A DNA stretch of 48,261 bases, from the NCBI GenBank assembly GCA_003282975.1, contig QBYD01000009.1, forward strand, positions 1-48,261, given 5' to 3'. Both the position numbers and the translations under genes were made by a program. The notes beneath the pieces were generated by a model, which was not told where the DNA came from, did no database searches, and saw only the letters and a list, made by a program, of their open reading frames with translations. This document shows, one piece after another, positions 1 to 48,261 of this stretch (position 1 is its first letter; each line of letters starts with the position of its first letter). Source of the stretch: Pelagibacteraceae bacterium AG-325-C10 (lineage in GTDB: Bacteria > Pseudomonadota > Alphaproteobacteria > Pelagibacterales > Pelagibacteraceae).

Positions 1-439
1 AATCTATAATTGCAAATCCTTTATCAATCGCTTTTTCTAAAAAAAACAATTCTGTTTTATTTGTTGTCGCCCTTAAAAATCCAACAAGATCCTTCAATAA
101 TACGGATTTAGTTGAAATAATTAAATTAGAAGAAACAATTTTATTTTTTATTAATGAGTTTATTGAGATTTGTGTTTTAATAGACTCAAGTTCTATATTT
201 CTTTTTTTATATATTACTTTTGAACCTATTGTTTTTGCATTAAACTTAAAATTTAAAGGATCAAGTGTTAATTTAATTTTTTTTAAATTGACGTCTAAAT
301 TACTATTATTTTTAGATAATCTATCTTTTATCTGACTGTTAAATCTATCAGTTTCTATGCCGATCAAACTTAAATAAATGATAAGAACAATAATTAGACC
401 TAAGAAAATTGAAAGATATTTTAAAATATTTTTTGTCAT
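1..439 (-). CDS. AsmA/TamB-like envelope protein, N-terminal part (cut by window edge)
   Basis: The frame is open from ATG at 439 to the window start, giving the first 146 residues. They begin with a membrane anchor (MTKNILKYLSIFLGLIIVLI, residues 1-20) followed by a polar, beta-strand-like region with short alternating hydrophobic stretches. That pattern fits the start of AsmA/DUF3971/TamB-type proteins, which sit in the inner membrane and reach into the periplasm. The ATG overlaps the prfB stop codon by 4 bases (ATGA), so translation is probably coupled to prfB and mrcA upstream. Assignment is by general shape only, because the diagnostic C-terminal part lies outside the window. It could be another membrane-anchored periplasmic protein. 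Confidence 0.5.
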   Translation of the reverse strand, partial: MTKNILKYLSIFLGLIIVLIIYLSLIGIETDRFNSQIKDRLSKNNSNLDVNLKKIKLTLDPLNFKFNAKTIGSKVIYKKRNIELESIKTQISINSLIKNKIVSSNLIISTKSVLLKDLVGFLRATTNKTELFFLEKAIDKGFAIID

Positions 440-1531
440 TTAATTTGATAAAGAGATTGTTCTAAGAAATCATCAATTTCACCATCTAAAATTTTATCGG
501 GACTTGTGCTTTCAAAATTTGTTCTATTGTCCTTTACAAGTCTATATGGCTGTAAAATATACGATCTTATTTGGTGCCCCCATCCAATTTCTGATTTTGA
601 ATTTTCTGTGTTTTGATTTTCTTGTTCTTTTTTTTTAATTTCATAGTCATACAGTCTAGCTTTTAACATATTCATACATGTTTCTTTATTTTTATGTTGA
701 GACCTTTCATTCTGGCATTGGACTACAATTTTTGAGGGAATATGGGTAATTCTAACAGCGCTATCTGTAGTATTTACGTGTTGACCCCCCGCTCCACTAG
801 AACGATATGTATCAATCCTTAAATCCTTTTCGATTATCTCAATATTTATGTTTTCATCTACTACAGGATATACCCAAATACTTGCAAAACTTGTGTGTCT
901 TCTTGCGCCTGAATCAAATGGAGAGATTCTGACAAGTCTATGAATACCAGTCTCTTTTTTAAGCCATCCAAATACATAGTCTCCTTCTATTTTTATAGTA
1001 GAAGATTTTATTCCTGCTTCATCTCCCTTATGTTCACTAATTAAATTTGATTTGAAATTTTTTTGATCAGCCCATTTTAAATACATTCTTCTTAACATTT
1101 CTGCCCAATCTTGGCTTTCTGTACCTCCAGCACCTGCATGAATTTCTATATAACAATCGAGAGTGTCTGCTTCATTGGATAAAAAACATTTAATTTCATT
1201 AGTTTTAACCAAATCTCTGAGATCTTTTATATTTTGTAATATCTCTTTTTGTACAGCTTGATTTTCTTCTTCTGCAGCTAATTCACTTATATCATTTAAA
1301 TCAATTAGTTTTTCAATAGAAGCTCTGTGAGTATTCAACAAATCTTCATATAATTTTTTTTCTTTAATAATATTTTTTGAATTATTTTTGTCTTGCCAGA
1401 AATTGGTTTCTAGCATTTTATTATTTAATTTTTCAAGCTTTGAATTTATATTATTTTGCTCAAAGATACTCCTTAACTCTTTGATTAATCTTTTCTATTT
1501 CTTTTTTATAATCTTGATATTTATTATCCAT
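436..1531 (-). CDS. prfB: Peptide chain release factor 2, with programmed +1 frameshift
   Basis: RF2 ends translation at UGA and UAA codons. The main frame (436-1416) carries the codon-recognition motif SPF (203-205 of the full protein) and the catalytic GGQ (248-250). It lacks the normal N-terminus, which lies upstream in another frame: ATG at 1531, 23 codons ending in Leu (CTT), then TGA. Shifting +1 at CTTTGA joins it in frame to the rest, giving 364 residues, matching the family's usual length of about 365. An internal Shine-Dalgarno-like AAGGAG precedes the slip site, as in Escherichia coli prfB. The start codon overlaps the last base of the mrcA region (TAATG), implying coupling. Expression should be autoregulated: low RF2 slows termination at the UGA and favours the shift. 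Confidence 0.95.
1460..1465 (-). promoter_or_regulatory. prfB +1 frameshift site CTTTGA
   Basis: On the minus strand the zero frame reads ...AAG GAG TAT CTT TGA G. The CTT-TGA slippery pair is the conserved RF2 frameshift signal. After the shift the frame reads E-Q-N-N and joins the GGQ-bearing frame without another stop. The base after TGA is G here, where E. coli has C. Confidence 0.93.
1469..1474 (-). promoter_or_regulatory. Internal Shine-Dalgarno-like stimulator of prfB frameshift
   Basis: AAGGAG lies three bases (TAT) before CTTTGA on the minus strand, the same spacing as the stimulatory AGGGGG element in E. coli prfB. It lies inside the coding sequence and pairs with 16S rRNA to push the ribosome forward. 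Confidence 0.85.
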
Positions 1532-3867
1532 TAATAAAACTTTAGTATATTATTTGTATCTAATCTATCATTATTTGAATATAGCACTTTTCCATCAACT
1601 ACATTTTGTTTTTTGTAAACTTCAATAATGGTATTTTTTGAAGTAAATTTTGCTTTTTGTCCTGTATTTGGATCGACAACCATCATAATGGTATCAACAG
1701 CTGCTTTAAATGGTCTTGCATCTGATTTTTTTACTGACTTTTCGATAAATTCTTTGAATATTGGTAATGCAGTTTTTGAACCTGTTTCATATCTTCCCAA
1801 AGATATAGGATTATCTGAACCAACGTATACTCCAATTAATAAATTAGATGTAAATCCAATAAACCATGTATCAGTATTTTTATTTGTAGTTCCAGTTTTG
1901 CCAGCAATATTTAAATTAAGATCTCTTATTTTTTTTGCAGTTCCTCTTTGAACAACTCCTTCAAGTATAGAAGTCATTTGATAAGCTGTTTGAGGAGAAA
2001 ATATCTCTTTATAATTATTTTTAATAATTGGATAATCTTTTCCTAAGTAGGAAATTTTATCACAATTGATACATTTACGTTTTTCATTATTAAAAATAGT
2101 TATTCCTTCACTGTCTTGAATCCTGTCTATAAGTATTGGATTAACAAGTTTGCCTCCATTAACAAAAACAGAATAAGCAGAAGTTAATTTTAATAAAGTT
2201 GTTTCAGCTGACCCAAGAGAAATTGATAAGAGTTCATCTGGATTATCATAAATACCTAAATCTTTTGATAAATCTATGATTTTTGAAAGACCCAAGTCCT
2301 GAGCAATTCTAACTGTCATTAAATTTCTAGATTTTTCTAAACCAACTCTTAAAGTTGATGGACCATAAAATTTTTTACCATAATTTTCTGGTTTCCACAT
2401 TTTTAGATCTCCTCCTTGGTCAAGAACAACTGGAGCATCTAAAATTAGTGATGTGGGCGTATAATTGTTTTCTAAAGCAAGCGCGTAAACAAATGGCTTA
2501 AATGCTGATCCTGGCTGTCTTAAAGCTTGTGATGCTCTATTAAATTCACTTTTTTTAAAGCTAAAACCACCACTTAGCGCCAAAACTCTACCCGTATAAG
2601 GATCCATAACAACAATGCCTCCGTTTACTTTTGGAAGTTGTTTTAAACTATAGATATTTTCATTAATTTTTTTTACATAAACCACATCACCTTTTTTCAA
2701 TAATTTATTAAATTCTTTTTTGGTCCAAGAGATATCTTGAAATTTTATTTTTCCATTCAACTTATCTTCTGTTTCAATTTCTGCAGAAAATTTGTTTATT
2801 TTTTTTACTATTGCTAGTTTCCAATTTATAGATCTTTCTAATTTAAATTTTTCTAAATTTGCAGTCCAATTTTTTGAATATTTCTTATTTGTTAATGGTC
2901 CTCTCCAACCTTTTCTTTTATCAAATGCAATTAGACCATTTCTTAATGACTCTGTTGCAATTTTTTGAAATTCTAAATTAATAGGTGTATTTATGTTGAA
3001 ACCTTGATTATAAACCTTGTCATAAGTAAGAGTGTTAATGACTTTTTTTCTAACATCCTCAATGTAGTATTGTGCATCTTCTAAAAAAACTTTTTTTGAT
3101 TTATTTAGTTTAATTTTTTGGTTTTTAAAATTTTTATAACGATTTTGGTTAATGTATTTATTTTCAAATAAATTTTTTAAAACCAAATCCCTTCTAAATT
3201 TAGCTAACTCTATATTACGATAAGGGTTATATTTACTTGGAGCTTTTGGAAGAGCTGCTAATAAAGCTGCTTCTGCATAATCCAAATTTTTAATAGATTT
3301 ATCGAAATATCTCAAGCTTGCAGCAGCAACTCCATAGGCTCCACTACCAAGATAAATTTGATTCAGATATAATTCTAAAATTCTTTCTTTTGATAAAGCT
3401 CTTTCTATTCTAAATGCTAAAATTGCCTCTTTAATTTTTCTATTAAAGCTTACTTCATTAGTTAATAAGAAATTCTTAGCTACTTGTTGCGTTATTGTTG
3501 AGGCACCCTCAAGTCTTTTAGATGAAATAATATTTGAAATATTATTAATCACAGCCCTCAATACTCCTTTTGCATCAACACCTGGATGTGAAAAAAAATT
3601 TTTATCTTCAGCTGATAAAAATGCATCAATTACATTTTTTGGTATTGAATTGAATGGAATAAAAATTCTTTTTTCTTTTGAGAAATCAGCAACTAACTCT
3701 CCATCACTAGAATATACTTTGCTTGAGACAGGTGGTTTGTATTTTTTAAGGAATTTGTAGTCAGGTATATTATTAGAATAATTCCATAAGACGCTAAAAA
3801 GCAAAATTCCAATCAATAAAAGAAAAGATAGTGAAATAAACAGTATATTCTTAAATAATTTATTCAT
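1531..3867 (-). CDS. mrcA: Penicillin-binding protein 1A (bifunctional peptidoglycan synthase)
   Basis: Class A PBP of 778 residues that polymerises glycan strands and cross-links peptides on the periplasmic side of the inner membrane. One N-terminal membrane anchor (about 7-29) is followed by the family-51 glycosyltransferase domain, with AEDKNFFSHPG (catalytic Glu 87) and GASTITQQVAKNF (121-133). The transpeptidase domain has SAFK (Ser 454), SRN (513-515) and KTGT (657-660). A segment of about 80-100 residues between the two domains fits the OB-like insert of PBP1A. The stop codon overlaps the prfB start by one base. The 103-base divergent gap to the RNase E/G gene should hold promoters for both. 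Confidence 0.95.
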   Translation of the reverse strand: MNKLFKNILFISLSFLLLIGILLFSVLWNYSNNIPDYKFLKKYKPPVSSKVYSSDGELVADFSKEKRIFIPFNSIPKNVIDAFLSAEDKNFFSHPGVDAKGVLRAVINNISNIISSKRLEGASTITQQVAKNFLLTNEVSFNRKIKEAILAFRIERALSKERILELYLNQIYLGSGAYGVAAASLRYFDKSIKNLDYAEAALLAALPKAPSKYNPYRNIELAKFRRDLVLKNLFENKYINQNRYKNFKNQKIKLNKSKKVFLEDAQYYIEDVRKKVINTLTYDKVYNQGFNINTPINLEFQKIATESLRNGLIAFDKRKGWRGPLTNKKYSKNWTANLEKFKLERSINWKLAIVKKINKFSAEIETEDKLNGKIKFQDISWTKKEFNKLLKKGDVVYVKKINENIYSLKQLPKVNGGIVVMDPYTGRVLALSGGFSFKKSEFNRASQALRQPGSAFKPFVYALALENNYTPTSLILDAPVVLDQGGDLKMWKPENYGKKFYGPSTLRVGLEKSRNLMTVRIAQDLGLSKIIDLSKDLGIYDNPDELLSISLGSAETTLLKLTSAYSVFVNGGKLVNPILIDRIQDSEGITIFNNEKRKCINCDKISYLGKDYPIIKNNYKEIFSPQTAYQMTSILEGVVQRGTAKKIRDLNLNIAGKTGTTNKNTDTWFIGFTSNLLIGVYVGSDNPISLGRYETGSKTALPIFKEFIEKSVKKSDARPFKAAVDTIMMVVDPNTGQKAKFTSKNTIIEVYKKQNVVDGKVLYSNNDRLDTNNILKFY

Positions 3868-3970
3868 TTTGATATCATTATATCTTGGAATTTGTTAAAG
3901 ATAAGGCAAGTAAATTATACAAAATTTTATAAAAAACAAATTATCTAATGAAACAATCAATCAAATTATT

Positions 3971-5797
3971 ATGGAAAAAAATTTATACATCGATGCATCG
4001 CATCCAAATGAAACTAGAGTTGTTCTTAAATCTGATGACAATATTGAAGATTACGAATACGAAGGTTTAAAAAATAACCTTATAAAAAATAATATTTATT
4101 TAGGTAAAGTTAGTAGAATAGAGCCATCACTACAAGCTGCGTTTATTGATTTTGGTAGAGAAAGACATGGTTTTTTATCATTTAATGATATTCAATCAGA
4201 TTATTATCAAATACCAAAAGCTGACTTAGAAAAAATTAAGGAAGAGGAGGAAAAAGCTAGAGAAGAGCTATCTAAAGAAGTTCAAGCAAAGGAAGAGGAA
4301 AATATTGCTGAGGGAAAACTTGAAGAAAATGATCCTATAAATGTAGAAAAAGAAACTTCTGAGGAAAAAGATGATGGAGAAGAACAAAAAAATGATGTCA
4401 TTGAAGAAAAAGAAAAAAGGAAAGAAAATAAACTTAGATTTAAAAGATATAAGATACAAGAAGTTATAAAACCTAATCAGGTTATTCTTGTTCAAGTAAT
4501 TAAAGATGAGCGAGGACAAAAAGGTGCCGCATTAAGTACATTCATATCAATTGCTGGAAAATATATTGTTTTAATGCCAAATACTCCAAAGGGTGGAGGA
4601 ATTTCTAGAAAAATATTTAATCCATCAGATAGAAAAAAAATTCGAACTATTTTAAATGAAATCGATATACCAAAAGAGATGGGTCTAATTGTTAGAACAG
4701 CAGGTAGTAATAAAACTAAAAATGAAATTAATAACGATCTAGACACACTTATAAAGACATGGGGTCAGATAAAAGACAATGCTATAAATTCTATAGCTCC
4801 ATCACTTATACATCAAGAAAGTGAAATTATTAAAAGAACACTAAGAGACATGTATGATGATAATACACAAAATATTATTGTTGAAGGAAATGAAGGATAT
4901 AAAAAAGCTCAGGCTTTCATGAAAATGATTATGCCATCTAATGTTAAAAAGGTTAAAAAATATAGAGGCAAAGTTCCATTGTTTATAGAAGAAAATATTG
5001 AGCAAAAATTAAACCAAATATTTGACTCTGAAATTAAACTTAAATCAGGTGGGTATATAGTTATTAATCCAACTGAAGCTTTAGTTTCTATTGATATTAA
5101 TTCAGGTAGTTCGATAAAAGGTAAAAATGTTGAAAGTACAGCTTTGGATACAAATATTGAAGCAGCAGAAGAGATTGCTAGACAAATAAAAATAAGAGAT
5201 TTATCAGGATTAATTATTATCGATTTTATTGACATGTTAAGCTACGGAAATAGAAGATTAGTTGAGAGAAAACTTAAAGAAAAATGTAGAACTGATCGAG
5301 CTAGAATTCAGATTGGAAGAATAAGTAATTTTGGACTGTTAGAAATGTCTAGACAGAGACTTAGAGAGAGTGCTATTAAATGGAAAGTTACTTTAACAGA
5401 TGAGTCATTTGCTCAAAAATTGCTTAAAACAGTTGAATTAAAAGCAGTAATTAACAAAGCAAAATTTGTTGAATTAAGAGTTTGTGAAAAAATTTCTGAC
5501 TTTTTAAAAGAAAACTTTGTTGATGATTTAACATATTTTGAAAAAAAAAATAAAATGACAATTGATATTGTAAGTGATCCATCTCTTATAATTCCTGAGT
5601 ATATTATTAATATTCAAAATAAAACCAAAAAAACAATAGAGTTGATTGAGCATTATGAAAAACTAAAAAATCTGGAAGTACAAATTAAAGAAGAAAAAGA
5701 TATTGAAAAAAATGAAAATAAAAAATTTTCTAAAAAACCTTTCAAAAAAAAACCTTATTTTAAAAAAAAATATATTAAAAAATCAGCTACTATCTGA
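3971..5797 (+). CDS. rne: Ribonuclease E/G family endoribonuclease, zinc-link motif missing
   Basis: A 608-residue RNase E/G that cuts single-stranded RNA in mRNA decay and rRNA/tRNA maturation. The S1 RNA-binding region (about 38-190) is interrupted by a highly charged Glu/Lys-rich insert at 83-158. The catalytic part has the two acidic segments [12 protein letters not shown] and LIIIDFIDM and the signature [14 protein letters not shown]. After that signature the family normally has CPxCxGxG, whose cysteines bind the zinc that links subunits. Here the sequence continues [18 protein letters not shown] with no cysteine pair. The end is a short Lys/Phe-rich tail rather than a long degradosome scaffold. 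It overlaps thiG tail-to-tail by 8 bases. Whether rne or rng is the better name is uncertain. Confidence 0.9.
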
Positions 5798-6566
5798 TTA
5801 TACCAATTTTTGGTGAAGAAGCATTTCCATACAAATATTTATCAATTCGTCCAGCTAAATAAGATTGTCTACCTGCAATAACGGCATTTTTAAATGCAAG
5901 AGCCATATCAAATGGTTTTTTTGCTTTTGCTATTGCAGTATTGACTAAAACTCCATCACAACCTAGCTCCATAGCAATAGTTGCATCAGATGCTTGACCT
6001 AAGCCAGCATCTATAATCAAAGGCAACTTAGTTTGATTTCTAATAATCTTAATATTGATTTTATTTTGAATACCCAAGCCTGATCCAATTGGTGCAGCTA
6101 AAGGCATTATTGCATCGGCTCCAGAATTTTCTAATCGTTTAGCCATTAAAGGATCATCATTACAGTAAACCATAACTTTAAATCCTTCTTTGGCTAAAAC
6201 CTCTGTAGATTTCAAAGTTTCAATCATATCAGGAAATAAATTTTGCTTATCGCCAAGAACCTCTAATTTAACTAGCTTCCATCCTCCTATTTCTCTAGCA
6301 AGCCTCAAAGTTCTCAACGCTTCATTTGAATTAAAGCATCCTGCTGTATTTGGTAAATATGTTATTTTTTTTGGATCGATGTAATCCATTAGAAGAGGTT
6401 TATTTTTGTCAATTATATTTACTCTTCTAACTGCAACAGTTACAATTTCAGCTCCAGAAAGTTTAATAGCTTTTGCACATTCAGTCATACTTTTGTATTT
6501 ACCAGTGCCAACAATTAATCGAGAATTAAATTTTTTTTTTGCAATTACTAATTTTTCATTTTTCAT
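5790..6566 (-). CDS. thiG: Thiazole synthase
   Basis: ThiG (258 residues) forms the thiazole phosphate ring of thiamin from deoxyxylulose phosphate, dehydroglycine or iminoglycine, and the ThiS thiocarboxylate. Visible family blocks are [11 protein letters not shown] near the N-terminus, [11 protein letters not shown] containing the Schiff-base lysine, the phosphate-binding [13 protein letters not shown], and [10 protein letters not shown] with [14 protein letters not shown] toward the end. Length is normal. It directly follows thiS (TAA next to ATG), the usual arrangement. Cultured SAR11 strains are known to need the pyrimidine half of thiamin (HMP) but can make the thiazole half, which fits this pair. 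No thiC is present in the window. Confidence 0.95.
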
Positions 6567-6785
6567 TTATCCACCTCCAATAAAATGAACTATTTCAATT
6601 TTATCATTTTTTTTTAGAATAATTCTATTAATTTTTTTTTTATCTACTATTTCTTGATTATGTTCAATTGCTACTTTTTTTATTGGAATATTAAGATTTT
6701 TAACTAAGTCTGATATACTATATTTTACTGGAATAGATTTAACTTTACCATTTACTCTAATTTGTATTTTTTTTATTTTTTGCAT
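6567..6785 (-). CDS. thiS: Sulfur carrier protein ThiS
   Basis: A 72-residue ubiquitin-like carrier ending in HFIGGG. The terminal Gly-Gly is adenylated and converted to a thiocarboxylate that donates sulfur to ThiG. The IQIRVNGK opening and the ISDLVKNLNI segment resemble other ThiS proteins. It is slightly longer than the usual 62-68 residues because of a basic N-terminal extension (MQKIKKIQ). It is translated immediately ahead of thiG and is divergent from aroQ, with only 16 bases between start codons, so promoters must overlap coding sequence or lie inside the neighbouring genes. Confidence 0.92.
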   Translation of the reverse strand: MQKIKKIQIRVNGKVKSIPVKYSISDLVKNLNIPIKKVAIEHNQEIVDKKKINRIILKKNDKIEIVHFIGGG

Positions 6786-6801
6786 CGTATATAAGTGTTG
6801 A

Positions 6802-7242
6802 ATGAATAATAAAATAATTATTATTAATGGGCCAAATCTTAATCTATTAGGTGAAAGAGAACAATCACAATATGGGTCAAAGACTTTTAAAGAATTAAAA
6901 GAGAATTGTATAAAAAAATCTAATGAGATTGGAATTGAATTAAAGTTTACTCAATCAAATATTGAAGGTGAGTTAGTAAGTTTGATTCAAAATACCAGAA
7001 ATGAATATGATGGAATGATAATAAATGCAGCAGGATTTACTCATACATCAGTTGCTATTAGAGATGCACTTGAATTATTTAAAAAACCAATAATTGAATT
7101 ACATATTTCGAATATATATAAAAGAGAAGAATTCAGACAAAAGTCTTTGATAAGCGATGTGGTAACAGGGGGAATTTTTGGTTTAGGGACTGAAGGCTAT
7201 ATTTTAGCCATAATTTCATTACAAAAGATCTTAAAAAAATGA
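6802..7242 (+). CDS. aroQ: 3-dehydroquinate dehydratase, type II
   Basis: Dehydrates 3-dehydroquinate to 3-dehydroshikimate in the shikimate route to aromatic amino acids. The 146-residue length and the blocks INGPNLNLLGERE (with the catalytic Tyr following in QYGS), NAAGFTHTSVAIRDAL, ELHISNIYKREEFR and GVITGFG-like TGGIFGLGTEGY identify the small dodecameric type II enzyme. It overlaps accB by 4 bases (ATGA). The aroQ-accB-accC order is common in proteobacteria, so this is probably one transcript. Confidence 0.95.
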   Translation: MNNKIIIINGPNLNLLGEREQSQYGSKTFKELKENCIKKSNEIGIELKFTQSNIEGELVSLIQNTRNEYDGMIINAAGFTHTSVAIRDALELFKKPIIELHISNIYKREEFRQKSLISDVVTGGIFGLGTEGYILAIISLQKILKK

Positions 7243-7673
7243 AAATAGATAAAAGTATTATTAAAGAATTAAGTGACTATTTAGATGAATTTAATCTCAC
7301 TGAAATAGAAATTACAGAAAAAGATACTAAAATAAAAGTTTCAAAAAATAATGTATCTATCAGCAATCAACCAATAACAACTTCAGCTTCTTCAACTATT
7401 AAAAATGAAAATGCTGATAATAGTTCTAATGTAAATTCTGGAACTGAAATCACCTCACCAATCATAGGAACTGCGTATCATGCACCAGAACCCGGTGCTA
7501 AAAAATTTGTTGAACTTGGTAAAAAAATAAAAAAAGGTGATACCATCATGATCGTTGAAGCTATGAAAACAATGAATCATGTTCCTTCAACAGCTGATGG
7601 AATAGTAAAAGAAATTTGTGTTGAAGATGGTCATCCAGTTGAATTTGGCCAAACTATTATCATTTTAGAGTAA
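7239..7673 (+). CDS. accB: Biotin carboxyl carrier protein of acetyl-CoA carboxylase
   Basis: BCCP carries the biotin that moves CO2 from biotin carboxylase to carboxyltransferase in the first step of fatty acid synthesis. The protein has 144 residues: an N-terminal dimer region (1-38), a flexible Ser/Asn/Thr-rich linker (about 39-72), and a C-terminal biotinyl domain with EAMKTMN, where Lys 110 is the biotinylation site. The thumb-like segment YHAPEPGAKKFVELG typical of acetyl-CoA carboxylase BCCP is present. It starts inside the aroQ stop and ends 4 bases before accC. Confidence 0.96.
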   Translation: MKIDKSIIKELSDYLDEFNLTEIEITEKDTKIKVSKNNVSISNQPITTSASSTIKNENADNSSNVNSGTEITSPIIGTAYHAPEPGAKKFVELGKKIKKGDTIMIVEAMKTMNHVPSTADGIVKEICVEDGHPVEFGQTIIILE

Positions 7674-7677
7674 ACAA

Positions 7678-9015
7678 ATGTTTAAAAAAATTTTAATTGC
7701 AAACCGTGGAGAGATTGCAGTTAGAATTATTAGAGCATGTAAAGAATGGGGAATTTCTACAGTAGCTGTACACTCTGATGTTGATAGAGATAGTATGCAT
7801 GTTCGAATGGCTGATGAAAGTGTATGCATAGGATCTCATCAACCAACAAATAGTTATTTAAACATTCCAAACTTAATGTCAGCAATAGAGCTCACTAACT
7901 CTGATGCTGTTCATCCAGGTTACGGATTTCTATCTGAAAATTCAAATTTTGCAAAAATTCTTGAAGATAATAAAATTGGATTTATTGGTGCCTCATCTAA
8001 ACATATAGAAATGATGGGCGACAAAATACAAGCAAAAAGAATTGCAAAAGAGAATGGACTACCAGTTATAGAAGGTTCAGAGGGTGGCGTGACTGATATT
8101 GAGCAAGCTAAAGAATTATGTAAAAAAATTGGTTTTCCTGTTTTAATTAAAGCTTCAGGTGGTGGTGGTGGAAAGGGTATGAAAATTGTTCATAAAGAAG
8201 AAGAGTTTGAAAATTTATTCTCTACTGCAAAATCTGAGGCTCAAAAATATTTTGGTAATGACGAAGTTTATATTGAAAAATTTTTTCAAAATCCAAGACA
8301 TATTGAAGTTCAAATTCTAGCAGGCAAAAATAATGTTGTTCATTTGCATGAAAGAGATTGCTCTGTTCAAAGAAGACATCAAAAATTAATTGAAGAAACA
8401 CCAAGTCCAGTTCTAAATGATGTAATTAGAAAAGATTTATTTGATAGAACGGTACAAATGGTAAGTAAGATTGGTTATATGGGGGCTGGAACCGTAGAGT
8501 TTATTTATGAAGATGGAAAATTTTACTTTTTGGAGATGAACACAAGAGTTCAGGTTGAACACCCAGTCACAGAAATGGTTACAGGTATTGATATTATTAA
8601 AGAACAAATTTGGATTGCATTTTCAGGGGAAACAGCTCTGCAACAAGATGATATAAAGCCTAGAGGTCACGCAATTGAATGTAGAATTAATGCTGAAGAT
8701 GCAAGTAAAAATTTTCAGCCATCTCCAGGAATAATTAGTATGTGCCATCAACCATCTGGTTTTAGAACAAGAGTAGATGGAGCTATATTTCAGGGATATA
8801 AAGTTACACCTTATTATGACAGTATGGTTTGTAAGTTAATTTGTCATGGAAGAAATAGAACAGAAGCTATTCAAAGAATGAATAGATCTTTAGATGAATT
8901 TGTTATCGAAGGAATTACTACAACTATTCCTCTGCATAAAAAGTTGCTAAGTCATAAAAAGTTTATTAATTCTGATTTTAATGTAGGCTGGCTTGATAAC
9001 GATACAATTATTTAA
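7678..9015 (+). CDS. accC: Biotin carboxylase subunit of acetyl-CoA carboxylase
   Basis: ATP-grasp enzyme of 445 residues that carboxylates the biotin on AccB using bicarbonate and ATP. It shows KILIANRGEIAVRIIRA at the N-terminus, the glycine-rich ATP loop KASGGGGGKGM, the RDCSVQRRHQK segment, FLEMNTRVQVEHPVTE with its catalytic and metal-binding residues, and the C-terminal GHAIECRINAEDA. The length is standard for a free-standing subunit. It is cotranscribed with aroQ and accB. Its 3' end overlaps the convergent DUF2155 gene by 4 bases. Confidence 0.97.
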   Translation: MFKKILIANRGEIAVRIIRACKEWGISTVAVHSDVDRDSMHVRMADESVCIGSHQPTNSYLNIPNLMSAIELTNSDAVHPGYGFLSENSNFAKILEDNKIGFIGASSKHIEMMGDKIQAKRIAKENGLPVIEGSEGGVTDIEQAKELCKKIGFPVLIKASGGGGGKGMKIVHKEEEFENLFSTAKSEAQKYFGNDEVYIEKFFQNPRHIEVQILAGKNNVVHLHERDCSVQRRHQKLIEETPSPVLNDVIRKDLFDRTVQMVSKIGYMGAGTVEFIYEDGKFYFLEMNTRVQVEHPVTEMVTGIDIIKEQIWIAFSGETALQQDDIKPRGHAIECRINAEDASKNFQPSPGIISMCHQPSGFRTRVDGAIFQGYKVTPYYDSMVCKLICHGRNRTEAIQRMNRSLDEFVIEGITTTIPLHKKLLSHKKFINSDFNVGWLDNDTII

Positions 9016-9419
9016 TAGCAATTTACAAGCCAAACATCATATACAGGGTGATCAAAAGGAGTTATTGATGGGCTTGAAGAAAACATCCATCCATTAAACA
9101 CAAATACTTCATCATTATTTTGATCTGTTAAATCTTTAACTTGGATATATGCAGTAATTTCTGGATTATCGTCAAATTCTGAATTTTTACATTTAAAACT
9201 TTTTATAGATAAATCTTTAAATTTAACAAGTTCTCCGTTCTTTAATTGAATTAAAGTATTTTTAGAGCTTATTTTGTCTAAAATTTTAAGATCGGTAAAG
9301 ACACCTTCTGTATTATTTTTTGCGAAAGATAAGTTAGATAACAAAAAATAAATAAATAAAATAAAATAAAATAAATTAAATTTATTCTTTCCAGCTAGAA
9401 TATTTCTTTTTAATGGCAT
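9012..9419 (-). CDS. DUF2155 family secreted protein
   Basis: A 135-residue protein with an N-terminal signal-like hydrophobic segment (about 14-34, ending LSFA-KNN). The mature part carries the family pattern: ITAYIQVKDL, FNGWMFSSSPSITPFDHPVYDVWLVNC at the very end. Such proteins are found in alphaproteobacteria, often next to the NDUFA12-like gene, and their function is unknown. The last cysteine and an earlier one (FKCKN) could form a disulfide. The ATG used lies inside the upstream gene, giving a 38-base overlap. No better in-frame ATG precedes the signal segment, so the overlap is probably real. Confidence 0.8.
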   Translation of the reverse strand: MPLKRNILAGKNKFNLFYFILFIYFLLSNLSFAKNNTEGVFTDLKILDKISSKNTLIQLKNGELVKFKDLSIKSFKCKNSEFDDNPEITAYIQVKDLTDQNNDEVFVFNGWMFSSSPSITPFDHPVYDVWLVNCY

Positions 9420-9741
9420 TTTTGCTTTTATTTGGATAATAAGCCTTTTCAGTTCCAGTTAAATTTGATTGATGAGGTTTTTGCCAGTCATATTTATCTA
9501 AATTATGTGTTCTTTCTATTTTGTTAGGAGTAAAATGCATCCAAGAATACCATTCAACTGGAATTTTTGATGCATCAATAGTATCTGCATAAATGACCCA
9601 CCTTTTTCCATTTTTGCTTTCATAGTATCTATTACCTAACTCATCATCACCAACAAATTTTCCAAAAAAAATAGTTTTTAATCTTGTTCCGAAAGTATCT
9701 TGATTCCACCAAGTGAAAATTTTTTTAAAGAGTGTCAACAT
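9382..9741 (-). CDS. NDUFA12-family NADH:ubiquinone oxidoreductase accessory protein
   Basis: A 119-residue protein that begins with a short hydrophobic/aromatic segment (LFKKIFTWWNQDTFGTRL) and has GKFVGDDELGNRYYESKNGKRWVIY and VEWYSWMHF. These are hallmarks of the B17.2/NDUFA12 family, an accessory subunit of respiratory complex I in alphaproteobacteria and mitochondria. It should bind the peripheral arm on the cytoplasmic side. It is stand-alone here, away from the nuo operon, as is common. It overlaps the DUF2155 gene by 38 bases and is separated by 115 bases from the divergent NrdJ-domain gene, so that gap probably holds two promoters. Confidence 0.9.
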   Translation of the reverse strand: MLTLFKKIFTWWNQDTFGTRLKTIFFGKFVGDDELGNRYYESKNGKRWVIYADTIDASKIPVEWYSWMHFTPNKIERTHNLDKYDWQKPHQSNLTGTEKAYYPNKSKNAIKKKYSSWKE

Positions 9742-9856
9742 AAAATATTTTTTTTATTCAATTAAAAATTGTAAAATTTAAATTAGACTAAAATATGATT
9801 TTGTATATAAATAAATTGTCTGATTCAAAAGTTCAATAAATTTAAAATGAGGAAAA

Positions 9857-10681
9857 ATGGCAAAATATTTAGTTGAGACATATTACACATGTACGTTTAA
9901 AGTTAATCATTATTTAGATGATATCAATGAAACTGAGTTAAAAAACTTAGAAAAAAGAGATGATGGAAAATTTGAAGTTTTGGACGTTAAATTAGATAAT
10001 CGTAAAACTAAAAGTCTTGATCCAAGTAACAATAAGGTTATTGAAAATAAAAAGGTAGAAGTGGTAGCTAATGCAAACCAATCAACTCAACCAAACAAAG
10101 AAAATATAATTACGAATTTAAACAAAAATTCAGAGCGAGGTGGTAAAAGATTTGGAATGCCGGATAGAAGAAAAGGCTACATACAAAAAGCAACAATTGG
10201 AGATCATAAAGTTTATCTTCATACTGGCGAGTATGAGGATGGAAAAATAGGTGAAATCTTTATTGATACTAGCAAAGAGGGAGAATTGGTAAAAGCTTTA
10301 ATGAATAATTTCGCAATCGCTGTATCTCTAGGTCTTCAATATGGTGTTCCTCTTGATGAATTCATTAGTGCATTTGTTGGAACAAAATTTGAACCTTCGG
10401 GAAAAGTCCACGGAAATGATCGAATTTTAAGTGCTAGTTCGATTTTAGATTATATTTTTAGAGAACTGGCTATTTCATATCAAAATAGAGAAGATTTAGC
10501 TCATACTCCTTCAATTGGTGGTAATGATAATAATTCTGTTGATGAACAAGGTTCTGAAGATCAGAATCAATTGTTACAAATTGTCAAAGATATTACTAGC
10601 AAAGGTTTTGTAAGAAATAATTATAAAAAAAATCTTGTAGATCTCTCTGATGTAAAAATAAATTTGAAGGGAAAAAAATAG
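9857..10681 (+). CDS. Stand-alone NrdJ C-terminal (TSCPD-type) domain protein
   Basis: A 274-residue protein. Residues 102-216, from [20 protein letters not shown] through [20 protein letters not shown] to [15 protein letters not shown], closely resemble the C-terminal domain of alphaproteobacterial B12-dependent (class II) ribonucleotide reductase NrdJ. The large catalytic barrel is absent, both in this gene and next to it. The N-terminal 50 residues ([20 protein letters not shown]) are conserved-looking but unassigned, and an Asn/Gln/Lys-rich linker follows. Only one cysteine (Cys 12) is seen, so it cannot supply a redox CxxC pair. The domain could bind nucleic acid, nucleotide or a partner protein. 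A split class II reductase with its catalytic half elsewhere is another possibility. Confidence 0.75.
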
Positions 10682-10698
10682 TTTTTTATTTTTTGATT
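10671..10698. terminator. Possible bidirectional A/T-type terminator
   Basis: Between the converging NrdJ-domain and aspS genes is an A-run followed by TAG and two T-runs, which can fold AAAAAA against TTTTTT and leaves a U-tract on both strands. The stem has no GC core, so this is a weak prediction. Confidence 0.25.
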
Positions 10699-12470
10699 TT
10701 TAAAGCAAGATTTAGCTCTTTTAGCTGTTCCTCATTTACCTCAGATGGTGCTTTCATCATCAAATCTTGAGCGTTTTGATTCATTGGAAACATGGTAACC
10801 TCTCTAATATTTTTTTCATTAGCTAATAACATTACTATTCTATCAATACCAGGCGCAATACCTCCGTGTGGAGGTGCACCAAAACTTAATGCATTTATCA
10901 TACCGCTAAATTTTTCATCAACTTGTTGCTTGTCATATCCGGCAATTGAAAATAGCTTATACATAAGTTCTGGTTTATGATTTCTTATCGCTCCAGAGGA
11001 TAATTCTATACCATTACAAACAATATCATACTGATAGGCCAATATATTTAAGGGATCTTCAAGTTCTTTGTCGGTTAGATCACCTTGAGGCATAGAAAAA
11101 GGATTGTGACTAAATCCAATCTTATTTGTTGTTTCGTCTCTTTCAAACATCGGATAATCAACTATCCAACAAAAAGCGAAAATATTATCATCTATTAAAT
11201 CTAGGTCTTGTGCAATTTTATCTCTTGCTAGTGCAGTAATTTTTTCTAATTCATTTAGTTTTCCGCAGGCCATAAAAATACTGTCCCCAACTTCAGAATT
11301 TGTTTTTTTCATTATTTCTATTAATGCCTCTTTTGAAAAAAATTTACCTATAGGCCCTTTCGCTGAAAGTTCTCCATCATCTTCAAACGTAAAGTATGCT
11401 AATCCTGAAGCGCCTTGCTCTTTAGCCCATTTATCAATATTGTCAAAAAAGCTTCTTGGTTTATCTTTTGTATTTTTTGTCGAGATACATCTCACTTTGG
11501 AACCAGATTTTATGAGTTTCTTAAAAATTTCAAATGATACATCCTCACGAGACAATACTTCTGTAATATCATTTATCACTAAAGGGTTTCTTAAATCAGG
11601 TTTATCACTTCCATATTTCAACATTGCATCAGCATATGAAATTTTTGGAAATTGATCATACATCAATTTTTTATCGGAAAATTTTTTAAAGGTATTAACT
11701 AATAATTTTTCAACTACATTAAAAACATCTTCTTGTTCAACAAAAGACATTTCTAAATCTAATTGATAAAATTCACCTGGACTTCTGTCAGCTCTTGCAT
11801 CTTCATCTCTAAAGCATGGAGCTATTTGAAAATATTTATCAAATCCAGATACCATAATTAATTGTTTAAATTGTTGAGGAGCTTGAGGTAGTGCATAAAA
11901 TTTACCAGGATTTAGTCTGCTAGGAACAAGAAAATCTCTTGCACCCTCTGGACTTGAAGAGGTTAATATTGGAGTTTGAAATTCCAAAAAACCTGCGCTT
12001 ATCATTTCGTTTCTTATAAATGAAATTACTTTGGATCTTAAAATTATGTTTTCATGAATTTTTTTTCTTCTTAAATCTAAAAATCTATATTTTAATCTTA
12101 TTTCTTCGGCATACTCTTGGTCACTGAAAACAGGCATTGGTAATTCTTTGCAAGTTCCTAATACCTCAAACTTATTGATTACAACTTCTATATCGCCTGT
12201 TTCGATATCTTTATTCGCAGTTTCACTTGAACGTTCAACAACCTTTCCATCAATTTTTACAACTGTTTCTAGTTGAATTTTTTCTAATTCTAAAAAATTT
12301 TTATTTTCTTTATCAATGATGCATTGAGTAATTCCATAATTATCACGAAGATCAATAAATAAAATATTCCCATGATCTCTTTTTTTATTAATCCATCCAG
12401 ATATAGAAATCTCCTTATCTAAATCTTCTTTTCTAAGTTCGTTACATTTATGTGTTCTGTACTTACTCAA
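10686..12470 (-). CDS. aspS: Aspartyl-tRNA synthetase
   Basis: Class II synthetase of 594 residues that charges tRNA-Asp. It has the N-terminal OB-fold (SGWINKKRDHGNILFIDLRD), motif 2 (FQIAPCFRDEDARADRSPGEFYQ), the bacterial GAD insertion in the middle and motif 3 (GGIAPGIDRIVMLL). The size matches bacterial-type AspRS, longer than the archaeal form because of the insertion. Alphaproteobacterial enzymes of this type often also charge tRNA-Asn, which GatCAB then corrects; this cannot be decided here. It starts one base after the hda stop, indicating a DUF2066-hda-aspS transcript. Confidence 0.96.
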   Translation of the reverse strand: MSKYRTHKCNELRKEDLDKEISISGWINKKRDHGNILFIDLRDNYGITQCIIDKENKNFLELEKIQLETVVKIDGKVVERSSETANKDIETGDIEVVINKFEVLGTCKELPMPVFSDQEYAEEIRLKYRFLDLRRKKIHENIILRSKVISFIRNEMISAGFLEFQTPILTSSSPEGARDFLVPSRLNPGKFYALPQAPQQFKQLIMVSGFDKYFQIAPCFRDEDARADRSPGEFYQLDLEMSFVEQEDVFNVVEKLLVNTFKKFSDKKLMYDQFPKISYADAMLKYGSDKPDLRNPLVINDITEVLSREDVSFEIFKKLIKSGSKVRCISTKNTKDKPRSFFDNIDKWAKEQGASGLAYFTFEDDGELSAKGPIGKFFSKEALIEIMKKTNSEVGDSIFMACGKLNELEKITALARDKIAQDLDLIDDNIFAFCWIVDYPMFERDETTNKIGFSHNPFSMPQGDLTDKELEDPLNILAYQYDIVCNGIELSSGAIRNHKPELMYKLFSIAGYDKQQVDEKFSGMINALSFGAPPHGGIAPGIDRIVMLLANEKNIREVTMFPMNQNAQDLMMKAPSEVNEEQLKELNLALKIKK

Positions 12471-13133
12471 TTATTCTCCTAAAACTTCTTTAATAATTTT
12501 AAAATCTATAGACTTTTTTCTTTTTAAACTTATTTCGTCGATTTTATATATGAAATCAAAAATTTTGCTATACGATCTGTCAATTCTTTTAATTATATAG
12601 TCTATCAGTTTCTTATCTATCGATATTTGTCTATCTGATAGATTTTTTAATATTAGTGCAAACATTAGTTCATCATCAGGCCTCTCAATAAATGATAAAA
12701 GAAAATTTTTAGATCGTGAATTTAAGTCATTCAACTTAAATGATATTTTAACAATAGATTTTACAGAAGTAACAATCAAAAATTTGTTATCTTGGTCAAT
12801 AATATTCAATAAAGTAAAAAATAAATTTTCATCTATATTTTCATCAAGATTTTCAATAATAATATTTTCATAAATTTTTATATCTTTTAAAACCTCATTA
12901 CTTATTTCACTTGCATTTATCTTTATTCCTTTAAATTTTTTTAAAAAAATATTTACTAAGTGAGTTTTTCCTGAAAACTTTTCACCAATAAGATTTAAAA
13001 AATTTTTTTCCCATCTCGGCCAACTATTTAATAATTTAAAAGAATATTCATTACTTTTTGAAACATAAAAATCTTGATCTTTAAAATTTTGCTCATAATC
13101 AAATTTAATGATCAATTGATTTAAATCTTTCAT
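12471..13133 (-). CDS. hda: DnaA-like chromosomal replication regulator Hda
   Basis: A 220-residue AAA+ protein matching DnaA domain III without the DNA-binding domain IV. The Walker A motif is GEKFSGKTHL (50-59), and Walker B-like IIIENLDENI follows. The N-terminal segment QLIIKFDYEQ resembles the clamp-binding peptide that tethers Hda to the DNA polymerase sliding clamp. It should promote ATP hydrolysis by DnaA and so limit initiation. I chose ATG at 13133, which overlaps the upstream stop as ATGA; an upstream GTG at 13145 is possible but would give a 16-base overlap. Its location beside purM matches the place of this gene in many alphaproteobacteria. Confidence 0.85.
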   Translation of the reverse strand: MKDLNQLIIKFDYEQNFKDQDFYVSKSNEYSFKLLNSWPRWEKNFLNLIGEKFSGKTHLVNIFLKKFKGIKINASEISNEVLKDIKIYENIIIENLDENIDENLFFTLLNIIDQDNKFLIVTSVKSIVKISFKLNDLNSRSKNFLLSFIERPDDELMFALILKNLSDRQISIDKKLIDYIIKRIDRSYSKIFDFIYKIDEISLKRKKSIDFKIIKEVLGE

Positions 13134-14209
13134 TTTAAGACCCACACCCTATCTTTAATATCAAATTCATAATCCCTATTTTTCATAACATTTAAAAATT
13201 GATCAGGCGTACCATTGAATATTATTTTGTATATATTGTTCTTATTATTGAATTTAAAAATGTAGAAATCATAAATTAAATCCAAATTATTTAAAACTTT
13301 TTCAAATTGAGAAATTTTTGAATTATCATCATTATCAGTTGAGATTGTTAAAGTTAACTTAATTGAAGTATTAATTTCATTTTTAGATTTCCAATAATCT
13401 TCATAAACATTCTTTGAATATTCTATGAATTCTTGAAATTCTTTTTCATTTTTTAGGCTTAAATTTGGAAAATCAAGATTTTTTAAATCTATCTTATTAT
13501 TGAAATTTATCTTATTTAAAACACTAATTCCTTTATCATTTTTAAAGACAATCATTACAATATAATCTTCTAAGTTATATTTTTTAACTATTTGATTAAA
13601 ATCATAATTATCTATATTACCTGAACTATTTTTTATTGAATTGAAATCCTCTAAGTCTTCAGATGGTAAAATAAAGTTTAATAAATGATATTTTTTAGTA
13701 TTTAAATTCCAATTATTAAATAAATAGCTTTCAGAAAATATCAAAATTTCATTTTTTTTTTTATCTAATATTATTGGAATAAATAGCACATCTTTTTTTA
13801 TCGGTAAGGATGGAAATATATTTTTACTTTCTAATAAATTAAATACTCTTTTTTTGTTGAAGGATACATTTAAAGATAAATAATATACTTCATTAATAAA
13901 TTTTTCTTCTTTAATAGAAAAGGTTTCAATCATGCTTTTAATTGAACTTAGAGAAGTTTGTTTAAGTTTTTTCTGATCTTTTGTTTGAACTATAGATAAA
14001 ACTAATTGGTTAAATGCCTCTAAAAATCCTTCATCAATTATTTGATTTTTATTAAAATTTATCTCAAATGGAGTGGAAATCTCTATATCATTGATTGAAA
14101 AGCTTTTGGCATTAACATTACTTGTGGAAAAAAAAATATTTAATAAAGCAAGAAAACAAAAATAAATATATAGTTTTCTGAAAGTTAAAAAATTTAAATT
14201 AAATTTCAT
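13130..14209 (-). CDS. DUF2066 family secreted protein
   Basis: A 359-residue protein with an N-terminal signal segment (about 13-35, ending VNAKSF). The part at 36-200 (IIDEGFLEAFNQLVLSIV, FINEVYYLSLNVSFNKKRV, KDVLFIPIILD) fits DUF2066, a family found beside hda or purM in alpha- and gammaproteobacteria and of unknown function. The protein is rich in Asn, Lys, Phe and Ile. It is divergent from purM with only 11 bases between start codons, and its stop overlaps hda. An envelope role is inferred from the signal peptide alone. Confidence 0.7.
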   Translation of the reverse strand: MKFNLNFLTFRKLYIYFCFLALLNIFFSTSNVNAKSFSINDIEISTPFEINFNKNQIIDEGFLEAFNQLVLSIVQTKDQKKLKQTSLSSIKSMIETFSIKEEKFINEVYYLSLNVSFNKKRVFNLLESKNIFPSLPIKKDVLFIPIILDKKKNEILIFSESYLFNNWNLNTKKYHLLNFILPSEDLEDFNSIKNSSGNIDNYDFNQIVKKYNLEDYIVMIVFKNDKGISVLNKINFNNKIDLKNLDFPNLSLKNEKEFQEFIEYSKNVYEDYWKSKNEINTSIKLTLTISTDNDDNSKISQFEKVLNNLDLIYDFYIFKFNNKNNIYKIIFNGTPDQFLNVMKNRDYEFDIKDRVWVLK

Positions 14210-14220
14210 AAAACATATTA

Positions 14221-15249
14221 ATGAATAAAAAATTGTTTACCTATAAAAAAAGTGGAGTTAATATCGATGCAGCAGATAGCTTTGTTAATTTCATTTCTTC
14301 AGTTTCATCAAAAAAAAAAGGCAAAAAAAAGTTTTCTAATATTGGGGGGTTTGGGTCAATATCAAGTATTCCAAATAATATTAAACAGCCTAAAATTGTT
14401 GCTTGCACGGATGGAGTTGGAACCAAAATTGAAATTGCAAACACTCTAAACAAATATGACACTATTGGAATTGATTTAGTTGCTATGAGCGTAAATGATT
14501 TAATTGTTCAGGGTGCAAAACCTCTTTTATTTCTAGATTATATATCAATAAATAAAATCAATTTAAAAAAACTTAAATCTATAATTAAAGGGATAGTAAA
14601 TGGATGCAAGCAATCATCATGCGAATTGGTTGGTGGAGAAACTGCAGAAATGCCTGGTACATATGAAAAAGGGAAATTTGATATTGCAGGTTTCGCAGTG
14701 GGAGTAGTTGGATCAAATAAAATTCTAAGTAAAAATAAAATTAAGAATAATGATCTTGTATTAGCCATACCTTCAAGTGGTCTTCACTCAAATGGTTATT
14801 CCTTAGTTAGATATTTAATTAATCAAAAAAAAATAAACATTAAAAGAGATAAATTTTTAAAAACTGAATTATTAAGACCAACTAAAATTTATGTAAAAGA
14901 AGTTTTAAATTTGATTGATAAAAATTTAATTAATGGATGTGCCAACATAACTGGTGGAGGTTTGGCGGATAATATAAAAAGAGTAATACCAGAAAATTTA
15001 GTTGCGGAAATTGATTTAACAAAAATTAATCCATCTAAAATTTTTAAGTGGTTAAAAAAAAATAACATATCTAATAATGAAATGCTTAAAACATTTAATT
15101 GTGGTGTTGGTTTTTGTTTAATAATAAATCCTAAAAAATTATCTAAAGTAAAAAAATATTTCACGAATAAATTTAAACCATATGTGATTGGAAAAATTAC
15201 TAAAGGAAAAAATAAAGTAAAAATAAATGGCAATATCAACTGGATCTAA
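14221..15249 (+). CDS. purM: Phosphoribosylformylglycinamidine cyclo-ligase (AIR synthetase)
   Basis: PurM (342 residues) closes the imidazole ring of purines, turning FGAM into AIR with ATP. It has the family opening YKKSGVNIDAAD, GGFGSI, the signature CTDGVGTKIEIA, SVNDLIVQGAKPLLFLDY, GGETAEMPGTY and the C-terminal NCGVGFCLI. Length is typical. The 3' end overlaps purN by 23 bases, so the two consecutive purine-route genes are translated in tandem. PurM acts after PurN in the pathway, with PurL in between. Confidence 0.96.
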   Translation: MNKKLFTYKKSGVNIDAADSFVNFISSVSSKKKGKKKFSNIGGFGSISSIPNNIKQPKIVACTDGVGTKIEIANTLNKYDTIGIDLVAMSVNDLIVQGAKPLLFLDYISINKINLKKLKSIIKGIVNGCKQSSCELVGGETAEMPGTYEKGKFDIAGFAVGVVGSNKILSKNKIKNNDLVLAIPSSGLHSNGYSLVRYLINQKKINIKRDKFLKTELLRPTKIYVKEVLNLIDKNLINGCANITGGGLADNIKRVIPENLVAEIDLTKINPSKIFKWLKKNNISNNEMLKTFNCGVGFCLIINPKKLSKVKKYFTNKFKPYVIGKITKGKNKVKINGNINWI

Positions 15250-15805
15250 AATAATAAAGACTGCAGTTTTTATTTCAGGAACAGGTAGTAATCTTAAATC
15301 TCTCATAAAATTTTCAAAACTTAAAGAATCACCTATATCTATTGACTTAATTATTTCAAATAATCCAAAATCTAAAGGTCTTAAGTATGCAAATATTTTT
15401 AAGATTAAAAAAAAAGTTTTTACTTTTAAAAACATGACTGATGAAAAAAAAACACTTTTTGAATTAAAAAAAAATAAAATAGATCTAATTTGTCTTGCTG
15501 GTTTTATGAAAATATTATCAAAAACTTTTATAAAAAGTTTTAAGGGAAATATATTGAATATTCATCCATCTTTTCTACCTAAGTTCAAAGGTTTAAATAC
15601 ACATGAACGAGCAATAAAAAAAAAAGAAAAATACTCCGGTTGTACAGTTCATTTTGTAAATTCAAAACTTGACTCTGGAAAAATTATTCTTCAAAAAAAA
15701 GTTAAGATCAACAAAAATGATGATCCCAAATCATTAGCCAAAAAAATACTTATTCAAGAACACAAACTGTATCCAAAAGCTATTTTAAAAGTCTTTAGTC
15801 ATTAA
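15227..15805 (+). CDS. purN: Phosphoribosylglycinamide formyltransferase
   Basis: PurN (192 residues) moves a formyl group from 10-formyl-tetrahydrofolate to GAR, making FGAR. It shows the substrate loop FISGTGSNLKSLI, the catalytic block LAGFMKIL, and NIHPSFLPKFKGLNTHERAI with the conserved Asn-His pair, then GCTVHFVNSKLDSGKII. The start lies within purM (23-base overlap); no other start codon is available before the conserved TAVFISGTGSN. It converges with ndk and the ends overlap by 11 bases. Confidence 0.95.
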   Translation: MAISTGSKIIKTAVFISGTGSNLKSLIKFSKLKESPISIDLIISNNPKSKGLKYANIFKIKKKVFTFKNMTDEKKTLFELKKNKIDLICLAGFMKILSKTFIKSFKGNILNIHPSFLPKFKGLNTHERAIKKKEKYSGCTVHFVNSKLDSGKIILQKKVKINKNDDPKSLAKKILIQEHKLYPKAILKVFSH

Positions 15806-16205
15806 AGAAAAAATCTATCTCTATTTTTGCATTTTCAACACTATCAGATCCATGAACAGAATTTTTATCTATTGAAATTCCATACTTTTTTCTAATAGTT
15901 CCTTCTTCTGCATCATTTGGATTGGTAGCTCCCATTAATTCTCTATTAGCTAATACTGCATTTTCTTTTTCTAAAACCATTACAACAATTGGTCCTGATG
16001 AAAGGTATGCACAAAGATCATTGTAAAATGGCTTAGTTTCATGAACTTTATAAAATTTTTCTGCTTCAGACTTTTCTATTTGAATTTTTTTTTCTTTTAA
16101 AATTGAAAATCCTTTATTTTTAAACATTTCTTTAATTTCATTATCCAAATTTCTATCAACAGCATCTGGTTTTATAATCGAAAGTGTTTCTTCTACATTA
16201 CTCAT
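15795..16205 (-). CDS. ndk: Nucleoside diphosphate kinase
   Basis: A 136-residue enzyme that transfers the gamma phosphate between nucleoside triphosphates and diphosphates. It has the family opening TLSIIKPDAV and the active site NSVHGSDSVENA, with the phospho-histidine at 118. I chose ATG at 16205 because it has AGGA six bases upstream and begins right before the conserved region; an in-frame TTG at 16217 would add only four residues. The start overlaps the pepA stop by 8 bases, so the ribosome-binding site lies inside pepA. Confidence 0.96.
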   Translation of the reverse strand: MSNVEETLSIIKPDAVDRNLDNEIKEMFKNKGFSILKEKKIQIEKSEAEKFYKVHETKPFYNDLCAYLSSGPIVVMVLEKENAVLANRELMGATNPNDAEEGTIRKKYGISIDKNSVHGSDSVENAKIEIDFFFND

Positions 16206-17652
16206 AATTATCCTCAATTAGTTTATTTAATAATCTTACCCCATAACTGGTCGCTCCACCTGAATTTAAAGCTCCACCATATTTTGAAAATGCCATACCA
16301 GCTATATCTAAGTGGGCCCAAGGTGTTTTGTTTAAAATAAATCTTTGTAAAAACTGTGCTGCAGTTGTAGATCCTGCGCCACCTACATAATTTATATTTT
16401 GCATATCTGCATTTTTTGAATTTATAAGTTTATCAAAATTTTTATGTAAAGGCATTCTCCATAATTTTTCTTCTACTTTGTCACCAGCTTCTAATAGTTG
16501 TTTAGATAGCTTGTCATCATTTGAAAATAGGCCAGCATATTCAGAACCCAAAGAAACTATAATAGCACCAGTCAAAGTTGCTAAATCAATTATAAATTTA
16601 GGTTTAAATTTTTTTTCTGTAAAAGTTAGAGCATCTGCTAAAACTAATCTACCTTCAGCATCTGTATTCAATATTTCTATTGTTTTGCCACTATATGATT
16701 TTACTATATCTCCAGGTCTCTGAGCATTTCCACTCACCATATTTTCTACAAGACCAACAACACCAACTGCATTAACTTTTGCTTTTCTTATGGCTAAGTT
16801 TTTCATCAAGCCGACTACTGTTGCTGAACCTGCCATATCATAAGTCATATCCTCCATAAACTTTGCTGGTTTCAAAGAATAACCTCCAGTGTCAAAACAA
16901 ACTCCCTTACCAACAAATGCTAAAGGCTTTGATCCATTTTTTAATCCGTCCCATTCCATTGTTACAAGATAAGACCCTCGAATACTTCCCTGTCCTACGC
17001 CAAGTAAAGCATTCATTCCAAGTTTTTTTAATTTCTTTTCATCATATATTTTAATCTTTAATCCAAATTTTTTAAGCATATTTATTCTTTTTGCATATTC
17101 ATCTGGGTGAAGTATATTTCCTGGTTCGGAAACAAGATCTCTCGCAAAAAAACTTCCATCCTCAAGAGCTTTAAATCTTATATAATCTTTAATAGATATT
17201 TTATTCTTTCCTAAGACATTTATAGAAACAGTTTTTTTATTATTTTTTGATTTATAAACATTAAATTCATAAGATTTTAATCTTAATCCATGTAGAAAAT
17301 ATCCCACAAGGTTTTTTACTTTACTATTTACCGTATCTGAATTCACAAAATATTCTTTTTTCTTCTCATAATTTATGTAATCATGAAATTTGGCACCCAA
17401 ATTTTCTATATCTGATATCTTTATGTCTTTTTTTATTGATATTAAAAATATTGTTTTTTTTGAATTTATTTCAAATAAAAGTATGTCTTTTTTTAAATCA
17501 CTTGTTTTTAGTAGCTCATATATGTAAGAGAATTCAGTGTTAGAAATATATTTCTTTAAACCATTTAAGCTAAAATTTTCATCAACAAATAAGATGAGAT
17601 TAGCTGATGGGTTTTCAGGACCGCTATTTTTATAACTAATTTTAATAGACAT
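16198..17652 (-). CDS. pepA: Leucyl aminopeptidase (M17 family)
   Basis: A 484-residue metallopeptidase that removes N-terminal residues from peptides in the cytoplasm. The C-terminal catalytic domain has GKGVCFDTGGYSLKP, MAGSATVVG, the M17 signature NTDAEGRLVLADAL (metal-binding Asp and Glu, active-site Arg) and ATLTGAI. The N-terminal domain is divergent, as usual. I chose ATG at 17652 over an in-frame GTG five codons upstream. It is divergent from lptF, the standard pepA<>lptFG arrangement; the 61-base gap should carry both promoters. PepA in E. coli also binds DNA; nothing in the sequence tests that here. Confidence 0.95.
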   Translation of the reverse strand: MSIKISYKNSGPENPSANLILFVDENFSLNGLKKYISNTEFSYIYELLKTSDLKKDILLFEINSKKTIFLISIKKDIKISDIENLGAKFHDYINYEKKKEYFVNSDTVNSKVKNLVGYFLHGLRLKSYEFNVYKSKNNKKTVSINVLGKNKISIKDYIRFKALEDGSFFARDLVSEPGNILHPDEYAKRINMLKKFGLKIKIYDEKKLKKLGMNALLGVGQGSIRGSYLVTMEWDGLKNGSKPLAFVGKGVCFDTGGYSLKPAKFMEDMTYDMAGSATVVGLMKNLAIRKAKVNAVGVVGLVENMVSGNAQRPGDIVKSYSGKTIEILNTDAEGRLVLADALTFTEKKFKPKFIIDLATLTGAIIVSLGSEYAGLFSNDDKLSKQLLEAGDKVEEKLWRMPLHKNFDKLINSKNADMQNINYVGGAGSTTAAQFLQRFILNKTPWAHLDIAGMAFSKYGGALNSGGATSYGVRLLNKLIEDNYE

Positions 17653-17713
17653 AAATTTTAAATACACTCATTGCGAGTAGAGTGCTATATATGAATAAAA
17701 TTATCATATTTCA

Positions 17714-18850
17714 ATGAAAAAAATTATATTTAGAAAATTATTACTGGATTATATGAGTTTCTTTATAATAGCTCTAATAAGCTCAGGTGTAGTGATTTGG
17801 GTTTTTCAAGCAGTAAATTTTTTAGATATAATGATTGAGGATGGAAGAAGTTACTCAGTTTACATAAGCTATTCTTTACTTAATTTTCCCAAAATAATAA
17901 ATAAACTTTTTCCATTTATTTTATTTTTCAGTTTATTTTATGTAACAATAAAATATGAAAACAACAATGAATTAATAATTTTTTGGAATTTTGGAATAAA
18001 TAAAATTCAACTAATTAACTTTATATTTAAATTTTCAATTATATTGATGGTTATTCAGCTAATATTTTCATCTATAATAGTTCCAAAATCACAAGATCTT
18101 GCAAGATCTTTTTTAAGAAACTCAACAGTTAATTTTTACGAAAATTTTATAAAACCCAAGAGATTTAATGACACAATTAAAAAAGTTACAATCTACAGCG
18201 AAAAAAAAGATAAAGAAGGAAACTTATATAATTTATATCTAAAAAAAGAAACAGATGAAAAAAATTTTCAAATAACTTATGCAAAAAAAGGTTTTTTTAG
18301 AGAATTTGATAATATGCCGGTGTTAGTTTTATTTGATGGTGAAACTATAACAAGTAAAAATAATGAGATAACTAATTTTAGTTTTTCAAAATCAGATTTT
18401 CCAATAAATAATGCGGAAACTAGTACATTGGTTACACACCAAAAAACTCAAGAACTTTCTTCATATAATTTATTAAGATGCATGGATTTTTTAATTTCTT
18501 CAAAGAAAGATAGCAGTAACTCAGGAATAACAAATTGCACAACAAGAAATCAAAATAATATTTTTAAAGAAATTTATAAAAGATTTATTATACCTTTTTA
18601 TATTTTGGTATTATGTTTAGTTCCTCTTCTATTGATAATTTTATCAAAAGAAAATTCAAAATATTTAAAATTAAAAATAATTACATTTTTTGTTGGACTA
18701 TTTTTCATAATTTTTTCAGAGACAACTATTAGATTAATTTCAGATTCAATTTTTAAAAATATTTCTATTTCTTTATTGCCACTTATATTTATTATAATTC
18801 TCTACTCAATATTTATTAAACAATTCAATACTAAAAATTTTCAAAAATGA
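17714..18850 (+). CDS. lptF: LPS export ABC transporter permease LptF
   Basis: A 378-residue inner-membrane protein of the LptBFGC complex that extracts lipopolysaccharide and passes it to the periplasmic bridge. It has three membrane segments in the N-terminal half (about 14-34, 54-76, 97-120), a periplasmic beta-jellyroll region (about 125-280) and three more at the C-terminus (about 288-372). The opening FRKLLLDYMSFFIIAL is typical of the family. It overlaps lptG by 4 bases (ATGA), and LptF and LptG form the heterodimeric channel. It is the first gene of a six-gene operon for outer-membrane assembly. Confidence 0.92.
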   Translation: MKKIIFRKLLLDYMSFFIIALISSGVVIWVFQAVNFLDIMIEDGRSYSVYISYSLLNFPKIINKLFPFILFFSLFYVTIKYENNNELIIFWNFGINKIQLINFIFKFSIILMVIQLIFSSIIVPKSQDLARSFLRNSTVNFYENFIKPKRFNDTIKKVTIYSEKKDKEGNLYNLYLKKETDEKNFQITYAKKGFFREFDNMPVLVLFDGETITSKNNEITNFSFSKSDFPINNAETSTLVTHQKTQELSSYNLLRCMDFLISSKKDSSNSGITNCTTRNQNNIFKEIYKRFIIPFYILVLCLVPLLLIILSKENSKYLKLKIITFFVGLFFIIFSETTIRLISDSIFKNISISLLPLIFIIILYSIFIKQFNTKNFQK

Positions 18851-19920
18851 AAATATATATAAAATTTTTAACTCTTATTTTTTTTAAATCTTTATTTTAT
18901 GTAATTTCAATTATGTTTAGTTTAATATTTATTCTAAACCTATTGACTGAATTGGAATTTTTCAAAGGAATAGAAGTCTCAGCAGGTTTTCCAATATTAT
19001 TATCATTATTTAACTCGCCTTCAATGATTTTTGAAATGCTTCCTTTTATTTTCTTAATTTCAACCCAATTATTTTTTATTGAACTATTTAATAATAATGA
19101 AATTGAAATATTTAAGTATTCAGGTCTAAAAAATATAAGTATTTTGAAAATTTTTAGCATAATTGCTATCATAACAGGGATATTATTAACTATAATATTT
19201 TATAATTTTTCGGCTATTTTTAAAAATTTTTATTTAGAGGAAAAAACAAAGTTTACTACTGATTCAAAATATTTGGCTGTAATAACAAACAATGGTTTAT
19301 GGATTAAAGATGAAATAAATGAAAAAATCTATATTGTTAACTCATCTAAAATTGAAGGTAATTTATTAATTAATAATTTTATAACCGAATTTAATAAAGA
19401 TTATAAAGTTATAAGAAATTTAAAAAGTGAAAAAATTAATATCCAAAATAAAAATTGGTTAGCCTATAATGTTAAAATTTATAATAAAAATAACTACGAA
19501 TTCAAAAAACAATTACAAATAAAAACAAACTTTGATTATAAAAAAATTCAAACTTTATACTCGAACTTATCTTCACTAAGTTTTTATCAACTTTTTGAAT
19601 TAAGAGAAAATTACAAAAAATTGAATTATTCTCTTACAGAAATTAATCTTCAGTTTTTGAAAATTTTATCTTATCCATTATACCTATTTTTGGTTGCTTT
19701 TTTTTCATCCTTAATTATGTTTAGAGTAAAGAGATTACATAATTCAACTTTTAAAATTTCATTAGGTTTATTTTTTTCAGTAATTATTTATTATATAAAT
19801 AACTTTTTTATGGTAATGGGTAGTACTGAAAGAATATCTTTGGTGTTGGCTATTTTTATTCCTTTGATCATATTAACAATTATTAATAGTTTATTATTAA
19901 ATAGAATTAATGAAAAATAA
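18847..19920 (+). CDS. lptG: LPS export ABC transporter permease LptG
   Basis: A 357-residue partner of LptF with the same plan: N-terminal membrane segments (about 12-33, 56-80, 97-122), a periplasmic region (about 125-260) and C-terminal membrane segments (about 272-352). The motif LWIKDEINEKIYIVNSSKIE matches the family's 'LWlrd...' strand region, and FFMVMGSTERISLVLA near the end matches the last helices. It overlaps lptD by 11 bases, with lptD starting inside the last codons. Confidence 0.92.
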   Translation: MKIYIKFLTLIFFKSLFYVISIMFSLIFILNLLTELEFFKGIEVSAGFPILLSLFNSPSMIFEMLPFIFLISTQLFFIELFNNNEIEIFKYSGLKNISILKIFSIIAIITGILLTIIFYNFSAIFKNFYLEEKTKFTTDSKYLAVITNNGLWIKDEINEKIYIVNSSKIEGNLLINNFITEFNKDYKVIRNLKSEKINIQNKNWLAYNVKIYNKNNYEFKKQLQIKTNFDYKKIQTLYSNLSSLSFYQLFELRENYKKLNYSLTEINLQFLKILSYPLYLFLVAFFSSLIMFRVKRLHNSTFKISLGLFFSVIIYYINNFFMVMGSTERISLVLAIFIPLIILTIINSLLLNRINEK

Positions 19921-22774
19921 ACTATATCAAATTTTTTTAATTTTTATTTTCAATTTCTATTTTAATTTAAATGCACACGGTGCAGATCAGTTTAATTTTG
20001 ATGTTACAGAACTAGAAATAATTGAAGAAGGTAACAAATTTATCGGAAAAAAAGGAGGAATTGCAACCTCAGAAGACGGGACTATTATAAAAGCAAAAAA
20101 TTTTGAGTATGATAAAATTAAAAATGTACTAGTTGCATTTGGAAATGTTGAAATTTTTGATGAAAAAGAAAATACAACAATTAAATCAAAAAAAATTACT
20201 TATTTTAAAAATAAAGAACTTGTATTTACTTATGGTAAATCTAAAGCAATTAGTGACGGTGTAATAATTGATGCTGATAACTTTGAATATAATAAAATTA
20301 GTAACAGAATAAATGCTAACGGAAATGTTAAGATCGATAACATTGATGAAAATTATTTGATTTACACAAATGATGCAACTTACTTTAAAAATAAAGAATT
20401 ATTTCTAACGAAAGGCCAATCTAAAGCTATTAATGAAGGAATTGTTATAGATGCTGAAAACTTTGAATATAATAAAATTAAAAATGTAATGATTGCTGAT
20501 AGCAATGTAAAGATCAAGGACACAATAAATGATTATTTGATTTTAGCTAAAAAAGCCACATACTATAAAAATTCTGAAAAAATTATTACACAAGGTGAAA
20601 CTGAAGCATTTATTCAATCTAAATACGTTATAAATTCAAAAGATGTAACTTATTTGCATAATAAAAAAGTTTTAAGTTCACAAAATAAAACTAAAATAAA
20701 TGATCAGAATTCTCAAATCTATTTTGCAGATAAGTTCAGCTATTCTATCAATCAAGAGATAATCAAAGGTGAGGAATTTTTAATTATTACTAATTACAAT
20801 CTTCCAAACAGTGATAAAATTTTTTTAAAAAGTGCTATAATTAATCTTAAGAATAAAAATTTTGTTGCTACAAATACAAAAATTAAAGTTCATAAAGATA
20901 TTTTTGATGTATCAGATAATGATCCGAGGATAGAAGGTGTTTCTTCAAGAGGTGATGAAACTTATACGCTTATCGATAAAGGAGTTTTTACTAGTTGTAA
21001 AAAAAATGATAATTGTCCACCATGGTCAATACAGTCAAAAAAGATTAAACATGATAAAATTAAAAAAACATTAAACTATGACAATGCTATTATAAAAATT
21101 TATGACATTCCGGTGTTCTATTTTCCAAAATTTTTTCATCCAGATCCCTCTGTTAAAAGACAGTCTGGGTTGTTAAAACCAGAAATTAATAATTCTGATG
21201 TGCTTGGAAGCTCAATAACATTACCATATTTTAAAGTAATTTCTGAAAATAAAGACCTTACATTTACTCCAATATGGTTTGATAGCGACACTACTATGGC
21301 ATCACTAGAATACAGACAAGAAAATAAAAATTCTTCATTATTAACAGACATAGGTTTTGTTAATGGATACAAATCACCTACTACAAGAAAAAAAAATAGC
21401 CGATCTCATTTATTTTTAAATTTTAAAAATGATTTACTATTTGAAGATTATATTTCTAGTGATTTAAATATTCTATTTGAAAAAGTGTATGGTGATCAAT
21501 ATCTTAACATATTTGATCAGTATATAACTAAATCAACATTAAGACCTGGAGATTTTAATTCATCAACAAGAAAGATAAAAATTACATTAGATCACGAAAA
21601 ATTTAATTTTGAAAGTGGAATTGAAAGTTATGAAGATCTTAACGTTGAAAATAATAATGATAAATACCAATATGTTTTACCTTATTATAGTTTTTATAAG
21701 AATATGTCACAAAATTATTTTGGTGGAAATATTTCATTTGGCTCAAGTGGAAGTAATGTACTAAATAATACCAATAAACTAGAAACAAATGTTATAAATA
21801 ATTTAACTTATAATAGTTTGGATTTAATAACTAATTTAGGTTTTAAAAATAATTTTGGTATTAATTTTAAAAATTTAAATTCTGTAGGAAAAAAATCATC
21901 AAAATATAAATCTAGCGTTCAAAGTGAATTGATTAGTATATATAATTTTGATTTAAGCCTACCATTAATTAAGGAAAATAAGGAATCTAAGAATCTTCTT
22001 ACACCAAAATTATCATTTAGATTTAATCCAAGTGATATGAAAAATTACTCTTCAACATCAAGGACAATAGATCCAAGTAATATATGGGCAATAAATAGGC
22101 TCGGTTTGTCAGATACATTTGAGTCAGGTAGATCACTAACACTGGGAATAAATTATAGCAATGAAAGGAAAAGTAATTTAGATGAAATTAATAATTATTT
22201 TGAAATGAAATTAGCAACTGTATTGAGGGATAAAGAAGAAAAATTTGTTCCTAATTCAAGCACTTTAAATCGAAAAAATTCAAATTTATTTGGATCTATA
22301 ACTAATGACTTCTCAGAAAATATTGAAGTTGGCTATAATTTCTCACTAGATAACGATTTTAATTCAATAGAATATAATGAAATTTTCACAACTCTATCTA
22401 ACAATAATATTATAACTAAGTTTAATTTTTTAGAAGAAAATGGAGAAAGAGGAGACTCAAATATATTTGCAACTGAAATTGAATATAATCAAGATGATAA
22501 AAATTTTTTTTCATTTAAGACAAGAAGAAACAGAAAGCTTAATTTAACAGAGTTTTATGATCTTATTTATGAATACAAAAATGATTGCTTAACAGCTGGT
22601 ATAAAATATAAGAAAACTTATTATTCTGATGGTGACTTAAAGCCAACACAAAATTTACTATTCACTGTAACACTATTTCCACTTACAACTTATGAGCATG
22701 ATGCTGATGATTTATTAATAAATGAAGACTCCTTCCTTAATAATTTAGAATTATCAACCGATGCTTTTAAATAA
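19910..22774 (+). CDS. lptD: LPS-assembly outer-membrane protein LptD with repeated N-terminal domain
   Basis: LptD places lipopolysaccharide in the outer leaflet of the outer membrane, with the lipoprotein LptE. The 954-residue protein has a signal peptide (about 1-24), an enlarged OstA/jellyroll domain, and a C-terminal beta-barrel of about 550 residues beginning near the conserved VFYFPKFFHPDPSVKRQSGLL. The jellyroll part is built from exact 60-residue tandem repeats: NFEYDKIKNV at 64, NFEYNKISNR at 124, NFEYNKIKNV at 184. Two cysteines (TSCKKNDNCPPW) precede the barrel and fit the conserved disulfide region. E. coli LptD has about 784 residues. lptD is followed by surA, whose product helps fold it. 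Confidence 0.92.
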   Translation: MKNKLYQIFLIFIFNFYFNLNAHGADQFNFDVTELEIIEEGNKFIGKKGGIATSEDGTIIKAKNFEYDKIKNVLVAFGNVEIFDEKENTTIKSKKITYFKNKELVFTYGKSKAISDGVIIDADNFEYNKISNRINANGNVKIDNIDENYLIYTNDATYFKNKELFLTKGQSKAINEGIVIDAENFEYNKIKNVMIADSNVKIKDTINDYLILAKKATYYKNSEKIITQGETEAFIQSKYVINSKDVTYLHNKKVLSSQNKTKINDQNSQIYFADKFSYSINQEIIKGEEFLIITNYNLPNSDKIFLKSAIINLKNKNFVATNTKIKVHKDIFDVSDNDPRIEGVSSRGDETYTLIDKGVFTSCKKNDNCPPWSIQSKKIKHDKIKKTLNYDNAIIKIYDIPVFYFPKFFHPDPSVKRQSGLLKPEINNSDVLGSSITLPYFKVISENKDLTFTPIWFDSDTTMASLEYRQENKNSSLLTDIGFVNGYKSPTTRKKNSRSHLFLNFKNDLLFEDYISSDLNILFEKVYGDQYLNIFDQYITKSTLRPGDFNSSTRKIKITLDHEKFNFESGIESYEDLNVENNNDKYQYVLPYYSFYKNMSQNYFGGNISFGSSGSNVLNNTNKLETNVINNLTYNSLDLITNLGFKNNFGINFKNLNSVGKKSSKYKSSVQSELISIYNFDLSLPLIKENKESKNLLTPKLSFRFNPSDMKNYSSTSRTIDPSNIWAINRLGLSDTFESGRSLTLGINYSNERKSNLDEINNYFEMKLATVLRDKEEKFVPNSSTLNRKNSNLFGSITNDFSENIEVGYNFSLDNDFNSIEYNEIFTTLSNNNIITKFNFLEENGERGDSNIFATEIEYNQDDKNFFSFKTRRNRKLNLTEFYDLIYEYKNDCLTAGIKYKKTYYSDGDLKPTQNLLFTVTLFPLTTYEHDADDLLINEDSFLNNLELSTDAFK
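20090..20700 (+). repeat. 180-bp tandem repeats within lptD
   Basis: Coding repeats of 180 bp (60 residues) in the N-terminal domain of lptD. An identical 20-mer, CTTTGAATATAATAAAATTA, occurs at 20281 and 20461, exactly 180 bases apart. The unit runs NFEYNKI...GNVKI...ATYFKNKEL...GQSKAI; about three units are clear and a fourth is degenerate (residues 221-262). Confidence 0.85.
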
Positions 22775-22776
22775 AA

Positions 22777-23706
22777 ATGATTAAAATTATTAAAAATCTG
22801 ATTATTTTAGGATTATTTTCTTTAATAATAATGGTTAATTCCCATTCTTCAGAAAATAAGATCCTATTAAAAATAAATAATGAAATTATAACATCTGTAG
22901 ACATTCTTAATGAATTAGAATATCTCCAAATAATCAATAAAGAATTTAAAAATATTAAAAAAGAGGAAGCTTTTAAAATTTCAAAAAATTCTCTTATTAA
23001 AGAAAAAATCAAACAAATTGAAATTAAAAGAATAATTAAAGAAACTAAAATCGATGAAAACGTTTTAGAAAATTTAATATTAAACTATTTTAAAGATTTT
23101 GAAATCTTGTCTATATCTGATTTTGAAAAGTTTTTTTCAATTAGAAATATAAATCCAAATTTTGTAAGAGAAAAAATAAAACTAGAGATATTGTGGAACC
23201 AATTAATTTATCAAAAATATAAGCATAATGTTAAAATTGACAAACAGTTAATCATCAGCAATTTAAAAAAAAATGATAGACAATCAGAATTCTTAATTTC
23301 TGAAATTTTATTTAATGTGAATGAAAATGAAAATTTAAATGAAAAATTTAATAAAATTAAAAACAGCATTAAAGAAATAAGTTTTTCTAAATCAGCATTA
23401 ACTTATAGTATTGCAGATACAGCTAATAAAGGAGGTAAGGTAGGTTGGATTTCTGAGTCTGTTTTAAGTAAACAAATATATAATGAGCTAATAGATTTGA
23501 CAGTTGGAGAGCATACTAAACCAATATTAGTTCCTGGAGGTTTTTTAATATTACAACTTTTAGATTTAAGAGAAATAACTAAAAATTTTGACTTAAATAA
23601 AGAAATAAAAAAAATAGTTAATGAAAAAACAAATCAACAGTTAAATCGTTTTTCAAATATTTATTTTAATAAAGTTAAAAAAGATATAACAATAAATGAA
23701 CTTTAA
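22777..23706 (+). CDS. surA: SurA-like periplasmic peptidyl-prolyl isomerase
   Basis: A 309-residue periplasmic chaperone. It has a signal segment (1-23), a SurA N-terminal-type helical domain (KINNEIITSVDILNELEYL) and one parvulin domain (about 165-270) with FLISEILFNVNE, the GGKVGWISES block and VPGGFLILQLLDLREI. E. coli SurA has two parvulin domains, so this is the shorter form. It lies between lptD, its likely client, and pdxA, as in many proteobacteria. The start is 2 bases after the lptD stop, and the end overlaps pdxA by 11 bases. Confidence 0.85.
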   Translation: MIKIIKNLIILGLFSLIIMVNSHSSENKILLKINNEIITSVDILNELEYLQIINKEFKNIKKEEAFKISKNSLIKEKIKQIEIKRIIKETKIDENVLENLILNYFKDFEILSISDFEKFFSIRNINPNFVREKIKLEILWNQLIYQKYKHNVKIDKQLIISNLKKNDRQSEFLISEILFNVNENENLNEKFNKIKNSIKEISFSKSALTYSIADTANKGGKVGWISESVLSKQIYNELIDLTVGEHTKPILVPGGFLILQLLDLREITKNFDLNKEIKKIVNEKTNQQLNRFSNIYFNKVKKDITINEL

Positions 23707-24658
23707 TCCAATTTTAATTGTTTCTGGTGAACCAAACAGCGTCTTTTTAGAGTTGTTTTTTAAAGTGTTTAACAAAAATAAAATTAAAAATCCTATAATA
23801 CTTATTTCGTCAAAAAAATTGTTAAATTTACAAATGAAAAAATTAGGTTTTAATAACAAGATTAGACTGTTAGAAAAATCTAAATTAAAATATTATAAAT
23901 TAGATAACAAATATATTAACTTAATAGATGTTGAATATAATCCAAAAAAAGCTTTTGAAAAAATATCTGATAAATCAAACGAATTTATCAATGATTCTTT
24001 TAAATTAGCTTTTCAGATAATAAAAGAAAATAACATTGATAAATTTATTAATGGGCCAATATCAAAAAAATATTTTTTGAAAAATAATTTTTTAGGAATC
24101 ACAGAATATATCTCTAAAAAATTTAATACTAAAAATACATGTATGTTGATTTTTAACAAAAGATTGTCTGTGTGTCCAATTACAACACATCTACCTTTAA
24201 AACTTGTTTCAAAAAATATTACGAGAAAAATTATAACAAGAAAAGTATTTTTAATTAATAGTTTTTACGAAAAAAAATTTAAATATAAACCACGAATTGC
24301 AATTTTGGGCTTAAATCCTCACTGTGAGAGTATTCATACATTCAATGAAGATGAAAAAATTATTAGCCCATCAATTAAATACTTAAAAAAAAAGTATAAT
24401 GTTTTCGGTCCTTTTTCAGCAGACACTATCTTTTTAAGAAATAACAGAAAAAATTTTGATGTGATCGTTGGAATGTATCATGATCAAGTTTTAACTCCTA
24501 TTAAAACACTATATGAGTATGATGCTATTAATATTACGCTTGGTTTACCTTTTACAAGGATTTCTCCTGATCATGGTCCAAATGAAACTATGCTGGGTAA
24601 AAATCAATCAAATCCTCTAAGCTTATTAAAAGCTATTAAATTTTTGGATAAAAGTTGA
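23696..24658 (+). CDS. pdxA: 4-hydroxythreonine-4-phosphate dehydrogenase, divergent N-terminus
   Basis: PdxA oxidises 4-phosphohydroxy-L-threonine in vitamin B6 synthesis. Recognisable blocks are NGPISKKYF, the metal histidine in TTHLPL, LGLNPHCES, ISPSI with the following FGPFSADTIF, VGMYHDQVLTPIKTL (second metal histidine) and GLPFTRISPDHGPNE (third). The usual N-terminal GDPAGIGPE is replaced by SGEPNSVFLE, so this region is degenerate; the metal site looks intact. At 320 residues the length is near normal. It lies in the conserved surA-pdxA-rsmA order and overlaps both neighbours. Confidence 0.88.
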   Translation: MNFNPILIVSGEPNSVFLELFFKVFNKNKIKNPIILISSKKLLNLQMKKLGFNNKIRLLEKSKLKYYKLDNKYINLIDVEYNPKKAFEKISDKSNEFINDSFKLAFQIIKENNIDKFINGPISKKYFLKNNFLGITEYISKKFNTKNTCMLIFNKRLSVCPITTHLPLKLVSKNITRKIITRKVFLINSFYEKKFKYKPRIAILGLNPHCESIHTFNEDEKIISPSIKYLKKKYNVFGPFSADTIFLRNNRKNFDVIVGMYHDQVLTPIKTLYEYDAINITLGLPFTRISPDHGPNETMLGKNQSNPLSLLKAIKFLDKS

Positions 24659-25440
24659 TCAGGGCAAAAAAGAGTTTAGGTCAAAATTTTTTGGTGGATA
24701 GGTATACTTTAGAAAAAATTGTAAGTGTTACCCAAATTACAGATAAAACTATTTTAGAGGTTGGCCCAGGAACTGGAAATTTAACATCTTTTATTCTTAA
24801 AAAAAAACCAAAAAAAATTTTTGTCATAGAAAAAGATGAAAATCTTGCAAATCATTTAGAGGAAACATTTAAAGATCAGCTAAAAATTATAAATGAAGAT
24901 ATTTTGAAAATTAATGAAAGTACATTATTTAAAAGTAAAGTGACAGTTTTTGGTAATCTGCCATATAATATATCTACTGAAATACTTAGTAAGTGGATAA
25001 CGAATTCTGAAGAAGATTTGTGGTTTGACAACTTGATTTTAATGTTTCAAAAGGAAGTAGCAGATAGAATAATTGCTAAATTTGATACATCTAATTATGG
25101 AAGATTGTCAATTTTAAGTAATTGGAAATTAAATGTCGAAAAAATTTGTGATATTAAACCTGATTGTTTTTCTCCAAGACCAAAAATTGATAGTTCTTTA
25201 TTATTTTTTTCACCTAAAAAAGATTTTTTTAAAATAAAAAATCCAAAAAACTTAGAAAAAGTTACTAGAATCTTTTTTAATCACCGAAGAAAAATGATAA
25301 AAAAACCTTTTAATCAACTATTTAATGGTAATCAAAAAGTTTTAGATGAACTTAATATTGATTTAAATTTAAGGCCTCAAAATTTAGATTTTAATACTTA
25401 TTATAAGTTAACTCAAGCTTACGAAAAATTAGGAAGTTAA
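24655..25440 (+). CDS. rsmA: 16S rRNA adenine dimethyltransferase RsmA (KsgA)
   Basis: A 261-residue enzyme that dimethylates two adjacent adenines near the 3' end of 16S rRNA, a late check in 30S assembly. It has [11 protein letters not shown], the SAM-binding [10 protein letters not shown], the catalytic NLPYNIST and the C-terminal [11 protein letters not shown]. The start is a TTG at 24655 that overlaps the pdxA stop as TTGA; no ATG lies before the conserved [10 protein letters not shown]. This suggests translation by re-initiation. Its end overlaps gmk tail-to-tail by 12 bases. Confidence 0.95.
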
Positions 25441-26061
25441 TTTGTTTACATGATTTCTGATAAACTCTAAATCGTAATCCTTAGATCCATTGCTAATTTC
25501 AGCATCTATTAAATTTTTAATCTTTGAAAAACAAGTATCCAAATTATCATTTACAACTACATAATCATAATTAATCCAATGCAATACATCTCTTTCAAAT
25601 TGTTTCATTCGTTCTTCTGCTATTAGTTTATCTTTCATGTCTCGATTTGAAAGTCTTTCAAATAGTTCATCTTTACTTGGAGGAAGAATAAAAAAAGTTA
25701 TTAGTTTGTAATCTAGTTTTTTATTTTTAATTTGGTCAGCTCCTTGCCAATCAATATCAAATAAAACGTTTTTACCTTTATCTAATTTATCAATTACAGG
25801 TGTTCTTGAAGTGCCATAAAGATTGTTGAATACTTTTGCATATTCAAGAAATTCCTCATTTTTGATTAGTCTTTCAAATTCATTTTCATCAATAAAAAAA
25901 TAATCTTTATTAGATGTTTCATTGGGCCTTGGTTGTCGTGTGGTGTGAGAAACTGAGATTTCAAAATTATCAAGACTACATAACATCTTGACCAGAGTGG
26001 TTTTGCCTGCGCCTGATGGAGAAGATAAAATTATCATTACCCCATGTTTTTCTAAGGGCAT
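25429..26061 (-). CDS. gmk: Guanylate kinase
   Basis: A 210-residue kinase that phosphorylates GMP to GDP. It has the P-loop [11 protein letters not shown], the GMP-binding [13 protein letters not shown] with the following [21 protein letters not shown] and [13 protein letters not shown]. The length is standard. It lies downstream of fabD-fabG-acpP on the same strand, with 8 bases to acpP, and may be part of that transcript. Confidence 0.96.
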
Positions 26062-26069
26062 TAAAATTA

Positions 26070-26309
26070 TTAGTTAGCTTTTCCTTCGATAAACTTAACT
26101 GCATCACCTACAGTTAAAATTTTCTCTGCTTCGCTATCTGAAATTTCTGATCCAAACTCTTCCTCAAAAGCCATCACTAATTCAACTGTATCTAAACTAT
26201 CAGCTCCTAGGTCATCTATAAAACTAGACTCCTCAGTTACTTTTGCTTCATCGATACCTAAGTGATCTGCTACAATTTTTTTTACCTTGCTTGAAACATC
26301 TTCTGACAT
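26070..26309 (-). CDS. acpP: Acyl carrier protein
   Basis: A 79-residue acidic four-helix protein that carries fatty-acyl chains on phosphopantetheine at Ser 38 of [19 protein letters not shown]. Length and sequence are typical. A Shine-Dalgarno-like AAAAGGA lies upstream of the ATG. It follows fabG with a 50-base gap, in the conserved fabD-fabG-acpP order. fabF, which often follows, is absent and replaced by gmk. Confidence 0.97.
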
Positions 26310-26359
26310 ATTGATCCTTTTTTAGTTTTAAATTCTTATTAGTTTAAAAAGCTATTTTG

Positions 26360-27097
26360 TCAAGCCATATACATGCCTCCATTTACATGTATTGTCTCTC
26401 CATTTATATAATTGGACTGGTCTGAGCTTAAAAAAAGAACTGCATCTGCAATATCACCTGGTTCACCTAGTCTAGCAGATGGAATTTTTGATATAATAAT
26501 TTCTTTAAATTTTTCATCAATTTTATCTGTCATAGCAGTTTTAATAAATCCTGGAGAAATACAATTTATGTTTATATTTTTTTTCGCATATTCAATTGCT
26601 AAACTTTTTGACATTGCAACAATACCAGCTTTAGATGCGGTATAATTTGCCTGCCCTAAATTGCCAGTATGACCTACTACGGAAGTGATATTAACAATTT
26701 TTCCAGATTTATTTTTAAGCATTTTTTTAATTGCAAACTTACTTAATAAAAATGTTGAGGTTAAATTAATATTTATAACTTTTTGCCACTCTTCTAAACT
26801 CATCCTTATTGCCAAATTATCCTGTGTAATCCCAGCATTATTAATTATCCCATCTAAACTTCCACCTAATTCATTGGTAGCATTTTCAATAAATTCTTCA
26901 ATTTTTTCACTTTGAGAAAAATCAAATTTTAATATTTTAATTTTTTCGTATTTTTTTTTAAGCTCTTCTAGTTTTTCAATTCTAGTTCCAGATGCTAAAA
27001 TATTTGCTCCTGTTTCATTTAATTTTTTAATTATAGCATTTCCTATTCCGCCTGACGCACCAGTTACTATAATATTCTTATTTTCTAAATTACTCAT
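26360..27097 (-). CDS. fabG: 3-oxoacyl-ACP reductase
   Basis: A 245-residue short-chain dehydrogenase that performs the first reduction of fatty-acid elongation with NADPH. It shows the cofactor loop VTGASGGIGNAI, NNAGIT, the catalytic Ser in NITSVVGHTG, the YTASK pair with Tyr and Lys, and the C-terminal ETIHVNGGMYMA. It overlaps fabD by 4 bases (ATGA) and precedes acpP. Confidence 0.96.
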   Translation of the reverse strand: MSNLENKNIIVTGASGGIGNAIIKKLNETGANILASGTRIEKLEELKKKYEKIKILKFDFSQSEKIEEFIENATNELGGSLDGIINNAGITQDNLAIRMSLEEWQKVININLTSTFLLSKFAIKKMLKNKSGKIVNITSVVGHTGNLGQANYTASKAGIVAMSKSLAIEYAKKNININCISPGFIKTAMTDKIDEKFKEIIISKIPSARLGEPGDIADAVLFLSSDQSNYINGETIHVNGGMYMA

Positions 27098-28020
27098 ATT
27101 TCTAAACTTTCAATATCACTTTGATTATTTATAGTACTTATTTTTACTTCTTTGTTAATTCTTTTTACTAATCCAGACAAAACTTTTCCTGGGCCAATTT
27201 CAATAAAATGATTTACATTATTATTAATCATATTTATCACACTTTCTCTCCATCTAACTCTGTTTTCAATTTGTTTGATAAGTAGTTCCTTCAGTTCATT
27301 TGTATTTGATATTTCTTCGGCAGTAACATTTGAAATTAATTTTATTTCTGATTGTAAGAAATTTAATTTGTTTAACTCTGTACTCATCACTTGAGTTGCT
27401 TTATTCATTAAACTGCAATGAAATGGAGCACTTACAGGTAGCTTAATATTTTTAATTGATTTTTCTTTTAGAACTATAATTAGTTTATCCAAATCTTTGA
27501 TCTGACCACTTAGAACAATTTGTCCTTCAGAATTATCATTTGCTATTTGTGCTTTAAAATTTTGATCATTTTCTTCTAAAACTTGTTCGATAATCTCGAC
27601 TGTAGAACCTAAAACCGCAACCATTCCTCCCTCTCCTTTTGGAACTGAGTTTTGCATTGCGTCTCCTCTTATTCTTAATATTTTTAAGGTTTCAGAAAAA
27701 GGCAAGTATCCTCCACAAGATAAAGCTGAATATTCTCCTAATGAATGACCTGCAAAATATTTTGCCTTACTTAAATTAATATTAAACTCTTTTTTAACAA
27801 CATCAAAAATTGCATAACTAATTAAAAAAATTGCAGGTTGAGTATTAGCTGTTAAATCCAATTCTTCTTTGGGACCATCTAATATAATTTTTGATAAAGG
27901 ATAATTAAGGCTTTCGTCGGCTTCTTTAAATAGATTTTTAACAAGATCAAACTTGTCATAAAATTCCTTTCCCATACCAACAATTTGAGAACCTTGACCA
28001 GGAAAAATTACTGAAAACAT
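27094..28020 (-). CDS. fabD: Malonyl-CoA:ACP transacylase
   Basis: A 308-residue enzyme that loads malonate from CoA onto ACP. It has FPGQGSQIVGMGKEF at the N-terminus, the nucleophile elbow GHSLGEYSAL, APFHCSLM with the catalytic His, and FIEIGPGKVLSGLVKRI at the end. It is first in the fabD-fabG-acpP(-gmk) group. It is divergent from rpsF with 87 bases between, which must hold promoters for both. Confidence 0.96.
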   Translation of the reverse strand: MFSVIFPGQGSQIVGMGKEFYDKFDLVKNLFKEADESLNYPLSKIILDGPKEELDLTANTQPAIFLISYAIFDVVKKEFNINLSKAKYFAGHSLGEYSALSCGGYLPFSETLKILRIRGDAMQNSVPKGEGGMVAVLGSTVEIIEQVLEENDQNFKAQIANDNSEGQIVLSGQIKDLDKLIIVLKEKSIKNIKLPVSAPFHCSLMNKATQVMSTELNKLNFLQSEIKLISNVTAEEISNTNELKELLIKQIENRVRWRESVINMINNNVNHFIEIGPGKVLSGLVKRINKEVKISTINNQSDIESLEI

Positions 28021-28046
28021 ATAAAAAAAACTATTTATTTTGCCTT

Positions 28047-28075
28047 TTTAACTATTGTAATTGAACATTTATAAT
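28047..28075 (+). promoter_or_regulatory. Candidate sigma-70 promoter for rpsF operon
   Basis: In the 87-base fabD/rpsF divergent gap there is TTTAAC (28047-28052), a 17-base spacer, and a perfect TATAAT (28070-28075), 32 bases before the rpsF ATG. The -35 box is a weak match. In such AT-rich sequence a chance TATAAT is likely enough to keep this tentative. Confidence 0.35.
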
Positions 28076-28107
28076 AGTATATCCTCACTTTTTATTAAAG
28101 AACTTAA

Positions 28108-28461
28108 ATGAATTTATACGAACATACTATTATAGCTAGGCAAGATACATCGCCGAGTGAAATTAAGCAATTAACTGAAAAGTATTCTAAAATTGTTGAA
28201 AAAAATGAAGGTGAGATTGTTAAAACCGAAAATTGGGGACTGCTTAATTTATCGTACTTAATTAAAAAAAATAAAAAAGGAAGCTACATTCACTTTAAGA
28301 TTAAAGGTAAAGGAATTGTAATAGATGAATTAGAAAAAAATGAGGCTATAGATAAAAAATTACTTAGATATCTAACAGTTAAAGTTAAAAAATTCGATTT
28401 AGAAACAAATTATTTTGCTAAAAGAGAAGTTGATGACAAAAAAGAAAGTTATAAAAACTGA
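28108..28461 (+). CDS. rpsF: 30S ribosomal protein S6
   Basis: A 117-residue platform protein of the 30S subunit that pairs with S18. It shows [41 protein letters not shown] and the C-terminal LLRYLTVKV. It heads the rpsF-rpsR-rplI ribosomal operon, spaced 2 bases from rpsR. No clear S6:S18-binding leader with a CCG bulge was found upstream. Confidence 0.96.
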
Positions 28462-28463
28462 TT

Positions 28464-28736
28464 ATGCCTAAGCGACAAAGTGGAAACAAGAAAGGTAAAC
28501 AAAGTAACTTTGCAAAGTTAAGTATCTTTCAGCCTAATAAATATAAATTTAAAAAAACTTGTCCACTTTCAACCAAAGATGCACCTGCAGTTGATTACAA
28601 AAACGTAAGACTTTTAAAAAAATACATGTCTGAAAATGGTAAAATTTTACCTTCAAGAATTACAAACGTTTCTCAAAAAAAACAAAGAGAGTTATCTCTT
28701 TCAATAAAAAGAGCTAGAAATTTAGCGTTATTATAA
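28464..28736 (+). CDS. rpsR: 30S ribosomal protein S18
   Basis: A 90-residue basic protein with [20 protein letters not shown] and the signature [28 protein letters not shown], binding next to S6 on the 30S platform. It lies between rpsF and rplI, with one base to the latter. Confidence 0.97.
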
Positions 28737-28737
28737 A

Positions 28738-29196
28738 ATGAAAGTAATTTTATTAGAAAATGTGAAAAGAGTTGGTTCTATTGGAGAAGTAATAGATGTC
28801 AAGAGAGGCTATGCAAGAAATTATTTAATAGCTAATAAAAAAGCACTATACGCATCAAAAGAAAACATTTTGGAAGTTGAAAAAATTAAAACTGATCTAT
28901 CTAAAAAAGATAATGAAAAGAAAAAAGAAGCTATTCAAATTTCTGAACAAATTAATGCTAAAGAATATTCTGTAAAAAAATTAAGCACTGAAAATAATGA
29001 ATTATATGGTTCAGTTAAACCGACTGAAATAGCAAAACTGATTCAAGAGGAAAATAAAATAGACATTAAGCCATCTATGATACAACCAGTTGAAGAAATT
29101 AAATCACTAGGTAAATTTAAAGTTAAAATTTCTTTACACTCTGAAGTTGATGCAGAGATAACTATTAGTGTTTCTTCTGCTGACACAATTCAATAA
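28738..29196 (+). CDS. rplI: 50S ribosomal protein L9
   Basis: A 152-residue two-domain protein. The N-terminal rRNA-binding domain has MKVILLENVKRVGSIGEV and VKRGYARNYLIANKKAL; a long charged helix follows, then a C-terminal domain with LYGSVKPTEIAKLI. It is the last ribosomal gene of this group; dnaB follows after 68 bases, a common order in bacteria. Confidence 0.96.
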   Translation: MKVILLENVKRVGSIGEVIDVKRGYARNYLIANKKALYASKENILEVEKIKTDLSKKDNEKKKEAIQISEQINAKEYSVKKLSTENNELYGSVKPTEIAKLIQEENKIDIKPSMIQPVEEIKSLGKFKVKISLHSEVDAEITISVSSADTIQ

Positions 29197-29264
29197 TTAT
29201 ACATTTTTTTCCCCAGCCATTATTAATAATTTTATTTAGAAAATAATTCTGTAAATTATTCTAA

Positions 29265-30683
29265 ATGGAAAATAACTTAAGCATCGTAAAAGATCAGTTT
29301 AAAGAACTACCAAATAATATCGAAGCTGAACAAGCTGTCATAGGCTCTATTTTAGTAAGCAATGATATATTTGATGAAATTAGCACCATAATTTCAAATA
29401 TTAATTTTTATGACCCTATGCATCAAAAAATTTATGAAGCAATTGAAAGCCTAATTTATAAAGGCATGCTTGCAAATCCAATCACACTTAAAAATTATTT
29501 TGAAGATGAAAAAGATGATTTAAATGTTCCTGAATATTTAGTTAAAATTACAAAATTTTCTACGTCTGTTCGCCAGGCAATAGAGTATTCAAAAATCATT
29601 TATGATATGTTTGTAAGACGTGAATTAATTAAAATTTCAGAACAAACAATTGATAGTGCTAAATTAAATGAGCTTGATACCAATGGTCAAAATATAATTG
29701 AAAACTCTGAAAGATTATTATTTGACTTAGCTGAGAAAGGCTCTTTTAATTCCTCTCTAATAAAGTTTGATGAAGCAATGAAACAAACAATTGAAATGGC
29801 TTCAGCAGCTTATAAAAATGAGGAAGGTATAGTTGGTGTACCAACTGGTCTTAGAGATTTAGATGACAAACTTGGAGGATTACATCAATCAGATTTGATT
29901 ATTATTGCTGGACGACCTTCAATGGGTAAAACATCTCTTGCAACAAATATCGCATTTAATGCAGCTCAAAAATTACAAAATAATGGAAAAAAATCTTCTA
30001 TAGCTTTTTTTTCTCTAGAAATGTCATCAGAACAATTATCAACTAGAATTATTTCTGAACAAGCAAGAATTAGTTCAAATGATATTAGACGAGGGAGAAT
30101 TTCTGATGAACAATTTGATAAATTTTTGGAAACATCAAAAAATATTGCAGAACTTCCATTATATATTGATGAGACACCTGCAATTAGTATTGCTGCAATG
30201 AGCAATAGAGCAAGACGTATAAAAAGATTATTTGGCCTTGATATGATTGTGGTTGATTATATTCAATTAATGAGAGGCACTACTTATAATAAAGATGGTA
30301 GAGTTCAAGAAATTTCACAAATCACTCAAGGACTTAAGGCAATTGCTAAAGAATTATCTGTACCAGTTGTAGCCCTATCACAATTGTCAAGGCAAGTTGA
30401 GCAAAGAGATGATCATAAACCTCAGTTAGCTGACTTAAGAGAGTCTGGTTCTATTGAGCAAGATGCTGATGTTGTGATGTTTGTATATAGAGAAGGATAT
30501 TATTTGCAAAGAAAAGAACCAAGAGAGGCAACTGTTGAACATGCAGAATGGCAAGCAAAAATGAATGAAGTTGCACATCTAGCACAAATCATAATTGGAA
30601 AACAAAGACATGGACCAATTGGCAATGTAACTCTAGAATTTGAGGAAAGATTTACCAAATTTAAGGATACTCAAACTAATTAA
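29265..30683 (+). CDS. dnaB: Replicative DNA helicase DnaB
   Basis: A 472-residue hexameric helicase that unwinds DNA ahead of the replication fork. The N-terminal domain begins NIEAEQAVIGSIL (19-31). The RecA-like domain has Walker A AGRPSMGKTSLA (215-226), FFSLEMSSEQL, the Walker B-like MIVVDYIQLM, and RESGSIEQDADVVMF with the arginine finger region downstream. No intein is present and the length is normal. It follows the rpsF-rpsR-rplI genes and may share their transcript. Confidence 0.97.
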   Translation: MENNLSIVKDQFKELPNNIEAEQAVIGSILVSNDIFDEISTIISNINFYDPMHQKIYEAIESLIYKGMLANPITLKNYFEDEKDDLNVPEYLVKITKFSTSVRQAIEYSKIIYDMFVRRELIKISEQTIDSAKLNELDTNGQNIIENSERLLFDLAEKGSFNSSLIKFDEAMKQTIEMASAAYKNEEGIVGVPTGLRDLDDKLGGLHQSDLIIIAGRPSMGKTSLATNIAFNAAQKLQNNGKKSSIAFFSLEMSSEQLSTRIISEQARISSNDIRRGRISDEQFDKFLETSKNIAELPLYIDETPAISIAAMSNRARRIKRLFGLDMIVVDYIQLMRGTTYNKDGRVQEISQITQGLKAIAKELSVPVVALSQLSRQVEQRDDHKPQLADLRESGSIEQDADVVMFVYREGYYLQRKEPREATVEHAEWQAKMNEVAHLAQIIIGKQRHGPIGNVTLEFEERFTKFKDTQTN

Positions 30684-30703
30684 TTTCCAATATAAAAGAG
30701 TAA

Positions 30704-33100
30704 ATGTTTGCTCATTTATATCAAAATTCAATTTTAAAAAATCCAAGAGCAATATTTACTTTTTTAATAATAGCAATTTTAAGTTTTGGTTATTATTCAA
30801 AGGATTTTAGACTTGATGCTTCATCAGAGACTTTACTCATCGAAGGCGATCCTGACTTAGCTTATTTAAAAGAAATAACTGAAAGATATGGGTCTAAAGA
30901 CTTTTTAATTCTAACTTATACGCCTAATGAGAAAATGGTATCGAATAATTCAATTAATAATCTTCTTAGTTTAAAGTATAAAATTCAAAGCTTAGATTGG
31001 GTTCATAGCGTTATAACTCTTTTAGATATTCCACTTTTAAACAACTCCGATGCACCCCTTCAAGAACGTTTGCAGAGTTTTAAAACTTTGAAAGATGAAG
31101 ATGTAGATAGAGACAGAGGATTTAATGAAATTTTAAATAGTCCAGTATTTAGAAATTTTGTGATTAGCGAAAATGGTAACACCAGTGGGATAATTGTAAA
31201 CATTAAGGCAAGTAAAATATTAGATAATATTGAGAATTTATCTAGAGAAGAAACAGAAGAATATAAAGATCAAATTAAAAAACAAAATCATAAAAATATT
31301 TTAGAAATAAGACAGGTTATTCAAAGTTATGGTGATGTAGGAAAAATATATCTTGGAGGAATTCCAATGATCGCTGATGATATGATGACTTTTATCAAAA
31401 GTGATATCATAGTATTTGGATTGGGAGTTCTTTTATTCATTATTACCACGTTGTGGTTTATCTTTAGAAAATTAATATGGATAATTGTTCCAATTAGTAG
31501 CTGTTTATTTTCAGTAATAATAATGATGGGATTACTTGGAATTCTTGGCTGGAAAGTAACTGTTATATCATCAAACTTTATTGCATTAATGCTGATATTA
31601 ACAATGGCAATGAATATTCATATGAGTACTCGATACCTTCAATTAAGAAAGGATCATCCGAAGAAAAGTAATTATGAAATAATCTCTTTAACAACCAAGA
31701 AAATGTTTTGGCCTATAATTTATACAGTCTTTACAACTGTATTTGCTTTTTTGTCTTTAATCTTTAGTGAAATAAAGCCAATTATTGATTTTGGATGGAT
31801 GATGACTTTTGGTTTAATTACATCTTTTATCATAACATTCACTTTACTACCTACACTTTTAAGTTTTGTGCCAACTGAAAATATGTCTATCAAAAAAGAA
31901 CAAAACTCAAAAATTACTTCTTTTTTAGGAATGATTTCAATTAATAATAAGAATATAATTTTTGGACTAACAGGTATTGTTATAATTTTGAGCATCATTG
32001 GTATTAGTAAACTCGAGGTAGAGAATAGTTTTATAAATTATTTTAATAAAAATACGGAAATTTACAAAGGTATGAAACTTATTGATGAACAACTAGGTGG
32101 CACAACACCATTAGAAGTTATTTTAAAATTTCCCTCTAAAGACAAAGAAAATGAAGAAAAATCTAGTGGAGATGATGAATTTGAGGACTGGGGTGATGAG
32201 GAAGATTCAAATGATGAAAAATATTGGTTCACTAGAGATAAAATTGACAAAATTGCTTCAGTTCATAACTATTTAGATGGTCTTCCTCAAGTAGGCAAGG
32301 TTTTATCTTTTTCCTCTATTATAGATGTTGCTACACAGTTAAATAATAATAAACCACTAGGTACGTTAGAAATGGGAGTGCTCTATTCTAAAATTCCAGA
32401 GAGTATTAAAACAGAAATTATAGATCCATATATTTCAATTGAAAATAATGAAGCTCGAATAAATCTAAGAATTATAGACTCTCAAGAAAATTTGAGAAGA
32501 AATGATCTGATTAATAAAATTAATTTTGATCTCAAAAATAAAATTGGATTAAATGAAGAAGAATTCAAATTAGCAGGTGTTTTAATTTTGTTTAATAATT
32601 TATTACAAAGTTTGTTCAAGTCTCAGATTTTAACTTTAGGATTAGTAATGATTGGGATATTATCTATGTTTATTATTTTATTTAGAAATATAAAATTGTC
32701 TTTAATAGGGGTGGTTCCAAATTTTATTGCTGCATTTTTTATTTTGGGAATTATTGGTCTTCTTGGAATTCCATTAGATATGATGACAATAACAATAGCT
32801 GCCATTACTATCGGAATTGCGGTAGATAATAGTATTCATTATATCTATAGATTTAAAGAAGAATTTACAAAAATTAAAGATTACAACAAAACATTGAAAG
32901 TTTGTCATTCAACTGTTGGTGTAGCGATTTTAAATACATCAATCACAATTGTCTTTGGTTTTTCAATTTTAGTATTATCTAAATTCATACCAACAATATA
33001 TTTTGGGATGTTTACAGGACTTGCAATGTTATTAGCGATGATATCTGTTTTAACATTATTGCCTTCATTAATTTTGATTATTAAACCTTTTGGGAGATAA
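30704..33100 (+). CDS. RND superfamily (MMPL/HpnN-like) exporter
   Basis: A 798-residue membrane protein with two halves, each a membrane helix, a large periplasmic loop and five more helices, as in MMPL-type RND proteins. Family features include the first loop with LLIEGDPDLAYLKEITERYG, LGGIPMIADDM before helix 2, and GIAVDNSIHYIYRFKEEF late in the protein, where the Asp fits the proton-relay position. The second loop carries a short, very acidic stretch (DDEFEDWGDEEDSNDE, near 485-505). Relatives move hydrophobic molecules such as hopanoids or lipids; the substrate here is unknown. The gene starts 20 bases after dnaB. Confidence 0.85.
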   Translation: MFAHLYQNSILKNPRAIFTFLIIAILSFGYYSKDFRLDASSETLLIEGDPDLAYLKEITERYGSKDFLILTYTPNEKMVSNNSINNLLSLKYKIQSLDWVHSVITLLDIPLLNNSDAPLQERLQSFKTLKDEDVDRDRGFNEILNSPVFRNFVISENGNTSGIIVNIKASKILDNIENLSREETEEYKDQIKKQNHKNILEIRQVIQSYGDVGKIYLGGIPMIADDMMTFIKSDIIVFGLGVLLFIITTLWFIFRKLIWIIVPISSCLFSVIIMMGLLGILGWKVTVISSNFIALMLILTMAMNIHMSTRYLQLRKDHPKKSNYEIISLTTKKMFWPIIYTVFTTVFAFLSLIFSEIKPIIDFGWMMTFGLITSFIITFTLLPTLLSFVPTENMSIKKEQNSKITSFLGMISINNKNIIFGLTGIVIILSIIGISKLEVENSFINYFNKNTEIYKGMKLIDEQLGGTTPLEVILKFPSKDKENEEKSSGDDEFEDWGDEEDSNDEKYWFTRDKIDKIASVHNYLDGLPQVGKVLSFSSIIDVATQLNNNKPLGTLEMGVLYSKIPESIKTEIIDPYISIENNEARINLRIIDSQENLRRNDLINKINFDLKNKIGLNEEEFKLAGVLILFNNLLQSLFKSQILTLGLVMIGILSMFIILFRNIKLSLIGVVPNFIAAFFILGIIGLLGIPLDMMTITIAAITIGIAVDNSIHYIYRFKEEFTKIKDYNKTLKVCHSTVGVAILNTSITIVFGFSILVLSKFIPTIYFGMFTGLAMLLAMISVLTLLPSLILIIKPFGR

Positions 33101-33105
33101 TCTAA

Positions 33106-33651
33106 GTGCTAGATACCTTAAAGGAATTTTTTAGTGATATATCAATTATTGATTTTTTATATCTTATGGTAACAATTTTATCACTAATACAGTGTTATAG
33201 AAAAGGATTTGTATTAAGTATTCTTTCAATGGCTAAATGGATTTTAGCCTATGTCATTACATTAATAATGTTCCCAAAAGTAAAACCCTACTTTAAAGAT
33301 ATTATAGATAGCGAATATGTTCTCGATATTGGGCTAGGTATTACAATATTTATAATCGTTATATTTGTTGTTTTGCTGATAAATAAAGGAATAAGTAAAG
33401 CTGTTAGTTATACTGGTATAGGTAGTCTGGATAAGACATTTGGATTCTTTTTTGGATTTATTAAAGCTTATATAATTGCAGTTTGTATTTTTTCAGGGAT
33501 TCATATTGTCTACAACTATGATAAATGGCCATTAAATAATGACCAATCATACATCTTTCCATACCTTGAAAAAGGTAGTAATTATCTCATAAAAGAATTT
33601 CCAAATGAAAAAACATATCAAGATTCTAAAGAAAAAATTAAAGAACTTTGA
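33106..33651 (+). CDS. cvpA: CvpA family membrane protein
   Basis: A 181-residue protein with four predicted membrane segments (about 15-35, 40-58, 75-96, 113-135) and the family-type opening IIDFLYLMVTILSLIQCYRKG. CvpA relatives affect envelope homeostasis and colicin V production; their molecular role is not settled. The start is GTG at 33106, five bases after the exporter stop. It overlaps purF by 47 bases, and the cvpA-purF pairing is a long-conserved bacterial gene order. Confidence 0.85.
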   Translation: MLDTLKEFFSDISIIDFLYLMVTILSLIQCYRKGFVLSILSMAKWILAYVITLIMFPKVKPYFKDIIDSEYVLDIGLGITIFIIVIFVVLLINKGISKAVSYTGIGSLDKTFGFFFGFIKAYIIAVCIFSGIHIVYNYDKWPLNNDQSYIFPYLEKGSNYLIKEFPNEKTYQDSKEKIKEL

Positions 33652-35086
33652 TCCAAAACTTAAAGAAGAATGTGGTGTTTTTGGTGTAAGTAACGCAACA
33701 GATGCTTCTGCTTTAACAGCGCTTGGGCTTCATGCTTTACAACATCGTGGACAAGAAGGTTGTGGAATTGTTACATTTGATGGTAAAAAATACCATTCTG
33801 AAAAAAGATTTGGATTAGTTGGAGATAATTTTAATAAAGAAAAAGTACTTAAAAATCTTAAAGGAAATTACGCAATTGGACATAATAGATACAGTACAAC
33901 TGGAGAGAATACTTTAAGAAATATTCAACCTTTCTTTGCAGATACTAATGCAGGTGGAATTGGTGTTGCACACAATGGGAATTTGACTAACTCCATATCT
34001 TTAAGAAGTAAATTAGTAGAAGATGGTGCTATTTTTTACACAACTTCAGATACTGAAACAATTGTTCAATTAATTGCAAAATCAAAAAGACCTAAAACAA
34101 TTGATAAGGTTGTTGATGCTATATTTCAAATTCAAGGAGGTTATGCATTAGTAATGCTAACTCAAAATTCTTTAATTGGTGTTAGAGACCCTTATGGAAT
34201 AAGACCTCTTGTAATTGGAAGATTGGGTAAAAGTTATGTCTTGGCTTCAGAGACATGTGCATTAGATATAATTGGAGCAAAATTTGTAAGATATGTTGAG
34301 AACGGAGAGATAGTTTTAATTGAAAATGATGAACTTAAGAGCATCAAGCCCTTCCCTCCTAAAAAAGTTAGACCTTGTGTATTTGAATATATTTATTTTG
34401 CAAGACCAGACAGTATACTTGATGGTAAAACTGCTTATGAACATAGAAAGAATATAGGTATAGAACTTGCTAAAGAAAATGATGTAAAGGCAGATATAGT
34501 GGTACCTGTTCCAGATAGTGGAAATGCAGCTGCGCTTGGTTTTGCTCAACATTTAAAAATTAATTACGAGCACGGTTTAATTAGAAATCATTATGTCGGA
34601 AGAACTTTTATTGAACCAAGTCAACAAATTCGAAGCCTAGGAGTTAAGTTAAAATTAAATGCTAACCAAACAACTATTAAAGATAAAAAAATTATATTGA
34701 TTGACGACTCTTTAGTTAGAGGAACAACATCACATAAAATAGTTAAAATGTTATATGATGCTGGTGCAAAAGAAGTACATGTTAAAATTGCTTGTCCTGA
34801 AATAAGATACCCTGACTTTTATGGAGTAGATACTCCAACTAAAAAAGAACTTTTAGCTGCTAATAAAACTAACGATGAAATTTGTGAATATATTGGTGCA
34901 AAATCTTTAAAATTTTTATCTTTAGATGGATTATATAAAGCGGTTGGTTTTGACAAACGAAATGAAACTTATCCCCAGCTTACAGATCATTATTTTACAG
35001 GTGATTATCCAGTCAAACCGATTGATGAACTTGGAGATAATAAGGTTACTCAATTATCTTTATTAAGCACAGCATCTAATAACTAA
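33605..35086 (+). CDS. purF: Amidophosphoribosyltransferase
   Basis: A 493-residue enzyme for the first step of purine synthesis, making phosphoribosylamine from PRPP and glutamine. The sequence EECGVFGVSN places the catalytic Cys at 23 after a short propeptide that should be removed. Further blocks are GLHALQHRGQEGCGI, VAHNGNLTN, YTTSDTETIV and the PRPP site IILIDDSLVRGTTS. The ATG at 33605 is used even though it overlaps cvpA by 47 bases, since no later in-frame start comes before the propeptide. Confidence 0.96.
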   Translation: MKKHIKILKKKLKNFDPKLKEECGVFGVSNATDASALTALGLHALQHRGQEGCGIVTFDGKKYHSEKRFGLVGDNFNKEKVLKNLKGNYAIGHNRYSTTGENTLRNIQPFFADTNAGGIGVAHNGNLTNSISLRSKLVEDGAIFYTTSDTETIVQLIAKSKRPKTIDKVVDAIFQIQGGYALVMLTQNSLIGVRDPYGIRPLVIGRLGKSYVLASETCALDIIGAKFVRYVENGEIVLIENDELKSIKPFPPKKVRPCVFEYIYFARPDSILDGKTAYEHRKNIGIELAKENDVKADIVVPVPDSGNAAALGFAQHLKINYEHGLIRNHYVGRTFIEPSQQIRSLGVKLKLNANQTTIKDKKIILIDDSLVRGTTSHKIVKMLYDAGAKEVHVKIACPEIRYPDFYGVDTPTKKELLAANKTNDEICEYIGAKSLKFLSLDGLYKAVGFDKRNETYPQLTDHYFTGDYPVKPIDELGDNKVTQLSLLSTASNN

Positions 35087-35088
35087 AA

Positions 35089-35646
35089 ATGAAAAAAGTA
35101 AATTTTACAGAGATGAAAAATGGTACTAAAGAGGATTATCAGCTATTAGAAAAATATGAAAAAAATTATGAAAGACAAACTGCAGAACGAATTTTAAAAT
35201 ATTTATCTGCTCAAACATCGACCCTAGAGGGTTACAAGATTACAAGACTTGAACACTCTTTGCAGGCTGCTACCAGAGCTTATAAAAATGGAGAAAATGA
35301 AGAGATGGTGGTTGCTACATTATTGCACGATATAGGTGATGACTTAGCGCCAATGAACCATTCTCAATATGCTGCTTCAATCCTTAGACCTTATGTATCT
35401 GAAAAGACATATTGGATAATAAAACATCATGGACTTTTTCAAACCTTTTACAGTGCACACCACTTAGGTGGAGATAGAAATGCTAGAGATAAATTCAAAG
35501 ACCATAAATATTATGAAGCAACAGTTTATTTTTGTGAAAACTATGACCAAGCTTCATTCGATCCAGAGTATAAAAGTATGACTTTAGATGATTTTTCTCC
35601 AATGGTTAGAAATATTTTCTCAAGAAAACCCTATTATTTTGTTTAA
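35089..35646 (+). CDS. HD-domain metal-dependent protein (PhnZ/MIOX-like group possible)
   Basis: A 185-residue single-domain protein. The metal-binding HD set is visible: His 56 in ITRLEHSLQAA, His 80-Asp 81 in ATLLHDIGDD, His 91, and His 113-114 in WIIKHHGLF, with a late Asp in YDQASFDP. The style of RLEHSLQAATRA...LLHDIG resembles HD oxygenases such as PhnZ, TmpB and myo-inositol oxygenase more than nucleotide phosphohydrolases. Most genomes annotate these merely as HD proteins. It starts 2 bases after purF and is followed by gshA, so it is in the same operon. Substrate and reaction are unknown. Confidence 0.75.
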   Translation: MKKVNFTEMKNGTKEDYQLLEKYEKNYERQTAERILKYLSAQTSTLEGYKITRLEHSLQAATRAYKNGENEEMVVATLLHDIGDDLAPMNHSQYAASILRPYVSEKTYWIIKHHGLFQTFYSAHHLGGDRNARDKFKDHKYYEATVYFCENYDQASFDPEYKSMTLDDFSPMVRNIFSRKPYYFV

Positions 35647-35662
35647 CTTTAAATTCTAATTA

Positions 35663-36958
35663 ATGATTAATTCAAAAGAACATATTATTGAGTATTTTAA
35701 ATCTGGTATTAAAAATACTAAAAATTTTAGAATAGGAATTGAACATGAAAAGTTTCTTTTCAATAATCAGGATAATAGGAGAGTTGATTACTCGAAAATT
35801 AAAGAGATGTTTTCCTCTTTATTAGAATTTGGTTGGAATCCAATTTTGGAAAAAGGAAATATTATAGGGTTAAACAAAGGTGGTAAAAATATTACCCTTG
35901 AGCCTGGCAATCAGATAGAGTTATCTGGTGACAAACTTATTACACTTCATGAAGCATGTGCTGAGTCACATGATTATTTATTTGAATTAAAGCAAGTTAC
36001 CAAAAAATTAGATATCAAAATCGTAAGTGCTGGATTTGATCCAATATCAAAATTAGAGGAAACTCCAAATAATCCAAAACAAAGGTATGAATTAATGACT
36101 AAAGATATGCCATTAGGAGGAGAACTGAGTTTAGATATGATGTATCGAACCTGCGGTACACAGTTGAATATTGACTACAATTCAGAAGAGGATTTTATAA
36201 AAAAATTTAAAATTGTAAATTCTATTGTCCCTATCTCAATTGCTTTATTTGCGAACTCATCAATAGTTGAAAAAAAAAATAGTGGCTATTTATCCTACCG
36301 ATCTAAAGTATGGCAAAATACTTCTAGGGGTGGGCTGCCAAAATTATTTTTTGAAGAATTAAACTTTGAAAAATATGCTGAATTTATAATTAATTTTCCA
36401 ATTTTATTTATTCAAGATAAGGGCACCTACATTTCAGGTCTAAAATATACTTTTAAAGATTTTATGGATGGAAAAATTAGTGAAATAGAAAATAGATTAC
36501 CTACAGAAAGTGACTTGACCACTCACTTAAGTACTATTTTTACAGAAAATAGATTAAAAAAGTATATAGAACTCAGATCTATGGATACTTGTGGCTGGGA
36601 TTGTCTATGCGCCGGTCCTGCTTTTAATGTAGGAATGCTATATGGCAATTTAGATGAAGTGTATGAAATAATTTCTAACTGGGATAAAGACAAAATCATC
36701 AACGCTTATCTAGAAGCTCCAAAAAAAGGTTTCAATACTCAACTAATGGGTAAAGATCTTTTTTATTGGGCTTCAACACTATTAGATTTATCTAGAAAAG
36801 GATTAAATGAGAGAGACGTACTTAACAAAAGTGGAAAAAATGAAGCATTATTCTTAAATCATTTACAAAAAGTAATTGATAAGAAGACTACTAATGCAGA
36901 TCATATGATTAATAAATTTTCGAATAATGAAGATTTAAGTGAATTATATGATGAATAA
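35663..36958 (+). CDS. gshA: Glutamate-cysteine ligase (proteobacterial/plant type)
   Basis: A 431-residue enzyme that joins glutamate and cysteine, the first step of glutathione synthesis. It belongs to the GCS2-type family used by alphaproteobacteria and plants: RIGIEHEKFLF near the N-terminus, LEPGNQIELSGD, DMMYRTCGTQLNIDY, FKDFMDGKISEIENRLPTES-like and YIELRSMDTCGWDC. Length is typical. It overlaps gshB by 8 bases, giving a complete two-step glutathione operon. Confidence 0.93.
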   Translation: MINSKEHIIEYFKSGIKNTKNFRIGIEHEKFLFNNQDNRRVDYSKIKEMFSSLLEFGWNPILEKGNIIGLNKGGKNITLEPGNQIELSGDKLITLHEACAESHDYLFELKQVTKKLDIKIVSAGFDPISKLEETPNNPKQRYELMTKDMPLGGELSLDMMYRTCGTQLNIDYNSEEDFIKKFKIVNSIVPISIALFANSSIVEKKNSGYLSYRSKVWQNTSRGGLPKLFFEELNFEKYAEFIINFPILFIQDKGTYISGLKYTFKDFMDGKISEIENRLPTESDLTTHLSTIFTENRLKKYIELRSMDTCGWDCLCAGPAFNVGMLYGNLDEVYEIISNWDKDKIINAYLEAPKKGFNTQLMGKDLFYWASTLLDLSRKGLNERDVLNKSGKNEALFLNHLQKVIDKKTTNADHMINKFSNNEDLSELYDE

Positions 36959-37874
36959 AATTGTAGCTGTACAAGGAAATCACCCCTCAAAGTTAAACCC
37001 CGTTACGGATACTAGCGTTTTCTTAGCTAACGAAATTCAAAATAAAAAATATAAAATATTTTATTACGACCCTAAAAATCTATCTGTAATTAACTCAAAA
37101 GTAATAGCTAAAGGTTTTTTTATTGAATTTGACTACAGTAACAAAAAATTTTTTAAAATTCTTAAAAAAAAAAGTTTAAACCTTGCTCTTTGTAAATATA
37201 TTCTAATTAGACAGGATCCTCCATTTAATCTTGAATATATTTCAGCTACCTACATTTTAGATACTATCAAAAATAAAGTTAGAATTATTAATAATCCAAC
37301 ATCAATTAGAAATGTTTCTGAAAAACTTTATTCAGTAAAGTATCAAGAATTTATGCCTAGTACTATATTCACTCAAAATATTGATGAAATTAAAATATTT
37401 TTTAAAAAACACAAAAAAGTAATTTTAAAACCAATACATAGTTTTAGCGGTAACGATATTCACTTGTTAAATAGATTTAATCTTAAACTTATTCAAAAAT
37501 TTATTAAGCAACATGATCATATTATGTGTCAAAAATATTTACCAAAAATTAGTAAAGGCGATAAGAGAGTGTTTTTAATTAATGGAAAAGTATGTGGTGC
37601 TATATCACGAGTTCCAAAAAAAGGATCTTTCTTAAGTAATATGAGTAAAGGTGCTAAACCAATAAATATTAAATTAACTAAATTAGAAAATAAAATATCA
37701 AAATTAATTGCAAAAGATTTAAAAAAAGAAAATATTTATTTTGCTGGAATTGATTTTATTGACCAAAAACTTAATGGCGATATCAATGTAACTTCACCCA
37801 CCGGATTGAAAACATTATTTGATTTATCGGGAATTAATCTTGCTAAAATCTTTTGGAAAGAGTTAAAAGCTTGA
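36951..37874 (+). CDS. gshB: Glutathione synthetase
   Basis: An ATP-grasp enzyme of about 307 residues adding glycine to gamma-glutamylcysteine. It shows LIRQDPPFNLEYISATYIL, IINNPTSIRNVSEKLY, the ATP-binding VILKPIHSFSGNDIHLL, GDKRVFLINGKVCGAISRVP and FAGIDFIDQKLNGDINVTSPTG. I chose ATG at 36951, which begins MNKIVAVQGN; a second ATG immediately before it at 36948 and a GTG at 36939 are alternatives. It is partly embedded in the gshA end. Confidence 0.93.
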   Translation: MNKIVAVQGNHPSKLNPVTDTSVFLANEIQNKKYKIFYYDPKNLSVINSKVIAKGFFIEFDYSNKKFFKILKKKSLNLALCKYILIRQDPPFNLEYISATYILDTIKNKVRIINNPTSIRNVSEKLYSVKYQEFMPSTIFTQNIDEIKIFFKKHKKVILKPIHSFSGNDIHLLNRFNLKLIQKFIKQHDHIMCQKYLPKISKGDKRVFLINGKVCGAISRVPKKGSFLSNMSKGAKPINIKLTKLENKISKLIAKDLKKENIYFAGIDFIDQKLNGDINVTSPTGLKTLFDLSGINLAKIFWKELKA

Positions 37875-38731
37875 ACCATCTCTCATCACAACATAAAGGG
37901 TCTTTATTAGCATTTATCGCAGTAATGTTAATTACTCCTGACTCAATTTTAATTAGACTTTCTAATATTGAAACTTGGGGAATGCTTTTTTATAGAGGAG
38001 CTATACCTTTTGTCGTTGTGCTAATTGGACTTATATTTTTTTATAAAAATAATTTCTTTAAAGCATTAATAAACATAGGTTATCCTGGTATTTTTTACGT
38101 TATCAGCTTTTCTATTTGTAATATTACATTTATAATTTCTATTCAAAATACTAACGTTGCTAATACGCTCGTAATGATAGCAATGGCACCTATGTTGTCT
38201 GCTATATTAGGTAGTATATTTTTAAAGGAAGTTCCAGACCGTAAAACTTGGGTAGCTATTATTATTACTCTAATTGCAGTTACCTATATTTTCCACGACT
38301 CAATTGAAATGGGTAATTTTTATGGTGATTTATTTGGTATAATTACCGCTTTTGGTCTTGCTTGTAACGCTGTCATCGCTAGATATGCCAAAAATAGAGA
38401 TCTTGTGCCATCTGCTGTAATAGGAAAACTATGTGTAGCAATTTTTGCTTTCTTTTTTGTAGATACTTTTGCTCTTGTTGAAACAGACTTGATATTTGTT
38501 CCTTTAATGTGCGTGATGTGTGTAGCTATCCCTTTTGTTTTAGTAACAATTGCACCAAGATTTATACCAGCTGAAGAGGTTAACCTTTTCTTTTTACTAG
38601 AAACAATCATAGGTCCTTTTTGGGTATGGCTAGTTATTAATGAGCAGCCAAGTATCGAGACAATCCAAGGTGGAGTTGTCATCATCCTGACTATAGCCAT
38701 TCACTCATTTTTGAAGCTTAAAAAAAACTAA
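37871..38731 (+). CDS. EamA/DMT superfamily transporter
   Basis: A membrane protein of about 286 residues with ten predicted helices arranged as two EamA repeats. Family-type segments are LIRLSNIETWGMLFYRG, NVANTLVMIAMAPMLSAILGSIFLKEVP, and LFFLLETIIGPFWVWLVINEQPS. It likely exports or imports a small metabolite across the inner membrane; the substrate cannot be read from sequence. I favour the TTG at 37871, overlapping the gshB stop as TTGA; an in-frame TTG at 37853 would add six residues. Being cotranslated with gshAB, it may handle a thiol or amino-acid compound, which is inference. Confidence 0.85.
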   Translation: MNHLSSQHKGSLLAFIAVMLITPDSILIRLSNIETWGMLFYRGAIPFVVVLIGLIFFYKNNFFKALINIGYPGIFYVISFSICNITFIISIQNTNVANTLVMIAMAPMLSAILGSIFLKEVPDRKTWVAIIITLIAVTYIFHDSIEMGNFYGDLFGIITAFGLACNAVIARYAKNRDLVPSAVIGKLCVAIFAFFFVDTFALVETDLIFVPLMCVMCVAIPFVLVTIAPRFIPAEEVNLFFLLETIIGPFWVWLVINEQPSIETIQGGVVIILTIAIHSFLKLKKN

Positions 38732-38790
38732 GCGATTGTCACAATAAAGACTTGATTCACGAATAGATCGAACTAAATAGAGCTGAATTT

Positions 38791-40101
38791 ATGCAAAAAA
38801 TATTAAAAAACTCTTGGGCACTTTTTCTTGGAATGGGATTAATTATGTTAGCTCACGGTTACCAGGGTTCACTTTTAGGTGTTAGAGCTGTTAAAGAAGA
38901 ATTTAGTTTGACGGCAACAGGATTTATGTTGTCAGGTTATTATGTTGGATATTTCATAGGGGCAAAGACTATAACTGGATTAATTTCTAGAGTAGGTCAT
39001 ATTAGAGTATTTGCAGCTTTTGCATCCATTGCATCGATAGTTGTCTTAATGCACTCAATCTTAATTAATCCTTTTACTTGGTTTGTCCTTAGAGTGATCA
39101 CAGGTATTAGTATGGTTTCTATATATACAATTGCAGAAAGTTGGTTAAATGACAGATCTTCAAATAAAAATAGAGGAAGTGTTTTATCAATTTATATGAT
39201 TGTTCTTTATGGATCGATGGCTATTGGTATGTTTTTTTTAAATTTTAGTTCACCATTAAATTTTCAACCCTTCATTCTTATTTCTTTATTCATGTCTTTA
39301 GCTTTAATTCCAATATTGTTGACGAAAAAAAAAGCACCTACATTTAAAAAAATTACAGGAATGAGTTTAAAAGAACTTTATAAAGTATCCCCACTGGGAA
39401 TGGTTGGATCTCTTTTTTATGGTACAGCTCAATCAGCATTATTTTCTCTTCTGGCGGTGTATGCGGCCTCAATGAATTTTTCAATTTTAGAAATTTCAAT
39501 TGTAACTTTTTTAGTTGCAATCTCGGGTGCTTTATCTCAATGGCCTATAGGAAAGTTTTCTGATAGTTTTGATAGAAGACGTGTTATAATTTATACTACT
39601 TTTGCTGCATCTTTTTTTGGACTTTGTTCAATTATTGCAAGTGGAAGTATGTTTTTTGATGGTGTTTTAGGATCTAGTAAATTTTGGTTTTATATTTCAA
39701 TTATTCTTTTTGCATTTGCAAGTTTGCCAATGTTTGCAATAATTTTTGCACATACAAATGATTATATAACCAAAGATAAATTTGTTGCAGCTGGAGCAGG
39801 ATTACAATTTGCATTTGGTTTAGGGGCTATTAGTGGACCTTTTTTATGTTCTTTATTAATGAATATAATAGGACCAAACGGTTATTTTGTTTTTTTAATT
39901 TTTTTTCACGGTCTTATAGGTGCATTTGGTATTTACAGAATGAGAATCAGAGATACACAGGACAACCCAGACTCTCAATTTACTCCAATGCCACAGACTA
40001 TTACACCTATAGGTATGGAACTTAACCCTATAACAGAACCAATTGAAGAGCCTATCAAACCAATAGACGAAACTGTAGTAGAAGAAAATAAAATCTATTA
40101 A
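38791..40101 (+). CDS. Major facilitator superfamily transporter
   Basis: A 436-residue protein with twelve predicted membrane helices. MFS-type features include VKEEFSLTATGFMLSGYYVGYFIGA (helices 1-2), RVITGISMVSIYTIAESWLNDRSSNKNRG around the loop after helix 4, and ALSQWPIGKFSDSFDRRR between helices 8 and 9. The sequence resembles the YcaD-type subgroup. After the last helix a tail of about 45 residues is rich in Pro, Ile and Glu (TPIGMELNPITEPIEEP) and is probably cytoplasmic and disordered. Substrate unknown. It is 59 bases downstream of the DMT gene. Confidence 0.88.
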   Translation: MQKILKNSWALFLGMGLIMLAHGYQGSLLGVRAVKEEFSLTATGFMLSGYYVGYFIGAKTITGLISRVGHIRVFAAFASIASIVVLMHSILINPFTWFVLRVITGISMVSIYTIAESWLNDRSSNKNRGSVLSIYMIVLYGSMAIGMFFLNFSSPLNFQPFILISLFMSLALIPILLTKKKAPTFKKITGMSLKELYKVSPLGMVGSLFYGTAQSALFSLLAVYAASMNFSILEISIVTFLVAISGALSQWPIGKFSDSFDRRRVIIYTTFAASFFGLCSIIASGSMFFDGVLGSSKFWFYISIILFAFASLPMFAIIFAHTNDYITKDKFVAAGAGLQFAFGLGAISGPFLCSLLMNIIGPNGYFVFLIFFHGLIGAFGIYRMRIRDTQDNPDSQFTPMPQTITPIGMELNPITEPIEEPIKPIDETVVEENKIY

Positions 40102-40107
40102 ATTATT

Positions 40108-40122
40108 AATCTCATTGAGATT
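40108..40122. terminator. Possible bidirectional terminator hairpin
   Basis: AATCTC-ATT-GAGATT forms a 6-bp stem with a 3-base loop, followed by TTAATTT, between the converging MFS gene and the thioredoxin-like gene. It overlaps the stop codon of the latter. The stem is short and GC-poor, so efficiency is uncertain. Confidence 0.35.
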
Positions 40123-40480
40123 TAATTTGGGTATAAATCTCTTCTTTATTTGTCTGACCAATAGTACGTGATATTTCTTTGTTGTTCTTATACACAACTA
40201 TTGTTGTCCAATAAGCAATATCTAAAAATTTAGAAATTTTTTTATCTTTTGTTTGTTCAAAGCTCAAAAATATAGTGTCTTTAAAATCCTTTTTGGCTTG
40301 TTCTAAAATCTTAACTTGTTCAGCGCAAGTTATACAAGTTTTGTTCCATGAGTGTATAACTACTGTTTTTCCATCTAGTTGAGATTTTTTAAATATCTCA
40401 TTTGTGAAAGTTGTTTCCTTGCTTATTGCAATTGAATTAAAACTGAGTAATACAATTATTGAGATTAAGATTTTTTTCAT
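40112..40480 (-). CDS. Secreted thioredoxin-fold protein with CITC motif
   Basis: A 122-residue protein with a signal peptide (1-20, ending IAIS-KET). The rest follows the thioredoxin pattern: VVIHSWNKTCITCAEQVKILEQ gives a redox CxxC at 49-52, and WTTIVVYKNNKEISRTIG matches the later strand pair. The conserved cis-proline normally found there (PT) is replaced by Trp-Thr at 91-92, which usually changes substrate handling. It should act in the periplasm on disulfides. It is near, on the same strand, a secreted protein with ten cysteines. The start overlaps a possible 32-residue upstream frame as ATGA. Confidence 0.75.
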   Translation of the reverse strand: MKKILISIIVLLSFNSIAISKETTFTNEIFKKSQLDGKTVVIHSWNKTCITCAEQVKILEQAKKDFKDTIFLSFEQTKDKKISKFLDIAYWTTIVVYKNNKEISRTIGQTNKEEIYTQIKSQ

Positions 40481-40575
40481 ATTTTAATACATGGATATTC
40501 TTCACAGATAAAATTATAAAGTATACTAAATACCACACCGGGTAAATTATCTCTAAACCAAAGTATTTTATTCAT
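40477..40575 (-). CDS. Possible 32-residue small protein upstream of thioredoxin-like gene
   Basis: An open frame from ATG at 40575 to TGA at 40477 reads MNKILWFRDNLPGVVF then SILYNFICEEYPCIKI. Its stop overlaps the thioredoxin-like start as ATGA, the coupling pattern used by real genes across this window. It fills most of a 116-base gap. It has two cysteines and a central hydrophobic stretch. The Shine-Dalgarno site is weak. It could be a real small protein, a leader peptide that controls the next gene, or chance. Confidence 0.4.
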   Translation of the reverse strand: MNKILWFRDNLPGVVFSILYNFICEEYPCIKI

Positions 40576-40596
40576 AAAATTTTATCTTGTTGTTGG

Positions 40597-41289
40597 TTAT
40601 CGAGCCAATTTTATGAAAATATCCCCCATACCACTTCGTAGTTGGTCCAAGGGGGTATTATTTCTAAATTCACAAAATTCACCTGTCACTTGATGGCTAT
40701 CTATTTTTGCAATTTCAGTATTATTACACGGCTTGCCTTCATGGAATAATCCAATTACTAGTCTGTTATCTATTTCTATAATTTGATCTTTAGATAAATT
40801 TTCTCCATCACAAAAATAATTTCTATTAACTCTTTCAGGGAAATCTTTTTTTCCACAAGGGTTTTTAATAGTTAAAACGTAAAATTCTTTTTCAATATCT
40901 TTAAATTTATGTTTCATCTTTTTGACTTCAGCATATTTCATCACGTCACATGAGCAAGGTATGCAACATCTATAATAATCTCCACAAATTGTTTTTTTTG
41001 TTTCTACTTCTTTTAAATATACATTTTCTGGTTCTGCATTAGGATCAATTAATGATCCTGATACGGCACAATAAAGTTTATTAAATTCTACAAAGTCTTT
41101 GTAAGTAATATCTTTGCTAATTATATGTTTAAAAAATTTCGGTCCAGCTGCATTTCTATTTTGGTCAGGAAATATATTATTCCATTCACTCACTAGTTCT
41201 AAATAGTAATTTTTTTCCTCAGCTTGGGCCAATAAGCTATTAAACATAATAATAAAAATACTTGATAAAAAAATTAGATTTTTTTTCAT
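40597..41289 (-). CDS. Secreted cysteine-rich protein of unknown function
   Basis: A 230-residue protein with a signal peptide (1-23, ending LAQA-EEK). I do not recognise its family. It has ten cysteines in the mature part: a dense cluster ICGDYYRCCIPCSCDVMKY (five after the first) and single ones in LYCAVS, NPCGKK, YFCDGE, KPCNNT and GEFCEF. The even number suggests five disulfides or a metal site. It starts 2 bases after the CRTAC1-like gene, so the two are one transcript. The thioredoxin-like protein downstream could oxidise or reduce it. Function is open. Confidence 0.7.
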   Translation of the reverse strand: MKKNLIFLSSIFIIMFNSLLAQAEEKNYYLELVSEWNNIFPDQNRNAAGPKFFKHIISKDITYKDFVEFNKLYCAVSGSLIDPNAEPENVYLKEVETKKTICGDYYRCCIPCSCDVMKYAEVKKMKHKFKDIEKEFYVLTIKNPCGKKDFPERVNRNYFCDGENLSKDQIIEIDNRLVIGLFHEGKPCNNTEIAKIDSHQVTGEFCEFRNNTPLDQLRSGMGDIFIKLAR

Positions 41290-41291
41290 AA

Positions 41292-42722
41292 TTATTTATC
41301 CTTTTGTTTAATTTCTATTGTCTCGTTAAGATTTTTAATTTTATACATCTCAGAATTTCCATTAGTCCATGTTATCTTGATATTAATGTCTTTTTCATTT
41401 GGTCTAATTCCATAATGTGCCACTGGCTCCATTTGACACAAGTAACCAGAGCCTGCATCTATTGTTTTTGCGTGAGTTCTTAAATTTGATTGAAGAGTTA
41501 CAGTTGCACCTCTTGCTGGCGCACCGTACACATTTAAAGGTTTAATTCTTAAAAAATTATTTTTTTCTACATTTGCTTTATATAAAGTTAATGGTTGGTA
41601 ACCTGTCTCTCCATGGGAAATTAATAATTCTAGTATGCCATCATTATCGATATCTGCAACAGCTGCCCCTGTCCCTAATCCATTATATTCTAAAGCGTTA
41701 TTAATTTGAATTTGTTGAAATTTACCATTTTCTAATATTTTAAATAATTTATTTGGTTCACCGATATTATTCATAAAAATCTCATCAAAACCATCGTTAT
41801 CAAAGTCTGCAGATATCACAGTTCTAATACTTGAAGGTGTTTGAAAATTATTATTTGCAATATCGATAAACTCATTATTTTTTAGTGCATACGCTCGATG
41901 TGGTCCTTGCCAATTTGAAGCTAATATATCTAATCTACCTCTATAATATAAATCACTTAAAGCCGTGCCTCGTCCATTTTCATATGGGTCATCAACAGAA
42001 TAGTCTGAAGCTATTTCTGTATACTTACCGTTTGTATTCAAATATAAAAAATTTTTCCCTCTTTCATTTGCTGCAAATATATCTGATCGTCCTGATAATA
42101 TATTTCCTGATACCACTGCTCTTCCACCGGTGATTTTATCTATTCCAAGATCTTTAGCTTTATCTAAAATTTTATTTCCTTTTTTTTCATAAAATCTTGT
42201 TGGACCCCCATAATTAGCAACATATATTCCATATGCTCCATCTCCTTTTCTATCAACACATACAACTGATCTTCCTGCAGTTAAGTTTAAACTTTCCTTG
42301 TTTATACTTAGTTCAAATAAATCTATAAATTTATTATCTACAAAATCTATCAGTCTATCTGAATATTTTTTTTCTCCGCTATAGGTATCTGTATTTAAAA
42401 AGTAAATTTCCTCAAAACCATCTTGATCTATATCGCAAGAAGCCACTCCTATAGTCTTGCGATTTTGATCTAAAAAAATATTTTGATCAATAGTATTTAA
42501 TAAAATTCCTTTTTTATATCCAAGAGCTAAATTATTGAATCCAAAGCCAGTTACAATAAATTCGAATTTTCCATCATTATTTGCATCTGTTACAGAAACA
42601 CCATAACTAAGTCTAGGCTGGTTATCTAAAACTTGATAAGTTATATCTTGAAAAAATTCATTTCCTTTTACAAAATTTGTATAACTAATAAATATTAATA
42701 GAAATGTTAATAGCTTGTTCAT
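41292..42722 (-). CDS. Secreted CRTAC1-like protein: FG-GAP/VCBS repeats plus ASPIC/UnbV domain
   Basis: A 476-residue protein with a signal peptide (1-20). A series of FG-GAP/VCBS-type repeats with calcium-loop-like Asp/Asn motifs (VTDANNDGKFE, CDIDQDGFEEI, ISADFDNDGFDEIF, VADIDNDGILELL) spans about 40-380 and should form a beta-propeller. The C-terminus (about 390-470: GAPARGATVTLQSN, DAGSGYLCQMEPVAHYGI) is the ASPIC/UnbV domain of CRTAC1 proteins. Such proteins are extracellular or surface-attached; functions suggested include adhesion and carbohydrate binding, but none is proven here. It is cotranscribed with the cysteine-rich protein. Confidence 0.85.
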   Translation of the reverse strand: MNKLLTFLLIFISYTNFVKGNEFFQDITYQVLDNQPRLSYGVSVTDANNDGKFEFIVTGFGFNNLALGYKKGILLNTIDQNIFLDQNRKTIGVASCDIDQDGFEEIYFLNTDTYSGEKKYSDRLIDFVDNKFIDLFELSINKESLNLTAGRSVVCVDRKGDGAYGIYVANYGGPTRFYEKKGNKILDKAKDLGIDKITGGRAVVSGNILSGRSDIFAANERGKNFLYLNTNGKYTEIASDYSVDDPYENGRGTALSDLYYRGRLDILASNWQGPHRAYALKNNEFIDIANNNFQTPSSIRTVISADFDNDGFDEIFMNNIGEPNKLFKILENGKFQQIQINNALEYNGLGTGAAVADIDNDGILELLISHGETGYQPLTLYKANVEKNNFLRIKPLNVYGAPARGATVTLQSNLRTHAKTIDAGSGYLCQMEPVAHYGIRPNEKDINIKITWTNGNSEMYKIKNLNETIEIKQKDK

Positions 42723-42786
42723 TCTAATTTTAACTAAACAAAATTGTTAAAATCAAACTACTAAAATTGACTAGCATTGATTTACA

Positions 42787-42972
42787 TTAATAAAAATTTA
42801 AAATAACAAAACAAACTATAAAGAAAACAGCTAAACCAGAAAGATACTTCGTTTCTAAGGTTTTTCCATTTTTTCTATAATTAATAAAGCTTACTATTAC
42901 AAAGCCAATTGCTGTTATTAAAAAATAAATTGGTTCAGTTACTCCGTCTATGCCCATACCTGTTTTACTCAC
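42787..42972 (-). CDS. Small two-helix membrane protein, hypothetical
   Basis: A 61-residue frame with two hydrophobic segments (about 15-31 and 42-60) separated by a basic loop INYRKNGKTLETKY. That layout is what a small membrane protein would show, and the gap would otherwise be unusually long for this window. Family unknown. The opposite-strand frame over the same bases is less convincing. Confidence 0.5.
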   Translation of the reverse strand: MSKTGMGIDGVTEPIYFLITAIGFVIVSFINYRKNGKTLETKYLSGLAVFFIVCFVILNFY

Positions 42973-43043
42973 CTTGAGAGATTATTTGATACTTTATAAG
43001 CACACAATGTCATTAATTGTCCTAATGAGTGTTTTAATCATGA

Positions 43044-43250
43044 TTAAATATCAAACTTTTCTAATAAGAAGTGGATTACTAAATTGTAGAGAAATACAAA
43101 ACAAGAAATATAAAATAGAAAAATTACTCCTTTAGAATTAAAGATGTATCCAGTTGAGGTTAAAAGCACAATAAATAAGCTAATTGATAAAGCAAGCTTT
43201 GATAGTGCTTTTTTCTTTAAGTGGGATTTAACAATATCTTTTTTCATCAA
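43044..43250 (-). CDS. Small membrane protein, hypothetical
   Basis: A 68-residue frame with a basic N-terminus (MMKKDIVKSHLKKKALSK) and two hydrophobic segments (about 19-36 and 41-62). The positive-inside pattern suggests an inner-membrane protein with cytoplasmic ends. The family is not recognised. It lies 71 bases from the preceding small membrane gene on the same strand; the pair may be cotranscribed. Confidence 0.5.
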   Translation of the reverse strand: MMKKDIVKSHLKKKALSKLALSISLFIVLLTSTGYIFNSKGVIFLFYISCFVFLYNLVIHFLLEKFDI

Positions 43251-43302
43251 ACCTAATGATAATTATTAAAGATATTTATTCATCTTGAATTTTGTCCCAC
43301 TT

Positions 43303-43319
43303 AGACATTCCACATGTCT
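43303..43319 (+). promoter_or_regulatory. Hairpin upstream of repeat element and DUF3764-like gene
   Basis: AGACAT-TCCAC-ATGTCT is a perfect 6-bp inverted repeat with a 5-base loop, just before the first 36-nt repeat. No T-run follows, so it does not look like a terminator. It could be an operator or part of a structured leader RNA. Confidence 0.3.
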
Positions 43320-43326
43320 GCTTGAA

Positions 43327-43362
43327 GCAAATAGACTCATGGTTTAGGATTTGTTAATCTTA
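43327..43362 (+). repeat. 36-nt direct repeat, copy 1
   Basis: The element contains the core TAGACTCATGGTTTAGGATT and ends TAATCTTA. The second copy at 43874 differs at two positions only. It lies 40 bases before the ATG of the DUF3764-like gene, where a 5' leader or promoter region is expected. Confidence 0.85.
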
Positions 43363-43390
43363 AATTTGTTAATAATTTTAAAATATAAAA

Positions 43391-43396
43391 AAGGAG
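43391..43396 (+). promoter_or_regulatory. Strong Shine-Dalgarno site of DUF3764-like gene
   Basis: AAGGAG lies six bases before the ATG at 43403. It is one of the few near-perfect ribosome-binding sites in the window, suggesting this small gene is highly translated. Confidence 0.7.
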
Positions 43397-43402
43397 TTTT
43401 TC

Positions 43403-43702
43403 ATGGGAATACTAGTCAAAGGTGAAATTACAATTACTAAAGGATTTAAAACATGGAAAGAGATGGTCTATGCACAGGATGAAAAATTAAAGGAGCATGG
43501 AATAAAATTTGTTTTTGCGGGCACACAAAAAGATGACCCAACAAAACTTCATACGGTTATGCAATTTCCAAACATGGAAGCACTTCAAGCTTTTAAAGAT
43601 GATAAGGAACTTGCTGAGAAAAGAAGAGAAGCAGGAGCTGTTGTTGAAAGTGCTGTAATGACACCAATTTCAGATGAATATTTTACCAATTATCCAAATT
43701 AA
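43403..43702 (+). CDS. DUF3764-like small protein (dimeric ferredoxin-like fold likely)
   Basis: A 99-residue soluble protein with no signal peptide. The pattern MGILVKGEITI...FKTWKEMVYAQDEKLKEHGIKFVFAGTQ...KLHTVMQFPNMEALQAFKDD matches a beta-alpha-beta repeat of the dimeric alpha/beta-barrel or DUF3764 type found in marine bacteria and cyanobacteria. Function is unknown; relatives of this fold include monooxygenase-like and stress proteins. It has the best ribosome-binding site in this region and follows the repeat element and hairpin, so it may be a regulated, abundant protein. A 41-residue membrane-protein frame follows. Confidence 0.7.
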   Translation: MGILVKGEITITKGFKTWKEMVYAQDEKLKEHGIKFVFAGTQKDDPTKLHTVMQFPNMEALQAFKDDKELAEKRREAGAVVESAVMTPISDEYFTNYPN

Positions 43703-43727
43703 AATATAAGCTGTAAAAGGTTTATAA

Positions 43728-43853
43728 ATGACACTTGAGATTATTATTATTTTATTAACTATCGTCCTTGCAGTTTATTTTTTATTTAGACCTACTTCTA
43801 AAAAAGAAAAAGACCGGTTCGAAGATAAAGATAACTGGAGAGGTGGATTTTAA
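43728..43853 (+). CDS. 41-residue single-helix membrane protein
   Basis: ATG at 43728 opens a 41-codon frame: a hydrophobic helix (about 4-19, EIIIILLTIVLAVYFL) followed by a charged tail with RPTSKKEKDRFEDKDNW and RGGF. This is the plan of a tiny bitopic membrane protein. It lies between two small genes on the same strand. The next ATG follows directly after its TAA but yields only a five-codon frame. Confidence 0.55.
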   Translation: MTLEIIIILLTIVLAVYFLFRPTSKKEKDRFEDKDNWRGGF

Positions 43854-43873
43854 ATGAAAAAACTATTTTAAAT

Positions 43874-43909
43874 GCAATTAGACTCATGGTTTAGGATTTG
43901 GTAATCTTA
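43874..43909 (+). repeat. 36-nt direct repeat, copy 2
   Basis: A second copy of the element at 43327 with two mismatches (positions 5 and 28 of the 36). It ends 9 bases before the ATG of the 150-residue hypothetical gene. Because the two copies are 547 bases apart and each precedes a small gene, a shared regulatory role or a duplicated leader is possible. Confidence 0.85.
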
Positions 43910-43918
43910 TATCATTAA

Positions 43919-44371
43919 ATGTTTAAAGAAATATTTAGAAGTTTTAAAAAATCAAAAAATATAAAAAGAATAACGAAGGAATATTTAAAATACTCAAATA
44001 GTCTTCAATCGATTAGTGATTTTACTAAAGGCATAAGAGTAACTGATTATTATGACAAAAAAGAAAAGATTATTAATGAGATAATCGATTTAGCTTTAAC
44101 AGAACCAAACAATAAACCTGTCATTAAAAAATTTAATTTAGATAAAGAAAAAATAAAAAAAATATTTGAAGATTTGGAATACACTGGTCTAGTTGGTCAA
44201 TTTGCTGGAGGACATTATATTTCTATTAGTTCAATTCTATATCCTCAAACTTTAGAATTTATTGCATACAAAGAGAGAGATGAAGAGATGGAAAAGTATG
44301 ATATGATAAATAGACTTACAGATTATTTTAAAAATGGTGAAACAGGTAATATTGTAGAAATAGATTATTAA
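43919..44371 (+). CDS. Hypothetical protein, 150 residues
   Basis: A soluble-looking, lysine-rich protein with no signal peptide or membrane segment. The mid part (IINEIIDLALTEPNNKPVI, IKKIFEDLEYTGLVGQFAGG, HYISISSILYP) suggests a mostly helical domain with a short strand pair; DLEYTGLVGQFAGGHYIS looks like the wing of a winged helix, but that is a guess. The family is not recognised. Its start is 9 bases after the second 36-nt repeat. The next gene begins directly after its stop (TAAATG), so they are cotranscribed. Confidence 0.6.
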   Translation: MFKEIFRSFKKSKNIKRITKEYLKYSNSLQSISDFTKGIRVTDYYDKKEKIINEIIDLALTEPNNKPVIKKFNLDKEKIKKIFEDLEYTGLVGQFAGGHYISISSILYPQTLEFIAYKERDEEMEKYDMINRLTDYFKNGETGNIVEIDY

Positions 44372-44623
44372 ATGAAAAATCTTTTGGCTGTACTAATTCT
44401 TTTTTTTTCTTTGGTAAACTTTGTTGTTGCTGATGATAGAGAAAGTTGTGCTAAATATTCATCAAAAGCAAATACGAGAAATGCAGCCTCATATATTTAT
44501 TCCACGTGTCTTAATTCAGATGGTTTTTTTAAAAGTAAAGCTTTTAAATGTGCAATTAGGTCTGGAAAAGCAAAAACAAGTAATGCAGCTGCTTATTTAT
44601 ATAGTTCTTGTTTAAATGATTAA
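44372..44623 (+). CDS. Small secreted protein with duplicated Cys-pair motif
   Basis: An 83-residue protein with a signal peptide (1-20, ending FVVA-DDR). The 63-residue mature part is a duplication: CAKYSSKANTRNAASYIYST-C-LN at 26-48 and CAIRSGKAKTSNAAAYLYSS-C-LN at 60-82, with 15 of 23 positions identical. Each unit has two cysteines 20 residues apart, suggesting two disulfide-closed helical hairpins. The family is not recognised. It immediately follows the 150-residue hypothetical gene. Confidence 0.7.
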   Translation: MKNLLAVLILFFSLVNFVVADDRESCAKYSSKANTRNAASYIYSTCLNSDGFFKSKAFKCAIRSGKAKTSNAAAYLYSSCLND

Positions 44624-44671
44624 AAAAATTGATAAAAAATTATTATTCTTATTAAATAATTTTACATTATA

Positions 44672-44693
44672 ACTTGTATCAAACTTGTATCAA
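44672..44693. repeat. Tandem 11-bp repeat upstream of 75-residue gene
   Basis: ACTTGTATCAA occurs twice back to back, 28 bases before the GTG start of the next gene and downstream of an AT-rich stretch. Two half-sites one helical turn apart (11 bp) suit cooperative protein binding on one DNA face. A chance or slippage origin is possible. Confidence 0.6.
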
Positions 44694-44720
44694 ATGAGAT
44701 GAAACAAAAAATGGGTCAGT

Positions 44721-44948
44721 GTGAACAAAGAAAACGCAAGTAAACTCTGGAAAATTATTCAGGAAGCTGGCGATTATTTGGGCGATCAGCTGCCCGACCA
44801 CCCAAATCATCCTAAAGGAAGAAACCCCTACGCCCATGTAGCGATATGTGTGAAAGATAATTTTAATGCAAGTTATAAAGATATTCCCGATGAAAAATTT
44901 AATGAGGTGGTAGATTATATTGAATATTTAAAACAAAACCCTAGTTAG
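44721..44948 (+). CDS. Conserved-looking small hypothetical protein
   Basis: A 75-residue soluble protein with ASKLWKIIQEAGDYLGDQLP, DHPNHPKGRNPYAHVAICVK and FNEVVDYIEYLKQNP. The start is GTG at 44721; an in-frame stop lies seven codons upstream, so there is no longer form. The middle (about 44760-44850) is visibly richer in G and C than the neighbours. The HPNHPKGRNPYAH segment with three His residues could bind metal, but this is only a suggestion. The family is not recognised. Its end overlaps the threonine aldolase gene tail-to-tail by 8 bases. Confidence 0.65.
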   Translation: MNKENASKLWKIIQEAGDYLGDQLPDHPNHPKGRNPYAHVAICVKDNFNASYKDIPDEKFNEVVDYIEYLKQNPS

Positions 44949-45993
44949 TATTATTAAGTATACCTAAAAATTCATCAACATCATTGTCGTTAGTATTCCA
45001 AGCAGTTACTAATCTCACAGCTTTACCATCCCATTCATCCTCATTAATTGTATAGCCTTCAGAGTTTAAATTATCGATTTTATTTCTAGGAAATGTAGCA
45101 AAAATTTCATTGGCTTCAGTTGGATAAGATAAATTTATATCAGAATGAGTATTTAACCCCTCGCTTAATCTTTTTCCCATTTTATTTGCATGTTTGGCGT
45201 TTTTAAGCCACACATCGTTAGTTATATATGCATCCAGTTGAGCAGAGACGAAACGCATTTTAGATAATAAATGCCCTGCTCTTTTCATTAAAAAAGCAAC
45301 ATTACCAACTAAATCTTTTTTAAAGAAAATTATAGCTTCTGCAGCTATACAACCATTTTTGGTTGCTCCAAATGATAATACATCAATACCTGACTTCCAA
45401 GTCATTTCAGCTGGTGTTACATCAAGTGACACTAATGCATTAGCAAACCGTGCTCCATCCATATGCATATTTAAATTATGATTATGAGTAACATCTGATA
45501 TTTTTTTAATTTCATCTAATTGATAAACTTCTCCTGTTTCACAAACTTGTGTAATACTCACTGATGAGGGTTGAGTATGGTGTACAATTCCTTTTCCAGT
45601 AATCGCTTCATCTAGTTCTTCTGCAGTTATTTTTCCTTTAACACCCTGAAGAGTAACAAGTTTTCCACCACCAGTATAGAATTCTGGAGCACCACATTCA
45701 TCGGTGTTTATATGGGACATCTTATGACAATAAATATTACCAAATGATGGCGTCATCGTTGATAAAGCTAAAGCATTAGCTGCAGTTCCTGATGCAGTAG
45801 GAAAAACTATAACTTCTTTTTCAAAAATTTCAGAAAATTTATCTTGAAGTTCGGTTGAAATTTGATCGTTTCCATAAGGAGTGCTGTCTCCTTCATTTGC
45901 TTTGATAATTGCATCTAATACTTCTGGACAAGCACCAGCAACATTATCTGATGCAAATTTAACTCTTTCTCTTTTAGTTTTAATTTTTGCCAT
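44941..45993 (-). CDS. ltaE: Low-specificity L-threonine aldolase
   Basis: A 350-residue PLP enzyme of fold type I that cleaves L-threonine or allo-threonine to glycine and acetaldehyde. It shows FASDNVAGACPEVLDAI, GTAANALAL, MHMDGARFANA (PLP-contacting Asp and Arg) and LSFGATKNG with the Schiff-base lysine. It starts 2 bases after the amidinotransferase stop and is third in the creatinase-AGAT-ltaE operon. Glycine from this enzyme could feed the amidinotransferase; a related beta-hydroxy amino acid could also be the true substrate. Confidence 0.9.
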   Translation of the reverse strand: MAKIKTKRERVKFASDNVAGACPEVLDAIIKANEGDSTPYGNDQISTELQDKFSEIFEKEVIVFPTASGTAANALALSTMTPSFGNIYCHKMSHINTDECGAPEFYTGGGKLVTLQGVKGKITAEELDEAITGKGIVHHTQPSSVSITQVCETGEVYQLDEIKKISDVTHNHNLNMHMDGARFANALVSLDVTPAEMTWKSGIDVLSFGATKNGCIAAEAIIFFKKDLVGNVAFLMKRAGHLLSKMRFVSAQLDAYITNDVWLKNAKHANKMGKRLSEGLNTHSDINLSYPTEANEIFATFPRNKIDNLNSEGYTINEDEWDGKAVRLVTAWNTNDNDVDEFLGILNNTN

Positions 45994-45995
45994 AT

Positions 45996-47111
45996 CTATT
46001 GCTTTGGAAAATAATCTTTAAGATCACCTTCTCGATAAACATCTGCAGTACAACAATGAAGTCCACCTCCAAATGCGTAAGCATCTCTAAGTTCTATAGG
46101 AACTACTTCCATACCTAATTTGTCTAATTGTTCAGCTTGATAAACTTCACTCTTTTCAACACAAACTGTTTTTGGGTCAAGAACTAACACATTCATTGAT
46201 AGCCATGTAGATGAATAACATAAGGGAGGTGGTTCATTATGTGCGGGTTGAGCACTATCAATAATTTCCCAGCCATTATCTTCAAATAGTTTTCTTTGTT
46301 CTTTTGGCAGTCTTCTTTGAGGATTGTTAATAATTAATCCCTCTTTAATAGGAGTGAAAGTTGCATCAATATGTATTGGATAAGGGTCACCTGGAAAGTT
46401 AACTGCATGAACTCTATGATCTTTGTAATGTCTTTTTAACCAATCAATACCTTTTAGATTTGTAGTAAAACCATGTTGAACGACCAAGTCTTTACCAAAT
46501 CTTAAAACATCAGCGGCATCAAATAACGGCTCTTCATCTGTTGTTACAAAAAACTTATCTTCAGTCCATTGCAACCTTTTTTGAATACCAATCTTATCAG
46601 ATAAATAATCTTTTCGATAATCAGCATCTGTCAGTCTTGGTTTTGGAGCTGACTCATGCCTCATATTTGGATCAGAGTTATAATAATCTTTTAATAAGGG
46701 TCGGTAACAAAGATATTCAAACCATCTACAACGATAACTCATAGTTGCTTCTAAAATTTCATTTCCAACAGTAAGCAAAACATCTCTTGGAGGCATACAT
46801 CCAAACATAGTTTCTGCTTCCCAATCTGGAGTAGATGTTTTTTGATTAAAATCTATTGGTGTTGGACGATCTACTTTAATTCCTTTTTTTTCAAGCAAGC
46901 TTGCGAAATTATCCAAAAGTTGATTTGCTTTATCAACAGTATCTTTTGTTCTAGGACCAAACTGACCTCTCATATCACTATCCTCTGGAACCTTAGCATC
47001 CAGAGCTGGTTCTGGTGCTGGAATACATGTTCCATCCGCTCTACCAACAATTACATGTTTTAACGGATCCCATTCATTCCAACTATTAACTATAGTCTTC
47101 TGATCATTCAT
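45996..47111 (-). CDS. Glycine amidinotransferase-like enzyme (AGAT family)
   Basis: A 371-residue amidinotransferase of the AGAT/StrB family. The catalytic triad is visible: Asp in LFDAADVLRFGKDLVV, His in PIHIDATFTPI, and the Cys nucleophile at 353 in AFGGGLHCCTADVYREG, matching the GGGFHCWTCDV of human AGAT. Its N-terminus NSWNEWDPLKHVIVGRADG matches the family start, so I chose ATG at 47111, 4 bases after the creatinase stop, rather than an in-frame start 25 codons upstream. AGAT moves the amidino group from arginine to glycine, making guanidinoacetate and ornithine. The acceptor here could instead be another amine. Confidence 0.88.
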   Translation of the reverse strand: MNDQKTIVNSWNEWDPLKHVIVGRADGTCIPAPEPALDAKVPEDSDMRGQFGPRTKDTVDKANQLLDNFASLLEKKGIKVDRPTPIDFNQKTSTPDWEAETMFGCMPPRDVLLTVGNEILEATMSYRCRWFEYLCYRPLLKDYYNSDPNMRHESAPKPRLTDADYRKDYLSDKIGIQKRLQWTEDKFFVTTDEEPLFDAADVLRFGKDLVVQHGFTTNLKGIDWLKRHYKDHRVHAVNFPGDPYPIHIDATFTPIKEGLIINNPQRRLPKEQRKLFEDNGWEIIDSAQPAHNEPPPLCYSSTWLSMNVLVLDPKTVCVEKSEVYQAEQLDKLGMEVVPIELRDAYAFGGGLHCCTADVYREGDLKDYFPKQ

Positions 47112-47115
47112 AATT

Positions 47116-48261
47116 TTAATTTTGTATAATATTATTCTCAGGCCCGAAAGGAAATTTTGTAATATTCTCAGCACCTTCGTCACCAATAACTAAAATATCA
47201 TGCTCCCTATATCCACCTGCCCCTGGATTTCCTTCGGGAATCATAATCATAGGCTCCATTGAAATGACCATATTTTTTTCGAGAACAGTATCGATGTCTT
47301 CTCTAAGTTCTAATCCAGCCTCTCTTCCATAAAAATGTGAAAGAACTCCAAAAGAATGGCCATACCCAAAAGTTCGATAATGCAAATAACCAAGTTCAGC
47401 AAATAATTCATTCAGTTCATGGCATATATCAGAACATTTTACACCAGGTTTAATAAGTTCTAACCCACGTTTATGAACTTTTACATTTGCTTCCCATGCT
47501 TTAAGTGAAGCATCATCAGCATGATCTAGAAATAATGTTCTTTCTAACGCGGTATAATATCCAGAAATCATTGGAAAAGTATTTAGAGATAATATATCTC
47601 CTTTTGTTAGTTTTCTATTTGTCTTTGGATTGTGTGCGCCATCTGTATTAATCCCCGATTGAAACCAAACCCATGTATCCATATATTCTGCGCCAGGATA
47701 AGTTTTTACAATTTCTCTTTCCATTCGATCACGTCCAGCAATTGCAACTTCAATTTCTGTATTACCTTCTCTTATATTTTTAACAATTTCCTCACCACCT
47801 AGGTCAGCAATACGAGCTCCATTTTTAATAATTTCAATTTCTTCATCAGATTTAATCATTCTTAATTGCATTAATTCTTTTGAGACATCGCTAAAAACTG
47901 AAAATGTAAAAATAGATCCAATTTTTTCTCTCATATCTAGTGTTACATGATCATTCTCAAGTCCAATATTTTTAGGTGGATCATCTCTACCAATAATCGA
48001 CACAATTGCTCTAAGAAAATTATCTCTTTTCCAATCTGTATAAATTACATTATCACAGTGTGATCTTCTCCAAGGTTGACTTGCATCAATATTAGCTGAA
48101 ATAGTTGAAATTTTATTTTTAGTGATAACACATCCATAAGGTCTTCCAAAAGAGCAGTAAATAAAACCTGTATAATAAGCAATATTATGCATTGAAGTTA
48201 AAATAACCATGTCTAAATTATTTTTATCCATGACAGTTCTTAAATTATTTACTCTTTGATC
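47116..48261 (-). CDS. Creatinase (creatine amidinohydrolase), 5' end outside window
   Basis: A peptidase-M24-fold enzyme closely resembling Pseudomonas creatinase, which hydrolyses creatine to sarcosine and urea without metal. Recognisable stretches are YCSFGRPYG, ANIDASQPWRR, WFQSGINTDGAHNP (catalytic His), FPMISGYYTALERTLFLDH, YRTFGYGHSFG, AGGYREHDI and the last residues NITKFPFGPENNII. The frame stays open past ATG 48231 to the window edge, and residues DQRVNNLRTV before that ATG align with the known creatinase N-terminal region. I therefore treat the gene as truncated by about 30-40 residues, not starting at 48231. It heads the operon with the AGAT-like and threonine aldolase genes. Confidence 0.9.
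   Translation of the reverse strand, partial: DQRVNNLRTVMDKNNLDMVILTSMHNIAYYTGFIYCSFGRPYGCVITKNKISTISANIDASQPWRRSHCDNVIYTDWKRDNFLRAIVSIIGRDDPPKNIGLENDHVTLDMREKIGSIFTFSVFSDVSKELMQLRMIKSDEEIEIIKNGARIADLGGEEIVKNIREGNTEIEVAIAGRDRMEREIVKTYPGAEYMDTWVWFQSGINTDGAHNPKTNRKLTKGDILSLNTFPMISGYYTALERTLFLDHADDASLKAWEANVKVHKRGLELIKPGVKCSDICHELNELFAELGYLHYRTFGYGHSFGVLSHFYGREAGLELREDIDTVLEKNMVISMEPMIMIPEGNPGAGGYREHDILVIGDEGAENITKFPFGPENNIIQN

Follow-up and report, generated by a model that had tools for sequence, protein, structure and literature searches.

An operon of SAR11 bacteria centred on an EamA-type permease and an AGAT-family amidinotransferase, possibly for salvage of guanidino compounds to glycine

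The window analysed here, a stretch of 48,261 bases from a SAR11 genome, ends in three tightly spaced genes that belong to a larger and variable operon. An EamA-type permease and an amidinotransferase of the AGAT family form the core pair of this operon, and the creatinase and the aldolase are strain-specific additions. We tentatively read the arrangement EamA permease - (creatinase) - AGAT - (aldolase) as serving uptake of guanidino compounds and their salvage to glycine, a reading which we hold with slightly less than even confidence and of which the window would carry the distal part.

Table 1. Genes of the operon present in the window
Predicted product	Coordinates	Strand	Evidence
Creatinase (creatine amidinohydrolase)	47116..48261	-	521 bits to 7yto, 515 to 1chm; intact orthologue in L036
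AGAT-family (arginine:glycine-type) amidinotransferase, type 1, 371 aa from ATG	45996..47111	-	295 bits to human AGAT; catalytic residues kept
PLP enzyme of the L-threonine/phenylserine-aldolase type (glycine-releasing), 350 aa	44941..45993	-	Pfam Beta_elim_lyase 202 bits; 374 bits to 1v72

The trio lies at the right end of the contig with gaps of 2 bases between aldolase and AGAT and 4 bases between AGAT and creatinase, and the coordinates bear out the order, the common strand and the 2-4 base spacing given in the initial annotation. The creatinase gene is truncated by the contig edge at 48261; its missing N-terminus, of about 24 residues, is due to the end of the contig, as the 98% identical copy at L036 is intact (405 aa). 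The trio is not a product of chance, given the bit scores of its members to solved structures (521, 295 and 374) and the recurrence of the adjacency in other genomes. Because the genome of the window is only 80% complete, absences from it carry little weight. ORF tables of the loci were made mechanically, and one match listing used comprised the best 80 of 588 matches. No gathering-level match to known RNA families was found in 118 kb from seven of the ten long loci, the window being left out.

The M24 protein of the window is, by its sequence, a creatinase (EC 3.5.3.3). Its similarity to solved creatinases extends over the full length, with the scores in Table 1 for 7yto, which we take to be the Alcaligenes enzyme, and 1chm, presumably that of Pseudomonas putida, and with 480 bits for a third, versus 89 bits for the best prolidase or other non-creatinase. 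It thus groups with the creatinases by score, and an assignment as a Xaa-Pro peptidase is ruled out. All of the residues that we take to form the active site (F62, R64, H232, Y258, E262, H324, R335, E358 and H376 in P. putida numbering) are conserved in the alignment, and the L036 orthologue has 19-25% identity to nine other M24 proteins. The difference from the known creatinase systems lies in the setting, as the SAR11 gene stands in an operon with the EamA permease and AGAT.

The closest solved relative of the amidinotransferase is human AGAT (GATM; 1jdx), followed in single-sequence scores by SxtG (224 bits), HsvA (208) and StrB1 (182); a profile search gave 340 bits for human AGAT, 263 for SxtG, 253 for HsvA and 212 for StrB1. 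In the alignment to 1jdx, what are presumably the key residues of the human enzyme, Asp170, Asp254, His303, Asp305 and Cys407 together with Arg322 and Ser355, which we place on the carboxylate side, are all conserved (human numbering), and the Asp/His/Cys set is indeed intact as first described. A catalytic-motif pattern matched 119 of 123 homologous rows, a set that includes loci overlapping within the same genome; the four misses are two distant genes (37-38%), each seen twice. The SAR11 enzyme differs from the human one in being bacterial and encoded in an operon, in some copies next to catabolic genes, in having F at the position of Y164, and in its 300-flap, which reads DPYPI instead of DPNPM, with Tyr and Ile replacing Asn300 and Met302. 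Family members CyrA/AoaA, SxtG, AmtA, HsvA and StrB1 act in natural-product pathways, according to the accessible parts of PMC4887976 and PMC3684758; no natural-product pathway genes were recognised among the AGAT neighbours scanned.

Given the mismatch of this flap with those of human AGAT and CyrA, glycine may not be the acceptor. The true partner could be another amine, such as a polyamine, taurine, GABA or an ectoine-derived diamine, in which case the substrate would be a different guanidino or amidine osmolyte, and the creatinase and DoeA-like enzymes would act as parallel amidine hydrolases. We regard this as unlikely. It would be in keeping with the presence of DPYPI in 111 of the 123 rows, with its unlikeness to the flap of SxtG in the profile alignment and to the three flaps in the accessible parts of PMC4887976, and with the linkage of AGAT to EutA-like, DoeA-like, other M24 and PotA-type ABC genes at several loci. 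However, flaps vary among the amidinotransferases (that of CyrA is DIFPS and AmtA has yet another), glycine is used by human AGAT as well as by CyrA, and changing two flap residues left the acceptor of AmtA unaltered (PMC4887976, parts available), so that the acceptor does not appear to be fixed by the flap. Moreover, at L052 and L074 AGAT is found in betaine/sarcosine-type or creatinase settings. The DPYPI flap would therefore reduce the certainty about glycine as acceptor and leave the predicted amidino transfer itself unaffected.

The third gene product, with a match to Pfam PF01212, is predicted to be a fold-type-I PLP enzyme of the L-threonine aldolase type, in agreement with the glycine-yielding aldolase proposed for it. 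Its similarity is nearly full length both to 1v72, which we take to represent the phenylserine aldolase type, and to the L-threonine aldolase 7yvr (364 bits), and it contains the motif GATKNG, presumably the PLP lysine site. It could be placed in neither NCBIfam family considered, as it scored 45.9 bits against a cut-off of 312 for LtaE (PRK10534), and so is not classed as LtaE, and 74.6 against 230 for GntG of the guanitoxin family.

Counting both types, an AGAT is carried by 225 of the 297 genomes available for the order and by 116 of the 150 of good quality. At all 54 SAR11 type-1 loci with sufficient flank, an EamA-type permease lies upstream of AGAT, and where the creatinase is present in relatives the permease is the gene immediately upstream of it, outside the window. 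The creatinase occurs at 19 of these loci, the aldolase at 37 and all four genes at 13. Of the 50 genus genomes examined, 44 contain AGAT together with EamA and 6 contain neither. Coordinates of the two genes are available in 42, and in 41 of these the pair is linked, directly or with the creatinase between them (for G036 and G086 AGAT was counted as present without coordinates). The linkage counts come from 58 chosen genomes, mostly the more complete ones with some lacking AGAT. The one exception is G074, whose lone AGAT is of type 2 and located elsewhere.

The trio is adjacent in 11 of the 50 genus genomes and at 13 of the 54 loci, and so is not confined to a single genome. Nevertheless, it is ruled out as the evolutionary unit that it was initially supposed to be, since creatinase and aldolase come and go separately around the constant EamA-AGAT pair: their presence shows no association (Fisher p = 0.39, kinship ignored), and on the AGAT tree, a quick build with 8 of 48 inner branches starred and 21 open, presence changes at least 4 times for the creatinase and at least 8 times for the aldolase. 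An operon shared without a shared pathway, in which the aldolase especially may be an unrelated passenger, would be in keeping with the lack of association and with the changes in aldolase presence, and also with the G074 locus (L053), where EamA is followed by the aldolase and AGAT is gone. In the compact genomes of SAR11, co-transcription of genes with such gaps of 2-4 bases is common. Yet the adjacency to AGAT persists despite the repeated gain or loss, in 20 of 21 genomes holding AGAT and creatinase and in 21 of 22 holding AGAT and aldolase, and a divergent creatinase (59%) stands beside AGAT in a distant genome too (L074); we consider it improbable that no common pathway exists.

The EamA protein had no solved relatives at E 0.1, and EamA proteins are frequently exporters. 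The EamA of type-1 loci was nearby at none of 20 type-2 and none of 25 non-SAR11 AGAT loci; five f2 genomes checked had only a homologue of 45-46%, away from AGAT. The EamA link is hence confined to the type-1 AGAT of SAR11, which counts against the salvage reading. In favour of that reading, at two type-2 loci (L046 and L056) the gene next to AGAT encodes an EamA-family permease of a different subfamily.

Some AGAT neighbourhoods elsewhere contain candidate catabolic genes. At L052, AGAT is near a homocysteine-methyltransferase-family gene, a GbcA-like gene and an FAD/GcvT-domain gene of the dimethylglycine/sarcosine dehydrogenase kind. Choline- and carnitine-type genes occur at L046 and L056, EutA-like, DoeA-like and ABC genes at L047, a DoeA-like gene at L064, and EutA-like and M24 genes at L078. 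M24 genes other than DoeA-like ones were seen at L078, L097, L099 and L101, and at L075 an M24-like gene lies about 5 kb away. PotA-type ABC genes are found at L047, L090, L097 and L099 (L099 by scanning, the others by similarity), and L099 combines a PotA-type ATPase and a binding protein with an M24 enzyme and an arginase-family ureohydrolase. The DoeA-, EutA-, SoxA-, ProX-, GbcA- and carnitine-dehydrogenase-like neighbours did not reach the NCBIfam cut-offs. The non-SAR11 set comprised 24 loci (L083, L079 and L080 left out; L077 and L081 share one genome, as do L076 and L082), of which 23 were resolved, the AGAT ORF of L075 being the exception; in the stretch shown, 4 of the 23 have a ureohydrolase, 5 have an M24 gene and most have neither. 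At six of seven f2 loci AGAT is alone on its strand between a gene that we label rodA-like and an FAD monooxygenase gene. Some AGAT neighbourhoods thus appear to point to catabolism, and many do not.

Sarcosine oxidase beta scored over the cut-off in 21 of 22 genomes, that of the window among them, and arginase-family ureohydrolases are present in 36 of 40. Nine genomes of 40 had a match to the urease model, which exceeded the cut-off in 8. Only the full-length matches were counted as urease, those in G010, G030, G078 and G092, which are 4 of 39 Pelagibacterales, and in the non-SAR11 G673; partial matches in G002, G004, G006, G010 and G022 (E 5e-4 to 4e-8) were set aside. Only 3 of the 16 creatinase-bearing SAR11 genomes examined had a full urease match. 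Upstream of position 48261, where the initial annotation suggested looking for sarcosine or urea functions, relatives have the EamA permease as the first gene, and urea functions are mostly lacking.

In the salvage reading, the permease would import a guanidino compound, e.g. guanidinoacetate (GAA) or creatine, and the creatinase, on strong homology, would convert creatine to sarcosine and urea. Sarcosine would pass to glycine through the sarcosine oxidases or dehydrogenases predicted in this genome. For the most part AGAT would work in the sense of salvage, with the amidino group passing from GAA or a near relative to ornithine and with glycine and arginine as products, and in this way the nitrogen would be retained without urease. 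The aldolase, by homology, would cleave threonine or a different beta-hydroxy amino acid to free glycine, so that glycine would be the common product of the steps. The sequences do not show the direction of either AGAT or the permease; both directions, like the substrate, are proposals. GAA serves human AGAT and CyrA as amidine donor and the AmtA reaction is reversible, but AmtA rejects GAA as donor, which counts against the salvage reading (PMC4887976, accessible parts). Since many loci lack the creatinase or the aldolase, and the two show no association, the glycine theme may also be coincidence. The initial idea of a glycine-linked unit for guanidino compounds remains the best reading, with its membership revised. 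That AGAT itself is catabolic in SAR11, operating in reverse of its role as the initial step of creatine synthesis in animals, using the amidino group of dissolved GAA, or perhaps of creatine as a creatine:ornithine amidinotransferase, to form arginine with release of glycine or sarcosine, and served by a dedicated EamA-type importer, is possible but rather doubtful.

AGAT could instead run forward, giving a guanidino compound and ornithine from arginine and glycine or another amine, with EamA exporting the product or the product staying as a solute, and with the creatinase as a separate catabolic gene in the same operon. To our knowledge, and in the accessible parts of PMC4887976, this is the physiological direction of AGAT, CyrA, AmtA and StrB1, and EamA is retained at the 35 of 54 loci where the creatinase is absent. 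However, several AGAT neighbourhoods appear catabolic, and the AGAT neighbours scanned included no recognisable guanidinoacetate methyltransferase. The sole methyltransferase beside an AGAT, at L052, was rejected as a candidate, as it resembles METTL27 (77.6 bits), with 25.9 and 25.2 bits to glycine sarcosine N-methyltransferase and 29.7 of 350 bits in NCBIfam. SAR11 is known to require glycine, and its expenditure would be a poor fit for such a cell; we think the forward direction unlikely. Very improbable is a two-step arginase shunt, in which creatinase or a ureohydrolase would hydrolyse the AGAT product of arginine and glycine or sarcosine to urea and the amine (net arginine to ornithine and urea): AGAT adjoins a guanidino or amidine hydrolase in several lineages, but the creatinase is missing from those same 35 loci, arginase-family ureohydrolases are already widespread, and the creatinase version requires a sarcosine-using AGAT, whereas we know of no characterised AGAT that uses sarcosine.

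The creatinase of SAR11 is already in print. In the parts of PMC3686209 (2013) available, a SAR11 'Creatinase' cluster is listed and genes converting GBT and creatine to glycine are mentioned, as in the pathway considered here; its main text has neither 'amidinotransferase' nor 'sarcosine', and those parts contain no AGAT/permease operon. For AEGEAN169, another group of marine Alphaproteobacteria, creatine has likewise been proposed to supply nitrogen by way of sarcosine (PMC11366302, 2024), with 'amidino' absent from the main text, and creatine was found in marine samples (PMC8269262, in part). No paper on the AGAT of SAR11 was found in the open-licence library searched.

AGAT is widespread in this order, and SAR11 cells count among the most numerous in the sea. 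Should the SAR11 AGAT serve in salvage, these cells would obtain glycine and arginine nitrogen from guanidino compounds, and the AGAT reaction would gain a catabolic role. A catabolic AGAT would then mean urease-free recovery of guanidino nitrogen by some of the commonest bacteria of the ocean.

Three adjoining genes at the right end of the window encode an M24 protein, an AGAT-family amidinotransferase (AGAT) and a threonine-aldolase-type enzyme, and their strand, placement, coordinates and close spacing were found to be as claimed in the initial annotation, which took them for an operon (table). Since the contig ends at 48261, the start of the creatinase gene and all upstream DNA are missing here; both are readable in relatives.

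Coordinates of the genes and loci discussed
Locus	Feature	Position	Strand	Remark
Window	aldolase	44941-45993	-	2-base gap to AGAT
Window	AGAT	45996-47111	-	4-base gap to creatinase
Window	creatinase	47116 to contig end (48261)	-	start cut off
Window	75-aa ORF	44721-44948	+	GTG start; convergent with aldolase gene, few-base overlap at aldolase end
L053 (genome G074)	EamA-aldolase arrangement	8832-9878		aldolase directly after EamA; AGAT absent from locus
L051 (genome G006)	creatinase	2205-3422		apart from AGAT and EamA
L060 (short contig)	intact AGAT	6552-7667
L060 (short contig)	second AGAT fragment	488-829		internal stop; near other end
L046	EamA after type-2 AGAT	6173-7123
L056	EamA after type-2 AGAT	5837-7741
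L167	SAR11 arginase-family ureohydrolase and neighbours	7743-10159
L171	SAR11 arginase-family ureohydrolase and neighbours	7904-15815

The M24 protein is a creatinase, as had been proposed, scoring 480-521 bits against three solved creatinases versus 89 bits against the nearest prolidase. All the creatinase active-site residues checked are conserved in it. The closest solved relative of the AGAT is human AGAT (295 bits by single sequence), and a profile search gave 340 bits for human AGAT, 263 for SxtG, 253 for HsvA and 212 for StrB1. The catalytic residues of the window AGAT are conserved, in agreement with the intact set noted initially. Its 300-flap, Asp-Pro-Tyr-Pro-Ile, which recurs in 111 of 123 homologous rows, differs from those given in PMC4887976 for human AGAT (Asp-Pro-Asn-Pro-Met), CyrA (Asp-Ile-Phe-Pro-Ser) and AmtA (Asp-Met-His-Pro-Met). 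Compared with solved structures, the aldolase was nearest to 1v72 and L-threonine aldolases, and its scores were under the curated NCBIfam cut-offs.

An EamA-type permease gene (EamA) was found upstream of AGAT in all ten relatives read first, with creatinase between the two in seven and aldolase after AGAT in seven. A survey was then made of 58 chosen genomes, 50 belonging to the window's genus and five from the f2 family. Within the genus, 44 genomes had both AGAT and EamA and six had neither, while creatinase was present in 20, aldolase in 23 and all four genes in 11. In 41 of the 42 genus genomes where both genes had coordinates, EamA and AGAT were linked; the one without this link, G074, has only a type-2 AGAT (the second SAR11 kind), located elsewhere. 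The nearest EamA homologue in the five f2 genomes was 45-46% identical and lay away from AGAT. Creatinase adjoins AGAT in 20 of the 21 genomes having both (exception G006), and aldolase does so in 21 of 22 (exception G074). Among SAR11 loci with the window's kind of AGAT (type 1) and enough flank, EamA was present in all 54, aldolase in 37 and creatinase in 19; on the AGAT tree, at least four changes are needed for the presence of creatinase and at least eight for that of aldolase. Within SAR11 type 1 the core is therefore EamA plus AGAT, EamA being constant, and the other two genes, whose presence changes repeatedly, are added time and again in set places. The proposed operon for guanidino compounds with a glycine link thus stands in part: creatinase, AGAT and a glycine-yielding aldolase are supported by homology, but the trio does not hold as a unit, all four genes being present in 13 of the 54 loci.

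Some loci showed further arrangements. The creatinase of G006, a genome from a different SAR11 family, is 84% identical to the window's, and transfer is possible. A 75-aa-type gene is present at both AGAT copies of L060, where either duplication or an assembly artefact is possible. ORFs resembling the 75-aa ORF of the window, which had no match in Pfam or NCBIfam, form a cluster of 13 and lie next to EamA in 12 of the 18 type-1 loci examined.

The type-2 AGAT is 70-78% identical, and its neighbours differ from those of type 1. In L052 of G074 it is preceded by a homocysteine-methyltransferase-family gene and one for a dimethylglycine/sarcosine-dehydrogenase-type FAD/GcvT protein of 801 aa, and followed by METTL27-like methyltransferase and GbcA-like Rieske genes, with a ProX-like gene nearby. 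In L046 and L056 the type-2 AGAT belongs to an island in which a choline-dehydrogenase gene scores over its cut-off and carnitine-type genes score below theirs. The AGAT is followed there by one or two EamA permeases of a subfamily other than the partner of type 1, a second AGAT-EamA pairing. The type-2 AGAT is followed by EutA-like, DoeA-like and ABC genes in L047 and by a DoeA-like gene in L064. The EamA-aldolase locus of G074 no longer has a type-1 AGAT, and the genome's type-2 copy stands in a setting of the betaine type; this suggests that either type of AGAT can take the other's place. AGAT was the sole gene on its strand in six of seven f2 loci read.

Outside SAR11, AGAT was found with an arginase-family ureohydrolase, an M24 enzyme, a PotA-type ATPase and a binding protein (L099), with a divergent creatinase (L074), and with EutA-like, OCD-family and M24 genes (L078). 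Most non-SAR11 loci do not show these partners, since a ureohydrolase was present in only four and an M24 gene in only five of the 23 resolved, within the stretch shown. The SAR11 ureohydrolases of L167 and L171 are 34-35% identical to that of L099, and beside them lie putative aldehyde dehydrogenase and M20 peptidase genes; nearby ABC genes in L171 resemble those of L047.

Counting both types together, AGAT was found at E <= 1e-40 in 225 of the order's 297 genomes, in 116 of the 150 good-quality ones and in six of the 11 genera. A draw from the class gave AGAT at E <= 1e-60 in 10 of 385 genomes, three of them SAR11 and two with only distant homologues (37-38%). Among the best 80 of 588 AGAT-family matches, 58 were titled Pelagibacteraceae, Pelagibacterales or Pelagibacter, and one of these 58 (L116) was 99% identical to the window's AGAT, in support of a SAR11 host.

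By homology, the creatinase would convert creatine to sarcosine and urea, and the aldolase would release glycine. Sarcosine oxidase genes were found in 21 of 22 genomes examined, and the window's genome has two soxB matches over cut-off. With partial matches set aside, full urease matches occurred in four of 39 Pelagibacterales and three of 16 creatinase-bearing ones; given this rarity, creatine would in most of these genomes supply sarcosine and glycine rather than urea nitrogen. EamA may act as an importer, and AGAT may take imported guanidinoacetate or a relative and pass its amidino group to ornithine. PMC4887976 describes guanidinoacetate as amidino donor for human AGAT and CyrA but not for AmtA, whose own reaction is reversible. 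The catabolic neighbours, where present, favour the putative salvage direction for AGAT.

PMC3686209 lists a SAR11 'Creatinase' cluster and mentions genes that turn GBT and creatine into glycine. Sun et al. 2011 (PMC3160333) cover glycine betaine and sarcosine, and their main text contains no word starting creatin-, amidino- or guanidino-. Wawrik et al. 2017, cited in PMC11366302 for bacterial creatine use in seawater, may already treat SAR11. In the open-licence literature we found no paper on a SAR11 or Pelagibacter amidinotransferase, the only match being, to judge by its title, about a tick microbiome. The creatinase part is already known; what is of interest is the near-constant pairing of EamA with AGAT, which is built from known enzyme kinds and probably has a catabolic role.
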